From positions 1 to 21,293 of the IMG/VR virus record IMGVR_UViG_3300035698_006107: DNA of 21,293 bases. One strand, given 5' to 3'. Under the pieces are notes generated by a model that did not search any database, was not told where the DNA came from, and was given only the letters and a program-made list of their open reading frames with translations. The stretch is from a virus. A program made the translations under genes and the position numbers. This document shows positions 1-21,293 of the stretch, one piece after another. Within the stretch, counting starts at the first letter, position 1; each line of letters starts with the position of its first letter.

Positions 1-126
1 CGCACCACGTTGTGTGCGATGAACGTGCAAGCGGAAGCCCGCAACACGAAAATTGCGTCCCTGTTGGCCAACAACTCGGTAACTGTAACACCAACACCAG
101 TATTTGAGGAAAACGAAAAAAGCTGA
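1..126 (+). CDS. C-terminal end of an unidentified upstream protein (partial)
   Basis: Frame 1 is open from the window edge to a TGA at 124-126 and encodes the last 41 residues of a protein whose start lies outside the window. The tail ends in a Thr/Val/Pro-rich stretch (SVTVTPTPVFEENEKS) that looks like a flexible acidic C terminus. The stop overlaps the ATG of the next gene (TGATG), the coupling used throughout this window, which supports it being a real translated end. No family can be recognised from this fragment. It lies in the replication/nucleotide block, so a replication protein is a guess from position only. Confidence 0.6.
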   Translation, partial: RTTLCAMNVQAEARNTKIASLLANNSVTVTPTPVFEENEKS

Positions 127-569
127 TGTACGATCATAAAGCTTACATGCGGAAGTACAACCAACGGGAGTACGTTAGGGCCAACAAACGAGCAACCCGT
201 AAAGCGGGTGACCCCGTGCACCAAGCGTATATGAAAAAATACCGTCAACAGCCTGAACAACTGTGGCGCAATAGCACACGCCATAAAGAACGCGCTTATA
301 ACATCCGAGCGTGGTTACAAGCTATTCTCGGCGGTAAATGCGAACTTTGTGGTTGTACCAATCCATACATGCTAACGCTGGATCATCGTTTAAACGATGG
401 TGCCGCTCATCGCCGAAAAGTGGGTAGAAAAACAACCACTGTATACCGAGCGGTGCTGATCGAAGGTTGTCCTACAAAGTATTACCGTCTACTGTGTGGA
501 TCTTGCAATTTGGCTGTTGGCTGTTTCGGTGAAGAAGCCATTAAACAAAGCATAAAGGATAAACTATAA
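126..569 (+). CDS. HNH endonuclease-like protein (endonuclease VII-like zinc/HNH fold), upstream of purZ
   Basis: This 147-residue protein has a basic N-terminal half and a C-terminal ββα-metal (HNH) module. The module shows a CELCG zinc pair near residue 74, LTLDHRLNDG with the general-base His near residue 88, and LLCGSCNLAVG near residues 123-133, where the second Cys pair and the Asn of the HNH motif sit. This is the layout of phage recombination-endonuclease-VII-like and free-standing homing HNH enzymes, which nick or cut DNA and often spread into neighbouring loci. The start overlaps the upstream stop (TGATG) and the stop overlaps the purZ start (TAATG). A related HNH-like gene follows purZ. 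Whether it acts as a homing enzyme or in recombination cannot be told from sequence. Family assignment is confident, function less so. Confidence 0.75.
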   Translation: MYDHKAYMRKYNQREYVRANKRATRKAGDPVHQAYMKKYRQQPEQLWRNSTRHKERAYNIRAWLQAILGGKCELCGCTNPYMLTLDHRLNDGAAHRRKVGRKTTTVYRAVLIEGCPTKYYRLLCGSCNLAVGCFGEEAIKQSIKDKL

Positions 570-1642
570 TGACAACAATTAAAATACCCAAGGTCGATGT
601 TATAATAGGTGGTCAGCAAGGAAGTGAGGGGAAGGGAGTCATCGCTAACTACTTGTCTTCTGACTACGACGTACATGTTCGTGTTGGTGCCCCGAACGCT
701 GGTCACTCGTTTATCGGCCCAGACCGCGCCAACTGGGTTATGCAGACTGTGCCGTGTGGGTGGGCCAATCCACTCGCGATTTTAATCGTGGGACGTGGTG
801 GTCTTATCTGCCCCAAGCTGTTGCGTAAAGAAGTTGAAGCCATCGCCAAGGTTGATGGTACGATCTACAGCAGGCTGATGATAGACCCGTTGTGTGGCGT
901 GTTGGACCAGCAGTTTCAAGACATGGAAGGTGGTAACGATGGAGAAATGCACCATCGCATTGGCTCTACTGGTAAAGGTGTAGGCCCGGCGCGTGAAGCC
1001 CGTATCAGCCGCGATCCTGAACGGTTCCGGTTGTTCCGGGATTTAGCCGCCGAGGAACCTTGGTTCGCACAGTTCTCGATAGCCAACACTCCAGCCTTAA
1101 TACACAACATGCGAAAAGGTGGAGCGAAAGTGCTGTTAGAAGGCGCACAGGGTGTGGGCTTGTCTTTGATTCATGGCCCATGGCCATACTGCACTTCCAC
1201 TGACCCTGGTCCCGCGCAACTCGCTTCTGACGTTGGCATCCCAGTGCGGGATATCGGTCGTGTGATAGCCGTTTTTCGTACCTTCCCGATTCGCGTTGCA
1301 GGAAACAGCGGCCCACTTAAAAACGAACTGTCATGGGAACTCATGTCGGATCGTGTGGGGCACGATGTAACCGAAAAAACAACCGTCACCAAAAAAACAC
1401 GCCGGATAGGTGAGTGGGACGACGAACTGGCTGAACAGTGTCGCATCCTGCACGGGCCAACCGAAGTGGCGTTGACGTTTGTTGACTACCTCTCCCCGGA
1501 AGACGAAGGAGTGACGCGCTATGATGAGTTGTCCGTGGAAACCAAGGACTTCATCAAGCACGTGGAAGAAGTGACCGGGTGCCCGGTCCGTTTGGTTGGC
1601 ACTGGTGGACCGAAACTTAGAATCATAGAACGCACAGCATAA
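569..1642 (+). CDS. purZ: PurZ-type adenylosuccinate synthetase homologue (2-aminoadenine nucleotide biosynthesis)
   Basis: This 357-residue protein belongs to the adenylosuccinate synthetase family but is shorter than the roughly 430-residue bacterial PurA. The N-terminal nucleotide loop reads GGQQGSEGKG (residues 14-23), where PurA has GxxWGDEGKG. Ser19 therefore replaces the catalytic Asp. The PurA His is kept in NAGHSF (His46). Other family blocks are STGKGVGPAREAR (about residues 132-144) and EGAQGVGLSLIHGPWPY (about 192-208). Known biology: phage PurZ joins dGMP with aspartate to make a succinylated dGMP, which host PurB converts to dZMP, the 2-aminoadenine nucleotide. Loss of the PurA Asp is typical of phage PurZ. 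An AAGGA box lies 5' of the ATG. The start overlaps the upstream stop, and the gene sits between two HNH-like genes and just ahead of a primase-polymerase. Ordinary PurA activity is the alternative, but the substituted Asp argues against it. Confidence 0.85.
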   Translation: MTTIKIPKVDVIIGGQQGSEGKGVIANYLSSDYDVHVRVGAPNAGHSFIGPDRANWVMQTVPCGWANPLAILIVGRGGLICPKLLRKEVEAIAKVDGTIYSRLMIDPLCGVLDQQFQDMEGGNDGEMHHRIGSTGKGVGPAREARISRDPERFRLFRDLAAEEPWFAQFSIANTPALIHNMRKGGAKVLLEGAQGVGLSLIHGPWPYCTSTDPGPAQLASDVGIPVRDIGRVIAVFRTFPIRVAGNSGPLKNELSWELMSDRVGHDVTEKTTVTKKTRRIGEWDDELAEQCRILHGPTEVALTFVDYLSPEDEGVTRYDELSVETKDFIKHVEEVTGCPVRLVGTGGPKLRIIERTA

Positions 1643-1653
1643 ACGTTGGTAGC

Positions 1654-2148
1654 ATGAAAACCTGTACGAAAACCTGCACAAAATGCGGGGTGTCAAAATC
1701 ATCGAACCAGTTCCACCGAAGGGGAACCACAGCGCGTACAGCTATTTGTGCCAGTTGTGATAGACAGCGCACTACTGCGTACAAGATAAACAACGCCGAT
1801 CGCTTACAGAAACGAGATAGTGACTATCAGAAAAAACAACGACTTAATGTCAAACGACTGGTACTACAACGACTTGGTGGTCGTTGTATAACACCGGGCT
1901 GTGGTTGTTGTGAATTACATTGGTTGACTATCTCGCATGAAAACAATGATGGTAAGAGTCACAGAACAACATTAAACGGTAGTCAAGCTGTATACCGGTG
2001 GGTGTTAAAAGCCACCGACTTGCAACTACAAAAGGCGGGTATTTCCGTGCGGTGTATCCGGTGTAATTTCTTATTGGCATGGCAACGTGAAGCCGACATT
2101 ATAGAAGCGATTAAACGTGAACACCAAAGAATCCGGGGTGATTTGTGA
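1654..2148 (+). CDS. HNH endonuclease-like protein with N-terminal zinc finger, downstream of purZ
   Basis: This 164-residue protein starts with a zinc-finger pair (CTKCGVSKSSNQF, then CASCDRQ near residue 33), often seen at the N terminus of phage HNH proteins. It then has a basic helical linker and a degenerate HNH module. LGGRC-ITPGCGCC lies near residues 74-86, LTISHENNDGKSHR near 91-104, and VRCIRCNFLLA near 138-148. It aligns in layout with the HNH-like protein before purZ (LGGxC, LTxxHxxNDGxxHR, VYRxVL, CxxCN), so the two are paralogous. The residue before the general-base His is Ser here, whereas the upstream copy has Asp, so metal binding may be altered. The stop overlaps the GTG start of the next gene (GTGA). 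Active nuclease versus DNA-binding remnant is unresolved. Confidence 0.65.
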   Translation: MKTCTKTCTKCGVSKSSNQFHRRGTTARTAICASCDRQRTTAYKINNADRLQKRDSDYQKKQRLNVKRLVLQRLGGRCITPGCGCCELHWLTISHENNDGKSHRTTLNGSQAVYRWVLKATDLQLQKAGISVRCIRCNFLLAWQREADIIEAIKREHQRIRGDL

Positions 2149-4259
2149 AGTTAAGTTACCCCAAATTCCGATATGTTGATTTCGCTGTAGGCGGCGCAAC
2201 GCGTCGTAACAACATAGTGGGGTGTGATGAACTGTTTATGTCCAAGGATGCCGAAAACTGCTTTACTGGGATGTTCCGGTTCAAAGAAGAGTATAAACAC
2301 CACGTGGAAGAAACAGGCAGTGTTCGTGGTGCTGACCAATTTGAATGTTATAGTGATTTTCTGTGGTTTGACATCGACGCGTCCACTTTACAGGATGCAA
2401 CAGCAGACATGCAGACGCTTCTGCGTGGTGTTGAATCGATGGGTGTACTTGATCAAACAGTAGTGTTTTTTTCCGGGTCCAAGGGTTACCACGTTGGTAT
2501 CAATGCAAGTGCGTTCGGCTTTGAACCGTCAAACGCGCTACCGGAGCAAATGCGCCACGTGTGTACGCACATGGCCGCGGTGTTTGGCATCAACATCGAC
2601 ACTAAAATCTACAACCACAACCGTCTATGGCGCATCGTTAACACTGTACACGGGAAAACCAGCTTGCGCAAAACCGCGCTCAACACGAAAGAAACGATCA
2701 ACGCAACAGTAGATGCGATTAACGCGGTGGTAGTGGCCAACGTTGGCAACGAGCCGCCGCGCTATGTAGCGTGTGATTATGGTGCCCCTGTGGACTCTTT
2801 GGTCCAGATGCGCACGAGGTCTGCTGTTGGTGTAGCTAAAAAAGTCGACGGGTGGGCCGCTCCGCCGCTGTCGAAAAAACAGACAAAGCTGATAAAAGGT
2901 GGCGTAGACTTCCTGCTAACACAAGGTGTGGGGCGCGGTGAACGTGATAACGAAGCGTTACTTAGAGCTTCTGAGTGTCACAAGTGCGGTGTCACACAAG
3001 ACGAGTGTATGGAAAAGCTACTTCAGTGGAACATACTAAACAGTCCCCCACTGGAGGAGTTGGACATTGGGCGTGTTGTCACTTCGGCTTACACCGGAGA
3101 AGGCTATGACTTCGGCACTAACTGCGATTCACTGCGCACCGCACGCGAAGAGAGTGGCGCGGTAATAAAAGCGTCGAAAGAAATAGACGTAGAAGCACTA
3201 CTTAACGGTGACGCGCCGGAAGAGGACGGCGAGTGTTATGTAAGACGACCATACACGCTAACCGAGTTGTTGGCTGGTGGTAACAAACTGGAAATGCCAG
3301 AAATCGTTGGTGATTACTTCTCATGGCGCAAACGCATAACGCTGTTGGTTGGCCGTGAAAAGCTGAGCGGCAAGTCGACGATTTGCACCTTTGAAGCTAT
3401 CGCCGCATTGCGCAAGGGTTACCGCGTGTTATGGATCTCCCCTGATGAACCACAGGACGACATCATCTACCGCTTGGCTAAGGCTGGTGTGGCTGAGTTC
3501 TCCGAGAACTGCGCTATCGTTGGAGACATGAACGTACCAACGTCATGGCTAGAACTTGGCCAGTTCATCGTTGGCTTTAAACCAGACCTTATCATCCTTG
3601 ACTCGATCCACTCAATCTTCCCCATGTTAAATGATGGTAAAGTCCCGGATAGTTCCGAAAGTGCGGAGTGGCAGAAACTGGTGTCCAAGTTGCGACCGCT
3701 TGCGATAGCGTTAGACGCCGCCGTCGTGTGGATTCACCATGCTAACAAGTCAACCGGGCTATCCACCGGGTCCATTGGTATTGCCGCCGCTGTTGATGCT
3801 GTTGTAACAATGACCCCACAACGAAAGGAAAATCGGCGCGTGTTGTCCTTCTTGGGACGACGTGTGAACTCCACATCCAATTGCGCGCTTGACTACCTTG
3901 GCGAAGAACAGGGCTACCAGCTTGTAGAAGAGTGGAACCAGACTGATGAAAATAAAAACGATAAACAATCCAAAAACGAGGAAACACAGACGTGGTTCAC
4001 AGAGGTGTTTATCCCCACTTGTAAGGGTAAGATCTTCCTACGCACTGAAGCTGTGCAGGCTTACCGGGACCACTTCCACGAAAGCCCCGGCAAAGCGTTT
4101 AAAAACTGCCTGATTAAGTTGCGTAGCTTGAATATTATCGGCAAGGGGCACATAGCCGCTGGCACCGCTGGCCAGAAAGGTTCCAGTTTGGAGTACGACA
4201 TTTTAGACCCCGAACCCACCACCTCCGCATCCGACTTGACTGGAGAAAACGATGACTAA
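2145..4259 (+). CDS. Bifunctional primase-polymerase (AEP type) fused to RecA-like helicase
   Basis: This is a 704-residue replication protein. The N-terminal third is an archaeo-eukaryotic primase (PrimPol) domain. FLWFDIDAS gives the catalytic Asp76/Asp78 pair, SGSKGYHVGI (110-119) is the nucleotide-binding SxKGxH motif, and NRLWRIVNTVHGKT (159-172) matches the third conserved block. A linker with a helical C-rich segment follows. The C-terminal half is a RepA/AAA_25-like RecA fold, with a P-loop around GREKLSGKST (403-412), Walker B LIILDS (Asp486) and WIHHANKST (529-537). It would make primers, possibly extend them, and unwind DNA at the phage fork. The GTG start at 2145 is coupled to the previous stop and preceded by a GGGGTGA box. 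The P-loop has one residue more than GxxxxGKS/T. Established parallel: the Z-genome cyanophage S-2L also uses a PrimPol rather than a family-A polymerase. Confidence 0.85.
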   Translation: MKLSYPKFRYVDFAVGGATRRNNIVGCDELFMSKDAENCFTGMFRFKEEYKHHVEETGSVRGADQFECYSDFLWFDIDASTLQDATADMQTLLRGVESMGVLDQTVVFFSGSKGYHVGINASAFGFEPSNALPEQMRHVCTHMAAVFGINIDTKIYNHNRLWRIVNTVHGKTSLRKTALNTKETINATVDAINAVVVANVGNEPPRYVACDYGAPVDSLVQMRTRSAVGVAKKVDGWAAPPLSKKQTKLIKGGVDFLLTQGVGRGERDNEALLRASECHKCGVTQDECMEKLLQWNILNSPPLEELDIGRVVTSAYTGEGYDFGTNCDSLRTAREESGAVIKASKEIDVEALLNGDAPEEDGECYVRRPYTLTELLAGGNKLEMPEIVGDYFSWRKRITLLVGREKLSGKSTICTFEAIAALRKGYRVLWISPDEPQDDIIYRLAKAGVAEFSENCAIVGDMNVPTSWLELGQFIVGFKPDLIILDSIHSIFPMLNDGKVPDSSESAEWQKLVSKLRPLAIALDAAVVWIHHANKSTGLSTGSIGIAAAVDAVVTMTPQRKENRRVLSFLGRRVNSTSNCALDYLGEEQGYQLVEEWNQTDENKNDKQSKNEETQTWFTEVFIPTCKGKIFLRTEAVQAYRDHFHESPGKAFKNCLIKLRSLNIIGKGHIAAGTAGQKGSSLEYDILDPEPTTSASDLTGENDD

Positions 4260-4962
4260 AAAAACAGCAGTGGCAAAGGTGCCAACACCCAAGTGGTCCA
4301 AGCTCATGCGACAGTATATCGTTAACCAGCTGGCGCGTTGGGCTTCGTATAAAGCGATCTGGGTGGACGTTACCAGTGAGCAGTTTACTGTAGACACCAC
4401 TATCCCACACCTTGACCCGGAAATCTTCACCTATAACATGTTCCGCATGCGGTGTTCCCGCATTGCCAAACACACAATAGCGGTAGCGCATGAGTTGTGG
4501 CAACGCGAAATAGGTGCCGTGCGTTGGGCCGAAGAAAAAGCCCGTGTTAGAGGTCTGTCGGAGCTTATTGATAAGGTGAACAAAGAAATCGACGAAGGTA
4601 ATTTCGACGTTAAGACTACCGGAACCATGGCCGCACTAATAGCCCAACTGCGCGGTTTGTACGAACAGGTACGCAAAGAGGTGTCGGCAGACGCTGACCG
4701 CGCGGCACTCTCTGCAAGTGGTACCCGTGTGTTGTTGACTAACCCCAAAAACGTGGAGATCGATGTTGATTACGTGTCCGAGTTGCTGATGGTCTACCGT
4801 GAAGAAATAGGCGGCCTGCACAACCTTGACCTTAAATCGCTGAACGTGGACGAGTTGGAAAAACTGCGCGCGGCGTGCACCGCGGCTATCTTCGCCAAGA
4901 TCGAAGCAATCGAAGAAACCACAGCCGAAGAAATCAAGAAAGAAGAAACCAACGATGAGTGA
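4252..4962 (+). CDS. Helical protein resembling DUF2280; possible small terminase subunit
   Basis: This 236-residue, mostly helical protein has an ATG that overlaps the end of the primase-helicase by 8 bases, with a GGAG box upstream. Its first two-thirds recalls DUF2280 phage proteins. There is an N-terminal helix-turn-helix-like stretch (QYIVNQLARWASYKAIWVDVTSEQF spans residues 16-40), a YN near residue 63, an ELW helix, and an RGLYEQVRKEV segment (about 134-144) that resembles the EQxAKE(V/I) ending of that family. DUF2280 proteins have been proposed as small terminase subunits that recognise packaging sites. The C-terminal third is very acidic and Glu/Lys-rich and probably disordered. It lies about 8 kb from the large terminase, which weakens the terminase idea; a replication accessory role is equally possible. 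Confidence 0.45.
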   Translation: MTKKTAVAKVPTPKWSKLMRQYIVNQLARWASYKAIWVDVTSEQFTVDTTIPHLDPEIFTYNMFRMRCSRIAKHTIAVAHELWQREIGAVRWAEEKARVRGLSELIDKVNKEIDEGNFDVKTTGTMAALIAQLRGLYEQVRKEVSADADRAALSASGTRVLLTNPKNVEIDVDYVSELLMVYREEIGGLHNLDLKSLNVDELEKLRAACTAAIFAKIEAIEETTAEEIKKEETNDE

Positions 4963-5113
4963 TTTTGATGTTCTAATGCGGAGGTTGCGGGACGCTGAGG
5001 AAACACCCGATACGGAGTGCACACCGGAGCAGGCCGCGCTACTGAAAAAGATAGCCTCTTACCCCTCGTATAATGACGTACACAAAAAGGATGAAAACGA
5101 TGCAAACATTTAA
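4955..5113 (+). CDS. Small acidic hypothetical protein (52 aa)
   Basis: The ATG at 4955 overlaps the end of the preceding gene by 8 bases (ATGAGTGA), and the frame runs to TAA at 5111-5113, overlapping the next start at 5100. The product is 52 residues, begins MSDFDVLMRRLRDAEE and has a single amphipathic helix of about 15 residues followed by a polar tail. No motif is recognised. Overlaps on both sides and continuity with the operon are the main evidence that it is translated. Confidence 0.5.
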   Translation: MSDFDVLMRRLRDAEETPDTECTPEQAALLKKIASYPSYNDVHKKDENDANI

Positions 5114-5477
5114 ACCGACTGAGTTAATTGAAGCCACACGCCTACAAAACGAGCGGTACCAGCTTCTTGTTGGTGCCAAGGTGTTCTGGATCCATCAACA
5201 GGATCCCACGGTTATCAAAGGAGCGGTAATTACAGAAGTGCGCTATCACCGCATGGCCAATGGTAGCGGCGTAGACCTGAGATGCGACGTAAAACATGGT
5301 GGGCAGGTCTCGACTAACATTCTGTGGCAGGATATTTTCTTCGACAAGAGCAAAGCTATAAAAAGCGTGATGAAGCACACCATGCAGAATCTCGTGGCGC
5401 AGGTGGAAATAACCGAACACCTGCAACCAACCAAAAACGTGTACACCAAAACCGAGGAAGATAACGATGGAAGCTGA
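5100..5477 (+). CDS. Hypothetical protein, first of a tandem paralogue pair
   Basis: This 125-residue protein starts at ATG 5100. An AAAAAGG box at 5084-5090 sits 9 bases upstream, which is why this start is preferred to the in-frame ATGs at 5073 and 5091. The core has alternating beta strands and a C-terminal helix: LLVGAKVFWIHQQ, then VIKGAVITEV, then ILWQDIFFDKSKAIKSVMKH. The next gene has the same pattern (G-x-x-V, A-x-V/I-S/T, L-W/F-x-D-V/I-F/I-F, a hydrophobic helix with Met), so the pair looks like an old tandem duplication. No known domain is recognised. A small beta-barrel-like fold is an inference from the strand pattern. Confidence 0.6.
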   Translation: MQTFKPTELIEATRLQNERYQLLVGAKVFWIHQQDPTVIKGAVITEVRYHRMANGSGVDLRCDVKHGGQVSTNILWQDIFFDKSKAIKSVMKHTMQNLVAQVEITEHLQPTKNVYTKTEEDNDGS

Positions 5478-5877
5478 ATCCACTAATTTTACCGCGCTGG
5501 CCAGAAACATACAGAGCCACGTGAATCTAACAGCACAGTTTATCGGTGTGCCCGTGGTGCTGATTGAAATGTTCAATGGTAACACACGCATCATCCCGGC
5601 TTGTGTGTCAACAGCCTACATCGAAGATGGTGATTTGAAATTTAACATCATCGGGGTTTGTTCCGCCAATGGGGTGTCCTTCACACGCAAGGTGTTGTTT
5701 CGTGATGTGATATTCAATCTTAATGAAGCTGAAGAAGCCATAACCAGAATCATGTCCCAAAAGACGTGTGATTTTATGGAAACAGTGTGTGATCACCTCA
5801 CTAAGGGTAACTTCGAGCCAGTGGAGCGCATGACTGACGCAGTGGTTAACACTAACGGAGGCGAAAAGCGTGATTAA
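5467..5877 (+). CDS. Hypothetical protein, second of a tandem paralogue pair
   Basis: This 136-residue protein begins MEAESTNFTALARNIQ and overlaps the previous gene by 11 bases, with a GAGGAAG box ahead of the ATG. Residues about 22-110 align in order with the upstream neighbour: IGVPVVLIEMF, IIPACVSTAYI, VSFTRKVLFRDVIFNLNEAEEAITRIM. The conserved skeleton is a strand, a second strand with A-x-(I/V)-(T/S), then L-x-x-D-(I/V)-x-F-(D/N) and an amphipathic helix. No family is recognised. It overlaps the next small gene's GTG by 8 bases, so it lies inside the same coupled operon. Confidence 0.6.
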   Translation: MEAESTNFTALARNIQSHVNLTAQFIGVPVVLIEMFNGNTRIIPACVSTAYIEDGDLKFNIIGVCSANGVSFTRKVLFRDVIFNLNEAEEAITRIMSQKTCDFMETVCDHLTKGNFEPVERMTDAVVNTNGGEKRD

Positions 5878-5995
5878 CCCAATAACTGACTTGGCGTGCA
5901 CAGCCGCCTTGTTGTCATTACCCGTGCTACTGCTCGTTGTCATAGCGATCACGGCCATCAAAGAAAAACTCACTAAGAGAGGTGAAAAAAGATGA
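5870..5995 (+). CDS. Small single-span membrane protein (41 aa)
   Basis: A GTG start at 5870 follows a GGAGG box (about 5858-5862), and the frame ends at TGA 5993-5995. The 41-residue product has one hydrophobic segment (about residues 8-30, rich in Leu, Val, Ile) and a basic tail ending KLTKRGEKR. This suggests a single membrane span with the C terminus in the cytoplasm. The GTG overlaps the upstream gene and the stop overlaps the next start (ATGA). No family is recognised. Small phage membrane proteins of this kind are often of unknown role; a lysis function cannot be inferred. Confidence 0.5.
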   Translation: MINPITDLACTAALLSLPVLLLVVIAITAIKEKLTKRGEKR

Positions 5996-6114
5996 ACCCA
6001 AACATAATCATCGCGTTGTGCGTGGGGCTTGCTGTCGTGATCTGCGCTATGCCGTTCTGGCTGGTGTGGATGGTGGGCAAAGTGTTAAAAACCACGTATA
6101 GAGGTAACAGATAA
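5992..6114 (+). CDS. Small single-span membrane protein (40 aa)
   Basis: The ATG at 5992 overlaps the previous stop (ATGA) and is preceded by a GAGAGGTG box. The stop (TAA 6112-6114) shares one base with the next ATG (TAATG). The 40-residue product starts MNPNIIIALCVG, has a hydrophobic segment of about 25 residues including AMPFWLVWMVG, and ends with a basic tail (KVLKTTYRGNR). It is the second consecutive mini membrane protein. The pair share size and topology but no clear sequence identity. Function is unknown. Confidence 0.5.
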   Translation: MNPNIIIALCVGLAVVICAMPFWLVWMVGKVLKTTYRGNR

Positions 6115-6356
6115 TGGCTGTTAACGTACCCACCATCACCGATGCTAAGGTGATAGCAAAGCGTACCGGAGCCGCTGGTGTTATCATCATCGCATTTGGG
6201 CCGAAAGCGTACCCCTTGAAGACATGTGGCTCCAGCTATGGTAGCACCAAAAAGCTGTGTGTACACTTTGGTAAAGCGATGAAAAAGATAATGGAAGACT
6301 ATTGGAACTGGAAACCCAAACCACCAATTGACGTAGGAGACGTTTATGACAGTTGA
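6114..6356 (+). CDS. Hypothetical protein (80 aa)
   Basis: This 80-residue protein is coupled at both ends: its ATG shares a base with the upstream stop, and its last 11 bases overlap the sigma-factor gene. The N-terminal half is Ala/Val/Ile-rich (TGAAGVIIIAFG near residues 18-29) and the C-terminal part is basic and aromatic (KAMKKIMEDYWNWKPKPP). No motif is recognised. Its position directly before the sigma factor may make it a co-expressed partner, which is inference from order only. Confidence 0.5.
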   Translation: MAVNVPTITDAKVIAKRTGAAGVIIIAFGPKAYPLKTCGSSYGSTKKLCVHFGKAMKKIMEDYWNWKPKPPIDVGDVYDS

Positions 6357-6975
6357 ACAACTCCACACGGAACACGGGAAGTACATCTTGACTTGTCTCA
6401 AGCTGTACGGCGTACCAGCGCAGGAGTGCCAAGACGTCCGACAGGATCTCTACCTCAGGCTGTTAGAGGTGGACAAGGTTATCCACGACGACCACGTCAA
6501 GGGCTTCTGCTCCAAGATCGCACGGGACATGGCCTACGACTGGTTACGCAAACAGAGCCGCACACCGTTAATGGAAGCCGTCATTACCATCGACGACGAA
6601 GGTTTTGAGGGTATACACCCGGTTCTTACTGCTCAGACTATGGCACGCTGGGAGTCTATCGTCAGCAACGCCAACGTGGAGCGCATCGCTCAGGCGTTAC
6701 AATTGGCTTTGATCTACGAAGTTGACCCCGGCATCACAGCGCACGAAGTGATAGCAGACATCCTATACGGGTTGAACATGACGCAGATCGGAACTAAACA
6801 CGGGTTTTCCAAAGCCACAGTGTCCCGGTGGATGAAAGAGTGGTACGCATGGATCAACGCAAAACTCCCCCCACGTGTAACCATTACGCCGATCCTCTGC
6901 TCGTACTGCGGTATTGAAAAAGCACTGGGACACGCCGTGGGTTGTCCGTTTTTAACCTTCATCAAGGAAGACTAA
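6346..6975 (+). CDS. ECF-like RNA polymerase sigma factor with C-terminal zinc knuckle
   Basis: This 209-residue protein carries a recognisable sigma-70 region 2 in residues about 7-72. ECQDVRQDLYLRLLE is followed by GFCSKIARDMAYDWLRKQSR, the helix pair that binds the core enzyme and the -10 element. Residues about 142-168 form a helix-turn-helix resembling region 4 (MTQIGTKHGFSKATVSRWMKEW), expected to bind a -35 element. A tail with Cys185, Cys188, His196 and Cys200 (C-X2-C-X7-H-X3-C) is not part of standard ECF sigmas. An AGGAGA box precedes the ATG. It could redirect host polymerase to phage promoters; the hairpin-rich region downstream is a plausible regulated target, but that link is inference. 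A sigma-like DNA-binding regulator is the alternative. Confidence 0.7.
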   Translation: MTVEQLHTEHGKYILTCLKLYGVPAQECQDVRQDLYLRLLEVDKVIHDDHVKGFCSKIARDMAYDWLRKQSRTPLMEAVITIDDEGFEGIHPVLTAQTMARWESIVSNANVERIAQALQLALIYEVDPGITAHEVIADILYGLNMTQIGTKHGFSKATVSRWMKEWYAWINAKLPPRVTITPILCSYCGIEKALGHAVGCPFLTFIKED

Positions 6976-6976
6976 C

Positions 6977-7252
6977 ATGACAAGCCGAGAACAACAACTG
7001 GAGTGGCAACGCAGGCACAACGTAAGACGGAAAGAACATCTTGCCCTGTTGGAGCGTGAGTCCCTCCGTGAAGTGGGGCTTATCGTTGCCCCTCACACGT
7101 TACAACTCGCGTCGGTGGAGCAATTTGTCGTCCTGTTTAACCGGATGGCTGACGTTAACGACGGACACCACATGGGCCACGTTAACGGCACTATGCCAAT
7201 GATGTACAAACCAGCACGAACGAGAGTGCGAAGGGAACAGACAGCATGCTGA
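6977..7252 (+). CDS. Hypothetical basic helical protein (91 aa)
   Basis: This 91-residue protein starts one base after the sigma-factor stop, with an AAGGAAG box upstream, and overlaps the next gene by 7 bases. The N terminus is highly charged and helical (REQQLEWQRRHNVRRKEHLALLERESLREVG in overlapping charged heptads, residues 4-34). A hydrophobic segment (SVEQFVVLFNRMADV) and a basic tail follow. No domain is recognised. Its position directly after the sigma factor would suit a binding partner, but nothing in the sequence shows that. Confidence 0.55.
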   Translation: MTSREQQLEWQRRHNVRRKEHLALLERESLREVGLIVAPHTLQLASVEQFVVLFNRMADVNDGHHMGHVNGTMPMMYKPARTRVRREQTAC

Positions 7253-7806
7253 AAAAGAACATGAAATGCTGTGAGTTGGGCACCTACGAGTGTTCCGTCC
7301 CGGTGGCTATTAATGGTCGCGTCCGGGAAATAGACTACTGCATTGTGGATCTTGTAGCCGCGCTCAACGCAGGAGGGTTGACAACCGTTGCTTCCTGTTG
7401 TGGCCACGAAGAGCAGGACGGACGCATCGACCTTGAAGACGGTAGAGTGTTGATGATCAAAACGGGTGAAACCAACATTGACGCCGTGTTGCCTGATCTA
7501 ATCGTGGGCCGCGTAGAGGAGTCGGGAACTGAAGTAACGGTACACCGGGTGGAAAGACGATGCCCAAATTGTGACAACACAGAGAGTGAAGGTCACATGG
7601 TTGAGTGTCCACGCCATGAGGATGTTAAAGAAGCCTTCACCAACCCAACGCTGGCAGAAAAACCAGTTAATGACCTTCTGGTGTTGGTTGTGGTAGACGC
7701 TGACTTCGCAACGGAGGAGTGTGGTTTTTGTGGTGCTCTTTCCGGAGAACAACATGACTCTACCTGCTTAATCCTCCAACGCAACAAACTGGACGACTTT
7801 TCATGA
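7246..7806 (+). CDS. Phage conserved protein with ASCCGH core and two C2HC zinc knuckles
   Basis: This is a 186-residue protein. The N-terminal half (about residues 27-71: IDYCIVDLVAALNAGG, ASCCGHEEQDGRIDLEDGR) matches a phage protein family I recognise by its ADLVAxLNxxG-TxxSCCGH-GxIxLxDGR pattern, whose function is not established to my knowledge. Two knuckles of identical spacing follow: Cys106-Cys109-His117-Cys121 and Cys159-Cys162-His170-Cys174, both C-X2-C-X7-H-X3-C, the same spacing as the tail of the sigma factor two genes upstream. It probably binds zinc and perhaps nucleic acid or protein. A GAAGGGAA box precedes the ATG, and the stop overlaps the next ATG (ATGA). Confidence 0.65.
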   Translation: MLKKNMKCCELGTYECSVPVAINGRVREIDYCIVDLVAALNAGGLTTVASCCGHEEQDGRIDLEDGRVLMIKTGETNIDAVLPDLIVGRVEESGTEVTVHRVERRCPNCDNTESEGHMVECPRHEDVKEAFTNPTLAEKPVNDLLVLVVVDADFATEECGFCGALSGEQHDSTCLILQRNKLDDFS

Positions 7807-7982
7807 TTACCTTCCTAAAAAAGTGCGCCGCGTGTGGTGTTGTCAAGTCAAGTGGCCTGATCAAAAACGGACGCTGTAAAAATGGGTGCACATCGAAGAA
7901 GATAGCCAAGTTGCTAACCTGTCCGCGCTGTAATCGCTCGTACAAAGAGTGCTACAAAAGCACCTGCACCATGACACCCTAA
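7803..7982 (+). CDS. Small Cys-rich zinc-ribbon protein (59 aa)
   Basis: The ATG at 7803 overlaps the previous stop (ATGA) and the frame ends at TAA 7980-7982. The 59-residue product has nine cysteines: CAACG near residue 8, CKNGC near 25, CPRC near 40, and CYKSTC near 50. This suggests one or two treble-clef or ribbon zinc sites. The remainder is strongly basic (many Lys), which would suit nucleic-acid binding. No named family is recognised. It lies in a run of Cys-rich genes after the sigma factor. Confidence 0.6.
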   Translation: MITFLKKCAACGVVKSSGLIKNGRCKNGCTSKKIAKLLTCPRCNRSYKECYKSTCTMTP

Positions 7983-7991
7983 GGAGACAAC

Positions 7992-8276
7992 GTGAGACGA
8001 GAACTGAGACCCTGCTGTTGTGGCAACACCCAAGAGCAGGGTCACAGCTTAGACTGTTCCTTTTACGGTCTGGGTTTAAGAGATATCTGGTGTCAGTACA
8101 AGCGGGGAGCCAAGCTTAAATGTGATCGGTGCGGTAGGGACGGGTGTACTTACCGCACTAATGGTTTCGTCGCGTGGGTGTCCAAAGCACCAAGCTGTCG
8201 TCCTGTGGGCTTCCGGGAAAGGCTCAAGGCACTTTGGGAGCGGCTCTGGGTGATCATAGCTGAGGTGGTCAACTGA
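7992..8276 (+). CDS. Cys-rich hypothetical protein with C2HC-like knuckle (94 aa)
   Basis: The GTG at 7992 follows a strong AAGGAGACAA box (7981-7990). The 94-residue product has CCCGNTQEQGHSLDC near residues 7-21, a variant of the knuckle in the two preceding Cys-rich products (Cys, then X7-His-X3-Cys). A second pair, CDRCGRDGC, lies near residue 41. The C-terminal third is amphipathic and hydrophobic (RLKALWERLWVIIAEVVN) and may pack against a membrane or a partner. It is the last gene before the 1.3 kb non-coding region. Function is unknown. Confidence 0.6.
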   Translation: MRRELRPCCCGNTQEQGHSLDCSFYGLGLRDIWCQYKRGAKLKCDRCGRDGCTYRTNGFVAWVSKAPSCRPVGFRERLKALWERLWVIIAEVVN

Positions 8277-8360
8277 CTTTAGGACTGCCACGCTGGCATA
8301 CGGGGAAGACAGTTAAGGCGTGCGGGCCACCCCGGATAGCGTGCGTACCGTCAGTACCTC

Positions 8361-8473
8361 TATACAAGGTACGTACGGTACTGACGGTACTGGCGGTCAG
8401 AAGGCCATAACGGAGGCGTGTTTTAATGTACTTTGAACCGCCAGTACCGTCAGTACCGTCAGTACCTTGTATA
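8361..8473. repeat. Large inverted repeat (36-bp arms) built on GTACCGTCA iterons
   Basis: Arms 8361-8396 and 8438-8473 are reverse complements at 34 of 36 positions. The outer 12 bp (TATACAAGGTAC) and inner 22 bp are perfect, with a 2-base mismatch between them, around a 41-base loop. The arms are made of a repeated 9-mer, CAGTACCGT, tandem at 8442-8459. The 14-mer GTACCGTCAGTACC occurs at 8345-8358, 8444-8457 and 8453-8466 on +, and inverted at 8377-8390, so alternative hairpins (for example 8345-8358 with 8377-8390) are possible. Iterons plus dyad symmetry next to an AT-rich TATATATAG run (8470-8478) is the look of an origin or repressor/initiator binding array. Confidence 0.85.
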
Positions 8474-8540
8474 TATAGAATATACAGGAAGACGGGGTAC
8501 GAAAAGGTAGGGTTAACGGAGGGCGTTCACTGTTGAGTAG

Positions 8541-8578
8541 TATGCAACGGCTTGCATATATTGGGAGCAAAAAGCTCC
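8541..8578. repeat. Two adjacent small hairpins
   Basis: TATGCAA (8541-8547) and TTGCATA (8552-8558) form a perfect 7-bp stem with a CGGC loop. Six bases later GGAGC (8564-8568) and GCTCC (8574-8578) form a 5-bp stem with an AAAAA loop. Neither is followed by a T-run, so they are not intrinsic terminators. They belong to the hairpin field described for the whole non-coding region. Confidence 0.6.
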
Positions 8579-8616
8579 AGAGTGTCTATTTGATATATTG
8601 GCTTCCCCCTATACCA

Positions 8617-8659
8617 AAGCAAACCACGTGCCAATTTCGAACAGCAAATCCCGTGCCAA
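8617..8659 (+). repeat. Two half-copies of the GCAAA-CGTGCCAA stem-loop arm
   Basis: AAGCAAACCACGTGCCAA (8617-8634) and AGCAAATCCCGTGCCAA (8643-8659) are direct repeats of the right arm of the stem-loops at 8950-8990 and 9390-9429. A good left arm is lacking; only a weak ATTGGC at about 8598-8603 could pair with the first. They may be decayed copies or single protein-binding half sites. Confidence 0.65.
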
Positions 8660-8853
8660 CTCGAAACTGTGTATTTAGGGGTACACAGCAAAGACTTTGT
8701 ATCTACACAGTCTACACTGTGCGTGGAAGTTACAAGGAAGCCACGTCGTTGGCCTTCCTTGCTCCGCGTACTATACTCATATCCACGAGATATCTGAGGC
8801 TTACCGTCGTAGCCCCGGACCCCACCCGATGGACACTTCGAGCCATGCCCAAT

Positions 8854-8871
8854 CCAGCGTCGTAACGCTGG
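8854..8871. repeat. Perfect 7-bp hairpin with CGTA loop
   Basis: CCAGCGT (8854-8860) pairs with ACGCTGG (8865-8871) around the 4-base loop CGTA. It sits seven bases upstream of the left terminal repeat of the 142-bp element that follows and has no T-run. Confidence 0.6.
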
Positions 8872-8908
8872 CGGACGATTATAACGCCACCGCGCATATC
8901 TTACCGAG

Positions 8909-8944
8909 TTGGCACGCTGTTTGCTATAGCAATTCTCGTGCCAA
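8909..8944. repeat. Stem-loop family copy 1
   Basis: TTGGCACG (8909-8916) pairs with CGTGCCAA (8937-8944). Inside, after an unpaired 4-base step on each side, TTGCTA and TAGCAA (8921-8932) form a second perfect palindrome. The same two-tier design occurs in the next stem-loop and in one about 450 bases downstream. Confidence 0.8.
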
Positions 8945-8949
8945 GTTCA

Positions 8950-8990
8950 AATTGGCATGTCGTTTGCTAAAAGCAAATCCCGTGCCAATT
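8950..8990. repeat. Stem-loop family copy 2
   Basis: AATTGGCATG (8950-8959) pairs with CGTGCCAATT (8981-8990), with one G-T pair. The apical stem is TTTGCT/AGCAAA (8963-8968 with 8972-8977), separated from the basal stem by TCG and TCC. It lies five bases after copy 1. Confidence 0.8.
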
Positions 8991-9241
8991 GAGTGTCAAC
9001 TGCGCGGTGGCGTTATAATAGTGCAAATAGTCTGGTATTTGCATTCCGAAATACACGTACAACCGAGTTGGAGACTTTCTGGGAAGCTTCTCCTTGGCCT
9101 TGCTTTATCATGGTGGGGTGTTCAGGGCTATCTGTCTATTTGAGGACCGGGACGGGCTTCCGGGGAACTCCGGGAGGGTTCGACAGGTCCGGGAAGGCCC
9201 GCTCGTACTCGGACTTCTCAGAACCGCATATGCAGGGGAAC

Positions 9242-9263
9242 ATCCCTAATCTGTGGGATTTTT
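9242..9263 (+). terminator. Possible weak intrinsic terminator
   Basis: ATCCC (9242-9246) and GGGAT (9255-9259) form a short stem with an 8-base loop, followed directly by TTTTT (9259-9263). The stem is only 5 bp, so termination would be weak. It could end a transcript entering from the hairpin region before the downstream gene cluster. Confidence 0.35.
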
Positions 9264-9389
9264 GCCTATACCTTTGCACCTTGCGACACTGCTCAGGTGT
9301 GCATTTAGGCGTCCCGGAGGGTCCACGCGGGATTATGGGAGGCTCCCCATACTATCCGGATATCCTCTGAGAGGGTCTTTGCGGCCTTC

Positions 9390-9429
9390 TTGGCACGTCG
9401 TTTGCTCTTAAGAGCAACTCTCGTGCCAA
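9390..9429. repeat. Stem-loop family copy 3
   Basis: TTGGCACG (9390-9397) pairs with CGTGCCAA (9422-9429). The apical stem is a perfect 16-bp palindrome, TTGCTCTTAAGAGCAA (9402-9417), so the top is longer than in the two upstream copies while remaining self-complementary. The basal 8-bp stem is identical to copy 1, and the unpaired step is again four bases on each side (TCGT and CTCT). Confidence 0.8.
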
Positions 9430-9604
9430 AAGAGAGGTGTTTGTGAAACGCGGAGCCGTCCCGTACGGATAAACATGTAGAAACAGGACGGCCAACTTCG
9501 TAAGGCCCACGCCAACCAAAGTCAATATCGACCTCTTGCGAGCGATGGAGCAGAAGCAACTTTCTTGTTTACTACACACCGCACACCAACCCAAGGATGA
9601 TAGC

Positions 9605-9847
9605 ATGGAACCAACGAAAAAGTTTTGGAGGTCCGTCGGAAGACGTGGACCGATCAACACACAAAGACGACCAGATGTTAGTATCCGCGAAATTGCCTAC
9701 CAGCACCCGTTTTCGGTTTATCACTCGCTACTCGCGGGCACCAACTGGATCGCGGAATTAGACATATCCCCCACAGCAAAGAAGCTCACACGGTTACAAG
9801 GTCGCGACTTCCGCTTGGCCGCGCAAGGAGTGCTTGATGACGCATAA
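9605..9847 (+). CDS. Small basic hypothetical protein (80 aa)
   Basis: The ATG at 9605 has an AAGGA box at 9593-9597 seven bases upstream and is preferred over in-frame upstream starts, which lack one. The product begins MEPTKKFWRSVGRRG and is Arg-rich, with a helix-forming stretch at VSIREIAYQHPFSVYHSLLAG. No domain is recognised. It is the first gene after the non-coding region, and its end overlaps the next start (9837). Confidence 0.55.
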   Translation: MEPTKKFWRSVGRRGPINTQRRPDVSIREIAYQHPFSVYHSLLAGTNWIAELDISPTAKKLTRLQGRDFRLAAQGVLDDA

Positions 9848-9989
9848 AGAAGAACGATTACTTAAAAAGCTATGTGAAAAGCTGGATCGCCAGTATGAAC
9901 AGGGTGTCCAAGTGGGTACCAAGCTTGGTGGCGTTTACAACATGCTGGTTCGCATTGCCGACCGCATGGCACTTAAAATGGAAGATTAA
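9837..9989 (+). CDS. Small helical hypothetical protein (50 aa)
   Basis: The ATG at 9837 is preceded by AAGGAG at 9825-9830 and overlaps the upstream gene by 11 bases; the TAA is at 9987-9989. The 50-residue product is a charged, probably alpha-helical peptide (MTHKEERLLKKLCEKLDRQY, then a GVxVGxKLGG turn and another helix). No motif is recognised. It is two bases from the next gene. Confidence 0.55.
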   Translation: MTHKEERLLKKLCEKLDRQYEQGVQVGTKLGGVYNMLVRIADRMALKMED

Positions 9990-9991
9990 CC

Positions 9992-10207
9992 ATGGCAATA
10001 AAGAAAAGTATACTGAAGGGTGTCATCTGGGAAGTGATCGGCGTTGCGTCGATGTACACATGGACAGGCGATTGGAGATTTTCCCTCGCGTGGGTTACCT
10101 ATCGTGTTGTCACCTTCCCGTTTTATGAGCGCGCTTTTAAATACGTGCGCAGACACTGGTTCATTAAAAAAGCTGATCAGCGCACCAATAACCCCGGATC
10201 ACCATAA
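9992..10207 (+). CDS. DUF2061-like small membrane protein
   Basis: This 71-residue protein matches the pattern of the DUF2061 family: SILKGVIWEVIGVASMYTWTGDWRFSLAWV recalls S-x-x-K-x-(I/V)-x-(W)-R/E-x-I-x-x-x-x-T-x-x-x-(T)-G, and YRVVTFPFYERAFKYV recalls the (E/x)-x-x-x-K/x-x-x-x-Y-x-x-H/E-R ending. It would be a short inner-membrane protein with two weak hydrophobic segments and a basic C terminus. DUF2061 has no established function that I know of. It starts two bases after the previous stop. Confidence 0.6.
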   Translation: MAIKKSILKGVIWEVIGVASMYTWTGDWRFSLAWVTYRVVTFPFYERAFKYVRRHWFIKKADQRTNNPGSP

Positions 10208-10214
10208 ACACATG

Positions 10215-10282
10215 CAGGGTGTAGCTTAATTGGTAAACCGCCGTTTGCAAGCGGAAATCCGAGTTCGACCCTCGGCACCTGG
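10215..10282 (+). tRNA. tRNA-like sequence with irregular D and anticodon arms (anticodon unresolved)
   Basis: The T arm is perfect: CCGAG, loop TTCGACC, CTCGG (about 10259-10275). The acceptor strand CAGGGTG (10215-10221) pairs with CACCTGG (10276-10282) at six of seven positions, one of them G-T. TA-GCTT-AATTGGTA follows at the D-arm position with the invariant GG. The span is only 68 bases, the D stem closes poorly, and the anticodon stem is CCGC/GCGG around GTTTGCA plus a C-A mismatch. This allows TTG (Gln) by standard position, or TGC/GCA by resemblance. No CCA is encoded. It may be a decayed or unusual phage tRNA; a covariance-model scan would decide. Confidence 0.5.
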
Positions 10283-10319
10283 CATAAACATGGGTGGTTG
10301 TTGCGTAACAAGCTGGATG

Positions 10320-10349
10320 TTAACCGCATCACATAGCATACGTTATAAT
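10320..10349 (+). promoter_or_regulatory. Candidate sigma-70-type promoter for groES-like gene
   Basis: A consensus TATAAT lies at 10344-10349, about 40 bases before the groES-like start, with a weak TTAACC at 10320-10325 as a -35 element (18-base spacer). GGGTGGT (10292-10298) and ACCACCC (10351-10357) form an inverted repeat bracketing the promoter, a possible operator or hairpin. It lies between the tRNA-like sequence and the next gene, where a new transcript start makes sense. Confidence 0.5.
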
Positions 10350-10388
10350 GACCACCCGTACAAATCACACTAAACAAAGGAACACCGC

Positions 10389-10685
10389 ATGAACTTCATA
10401 CCTTTGTCAGATCGCATCTTAATTCTACCCACTCCGGAGCCGGAACCCAAAGAGGGTGAGATCATAAGAGTTCGATCCGACGTTGAAAAATCACCAACTG
10501 ATGGCACTGTTGTTGCCGCTGGACCGGGACACTATGAAAACGGCGGCTACAAACCGATGGAAGTAACCGTTGGTGACCACGTGCAGTGGGGCAAGTTCGC
10601 AGGTTCGTACGTAGAAATCGACGGGTGCAAGCTCGTTTTAATGCGGGAATCTGACATCCAAGGAGTTATTCCAGATGTACATTGA
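10389..10685 (+). CDS. GroES-like co-chaperonin
   Basis: This 98-residue protein is the size of a 10-kDa chaperonin. It starts MNFIPLSDRILI (family PLxDRVLV) and contains DGTVVAAGPG (about residues 38-47), then KPMEVTVGDHVQWGKFAGSYVEIDG and the highly characteristic LMRESDIQGVI near the C terminus. The mobile-loop region (about 18-34, EGEIIRVRSDVEKSPT) is divergent but keeps a hydrophobic IIRV that could engage host GroEL. Established: some phages encode GroES substitutes (T4 gp31) to fold their capsid protein with host GroEL. A candidate promoter and an AAAGGAA box lie upstream. It overlaps the next gene by 11 bases. Confidence 0.85.
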   Translation: MNFIPLSDRILILPTPEPEPKEGEIIRVRSDVEKSPTDGTVVAAGPGHYENGGYKPMEVTVGDHVQWGKFAGSYVEIDGCKLVLMRESDIQGVIPDVH

Positions 10686-11019
10686 CATACTTAACGGGTT
10701 GTTTTGGACCGCGCTATGCCTTAACATTGGCCTGTGGTACTGCAAATCACACGAAAAAGAAATGAGCTGTTCACACGAAAAACTTGGCCGATTCGATGCC
10801 CGTGTTGGCATTGAGGAACAGGGCACCAGAGATTTTGATCTTACTATTTCGTGGGAACCACGCTGGTACTTCACTTTCCAGCTGTCACTTTGGACCGTAT
10901 ACTGTGGTTGTAGCTGGTCACGGGACATTGTATCGTACGCTGACTGTAAATATGATGGTGTTGAGTGTTACGCTTGTGGTTGCACAAAACAGTGCGAAGC
11001 GAAAGAGGAAGTTGAATGA
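10675..11019 (+). CDS. Hypothetical protein with N-terminal hydrophobic segment and Cys-rich tail
   Basis: This 114-residue protein starts inside the groES end, after a CAAGGAG box. An N-terminal hydrophobic stretch (IDILNGLFWTALCLNIGLWY) could be a membrane anchor. A central beta-rich part (FDLTISWEPRWYFTFQLSLWTVYCG) and a C-terminal cysteine cluster (CKYDGVECYACGCTKQC) follow. No family is recognised. The stop overlaps the next start. Confidence 0.55.
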   Translation: MYIDILNGLFWTALCLNIGLWYCKSHEKEMSCSHEKLGRFDARVGIEEQGTRDFDLTISWEPRWYFTFQLSLWTVYCGCSWSRDIVSYADCKYDGVECYACGCTKQCEAKEEVE

Positions 11020-11435
11020 TGTACACAACTCACACAATAGACGCAAGTCGCACACCACTGCTGGTGGGCCAGATTTACGATGACGCGGTATTGGCTCGGA
11101 CACCAAGTGGTGAAACACTGCTCATTCCGCGCTTTGATGTTGAAACGCCCGTGTTATCCTGCAGTAAGTGTAGTAAGCCTGCCCTGTTGAAACATGACAA
11201 GAACACTGATAAAGATCGCCCTGAGTGCCCAGACCACGCTCGTCACATGTACGAAGCACTGTTTACCGGGTCACACGACATCAAACGCTACAATCGTAAA
11301 CAACGACGCGGCATGTTCGATCAGGCCAAACGCTGGCTTGGTGTATGGCGCGATCAGGTAGAAACACGGCTGAAGAACAACGCGGAACATACTAAAAAAG
11401 AGCTAACTGCACATGAAGCCAAAACCCGTGGATAA
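11016..11435 (+). CDS. Hypothetical protein with central zinc-ribbon-like motif
   Basis: In this 139-residue protein, residues about 49-75 hold CSKCSKPALLKHD followed by ECPDHARH, a C-X2-C...C-X2-H arrangement likely to bind zinc. The N-terminal part (LLVGQIYDDAVLARTPSGETLLIPRFD) is beta-rich. The C-terminal third is basic and helical (RYNRKQRRGMFDQAKRWLGVWRDQVETRL). The start overlaps the upstream stop and the end overlaps the next gene by 23 bases. Function is unknown. Confidence 0.55.
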   Translation: MMYTTHTIDASRTPLLVGQIYDDAVLARTPSGETLLIPRFDVETPVLSCSKCSKPALLKHDKNTDKDRPECPDHARHMYEALFTGSHDIKRYNRKQRRGMFDQAKRWLGVWRDQVETRLKNNAEHTKKELTAHEAKTRG

Positions 11436-11661
11436 TTCCCTCCGACCGTTTGTTCGTAACAGACCAGCGCGCTTCCCAAGTGGAGGCTGGTCCTACGCCC
11501 GTGTTGGCCGTGAGATACAACGGGGCTTTGATTACAACACGTACGAACAAACCTCGAAAGATGTGAACACCATAGAGAACGTCTTTAAACGGTTCGACAA
11601 AGCGATGCGGCGTTTAATCCGCGCTGTAAAAGGGTGCTTCCATGCCACTGTTTCTCTATAA
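11413..11661 (+). CDS. Small basic hypothetical protein (82 aa)
   Basis: This 82-residue protein overlaps both neighbours. It is Arg/Lys-rich (NRPARFPSGGWSYARVGREIQRG), with a C-terminal amphipathic helix (VFKRFDKAMRRLIRAVKG). No domain is recognised. The long overlaps on both sides make the exact start uncertain. Confidence 0.45.
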   Translation: MKPKPVDNSLRPFVRNRPARFPSGGWSYARVGREIQRGFDYNTYEQTSKDVNTIENVFKRFDKAMRRLIRAVKGCFHATVSL

Positions 11662-11836
11662 ATGTGATCGGTGCGATACAGAGCGTGAAGCGTTATTTAA
11701 CGCTGAGGAACGAGCAGAGTACGAAGCCGAGCCACATCGCTGTTATATGTGCTTCAAGGGCGTACTACAACCCAAACTGGGAAAACACGGATGGACACCC
11801 TCCAAGTGGGGTGACTCGAAAAGCCGAAAGATCTAA
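11642..11836 (+). CDS. FmdB-like small zinc-ribbon protein
   Basis: This 64-residue protein starts MPLFLYKCDRCDTERE and has a second pair CYMCFKG near residue 34. This matches the MPxYxYxCxxCG...CxxC layout of FmdB-type putative regulatory zinc ribbons, which are common in phages and bacteria. An AAAAGGG box precedes the ATG. Known family members lack a firmly assigned role. It overlaps the previous gene by 20 bases and the next gene begins one base after its stop. Confidence 0.6.
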   Translation: MPLFLYKCDRCDTEREALFNAEERAEYEAEPHRCYMCFKGVLQPKLGKHGWTPSKWGDSKSRKI

Positions 11837-11837
11837 C

Positions 11838-12089
11838 ATGCAGATTTATGATATCATTGAAACCGTACGACACAACGCCGCTGGAGGTGTTCACACCTAC
11901 TCACAATGTGAATGCGGACGCCAATCCCGGCGTGGTGGTTGGCCATGTAACTTGTGTTTAGCTGACAAGCTGATTAAAGCTGGTGTGCCAAAAGGGTACG
12001 TCGAACTATGGTTAGTCTCACTCGATGGTGTTAACAAATGTGAGAGTCTTTTCGTTGACATTATTGGTGAAGATAACACGGAGTTATAA
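11838..12089 (+). CDS. Small Cys-rich hypothetical protein (83 aa)
   Basis: The ATG at 11838 lies just after the previous stop. The frame is open further upstream, but that part overlaps the zinc-ribbon gene. The product has CECGRQSRRGGWPCNLC near residues 24-40, a compact C-X-C...C-X2-C zinc site, followed by helical and beta segments (LADKLIKAGVPKGYVELWLVS). No family is recognised. The ribosome-binding site is weak, so coupling to the upstream gene is likely. Confidence 0.5.
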   Translation: MQIYDIIETVRHNAAGGVHTYSQCECGRQSRRGGWPCNLCLADKLIKAGVPKGYVELWLVSLDGVNKCESLFVDIIGEDNTEL

Positions 12090-12090
12090 T

Positions 12091-12651
12091 ATGGCAGTAC
12101 AACGTACCAAACATAAAGAAGAGCCAGCGCAGTATTACAACAACATATACAGCAGGCGCGGCGGCTATAACACCAAGCGTTTCGAGCAGGTGTACAACAC
12201 GGTATTCAACTGGCTCAACTTCTCGGACGACATTCTGGAGTGTGGTTGTGGTACGGGAGTGCTGGCCAAGCGTCTTATTAACAATGGTTACTCCTACTGT
12301 GGTTTCGACTTCAGTAAACAAGCGATCGCACGATGCCATTCAAGCGTAATGAACCACGTGTACATCGGGGATGCTTACAACCCGCGATTTTACCGAAGCA
12401 ACTTTGATGTGTTGGTAGCGGTTGAGGTGTTTGAACATCTGGACGACCTGAGAGTACTTAAAATGGTGCCCTGTGGTACGCGAGTTATCTTCACTGTTCC
12501 CAACTTTAGCTCACGATCGCATCTGAGAACGTACCCAGACGGGGACAGCATCAGGGAATACTACGAAGGAGTGTTGTACGTCACCAGTGCCATGCAGATT
12601 TCAACATCAACATCAAAAATCATCACGGTATGTGATGCTATTAAAATTTAG
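12091..12651 (+). CDS. Class I SAM-dependent methyltransferase
   Basis: The ATG at 12091 sits two bases after the previous stop, with a CGGAG box upstream; the longer upstream frame is not needed. The 186-residue product shows motif I ILECGCGTG (48-56), motif II GFDFS (Asp73), GDAY (94-97) and VAVEVFEHLDD (109-119), the UbiG/Methyltransf_23-like pattern. There is no DNA-methylase DPPY/NPPY catalytic motif, so a small molecule, protein or cell-wall/sugar target is more likely than an adenine. It is followed by an intrinsic terminator, so it ends the accessory operon. Confidence 0.75.
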   Translation: MAVQRTKHKEEPAQYYNNIYSRRGGYNTKRFEQVYNTVFNWLNFSDDILECGCGTGVLAKRLINNGYSYCGFDFSKQAIARCHSSVMNHVYIGDAYNPRFYRSNFDVLVAVEVFEHLDDLRVLKMVPCGTRVIFTVPNFSSRSHLRTYPDGDSIREYYEGVLYVTSAMQISTSTSKIITVCDAIKI

Positions 12652-12674
12652 GCTGTGTTCGCAGTCTCATCCGA

Positions 12675-12709
12675 AGGTCGAGTGTAGCGGTGTACACTTG
12701 GCCTTTTTA
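12675..12709 (+). terminator. Strong intrinsic terminator
   Basis: AGGTCGAGTGTA (12675-12686) pairs with TACACTTGGCCT (12693-12704) over 12 positions, two of them G-U, with a 6-base loop, followed by TTTTAT. It separates the methyltransferase and its upstream operon from the packaging/head module. Confidence 0.85.
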
Positions 12710-12729
12710 TTTATGAAAGAGAGTACCAC

Positions 12730-12912
12730 ATGAAAATGAAAAAGTTTAGACGTCTGTTAGCCCTTCCCCTCGGTATTACTGCCGGATTGTTTGTGTTGGT
12801 GGCCGCGGGTATCCTTGTGTTAGCTAACATGTTCAGATGGCTGGCTAATAAAGCTGAGGGACAGACACGCTACCCATACAAGGTGCAAGTTAAGTACGGT
12901 AGGGATCTTTAA
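12730..12912 (+). CDS. Small membrane protein (60 aa)
   Basis: The ATG at 12730 follows a GAAAGAGAG box right after the terminator. The 60-residue product has a basic N terminus (MKMKKFRRL), one long hydrophobic segment (about residues 10-34, ALPLGITAGLFVLVAAGILV) and a polar tail. It could be a membrane anchor protein or an uncleaved signal-like peptide. No family is recognised. It is the first gene of the packaging module, three bases from terL. Confidence 0.55.
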   Translation: MKMKKFRRLLALPLGITAGLFVLVAAGILVLANMFRWLANKAEGQTRYPYKVQVKYGRDL

Positions 12913-12915
12913 GAA

Positions 12916-14643
12916 ATGAGTAAAATCGGAATGTCACTAGCGCGCGACTCCAAACAGATGATCGGTGCCGGGCTTAATGTCATGGCGAAAAAATACCCAC
13001 GTCTGTTTATGGCCATGATGCACCATCGCACCACCAAGGGCAAGCGCATGACATTTCGGGACAAACCATGGTTAACCGCGATTTACAAAGACAACTCGCA
13101 CAACATGGTTGTAATCAAGTGTTCGCAGGTTCATATGACGGAACACGCGCTGTGCGCCATGTTCACCTATGCTGATCAGGGCAAGCGCGGTATGTACGTG
13201 TTACCGAGTTCAGAACATAGGAAGACTTTCGTGTCTGACCGCATTAACCAGATGAAGGACTACAGCGAGTTATACGATAACGCGATAAAAAGCAGACCAA
13301 ACGAGAGCGACAGCAACGTCTACAAGTCGATTTTCAACAGTGGTTGGAAGTTCGTGGGATCCAACGTTAAGAAAGACTTCTTTGAGTTCCCATGCGAAGT
13401 GTTATTCTTCGACGAGTATGACGAACTTGATCAGGGTAACTTGTGGTACGCATACGATCGTGTTGCTAACGCGCCTAATCCGATTGTCTGGAAATTTGGC
13501 AACCCCACACGCGAAAACCACGGCATACACAGAGAGTTCCTCGAATCAGACCAAAAAGAGTGGCACGTTGATTGTGAGCACTGTGGTAAAGAACAAGTAC
13601 TCGATTGGTATGATCATTTTATTACTCCGCATCACGGAACGTGGCGTTTACGCAACCCCGCCGGACGTCCGGTTTGTCAAGAGTGCGGCAAGGACTTCGA
13701 TCGTCTCGGACCGGGACGTTGGGTAGCTATGAATCCGGGACCGGGCAAAGCGAGTGGATACCGCATTTCGCGTTTATTCACTAATAAAAAACAAAAGCCA
13801 AACGACATCATTAAGATGTTTAAGCGGTTCATTTTATCACAAAACGACCAGACCGCATTACAGAACTTCCACAATAACCTGTTGGGTATGACCTACGAGA
13901 ACGTAGACTTTAAAGTCACTAAAGAGGTGCTAGCGCGCTCGGTGTATGAACACTCCGCGAACTTCGAGTTTGACCCGTCCTTGTTCCGCACGGTAATGGG
14001 AGTTGATCAGGGCAAGCTGTTTACCTGTGTGATCTCCATGGTGTGGGATGGTGAGTTAATTGATATCCACTACACCAATGTAAAGCGTTGGGCCGACGTG
14101 GAGAAGTTGGAGAGGGACTTTAACGTCGTTTCTACCGTGATTGATGCGCAGGGTGGTGGTTATGCGGAAACGCGTGATTATGTTAACGGCGGTAGCAACC
14201 GCTGGATGTGTTATTACAGACCAAAAGATCAAATAACGGGGAACAAAGAGTACAAGCTAAACTACACCGACCATATCGTGGCCACCAACCGCACGGAATG
14301 TCTCGACTTAATAACGAAGATGCTGTTGGAGAAAAAGGCTCATGTGCGCGCTGATTACGCTACTGCCGAGGGTGGAGAGTTCCAGCTACAGATGATAGAA
14401 TCCGCGCGTATCACAGATCACAACGGTCGTCCCGTATGGACCAAAGGCAAAGACCATTTCTTCCATGCCAGCGCGTACCGCTACCTCGCGTTTCGTGTGA
14501 GTGGTATGTCACACAGTATCGCTAAGCCTGCCGATTGGCATGCGACAGACCAGAAAACTAAGATACCCGAACCCAAAGCGCGGACCATTGGTGCTCCAAT
14601 GACCATCGATCCGAAGAAACAGACAGGCAACTGGTTCTCATGA
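12916..14643 (+). CDS. Terminase large subunit (GpA-like)
   Basis: This 575-residue packaging motor/nuclease resembles the GpA (lambda-type) terminase family. The ATPase half has a degenerate P-loop region, VVIKCSQVHMTEHAL (about 57-71), and Walker B VLFFDEYDELDQG (Asp166, Glu167). A zinc-ribbon-like insertion uses Cys220/Cys223 and Cys254/Cys257. The nuclease half begins at MGVDQGK (Asp364) and includes STVIDAQGG (about 411-419). It would cut concatemers and drive DNA into the prohead. The length is close to the family norm. The ATG has only a weak GTAGGGA box. The end overlaps the methyltransferase start (ATGA), and the portal gene follows next but one. Confidence 0.85.
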   Translation: MSKIGMSLARDSKQMIGAGLNVMAKKYPRLFMAMMHHRTTKGKRMTFRDKPWLTAIYKDNSHNMVVIKCSQVHMTEHALCAMFTYADQGKRGMYVLPSSEHRKTFVSDRINQMKDYSELYDNAIKSRPNESDSNVYKSIFNSGWKFVGSNVKKDFFEFPCEVLFFDEYDELDQGNLWYAYDRVANAPNPIVWKFGNPTRENHGIHREFLESDQKEWHVDCEHCGKEQVLDWYDHFITPHHGTWRLRNPAGRPVCQECGKDFDRLGPGRWVAMNPGPGKASGYRISRLFTNKKQKPNDIIKMFKRFILSQNDQTALQNFHNNLLGMTYENVDFKVTKEVLARSVYEHSANFEFDPSLFRTVMGVDQGKLFTCVISMVWDGELIDIHYTNVKRWADVEKLERDFNVVSTVIDAQGGGYAETRDYVNGGSNRWMCYYRPKDQITGNKEYKLNYTDHIVATNRTECLDLITKMLLEKKAHVRADYATAEGGEFQLQMIESARITDHNGRPVWTKGKDHFFHASAYRYLAFRVSGMSHSIAKPADWHATDQKTKIPEPKARTIGAPMTIDPKKQTGNWFS

Positions 14644-15395
14644 AAAACTTAACAATGGATACATGCGGTCATGCCCAGTGCAGTCCCTGCTACATGGCAG
14701 GTTATGAACGCGTTGATATTAACTTCGTAAGTAAGTATTTGGACCGCGTTGTAGACGCTGGCAAGTTGAACGGAGTGTTTATCGATGTTGGTGCCCATGT
14801 GGGTTTATGGTCCCTGCGAATGAGCGAATGGTACCAAATGCGATACAATGTTACGCCGTTAATCTACGCTCTGGAGTGTGAAACACACAACTTCATGCGG
14901 CTAAAAATAAACGCTGAACAGGCCGATACGGGTATAGTGCCAGCGCACGTCGCGGCGTGGCATCGCCAAGAGTTGTTACGTGTAAAGCGCAACGAAAATC
15001 CAAGCAGACACAAAGTGGTAAATCCGCTGAATCACCAACCCGACTCAGCGGACATTAATAACAGGATAATGCGCATACAGGGTGTGCCCCTTGATGACAT
15101 GGCCCACTCAGTGGAAAACAGGCAGGTGGACGTGATAAAAATAGACGTGGAAGGCGCGGAGTTGAACGTATTAAATGGCGCACGTGGTATTCTAACCGAA
15201 AACGATCAGCTGTTGGTTGTTGTTGAGTACTTAGTTGGTCACTTCGAAGAATACGGGTACACACCCAAACAAATTACGGCGTTTATGACAGCGCACGGCT
15301 ACAGGACAGCACGCCCCGTCGATAAAGAAGCAACAGAGAATATCCGCACGGGTGAAGTGAAGCGTGTAATGTTCCTGAAAGGAGAAGTCTCATAA
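14640..15395 (+). CDS. FkbM-family SAM methyltransferase inserted between terminase and portal
   Basis: This is a 251-residue protein. Motif I is GVFIDVGAHVGLWSL (45-59), the acidic ribose ligand is Glu79 (ALECE), and the family hallmark VDVIKIDVEGAELNVLNGA lies at 163-181, preceded by VPLDD. FkbM enzymes O-methylate small molecules, sugars or glycolipids. The N terminus has CGHAQCSPC (9-17), which might bind a metal. Both ends are coupled by overlaps, so it is translated with terminase and portal despite having no obvious packaging role. Modification of a virion or surface glycan is an inference. The family call is strong, the substrate unknown. Confidence 0.8.
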   Translation: MKNLTMDTCGHAQCSPCYMAGYERVDINFVSKYLDRVVDAGKLNGVFIDVGAHVGLWSLRMSEWYQMRYNVTPLIYALECETHNFMRLKINAEQADTGIVPAHVAAWHRQELLRVKRNENPSRHKVVNPLNHQPDSADINNRIMRIQGVPLDDMAHSVENRQVDVIKIDVEGAELNVLNGARGILTENDQLLVVVEYLVGHFEEYGYTPKQITAFMTAHGYRTARPVDKEATENIRTGEVKRVMFLKGEVS

Positions 15396-17167
15396 TGTTG
15401 CGTATTTTTAACATAATCCGTCGCCTGTGGCGATCACGCGGCATGCCTCATATGAGGCTTAAGGATGAGGCGGCTGGTGTAGAGATATACAAGAGGTATG
15501 GGACACAGGATTGGGCACAACGCTACCCACACACGGCGGGTGATATTGACATCCCCAAAGAAAATGCTAACGTGTTTATCGCCACCCGCGCCATCTCGGA
15601 TGCTATTAAAAGCTTGCCCGTTAATATCGTGGAAAGTGAAACGATGCACGGTGTTGAGCGTGAAGTTGATGACAATGACAGCCTTGCCAACGAGTTGTTA
15701 CGTAACCCCAACCCGGAACACACGTGGTCTGATGTTATTAGTCACATTGTTAAATCATACCTGACGGATGGCAACGCGATCTTAACCATTGAAGAGGTAG
15801 CCAATCCCCTCGCACCCATTGAGATCTGGCCACGCGACCCACGTTGTGTGGTTATCAACACGAAAACCAGAGTGTACAAGTTCGGACAGAACACCACACA
15901 GCAGATATCCTTCCCGCGTGATCATGTTATGCACATGCGGGACATGGACGTGGATAACCCTTTCTGGGGTCTGGGCCGCGTTAACAGCGTGCGCGAAGAA
16001 ATCAGGATGGACTACTACGTTAACCGCTTTAACTCTAACTTCTTCAAGTACGGTGCAACGCTGAACCTGATGTTTACCCCGGAGCACGACCTTAGCGAAG
16101 ATCAGCACCGGCAGATCTTGGATGCAATGAATAGTGATGTAGGTGGGGCAGACAAGGCGTTTAAAACGTTCATTAACAAGTACGCTGGTAAACTGGAGTT
16201 CCCAGACCAAAAACATAAAGACATATCCTTCCTGTCGTTGTTACAACACAACCGCGAGAAAATCTTTGGCGTGTTCGGTCTGCCTCCGTTCCGTGGTGGC
16301 GTCATGGAGTATGCCAACTACGCCAACGCGCTGGCGCAGGACCGTGATTTCTGGCAAAACACCGTTGCCCCTATTCTAAAAGTTATCGAAGACACGTTTA
16401 ATAAACAACTGTTGTGGCCCTACTTCGGCCCGGACGTGCGATTACGCTTCGACTTGAGCGACGTACCAGCCATTAAGGGTGACCCCACTGCTGTTGAGGA
16501 TCGTCTGTTGAAGCTGAACAAGCAGGGCATCGTTAGCGACGAGTATGTACGTGAACAACTAAACATAGATGAGAACGCCGCTCCAAACATAAACGACGAC
16601 GTTACAGGACAGCCACAGGCTGACGAAACACAAGAAGTAGAAAACGCGCTGGCCAAGCTGTTTAAGCTACAGCGCATTGACGTGTTATCCAGCATAACCA
16701 AGTTAACTTCCAACGGGTCCATGATGTCCGTGTTATGTGATCCAGAAACGCAGACTCCCCGGTTGTACAACGCGGTCGCGGCCAACAGGTCGATGCGGGA
16801 CAACTTGCTACCCATCATGCATAACATAGTCATAAAGCGTGGTGTTGCGTTGTACGAAAACGGAGGCACCTTTTACGCGGATCACGAATTAGTTAACAAC
16901 CTCATGCGTGGGGTAACATTCAGTATTGAGGGTATTATCGACCAGAACCGCGTTGTGTTACACTCAGCGTTGGGTGATGTTGACACCTACAATCAACAGC
17001 TTTTCCAGCTTCAAAAACGGATAAGGTACGTGTTTTCCCGCGAACGAGCGGCCAAGGAAGCACGTGTTATGCTAGCCAGCTTTGTTAAAAACGCTGATGA
17101 AGTGTTAGCCGAGATGAAACACCAACATGATAACGAGCAGATTTCCAATTTAATTACCACAGAATAA
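15395..17167 (+). CDS. Portal protein (HK97-like)
   Basis: This is a 590-residue portal. Residues about 50-75 (FIATRAISDAIKSLPVNIVE) and LLRNPNPEHTWSDVISHIV are the HK97-portal N-terminal pattern. NAILTIEE and PIEIWPRDPRCV follow, then HMRDMDVDNPFWGLGRVNSVR (about 178-198). The stem/clip part contains VFGLPPFRGGVMEYANYANA (about 291-310). It forms the dodecameric vertex through which DNA enters. The ATG shares a base with the methyltransferase stop (TAATG). The C-terminal third (about 430-590) is longer than in compact HK97 portals and mostly helical. The protease-capsid gene follows after 13 bases. Confidence 0.85.
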   Translation: MLRIFNIIRRLWRSRGMPHMRLKDEAAGVEIYKRYGTQDWAQRYPHTAGDIDIPKENANVFIATRAISDAIKSLPVNIVESETMHGVEREVDDNDSLANELLRNPNPEHTWSDVISHIVKSYLTDGNAILTIEEVANPLAPIEIWPRDPRCVVINTKTRVYKFGQNTTQQISFPRDHVMHMRDMDVDNPFWGLGRVNSVREEIRMDYYVNRFNSNFFKYGATLNLMFTPEHDLSEDQHRQILDAMNSDVGGADKAFKTFINKYAGKLEFPDQKHKDISFLSLLQHNREKIFGVFGLPPFRGGVMEYANYANALAQDRDFWQNTVAPILKVIEDTFNKQLLWPYFGPDVRLRFDLSDVPAIKGDPTAVEDRLLKLNKQGIVSDEYVREQLNIDENAAPNINDDVTGQPQADETQEVENALAKLFKLQRIDVLSSITKLTSNGSMMSVLCDPETQTPRLYNAVAANRSMRDNLLPIMHNIVIKRGVALYENGGTFYADHELVNNLMRGVTFSIEGIIDQNRVVLHSALGDVDTYNQQLFQLQKRIRYVFSRERAAKEARVMLASFVKNADEVLAEMKHQHDNEQISNLITTE

Positions 17168-17180
17168 GGAGACAAACAGC

Positions 17181-19283
17181 ATGACAGTTGAACGAGGGCA
17201 ACTTGCTCTCAACCAGCTTTATGACAAGGATCGCCCCGGCATCGTCATATCACCATGTGATATGGAGTTTGCCGAAGTAAAAGACGGCGCAGAGGGCGAT
17301 ATTGAAATTAAAGGCTGGTTCATTACAGAAAATTTGATCGAGGACCGCCAGATGCGCGTGTTGACCAGTGCTTTCCAACACAAGGAAGGCTTGAGTGTAT
17401 TTAACGGTCGCGTGCTGGCGTTTCACAACGACTACAAGGAGCCAATCGGCGAAGTCGTCGAAATGCGGCTGGTGAAGGGGAAGGGCATTGAAGGCCGTGT
17501 TCGCATCTGGCGCGAAAACAGCGAGCTATTTAAGCGCGCTATAAAGGAAGGAACGTTGGCGGCGTTTTCGATAGGCTTTAGTATCGAAAAGTGGTCGTTC
17601 AATGAAAAGACCGAGATTCTCACCATCGAGAAGGCCCGTTTAAAAGAGGTATCCGTTGTAAACATCGGTGCTGATTCGCACGCGGTTTTTGAGGTGCTTA
17701 ATTCGATTGAAGACGTAACAAGAACCAAAATAACGATTGAAGGAGACAACACATTGTCCAAAGAATTTAACACTGAACAGTTCATGTCCGATCAGGAAAA
17801 ACTGGGTACCAAAGTCAGTGACCTGCAGGATATCCTCACCAGCGTTAAGGATACGCAGACACAATTTGCTGACCGTATGATCACCAAAGGCGAGATGGCT
17901 GAGCGCATGGAGAAGTTTTCTGCTGAGCTTGATATCATTAAAACCTCGGTAGAGGAAACCAAAAAAGCCGCCGCTATCAAAGATCAGCGTCTGGCCTACA
18001 AGGACTACCGCTCTCTGATTACAGACTTCGTGTGGCTTACCGACGACAACGGTAACAAGCTGGGCACGATCGCACAGAAAGCTTACTGTCTGTTCCAGAT
18101 GCCTGTTAATTACGAACAGATGGAGAACGGTTTTAAGCTTAAAAACCTACGTGATCTGCATGACGCCACAATCATTGCTGATGCGATGAGCAGGTTTAAA
18201 CAGCGTGACCGTTACGACATTCAGCGTCTGGCGATGTACAAACAGCTGGTTAAAGCTGTCGAAGAGTTTGATCCTGAAGTTGCACTGGCTATGGCTGGTG
18301 GAAACGCTGGTTACGGCGCAGAGTGGCTTCCCACCGAACTGTCGAGTGAGTTTAATGAAATCCTCCGGGTACAGCCTCGCCTTGCCTCTAAGTTCCTCAC
18401 GTGGAACATGCCTAAAGGTGGATCTGCTAGGTTCCCGTTCCAGAATGGCCGTGCGGTTGTGTACAAGGGCAGTGAAGCTCTGGTTGACAATGCTGAGGAA
18501 GCACGCAAAACCAACATTGCAACTGGTGTGAAAACCTTCACTCCTGATGTGTTCATTGGTGCACTTGTTTCTTCGGAAGAGCTTGTTGAGGATACCATCC
18601 TTGACATGGTTGCTTTCATTCGTAATGAACTGGCCACCGCGCTGTTGGAAGGTCTGGAATCCGCTATCTGCAACGGCGATGATAGTGCCACTCACTTTGA
18701 TAACGCGGCAGGAACCACACCTTACGAAACGTGGAATGTTGAAACAGCCTTTAAAGGCGTGCGTAAACTGGGTATTGCCAACGCTCGTGATATTGAAGAC
18801 TCTTCTTCCACTACTGGTGTTAATGCTCTTGAGTTGGTTAACTTCACAGACGCTAAAGCGGACTTGGGTGTTGCTGGTCTTAATCCAGCTGATTGTATCT
18901 ACATCACTGGTATCAAAGGTCGCACGCAGGTACAACAGGCTCTGTATAAAACTGACGCTCTTGGCGTTCTGTCTTTCATGCTGTCTGGTACGCTTCCTAA
19001 CATTGACGGTTCTGAGATCTACATCTCCGGTCAGTATGTTGAGACTCTGTCTTCTGCTGGTATTCAGGACTCTACCGCTGATGTGAAACATACCTCTATG
19101 GATTGCGTGCACATGCCGTCTTTCCGCATCGGCCAGCGTCGGGGCACTACTCTCGAATTTGGTAAGAATATCCTGACTCAGCAACAGCAGTTTGTTGCAA
19201 CTGCACGTTGGGACTTTGGCAAGATTAGCGCTGACTCTATCGAGCCTGTTTCTGGTATGATCAACATCCAGCACACTACCTAA
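17181..19283 (+). CDS. Prohead protease-major capsid protein fusion (HK97-like)
   Basis: This 700-residue polyprotein-like product has three parts. Residues about 1-175 are a U35-type prohead protease: His82 in LAFHNDYKEPIG, Ser130 in AAFSIGF, Glu156 in LKEVSVVNIGAD, the expected catalytic set. Residues about 205-268 are a charged coiled coil like the HK97 delta/scaffold domain. From about residue 375 the protein is a phage_capsid-family major capsid protein (ELSSEFNEILRVQPRLASKF, later FIGALVSSEELVEDT). The start has AAGGAGACAA 6 bases before the ATG. An internal TTG at residue 192 has an equally good box. Processing near ALAMAGGNAGYG (368-379) is a guess. The capsid part uses many T-ending codons (GGT, GCT), as expected for a highly expressed gene. 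Confidence 0.85.
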   Translation: MTVERGQLALNQLYDKDRPGIVISPCDMEFAEVKDGAEGDIEIKGWFITENLIEDRQMRVLTSAFQHKEGLSVFNGRVLAFHNDYKEPIGEVVEMRLVKGKGIEGRVRIWRENSELFKRAIKEGTLAAFSIGFSIEKWSFNEKTEILTIEKARLKEVSVVNIGADSHAVFEVLNSIEDVTRTKITIEGDNTLSKEFNTEQFMSDQEKLGTKVSDLQDILTSVKDTQTQFADRMITKGEMAERMEKFSAELDIIKTSVEETKKAAAIKDQRLAYKDYRSLITDFVWLTDDNGNKLGTIAQKAYCLFQMPVNYEQMENGFKLKNLRDLHDATIIADAMSRFKQRDRYDIQRLAMYKQLVKAVEEFDPEVALAMAGGNAGYGAEWLPTELSSEFNEILRVQPRLASKFLTWNMPKGGSARFPFQNGRAVVYKGSEALVDNAEEARKTNIATGVKTFTPDVFIGALVSSEELVEDTILDMVAFIRNELATALLEGLESAICNGDDSATHFDNAAGTTPYETWNVETAFKGVRKLGIANARDIEDSSSTTGVNALELVNFTDAKADLGVAGLNPADCIYITGIKGRTQVQQALYKTDALGVLSFMLSGTLPNIDGSEIYISGQYVETLSSAGIQDSTADVKHTSMDCVHMPSFRIGQRRGTTLEFGKNILTQQQQFVATARWDFGKISADSIEPVSGMINIQHTT
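17740..17756 (+). promoter_or_regulatory. Internal in-frame ribosome-binding site and TTG start for scaffold-capsid product
   Basis: AAGGAGACAA (17740-17749) is followed by a TTG at 17754-17756, in frame with the fusion (residue 192) and exactly at the end of the protease domain. The same ten bases precede the fusion's own ATG (17166-17175) and the GTG at 7992, and the gene at 19346 also appears to start with TTG. A separate 509-residue scaffold-capsid product, starting at this codon with SKEFNTEQFM next, is therefore likely. Confidence 0.65.
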
Positions 19284-19301
19284 TCTTACTATCACACACC
19301 C

Positions 19302-19331
19302 GGTGGGTCACTAAACACGGCCCACCTTTTT
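19302..19331 (+). terminator. Intrinsic terminator after the capsid gene
   Basis: GGTGGGTC (19302-19309) pairs with GGCCCACC (19319-19326) over eight positions with one T-G pair and a 9-base loop, followed by TTTTT. The next gene's AAGGAG box begins within a few bases, so partial read-through is presumably needed for its expression. Confidence 0.75.
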
Positions 19332-19345
19332 AAAGGAGATACAAT

Positions 19346-20152
19346 TTGACTGGAATGACGCGGGCAACCCGCGCAGGACTAATAAAATTCGCCTTGGCCG
19401 CTGGTGCCGCGGATTCCTCTACTGTTGGGATTGACATTGACGCGGCTGATGGTACTGCCATTGTTGCGGGCGATATTCTCATTGGTGTGATGGAACTTGC
19501 CGTAACAACCAACGCTTGGACTGATGTTACAGCAGACTCGGCTATCATCGCAGGTGGGAAGATTACTCTTCCCACATCAGCAAACGATGTGGTTGCCGTG
19601 TGGTGGATGTCTACGGAAGAGGAACAACAAGTGTCCTCGCCGTTCATCGCGGCTGAGGTTGGCGCTGGTGCACTGGCTAATACTGATATCACCATCGCGG
19701 GGATTGACCCGTCTGATGTTATAATCGCGGCTATCGAAGTCAACACGACTACGGGCGCATGGACTGACCGCACGTTTACCACTTCTATCACTGATGATGA
19801 CACGGTACAGTGCAGTGCGTCCACCAACACCAACACATTGTTTGTTATGTATATGGACTTGACCGGGCCGCGCAGTTTTTCTGCCCTCAACTTGCAAATG
19901 GGCTTCGCCACTGTTGATAGCTCCCCAAGTACAGACCCCTCATCGGCCACACTAACCAACATTAAAGCCTTGGATGTCCCACTTGTTAACTTGGCTGTTG
20001 ACGAAACGGACTACGACGTTTTAGATGAGTTGACATCCGTGACAACGGTTGCTTCCGATGGCGTGCTGACTATTGACGAGCCATCCCCTACTGCTACAGC
20101 AGGGTCAGTAATCCTCTGCTTCTGGCAGAAATCCAACGACTTAGACACCTAA
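19346..20152 (+). CDS. Probable virion structural protein with repeated beta units (decoration-like)
   Basis: This 268-residue protein starts at TTG 19346, seven bases after AAGGAG (19333-19338). No ATG offers a comparable box. Composition is Thr/Ala/Ser/Asp-rich with few charged Lys/Arg, typical of extracellular beta proteins. Three similar units can be seen: GDILIGVMELAVTTNAWTD...VVAVWWM (about 42-88), SDVIIAAIEVNTTTGAWTD...NTLFVMYM (about 127-171), and a weaker one ending GSVILCFWQ. No named family is recognised. Position between the capsid gene and the connector, and isolation by terminators on both sides, suggest an abundant head protein such as a decoration protein; this is inference. 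Confidence 0.6.
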   Translation: MTGMTRATRAGLIKFALAAGAADSSTVGIDIDAADGTAIVAGDILIGVMELAVTTNAWTDVTADSAIIAGGKITLPTSANDVVAVWWMSTEEEQQVSSPFIAAEVGAGALANTDITIAGIDPSDVIIAAIEVNTTTGAWTDRTFTTSITDDDTVQCSASTNTNTLFVMYMDLTGPRSFSALNLQMGFATVDSSPSTDPSSATLTNIKALDVPLVNLAVDETDYDVLDELTSVTTVASDGVLTIDEPSPTATAGSVILCFWQKSNDLDT

Positions 20153-20171
20153 GTCACACTTTGATAACCAC

Positions 20172-20202
20172 ATGCGGGGTGCCAACGCGTCCCGCATTTT
20201 TT
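20172..20202 (+). terminator. Intrinsic terminator before the connector gene
   Basis: ATGCGGG (20172-20178) and CCCGCAT (20191-20197) form a perfect 7-bp stem with a 12-base loop, followed by TTTTTT (20197-20202). Confidence 0.8.
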
Positions 20203-20214
20203 ATAGGAACACAC

Positions 20215-21293
20215 ATGGCTGATATCATAACACTGGCCGAATACAGGCTTTACGATGACGCACCGAGTCCCGCCGAAAACGACGACCAGATCGAAGCGGC
20301 TATTGGGTTGGCAACATCGTTCATCGAGGAAAAAACTGGCCGTGTGTTCGCACTGGATAACTACGATCCGATAGAACTAGGCATCTACGGTAATCAGGAA
20401 TTTAATAATAACCCTTCATTTTCTGATGGTTCTAATTGCACGGTTATTGGTAACTGGCATCCCGACGATATGGGAACGTTGCTTTTTGACGCTACAGTGT
20501 CAGCGTTTCGATTCCGTACTAAGGTAACATTGTCTGATGCTATTGTAGTGGTTTCTGTATACGAGTTAGACAACAGCGACATGCCCGATAGCTTAGAGAA
20601 CAGTACGATAATCGCCACTTCGGAACAAACGTTATTGGCTACAACGGGTAACGTCTTTGTATGGCACACGATACCGATAACAGCCACGTTAGAGACTGGT
20701 AAATACTACGGTATGGCGATACAATTCTCTTTTGCCGATACTGGGTACATTTACGTGGCACGGCAGGTAATAGACGACTCGCATTACAACAACTATTTTA
20801 GTGGGACATGCTACACACCACCAGATCCGCTTGGTCCGGTCGTTGCTCAAAAAAGTTTATACGCGATGTACCTTGTGTACGAGGAAATCCCCATCGTGTC
20901 AACGGAAGTATTGGATGGTAACGGCACCAATCGCTTGTACACGCGTAACGCACCTATCACCAACATCACAAAAATTGAATACTGGAGCGGAACCGCGTGG
21001 GAAGAGTATGATGTTGTTACCTACCCGTACACCTTTAAAGCTGGCAGCAATCGAATCTACTTTACAAACGGACACCAGTTTTACAAGGGACTCCAAAACA
21101 TACGTGTGACTTTTAACCACGGCTATCTTATCTCGTTGCCGGACGACTTAAAACTCGCATGCTACATGCTGTCGAAAAACATCGTTGTGGAAGCTGACAG
21201 ACAGGGTATTAAAAGACAGTCAGATGGGGAGCAGTCATTCTGGTACGATCACACTGTACCACCGCAGGCACTTGGGATAATAATGCGATATAA
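20215..21293 (+). CDS. HK97 gp6-like head-tail connector with large beta-domain insertion (partial, runs off the window)
   Basis: The ATG at 20215 has a TAGGAA box, and the frame stays open to the window end (359 codons plus two bases). Residues 1-47 (ITLAEYRLYDD, DDQIEAAIGLATSFIEEKTGRVF) match the gp6-like connector N terminus. Residues about 223-325 resume it: STEVLDGNGTNRLYTRNAPITNITKIEYW, NIRVTFNHGY, PDDLKLACYMLSKNIV. Between them lies about 175 residues of beta-rich sequence (about 48-222) that recalls a galactose-binding or jelly-roll-like module: VSAFRFRTKVTLSDAIVVVSVYEL, SLENSTIIATSEQTLL, VWHTIPITATLETGKYYGMAIQ. The connector joins portal to tail. The insertion would project from the neck; its ligand is unknown. 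Confidence 0.7.
   Translation, partial: MADIITLAEYRLYDDAPSPAENDDQIEAAIGLATSFIEEKTGRVFALDNYDPIELGIYGNQEFNNNPSFSDGSNCTVIGNWHPDDMGTLLFDATVSAFRFRTKVTLSDAIVVVSVYELDNSDMPDSLENSTIIATSEQTLLATTGNVFVWHTIPITATLETGKYYGMAIQFSFADTGYIYVARQVIDDSHYNNYFSGTCYTPPDPLGPVVAQKSLYAMYLVYEEIPIVSTEVLDGNGTNRLYTRNAPITNITKIEYWSGTAWEEYDVVTYPYTFKAGSNRIYFTNGHQFYKGLQNIRVTFNHGYLISLPDDLKLACYMLSKNIVVEADRQGIKRQSDGEQSFWYDHTVPPQALGIIMRY

What the first reader, a model, noticed from the sequence alone, without database searches (positions are those of the whole stretch)
569..1642. PurZ-type enzyme with Ser in place of the PurA catalytic Asp: candidate 2-aminoadenine (Z) genome
The nucleotide loop reads GGQQGSEGKG and His46 is kept, the pattern of phage PurZ rather than PurA. 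PurZ is the committing step to dZ in characterised Z-genome phages. Other Z-pathway members (DatZ, MazZ, DpoZ) are not in this window, so either they lie outside it or this is a reduced pathway, such as the PurZ-only variants reported in some phages.
Basis: partly seen in the sequence, partly recalled or inferred. Interest (0 to 1): 0.85.

Follow-up and report, generated by a model that had tools for sequence, protein, structure and literature searches.

The report
Phage PurZ from a third lineage
This environmental phage carries the enzyme that starts making 2-aminoadenine (the unusual DNA letter Z that replaces A), it belongs to a branch of that enzyme family with no cultured member, and the partner genes that seem to be missing lie just beyond the left end of the fragment in its two closest relatives.

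Summary
Window 569-1642 encodes an intact 357-aa PurZ-type enzyme: Ser19 replaces the PurA Asp13, His46 is kept, and further PurZ-specific residues are present (Thr271, Lys276, the PIRVAGNSGPL loop). It does not fall within PurA. It belongs to an uncultured viral clade, 11 sequences at first (100/99) and 24 with denser sampling (SH-aLRT 99), separate from published PurZ (S-2L, phiVC8) and PurZ0 (Wayne, Ghobes). The best match in 50,697 phage records is 34.8% identical.

The suggested 'PurZ-only / reduced pathway' is not supported. The window is a 21-kb fragment starting 568 bp before purZ. Two colinear relatives (72% and 60% identical PurZ) carry PolA, dATP/dGTP diphosphohydrolase (DUF5664), a nucleoside-deoxyribosyltransferase-family gene and PurZ in one block immediately upstream. 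A third relative, equally close in structural genes, lacks PurZ and that transferase.

Most likely this is a Z-genome phage of a third PurZ lineage, with a PolA unrelated to either known DpoZ group. The chemistry is unmeasured.

One caution: the Ser motif alone is not diagnostic. Many bacterial chromosomes encode a kinase-PurA fusion with the same Ser in an uncharacterised operon.

The parts
569..1642 (+). purZ-type gene, 357 aa: predicted succino-2-amino-deoxyadenylate synthetase (dGMP + Asp, GTP as likely donor)
   Evidence: PF00709, phrog_1211, Ser19/His46/Thr271/Lys276/Asp306, third viral clade, AlphaFold pLDDT 91.7 matching 5k7x/6fko/7vf6
126..569 (+). Small Cys/His-rich protein (147 aa), HNH-like by eye, directly upstream of purZ and the last full gene before the fragment's left edge
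   Evidence: for the ORF; no Pfam hit; it matches the same G016 protein as 1654-2148. BpsS140 and Wayne also have an annotated homing/HNH gene beside purZ
1654..2148 (+). Second Cys/His-rich HNH-like protein (164 aa) between purZ and the primase-helicase
   Evidence: assignment by eye only
2145..4259 (+). Primase (PriS/AEP-like N-terminus) - RecA-type helicase, 704 aa, next gene of the replication block
   Evidence: PriCT_1, AAA_25, primase/DnaB-like PHROGs; 59% to G001, 44% to G016, and only residues 242-622 match the PurZ-less relative G017
4252..4962 (+). Conserved protein of unknown function following the primase in all three relatives (236 aa)
   Evidence: 62% G001, 41% G016, 46% G017
1..125 (.). 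Left end of the fragment. By synteny with G001 and G016, the genes beyond it are expected to be NDT-family gene, DUF5664 dATP/dGTP diphosphohydrolase and PolA
   Evidence: window is a linear 21,293-bp IMG/VR fragment; G001 35444-39055 (-) and G016 7940-11148 (-) hold these genes. Inferred for this phage

Best explanation
569-1642 encodes a PurZ-type enzyme that joins aspartate to dGMP to give N6-succino-2-amino-dAMP, probably with GTP as phosphate donor. Host PurB and kinases then make dZTP. The phage belongs to an uncultured family whose replication block is PolA - DUF5664 dATP/dGTP diphosphohydrolase - NDT-family enzyme - PurZ - primase/helicase. The diphosphohydrolase would lower dATP and supply dGMP, the NDT-family enzyme may destroy dAMP or salvage Z, and PolA would copy the genome with Z in place of A. 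Shown: PurZ identity, residues, predicted fold, clade, synteny of partners in sister phages, and co-occurrence of PurZ with the NDT gene in this family. Inferred: presence of the partners in this very phage, GTP use, Z preference or tolerance of the polymerase, and Z in the virion DNA.
For: Residues: Ser19 (Asp in PurA), Thr271 (Gly), Lys276 (Arg303 of E. coli) and the loop PIRVAGNSGPL / TTVTKK, as in phage PurZ/PurZ0 (functional meaning of these positions in PMC8342488). Asp306 as in GTP-using PurA and in PurZ0, where S-2L has Gln and phiVC8 Asn. Tree: separate viral clade 100/99 and PurA clade 100/99; 24-member clade, SH-aLRT 99. Fold: pLDDT 91.7; best matches archaeal PurA 5k7x, phiVC8 PurZ 6fko, PurZ0 7vf6. 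Synteny: the window is colinear with G001, G016 and G017. G001 and G016 have PolA, DUF5664, NDT and PurZ in one block. Structural genes are about equally distant among the three, but PolA is 47% within the PurZ+ pair against 34/32% to PurZ-less G017, and NDT (65%) and PurZ (61%) occur only in the pair. 21 of 23 clade loci have a DutZ/NDT/DUF5664 gene within the fetched flanks, against 1 of 15 phage tiles without PurZ and 4 of 80 bacterial loci. The dUTPase next to PurZ in clade member G002 has DutZ of PurZ0 Arthrobacter phages as its best hits among 737 phage records.
Against: No nucleoside analysis exists. The partner genes are off the edge of this fragment. The PolA of G001/G016 groups with neither DpoZ-1 nor DpoZ-2, so Z preference cannot be read by descent. 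The G001/G016 NDT-family protein lacks the PVD motif of characterised DmtZ and has no hit in the phage collection. The deep order of the Ser-type clades is unresolved: AU tests do not reject grouping this clade with PurZ, with PurZ0, or even as sister to PurA.
Confidence: 0.8

Rival explanations
1. A reduced, PurZ-only pathway: the phage makes dZMP but has no dedicated polymerase or pool enzymes, so Z is only partly incorporated.
For: No partner genes in the 21 kb seen. S-2L manages without DpoZ using a PrimPol and dATP depletion (PMC8342488), and this window has a primase-helicase.
Against: Colinear relatives carry the partners exactly where the window ends; 21 of 23 clade loci have pool genes nearby.
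Confidence: 0.08
2. A PurA-like or GMP-using auxiliary enzyme that boosts (2-amino)adenine ribonucleotide supply or signalling, not Z-DNA.
For: Closest solved structure by sequence and fold is archaeal PurA. Bacterial chromosomal Ser-type enzymes are mostly 35-41% identical, more than most cultured phage PurZ.
Against: Arg303, which contacts the ribose O2' in PurA, is Lys here but Arg in most sampled bacterial fusions; PolA/dATP-hydrolase neighbourhood.
Confidence: 0.08
3. Decayed or repurposed PurZ in a phage with ordinary DNA, as relatives such as G017 do without it.
For: G017, same family, lacks PurZ and NDT at this locus.
Against: Intact ORF, catalytic residues kept, strong third-position bias of changes.
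Confidence: 0.04

Closest known systems
PurZ0 of Gordonia/Arthrobacter phages (Ghobes, Wayne, Archimedes; PDB 7VF6) with DutZ, DmtZ, DUF5664, DpoZ-1
   Same: Ser for Asp, Thr271, Lys at the Arg303 position, Asp at the donor-base position, PIRVAGNSGPL-type loop; neighbourhood of PolA with DutZ/NDT/DUF5664 in the clade
   Different: About 31-35% identity; separate clade; PolA not of the DpoZ-1 group; NDT of the nearest relatives without the DmtZ PVD motif; PurB near only 1 of 23 members
PurZ of phiVC8 and S-2L (PDB 6FM1, 7ODX) with DatZ, MazZ, DpoZ-2
   Same: Ser/Thr active-site changes, fold, short archaeal-type architecture
   Different: Asp306 instead of Asn/Gln; no DatZ-family gene near PurZ in the 23 clade loci scanned (DUF550/MazZ test uninformative); separate clade; PolA not DpoZ-2
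Archaeal short PurA (Pyrococcus, PDB 5K7X)
   Same: Length, fold (TM 0.88), GTP-type Asp
   Different: Asp13 -> Ser, Gly298 -> Thr, Arg303 -> Lys, loop insertion; outside the PurA clade
Bacterial chromosomal P-loop kinase::Ser-PurA fusions and Nanoarchaeota stand-alone Ser enzymes
   Same: GGQYGSEGKG; about 35-41% identity; Nanoarchaeota proteins sister to the first 11-member clade (96/91), though not in the denser tree
   Different: Fusions have an N-terminal kinase-like domain, sit in another operon, mostly keep Arg at the Arg303 position

Membership tests
PurZ/PurZ0 (2-amino-deoxyadenylosuccinate synthetase) | PurA-family fold and sequence | tested here: met
   PF00709 5e-52, phrog_1211 3e-68; AlphaFold/Foldseek
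PurZ/PurZ0 (2-amino-deoxyadenylosuccinate synthetase) | Ser in place of catalytic Asp13, plus the other PurZ-type substrate residues (Thr273, non-Arg at Arg303, loop insertion) | tested here: met
PurZ/PurZ0 (2-amino-deoxyadenylosuccinate synthetase) | Score above the NCBIfam PurZ cut-off (NF038379, 300 bits) | tested here: not met
   224 bits. The model may be tuned to the described subgroups, but the test is not passed
PurZ/PurZ0 (2-amino-deoxyadenylosuccinate synthetase) | Falls inside the published PurZ or PurZ0 clade | tested here: not met
   Own clade 100/99; PurZ 100/98 and PurZ0 100/100 without it; 24-member clade
PurZ/PurZ0 (2-amino-deoxyadenylosuccinate synthetase) | Uses dGMP + Asp with ATP or GTP | not testable with these tools
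   Needs enzyme assay
Z-genome phage | Partner genes: PolA (DpoZ) and dATP/dGTP hydrolase(s) beside purZ | tested here: inconclusive
   Absent from the fragment; present in colinear sisters G001 and G016
Z-genome phage | PolA belongs to DpoZ-1 or DpoZ-2 | tested here: not met
   Tested on the sister phages, since the window holds no PolA: it forms its own group with PurZ-less G017
Z-genome phage | 2-aminoadenine replaces adenine in virion DNA | not testable with these tools
   Needs LC-MS of virion DNA
PurA (adenylosuccinate synthetase) | Catalytic Asp13 and Arg303; clusters with PurA | tested here: not met
   Ser19, Lys276; PurA clade excludes it

The most novel reading that the evidence does not exclude
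A third, independently assembled Z-genome system: a GTP-using PurZ lineage with no cultured member, paired with family-A polymerases of at least two origins unrelated to DpoZ-1/DpoZ-2 and, in the window's own family, with a new NDT-family enzyme. That would mean polymerase tolerance or selection of Z arose more than the two times proposed so far.
Probability: 0.5. Interest if true: 0.62.

Novelty: new variant of a known kind. Interest (0 to 1): 0.5.

Why it matters
Two PurZ subgroups and two DpoZ groups are described, with a single origin proposed for PurZ. A third environmental PurZ lineage with unrelated polymerases would extend the Z alphabet to new phages. It also gives a natural pair (PurZ+ G001/G016 against PurZ- G017 in one phage family) for asking which polymerase and primase changes accompany Z-DNA. 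The Ser-type enzymes in bacterial chromosomes show that the hallmark residue is not phage-specific and should not be used alone to call Z-genomes.

Tried and rejected
PurA contamination or host PurA: rejected by residues and tree. Reduced pathway: rejected as unnecessary, fragment end plus synteny. DatZ (PF12917) and DUF550 (PF04447) searches across relatives: the only DatZ-like hit was in PurZ-less G017, and the DUF550 search rang nowhere, so it is uninformative. Searching relatives of the primase gave nothing in IMG/VR with single-sequence patterns. The G001 NDT has no match in cultured phages and only itself and G016 in IMG/VR, so it cannot be called DmtZ. AU tests on deep branching were all non-rejecting, so no sister-group claim is made. 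Literature searches for the bacterial Ser-PurA operon found nothing in the open library. PMC12884076 states donor preferences as ATP for PurZ0 and GTP for PurZ, but phiVC8 PurZ is crystallised with ATP and dGMP (6fko/6fm1) and its donor-base residue is Asn, so I read Asp306 as GTP-type; this is inference.

Full report
Observation. The ORF at 569-1642 (+) is intact (357 aa, ATG) and belongs to the adenylosuccinate synthetase family (PF00709, E=5e-52; phrog_1211, E=3e-68). Neither the NCBIfam PurZ model nor the archaeal-type PurA model reaches its cut-off. The nucleotide loop is GGQQGSEGKG: Ser19 aligns with Ser23 of S-2L PurZ and Asp13 of E. coli PurA, and His46 aligns with the PurA catalytic His. 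Three more positions that PMC8342488 discusses as PurZ/PurA discriminators are PurZ-like: Thr271 (Gly in PurA), Lys276 (Arg303 in E. coli, Lys267 in phiVC8) and the loop PIRVAGNSGPL, longer than PurA's. At the donor-base position it has Asp306, like PurA and PurZ0, where S-2L has Gln and phiVC8 Asn. Codon-position differences from the sister gene (0.27/0.17/0.60) show purifying selection. AlphaFold gives pLDDT 91.7 and pTM 0.91; Foldseek ranks archaeal PurA 5k7x first, then phiVC8 PurZ and PurZ0.

Placement. Among 50,697 phage records the best match is 34.8% identical. IMG/VR holds much closer relatives, up to 72%. A 52-row maximum-likelihood tree gives three supported viral clades: this one (11 sequences, 100/99), published PurZ plus Bacillus phage BpsS140 (100/98), and PurZ0 (100/100); the PurA controls form their own clade (100/99). 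With 87 rows the window's clade has 24 members (SH-aLRT 99). Relations between the clades are not resolved by AU tests.

The missing partners. The window is a linear 21,293-bp IMG/VR fragment, and purZ starts 568 bp from its left end. Its genes are colinear with three longer contigs, G001 (59.9 kb), G016 (45.5 kb) and G017 (52.6 kb). In G001 and G016, upstream of purZ and in the same transcription direction, come PolA, a dATP/dGTP diphosphohydrolase (PF18909, DUF5664) and a Nuc_deoxyrib_tr-family protein (PF05014). The window's left edge falls just before this block, so the partners are not shown to be absent; they would lie off the edge. G017 has no PurZ and no PF05014 gene; it keeps PolA and DUF5664 and has a YfbR-like HD protein in that place. 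Structural genes are about equidistant among the three (terminase 60/56/56%, major capsid 61/63/59%), whereas PolA is 47% between the PurZ+ phages and 34/32% to G017, and the N-terminal primase half does not match G017. Polymerase and primase thus appear to have changed together with gain or loss of PurZ.

Wider clade. In 23 non-redundant loci of the clade, PolA is nearby in 14, DutZ-like dUTPase in 16, NDT in 10 and DUF5664 in 7; 21 have at least one pool gene. In 15 phage tiles without PurZ the count is 1, and in 80 bacterial loci 4. The dUTPase beside PurZ in G002 has the DutZ of PurZ0 phages as its best hits. These are the enzymes that PMC12884076 characterised as the PurZ0-phage toolkit. 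The polymerases of the clade fall into at least two groups, neither of them DpoZ-1 or DpoZ-2. The NDT of G001/G016 has the Tyr and GTxxE motifs of the superfamily by eye, but not the PVD motif of DmtZ, and it has no match among cultured phages.

Mechanism. Most likely: dGTP and dATP are hydrolysed to monophosphates by DUF5664, dGMP + Asp (+ GTP) give dSMP by PurZ, host PurB and kinases give dZTP, and PolA incorporates Z. The enzyme identity is well supported. The rest follows from established Z-phage biochemistry and from gene neighbourhood in relatives, not from measurement.

Caution on the motif. A genome scan found at least 154 bacterial or archaeal loci with Ser-type relatives; the 80 kept are 32-41% identical. 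Most are ~535-560-aa fusions of a P-loop kinase-like domain to the PurA-like domain, in a conserved operon with an IrrE-peptidase/macro-domain protein and DUF7002. Most of those sampled keep Arg at the Arg303 position, so they may act on ribonucleotides. The Ser alone therefore does not prove a Z-genome.

Verdict. A real PurZ-family enzyme of a new viral lineage, in a fragment that cuts off its partners. Known kind of system, new variant; chemistry untested.

Noticed in passing
L046-L123 (e.g. L074 4-8 kb, L100 4.8-7.8 kb, L061 5.2-7.8 kb): Widespread bacterial (and some archaeal) chromosomal operon: IrrE-peptidase + macro-domain protein (or a second P-loop kinase or YfbR-like HD protein), then a P-loop kinase::Ser-PurA fusion (73 of 79 sampled are at least 500 aa), then DUF7002 whose N-terminus resembles ART/DarT by eye. 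Weak PADLOC hits (capP, DarG). No paper found; may be an uncharacterised nucleotide-based defence or toxin-antitoxin-like system.
   Followed up: partly
L044 5983-7017, L045 5992-7038: Stand-alone Ser-type PurZ-like genes in Nanoarchaeota MAGs, sister to the window's viral clade in the first tree (96/91) but not in the denser one.
   Followed up: partly
G017 (L032 15806-17220): PurZ-less member of the same phage family with DUF5664 plus a YfbR/DatZ-like HD protein in place of NDT-PurZ, and a different primase N-terminus; a thymidylate-synthase-like ORF lies next to PolA by eye.
   Followed up: partly
window 126-569 and 1654-2148: Two related Cys/His-rich HNH-like genes flank purZ; distant PurZ phages (Wayne, BpsS140) also have annotated HNH/homing genes beside purZ. 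Possible homing into the locus.
   Followed up: no
window 6346-6975, 10389-10685, 12025-12651, 14640-15395, 17181-19283: Phage-encoded ECF-like sigma factor, GroES co-chaperonin, a small SAM methyltransferase, an FkbM-type methyltransferase between terminase and portal, and a capsid protein fused to its maturation protease.
   Followed up: no
window 10214-10284: tRNA-like gene with undetermined anticodon reported by ARAGORN.
   Followed up: no

Follow-up and report, generated by a model that had tools for sequence, protein, structure and literature searches.

The window analysed here is a stretch of 21,293 nucleotides of viral DNA (IMG/VR record IMGVR_UViG_3300035698_006107). Between credible genes of its open reading frame list lies a gene-free gap of 1328 bp, as a sequence-only reading had pointed out. 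The window has no other large gap, the runner-up measuring about 240 bp. No Pfam family was found for six of the longer open reading frames inside the gap, and PHROGs returned for the frames there one match only, at chance level (E 0.064). Protein-coding frames were ruled out for want of a credible family in either collection. Rfam matched nothing in the gap, and the sole call of a tRNA search falls outside it. A tRNA-like but degenerate call at 10214-10284, just upstream of GroES, has an incomplete anticodon.

The dyad richness that had been described for the gap was borne out and exceeds chance. Seven perfect dyads (7-bp arms, spacer up to 14) were counted, compared with a mean of 0.85 and a maximum of 3 in shuffles and with 0-3 in other windows of 1328 bp. 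When the sigma-54 sites described below and the long repeats were masked, five more unrelated dyads were left versus 0.56 expected, a level attained by none of 200 shuffles. RNA folding better than that of dinucleotide shuffles, a check that the earlier reading had proposed, was found at 8870-9030 (z = -11.3), 8277-8900 (z = -8.8) and 9370-9450 (z = -2.9) and failed to appear at 9030-9390 (z = -1.07, not significant). The dyads are real but uneven along the gap. A replication origin had been among the functions suggested: iteron-like repeats, which might mark one, are present (Table 1) and recur in no other locus compared, the window region holds no exact DnaA box, and the skew profile of the window has no clean switch.

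The most regular dyads of the gap are one repeated 17-bp asymmetric element, TTGGCACGNNNNTTGCT, which the earlier reading had overlooked. In the repeat analysis this element, TTGGCACG-N4-TTGCT, matched the -24/-12 consensus of sigma-54 (RpoN), and the window sites have the TGGCAYR-N4-TTGC sequence and GG-N10-GC spacing of a sigma-54 promoter element. The sequence TGGCACGNNNNTTGCW occurs in seven exact copies and one with a single mismatch (TGGCATG), all inside 820 bp, and has no copy elsewhere in the 21-kb window. A PSSM derived from 29 experimentally mapped intergenic sigma-54 sites of Salmonella (PMC3844500) was applied to the window. The eight gap sites were the top eight of the window, scoring 15.6-21.0 (next best 12.3). 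The 29 known Salmonella sites themselves score 16.0-23.2, and shuffles gave 0.28 hits per window at 15 or above. Three facing pairs account for six of the eight sites and the other two stand in tandem; it is mostly this facing of sites in pairs that gives the gap its hairpin look. Three sites are directed toward plus-strand genes and five toward the side without a minus-strand gene. The gap is very probably a cluster of predicted sites for the host sigma-54 RNA polymerase holoenzyme, and the host of the window phage presumably has rpoN.

Table 1. Coordinates of the gap, its predicted sites and repeats, the adjoining gene, and the comparable gap of a cultured Vibrio phage (positions in the window unless another record is named)
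Feature	Sequence	Position	Strand	Remarks
Gene-free region with predicted sigma-54 site cluster		8277..9604	.	
Iteron-like repeats	unit AGTACCGTC; copies ACCGTCAGTACC	8345..8473	.	form 48-bp inverted repeat
Extra dyad	TATGCAACGGCTTGCATA	8541..8558	.	left after masking; possible regulator site
Predicted sigma-54 site	TGGCACGTGGTTTGCT	8618..8633	-	exact consensus; PSSM 19.5; tandem with 8643..8658
Predicted sigma-54 site	TGGCACGGGATTTGCT	8643..8658	-	PSSM 15.6; tandem with 8618..8633
Extra dyad	CTGTGTATTTAGGGGTACACAG	8667..8688	.	left after masking
Extra dyad	AAGGAAGCCACGTCGTTGGCCTTCCTT	8734..8760	.	left after masking
Extra dyad	CCAGCGTCGTAACGCTGG	8854..8871	.	left after masking
51-bp inverted repeat	outer arms TTATAACGCCACCGCGCA / TGCGCGGTGGCGTTATAA	8875..9022	.	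brackets two facing sigma-54 pairs
Predicted sigma-54 site	TGGCACGCTGTTTGCT	8910..8925	+	PSSM 21.0; faces 8928..8943
Predicted sigma-54 site	TGGCACGAGAATTGCT	8928..8943	-	PSSM 20.0; facing partner of 8910..8925
Predicted sigma-54 site	TGGCATGTCGTTTGCT	8953..8968	+	PSSM 18.4; faces 8972..8987
Predicted sigma-54 site	TGGCACGGGATTTGCT	8972..8987	-	PSSM 20.8; facing partner of 8953..8968
Extra dyad	GCAAATAGTCTGGTATTTGC	9023..9042	.	left after masking
Predicted sigma-54 site	TGGCACGTCGTTTGCT	9391..9406	+	PSSM 18.9; toward downstream gene block; faces 9413..9428
Predicted sigma-54 site	TGGCACGAGAGTTGCT	9413..9428	-	PSSM 18.6; facing partner of 9391..9406
First downstream gene		9605..9847	+	ortholog in L026 also just downstream of a sigma-54 array
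VCPH gene-free gap		L440 956-2229 = VCPH 116455-117728		five sigma-54, three DnaA, two LexA, one CRP and one ArgR site

The gene at 569-1642 encodes a relative of adenylosuccinate synthetase of the PurZ type (PHROG 1211; GSEGKG instead of GDEGKG). Since PurZ is encoded, A may be replaced by 2-aminoadenine in the phage genome, and this replacement could alter protein binding at the sigma-54 sites. The product of 6346-6975 has weak matches to sigma-70 region 2 and to HTH domains and looks like a phage ECF-type sigma factor.

The position of the gap was compared in relatives. Terminase searches yielded 20 of them, few being long enough to span the gap. The relative L026 (60% terminase identity) has an ortholog of the first downstream gene at 2167-2352 and, just upstream of it at 1497-1986, eight sigma-54-like sites embedded in DNA otherwise unlike that of the window. 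Six of these eight are forward, toward the late-gene block, and two pairs of the palindrome TGTTCAAWATTTGAACA lie upstream of the array (817-870 and 1338-1378). In this syntenic relative, as in many other arrays, the sites have mostly one orientation and form no hairpins. Two further relatives, L023 and L027, have the downstream gene and no array upstream of it; in G004, the record from which L023 comes, three perfect sites stand singly at other places, positioned as promoters would be. When cultured close relatives of the window were sought by terminase or PurZ, matches were distant or absent. The earlier expectations that the gap has a function and that it may be a regulatory array are both strengthened by these data, as the sigma-54 array keeps its position in a distant relative and similar arrays recur in many unrelated phages.

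A stretch of 800 bp with at least four sites was counted as an array, and at least 138 viral loci, the window included, have arrays of 4-10 sites. When grouped by the lack of any shared nearby protein above 40% identity, these loci form at least about 55 groups. Because they had been picked by motif, a separate motif-independent set of 80 loci (680 kb) was assembled through the terminase of one family, in which the arrays lie 1.3-1.6 kb upstream of the terminase gene. In this set the N4 spacer gave 103 matches, spacers N1-N3 and N5-N8 gave 0-1, and the reversed pattern gave 3. Flanking positions outside the search pattern also fit the sigma-54 consensus, with T or C at a frequency of 0.80 before TGGCA and A or T at 0.88 after TTGC. 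Start-to-start distances in the array loci were 18-22 bp for facing, 20-25 and 30-35 bp for back-to-back and 24-29 bp for tandem sites. The two back-to-back classes, about 10 bp apart, hint at helical phasing of bound proteins. In one locus (L008 16-160) the array has expanded recently, a facing pair recurring in tandem at 54-bp intervals.

Looser versions of the facing arrangement, and back-to-back and tandem ones, occur in viral contigs. Strict facing pairs were found in 12 viral stretches, whereas 257 Gb of bacterial genomes yielded three, of which one sits inside a gene. A prophage or bacterial origin was ruled out by this near absence from bacterial genomes. The motif is unlikely to belong to some phage protein, because the same element occurs in about 55 groups that have no nearby protein in common. 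Nor are the arrays a general phage feature: twelve cultured phages, relatives by terminase or PurZ, held two sites in total versus four control matches. RpoN and the activator domain PF00158 were absent from 52 records, almost all with arrays and many of them fragments, and a phage-encoded sigma-54 or activator was accordingly not found in this largely fragmentary material. The arrays lie in divergent intergenic regions in 17 of 33 groups and between convergent genes in 8 of 33.

Sites for other host regulators accompany the arrays. With palindromes counted on both strands in array and background sets alike, densities per 100 kb near arrays versus elsewhere in the same loci were 19.9 versus 1.2 for DnaA boxes (permuted controls about 1), 4.1 versus 0.1 for Fur, 5.5 versus 0.2 for NtrC and 6.9 versus 0 for LexA. 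Several NtrC enhancer sequences, TGCACCANNNTGGTGCA, stand beside sigma-54 arrays in L140 (2193-2260) and L144 (228-245), two uncultured phages with a Caulobacter-phage-like terminase. An enhancer search in the window gave only dyads without an assigned regulator. Strict NtrC sites are confined to one family, which ruled out a common enhancer across families.

Such sites are also found in cultured phages, among them phages of Pseudomonas and Vibrio, hosts that have RpoN. In the Vibrio harveyi phage VCPH, a gap of 1273 bp holds 12 textbook sites belonging to five regulators, where 0.03 would be expected. In the Otagovirus UNO-G1W1, six of eight sigma-54 sites lie in the terminal repeats (control 0). 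Across seven Otagoviruses the facing pair is conserved while the spacers vary, and one partner is often sub-consensus. Since the flanking genes converge on the repeat, no annotated gene is driven by the Otagovirus repeat sites. Some of the repeats also contain a parS-like site, TGTTTCACGTGGAACA, and boxes resembling Fur sites, seen near the conserved facing pair in L432 (1-526) and other Otagovirus loci (L433, L434 and L436). In the Pseudomonas aeruginosa phage PaoP5, a 629-bp gap holds three sigma-54 sites, two of which form a facing pair, and My1 and 4MG have Fur sites. In a comparison check, the injection stop region of T5 was found to hold DnaA and LexA sites, and T5 has no sigma-54 sites. 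A perfect LexA box, CTGTATAAATATACAG, lies in that region at 9411-9426 (L443 3412-3427), and the same 16-mer recurs in VCPH (L440 1841).

The gap had also been described as composed largely of hairpins and possibly a source of abundant structured RNA. Although parts of it do fold better than shuffles, the stretch 9030-9390 does not, and the pairing itself speaks against both descriptions. The 4-nt spacers of 214 distinct facing pairs were alike at 1.06 of 4 positions versus 1.29 in shuffles (sd 0.06), and only two of the 214 pairs had fully identical spacers. As the spacers are less complementary than chance, the hairpins are not under selection; the spacer data contradict an RNA or cruciform function and fit protein sites. 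Neither conserved nor covarying pairing was found, the hairpin layout is missing in the syntenic relative, and Rfam gave no match. An RNA gene or hairpin array was rejected on these grounds, and structured RNA is a very improbable account of the gap. The earlier observation of a gene-free, dyad-rich stretch is confirmed, and its interpretation is partly supported.

What was computed is the sequence identity of the sites, their clustering and spread across phages, the synteny in the relative and the co-location with other host-regulator sites; from these we infer binding in the cell, titration and a benefit to the phage. The best reading, about evenly poised between right and wrong, is that the gap serves as a DNA decoy, or sponge, for the host sigma-54 holoenzyme. 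Each genome copy would offer eight near-consensus predicted sites, mostly in facing pairs a few bp apart. The sigma-54 holoenzyme would form stable closed complexes there, which stay silent unless an activator is present. Many phage genome copies, each with eight sites, might then draw the holoenzyme from host promoters, depriving those for nitrogen, motility, pili and stress. The remaining unrelated dyads of the gap might likewise act as decoys, for other regulators of the host, and the site starting at 9391 could also be a genuine promoter that drives the downstream block. A decoy is favored by the facing layout, near-consensus strength and number of the sites, and by those sites that have no gene to drive and the sites of other regulators alongside. 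The pair geometry and the Otagovirus repeats are in line with many strong sites that do not serve transcription: two holoenzymes on a facing pair a few bp apart would be unable to both start transcription. It has been reported that many bound sigma-54 sites in E. coli lie inside genes (PMC4591121).

The sites could instead be working promoters in a sigma-54-dependent regulatory hub, with facing sites firing in both directions. This account is rather doubtful as a whole, including its proposed targets (the downstream late block, perhaps antisense or small RNAs) and its proposed drivers, host enhancer-binding proteins through which the phage would read nitrogen, motility and stress states of the host. 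Several observations count for it and against a decoy: the preference of arrays for divergent intergenic regions, as promoters would show, the single perfect sites in promoter-like positions in G004, and the NtrC enhancers at the L140 array, as in a real NtrC/sigma-54 promoter, and at L144. The forward bias of the L026 array also weighs on this side, together with its paired upstream dyads, and clusters of CtrA sites, which occupy terminal repeats or 1-kb gaps of phages, do bind CtrA and regulate phage genes (PMC9437464). The near absence of sites from the twelve cultured phages first checked likewise counts against a decoy. Working promoters, however, fit poorly with facing and strictly alternating layouts with few bp between sites, with as many as 10 sites per array and with five window sites that have no gene to drive. 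The convergent contexts in 8 of 33 groups and in the Otagovirus repeats, where the facing pair sits between gene blocks running toward it, also disfavor a promoter role. The missing activator domain points the same way, as weak evidence because many of the 52 records are fragments. A mixture of decoy and hub is possible. An unlikely alternative is a structural role: host proteins bound to the cluster would act as roadblocks or landmarks, much as has been suggested for the injection stop signal of T5, and the cluster would serve to protect DNA ends or to control DNA entry, packaging or the start of replication. Arrays upstream of terminase genes in many loci, several cultured cases in terminal repeats and the iteron-like repeats of the window are in line with it, as is the T5 region with its DnaA boxes, palindromes (PMC13250531) and the LexA box found here. 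Yet the same sigma-54 element occurs in unrelated phages and also far from terminase, the window contig has no known termini, and the choice of sigma-54 would be left unexplained.

Clusters of host-regulator sites in phages have precedents. Dense CtrA sites have been described in pili- and flagellotropic phages of Alphaproteobacteria (phiCbk-like, vB_BsubS-Delta), lying in terminal repeats or intergenic gaps of about 1 kb and having several independent origins (PMC9437464). The present arrays are alike in these respects, with high-scoring host-regulator sites concentrated in a non-coding gap or terminal repeat. The CtrA clusters serve one regulator and prefer promoter regions, and their binding and regulation have been shown (PMC9437464), whereas the present arrays concern a sigma factor, have facing or alternating pairs, include sites of other regulators in some phages and are predicted from sequence. 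For CtrA sites 'lytic deferment' has been proposed, a comparable idea of a phage reading the state of its host. In T5, the injection stop region of the left terminal repeat is about 1 kb of non-coding, dyad-rich DNA with DnaA boxes (PMC13250531). The window gap resembles it in length and dyads, but T5 is without sigma-54 sites and the gap is not known to adjoin a genome end. Synthetic DNA sponges likewise titrate a regulator with arrays of sites (PMC7686491); they are engineered, whereas the window array is natural. Bacterial sigma-54 promoters have the same sequence and strict spacing as the window sites, but unlike the phage arrays they almost never form strict facing pairs. Phage clusters of CtrA sites (PMC9437464) and DnaA boxes in T5 (PMC13250531) were thus already known. 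The literature searched, in which subscription papers were mostly outside coverage, described neither phages with sigma-54 site arrays nor a natural phage array for a sigma factor. Facing-pair sigma-54 arrays, their breadth and the mixed panels of host-regulator sites therefore appear to be new.

It is quite possible, and proposed here tentatively, that in many unrelated lineages lytic phages have non-coding 'regulator traps' with which they disarm or retune host transcription by protein-free titration. These would be clusters of consensus sites for sigma-54 and, in some phages, for NtrC, Fur, LexA, DnaA, CRP, ArgR or ParB, and some would lie in terminal repeats at genome ends. The question is directly testable in cultured examples: PaoP5 (PAO1), VCPH (Vibrio harveyi), phiPsa374 and UNO-G1W1 (Pseudomonas) and T5 (E. 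coli). Sigma-54 site arrays could also help to predict rpoN in the hosts of uncultured phages. If the regulatory reading is true, sigma-54 would join CtrA, LexA and Spo0A as a host signal read by phages. If the decoy reading is true, large 'empty' dyad-rich gaps and terminal repeats would gain a meaning, perhaps including the T5 injection stop region, and phages would reprogram the host by means of bare sites in their DNA, much as anti-sigma factors do but without a protein.

Follow-up and report, generated by a model that had tools for sequence, protein, structure and literature searches.

The window analysed here, a 21.3-kb stretch of DNA from an uncultured virus, is itself the whole IMG/VR record and contains genes for a PurZ-like protein, a primase-helicase, a terminase, a portal protein and a capsid protein. 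In the list of open reading frames, a gap at about 8277-9535 lies between the replication-side genes (primase-helicase on the left) and the head genes (terminase, portal and capsid on the right); the gap was judged noncoding from this mechanically made list, in which some frames span it. The PurZ-like adenylosuccinate synthetase (569-1642, plus strand; phrog_1211) carries GSEGKG, which, as opposed to the GDEGKG of PurA, we take to be a mark of 2-aminoadenine-DNA phages. The window may thus come from a Z-genome phage, and the sigma-54 sites described below might then hold Z in place of A. A phage-encoded co-chaperonin, Cpn10, is located at 10389-10685 (plus strand) and scores over the Pfam cut-off. 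No DNA match to near relatives of the window phage was found among isolates, and the relatives of its terminase are so distant (about 24% identity) that the host is not derivable from them.

The gap holds eight copies of a short element, all inside 8618-9429, which form three face-to-face pairs and two singles. The pairs occupy 8909-8944, 8950-8990 and 9390-9429, where the sequence-only reading had placed three stem-loops, and the two half copies that it had described are also present, both on the minus strand: TTGGCACGTGGTTTGCT at 8618-8634 and, in tandem 25 bp further on, TTGGCACGGGATTTGCT at 8643-8659. The repeated unit is the arm, TTGGCACG-N4-TTGCT, rather than the hairpin, and it is these two half copies in which the arm stands singly. 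Pair 1 consists of TTGGCACGCTGTTTGCT (8909-8925, plus strand) and TTGGCACGAGAATTGCT (8928-8944, minus strand), face to face with starts 18 bp apart. The left arm of pair 2, TTGGCATGTCGTTTGCT (8952-8968, plus strand), is divergent from the right arm of pair 1 at a distance of 25 bp and faces a second copy of TTGGCACGGGATTTGCT (8972-8988, minus strand) at 19 bp. Pair 3 is formed by TTGGCACGTCGTTTGCT (9390-9406, plus strand) and TTGGCACGAGAGTTGCT (9413-9429, minus strand), with 22 bp between the starts. All eight arms match TTGGCACG-N4-TTGCT with at most one mismatch each; no further site within one mismatch exists elsewhere in the window, and the reversed-pattern control gave zero matches there. 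Dinucleotide shuffling of the whole window (60 times) left on average 0.33 sites with at most one mismatch and 0.017 perfect sites.

Pairs 1 and 2 are surrounded by a perfect 19-bp inverted repeat, ATTATAACGCCACCGCGCA (8878-8896 and 9001-9019; 8878-9019 overall), each arm of which bears an outward TATAAT. We considered this repeat as a general part of the arrays and rejected it, as it is not general in the other arrays.

Identity of the repeated element

The arm matches TGGCACG-N4-TTGCW, which we take to be the -24/-12 promoter element of sigma-54 (RpoN). Read in this manner, the supposed stem-loop resolves into promoter parts: its basal stem corresponds to the -24 box and its apical stem to the -12 box, with the spacer forming the "unpaired step" between them. 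All eight arms have GG and GC ten bp apart within TGGCACG-N4-TTGCW, with no more than one mismatch. A published genome-wide form of the sigma-54 element, TGGCACnnTTnTTGC, agrees with the arm (PMC8743547), and a longer string, TGGCACGRNNNTTGC, is in use in published papers.

The variation among copies points in the same direction. Among 235 one-mismatch members near arrays, which are degenerate sites not required by the search, the change falls on C6 in 111 (to T), on G7 in 92 (to A in 90) and on C15 in nine, while GG is changed in one and A5 and G14 in none. In chance sites more than 1 kb from arrays, the changes are spread more evenly over the positions. Positions outside the search pattern also fit the consensus, with Y preceding TGG and R following G. 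The degenerate copies change where sigma-54 tolerates change, which we count for the sigma-54 identity, and both the identity of the sites and their variation pattern can be read from the sequence itself. The array arms are thus very probably sigma-54 sites. Bacterial -24/-12 promoters have the same consensus, fixed inter-box spacing and tolerated changes as the arrays (PMC8743547), but each of them normally stands alone and is directed at a gene, whereas the phage sites are packed face to face and in tandem at fixed spacings.

Stable predicted folds are what would favour structured RNA or DNA hairpins selected for pairing, as the sequence-only reading had proposed: each of the three palindromes folds as RNA (z -4.4 to -7.4), and 8876-9021 folds into a 146-nt stem at -80.7 kcal/mol (z -12.2). 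However, the palindromes fold because they are two opposed copies of one element. The divergence of the tips had been regarded as compensatory, but in the middle copy the tip (AAA) lacks self-complementarity. In many phages (136 loci with 153 distinct face-to-face pairs), the variable positions of one arm change independently of those of the other. No positive association between arms was seen at Y6, R7 or W16, and the Y6/Y6 combinations correspond to independence, with T/T observed four times against about four expected. Base pairing between the N4 spacers is rarer than in shuffles (146 of 612 positions against 178.8 expected), contrary to what a structured RNA would need. Many arrays are same-strand tandem copies without palindromes, unable to form a hairpin, and in viral contigs tandem same-strand pairs were as readily found as convergent pairs among the matches listed. 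A search of Rfam gave no match, hence no described RNA family. Further copies are abundant in other phages, as the idea of a repeated family had anticipated, but the covariation that it also called for is absent, and we consider selection on pairing very unlikely. The other suggestion, a binding site for a dimeric protein, holds in kind, as this is very probably a protein-binding site; it fails in detail, since each arm is a complete asymmetric sigma-54 site. With the arm complete alone and the 4-bp spacer fixed, the pair consists of two opposed sites rather than a single operator for a symmetric dimer. In phage noncoding DNA, palindromic "hairpins" can accordingly be opposed promoter elements and not RNA structure, which calls for caution.

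Recurrence and spacing across phages

Arrays of this type were found in well above one hundred IMG/VR contigs, which are often fragments. The convergent pair pattern was found in at least 119 stretches of viral contigs, whereas a mirror-image pattern of the same composition and symmetry had 0 matches there, and 85,000 prokaryote genomes (257 Gb, bacteria and archaea) gave eight stretches. The convergent pair pattern is widespread in viruses and nearly phage-specific. Three or more sites within 300 bp are present at 157 loci, which form at least 41 groups, the largest having 85 loci; a group comprises loci linked by a protein of at least 30% identity, and no such link exists between groups. We found no description of arrays of this kind, or of sigma-54 decoys in phages, in the literature searched.

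The neighbouring sites keep strict distances. With each distance counted once per group in 64 groups, the starts of convergent neighbours are 17-22 bp apart; divergent neighbours are 22-26 bp apart with a second class at 31-36 bp, and tandem neighbours 24-30 bp apart with a second class at 35-40 bp. The pair searches admitted start distances of 16-30, so sharp edges within this range were not imposed. Each second class is about one helical turn longer than the first, as is expected for proteins packed on double-stranded DNA, and we infer from this phase that proteins sit side by side on the duplex. Up to ten consecutive sites on one strand follow each other at about 26 bp (26-28 bp). The spacings in the window (tandem 25, convergent 18, divergent 25, convergent 19 and 22) obey the same rules as those of other arrays.

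Among nine relatives of the window's terminase, one (L021) has an array of its own at 1497-1990, built mostly with TGTGCT for TTGCT and in repeated longer units, and another (L018) has three minus-strand sites inside 2.1 kb. The remaining relatives, most of which are short fragments, have no perfect site; the array is therefore not a shown fixed trait of the window's phage group. A portal protein of HMO-2011-like type is common in the neighbourhood of arrays, its best isolate match being 61%. Nine genomes of HMO-2011-type isolates, with Pelagibacter or Roseobacter hosts, contain one site only, in CRP-9, from which nothing follows on host RpoN.

Six of the eight prokaryote stretches (L140-L145), mostly betaproteobacterial, have one gene neighbourhood in common and contain face-to-face pairs with starts 27-28 bp apart. 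In L144, the pair at 6307-6349 is flanked by a gene for a dihydropyrimidinase and one with weak similarity to arylmalonate decarboxylase, and the genes point apart. This pair between divergent nitrogen-scavenging genes is likely a two-way sigma-54 promoter.

Gene context and possible promoter activity

Genes were taken as simple open reading frames and kept if they had a relative among the loci; the loci in one group are kin, so the placement counts that follow are not independent. Only 16 of 254 arrays with credible genes are inside a gene. The 61 arrays with sites in mixed orientation lie at divergent gene junctions in 41 cases and at convergent junctions in three. In the group that shares a common terminase, all 95 of 95 arrays are upstream of the terminase, with 332 of 498 sites directed away from it and 166 towards it. 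Outward sigma-70-like promoters adjoin the array in 34 and 38 of 124 cases, as in L025, and inward ones in four and five. Placement, recurrence and spacing are, like site identity, features of the sequences as they stand.

The constant position upstream of the terminase in this large group, together with the iteron-like regularity of the spacing, would suit the site of another protein, such as a phage repressor, a replication initiator or a small terminase, that coincides with the sigma-54 consensus. We judge such a coincidence improbable, because the motif and its tolerated changes fit sigma-54 at positions outside the search pattern, the motif is unchanged across unlinked groups while phage repressors and initiators usually diverge, and the pair is also found upstream of bacterial nitrogen genes.

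Another explanation is that the arrays are bidirectional sigma-54 promoters, whose pairs or clusters fire one or both ways under a host enhancer-binding protein and yield phage mRNA or small or antisense RNAs when the host state allows. The preference for divergent over convergent junctions is what promoters would show, and the betaproteobacterial pair resembles a two-way promoter; we count both against a capture function. The same applies to an RNA of a cultured phage. PAK_P4as16, an antisense RNA annotated by RNA-seq (PAK_P4 55650-55850, minus strand; L281 851-1051), has its 5' end at a convergent pair located at 55823-55856. The annotated 5' end is about 20 nt off the predicted sigma-54 start, and its dependence on RpoN is putative.

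Cultured Pseudomonas phages carry related arrangements. One array contig is the Pakpunavirus vB_PaeM_C2-10_Ab02, and a 501-bp query around its convergent pair matched 135 Pseudomonas phages, some only over the part holding the pair. Both arms are kept in seven of 11 aligned phages (six P. aeruginosa phages and SYP of P. plecoglossicida), one with a change at R7; the other four keep the minus arm, with at most its last base changed, and have one TTGC base changed in the plus arm. The aligned phages also share a strongly conserved block of about 45 bp on the right side of the pair (L056 10197-10290), which sits where the enhancer site of the leftward promoter would be. Facing sigma-54 sites about 200 bp apart are present at a second place, at 137 (plus), 349 (minus) and 628 (minus) in Ab02 (LN610572) and at 640 (plus) and 839 (minus) in OQ183418. 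No site was found in phiKZ, LUZ19 or 14-1.

Pseudomonas phage YuA has annotated -24/-12 promoters of high measured activity and reportedly requires the host's sigma-54 (PMC5053324), which lends the promoter explanation a precedent. However, the YuA promoters stand apart from each other, close to structural genes and on the same strand as these, without arrays, and the whole YuA genome has no match to TGGCAYR-N4-TTGCW. The phage loci hold arrays instead of single sites aimed at structural genes, and most of their sites point inward or away from the late operon; in the window, five of eight point leftward, against the plus-strand genes on either side. Furthermore, ten same-strand sites 26-28 bp apart cannot all initiate transcripts, the flanking genes already have sigma-70-like promoters, and a gene for a sigma-54 activator is absent from the window and from 24 of 25 array phages, although an activator supplied by the host may serve. 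We regard bidirectional promoters as possible, though less likely than not.

Possible capture of host sigma-54

We favour capture of host sigma-54 over bidirectional promoters, and the two may each apply in different phages. The array would be a docking array, at the level of DNA, for the host sigma-54 RNA polymerase, and capture (titration) appears its most likely function, a proposal that we hold to be evenly poised. Each "stem-loop" is in this reading two complete -24/-12 sites, opposed so that a few bp separate their -12 elements; the sites are nearly all of consensus strength and are packed at fixed spacing in the gap between gene modules. The sigma-54 polymerase holds consensus sites in closed complexes until an activator arrives. 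As the phage replicates, hundreds of near-perfect sites per cell may come to bind the host sigma-54 or its holoenzyme in such complexes, which would be silent without an activator and would draw sigma-54 off the host promoters of nitrogen, flagellum or pilus and phage-shock genes; sites at the array edge may also fire. The sigma-54 pool is about a hundred molecules per E. coli cell, and the consensus sites per genome multiplied by the replicated copies could exceed it. We prefer capture because the activator gene is absent from the window and from nearly all of the array phages examined, and the number of sites is possibly above this pool; actual binding of sigma-54, its titration and a benefit to the phage would be the steps that the arrangement implies.

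Several observations are counted for the docking array or for capture. The recurrence in at least 41 unlinked groups with one spacing code, the zero count of the mirror pattern and the mere eight stretches in prokaryote genomes argue for a docking array. A distance of about 26 bp between tandem sites leaves no room for a polymerase on every one, sites directed away from the terminase operon outnumber those directed towards it two to one, and the flanking genes are provided with their own outward sigma-70-like promoters, all of which suggest capture. In contrast, close facing sites are probably unable to hold holoenzyme on both, which would make a wasteful sponge and counts against capture.

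Sigma-54 is a scarce host protein, and the clustering and strength of the array sites are those of a titration locus. E. coli datA, the titration locus of DnaA, has clustered sites for a scarce host DNA-binding protein and would work alike if the arrays are sponges, but the phage array concerns another protein, is phage-borne, denser and far more regular, and its titration is putative. Phage Xp10 P7 is an inhibitor of the sigma-54 polymerase and would have the same host target, though it is a protein inhibitor and the array consists of DNA sites (PMC5053324).

In the wider proposal, whose chance we set a little short of even, many unrelated phages would carry a helically phased DNA sponge of consensus sites that, once replicated, strips the cell of RpoN and shuts its regulon, for example pili, flagella, nitrogen and phage-shock genes. 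Phage proteins that disable the housekeeping sigma factor are known. The sigma-54 array is detectable from sequence alone and testable in the cultured Pseudomonas phages PAK_P1 and PAK_P4. If the proposal is true, a widespread, spacing-constrained DNA array directed against sigma-54 would be another route by which phages take over host transcription.
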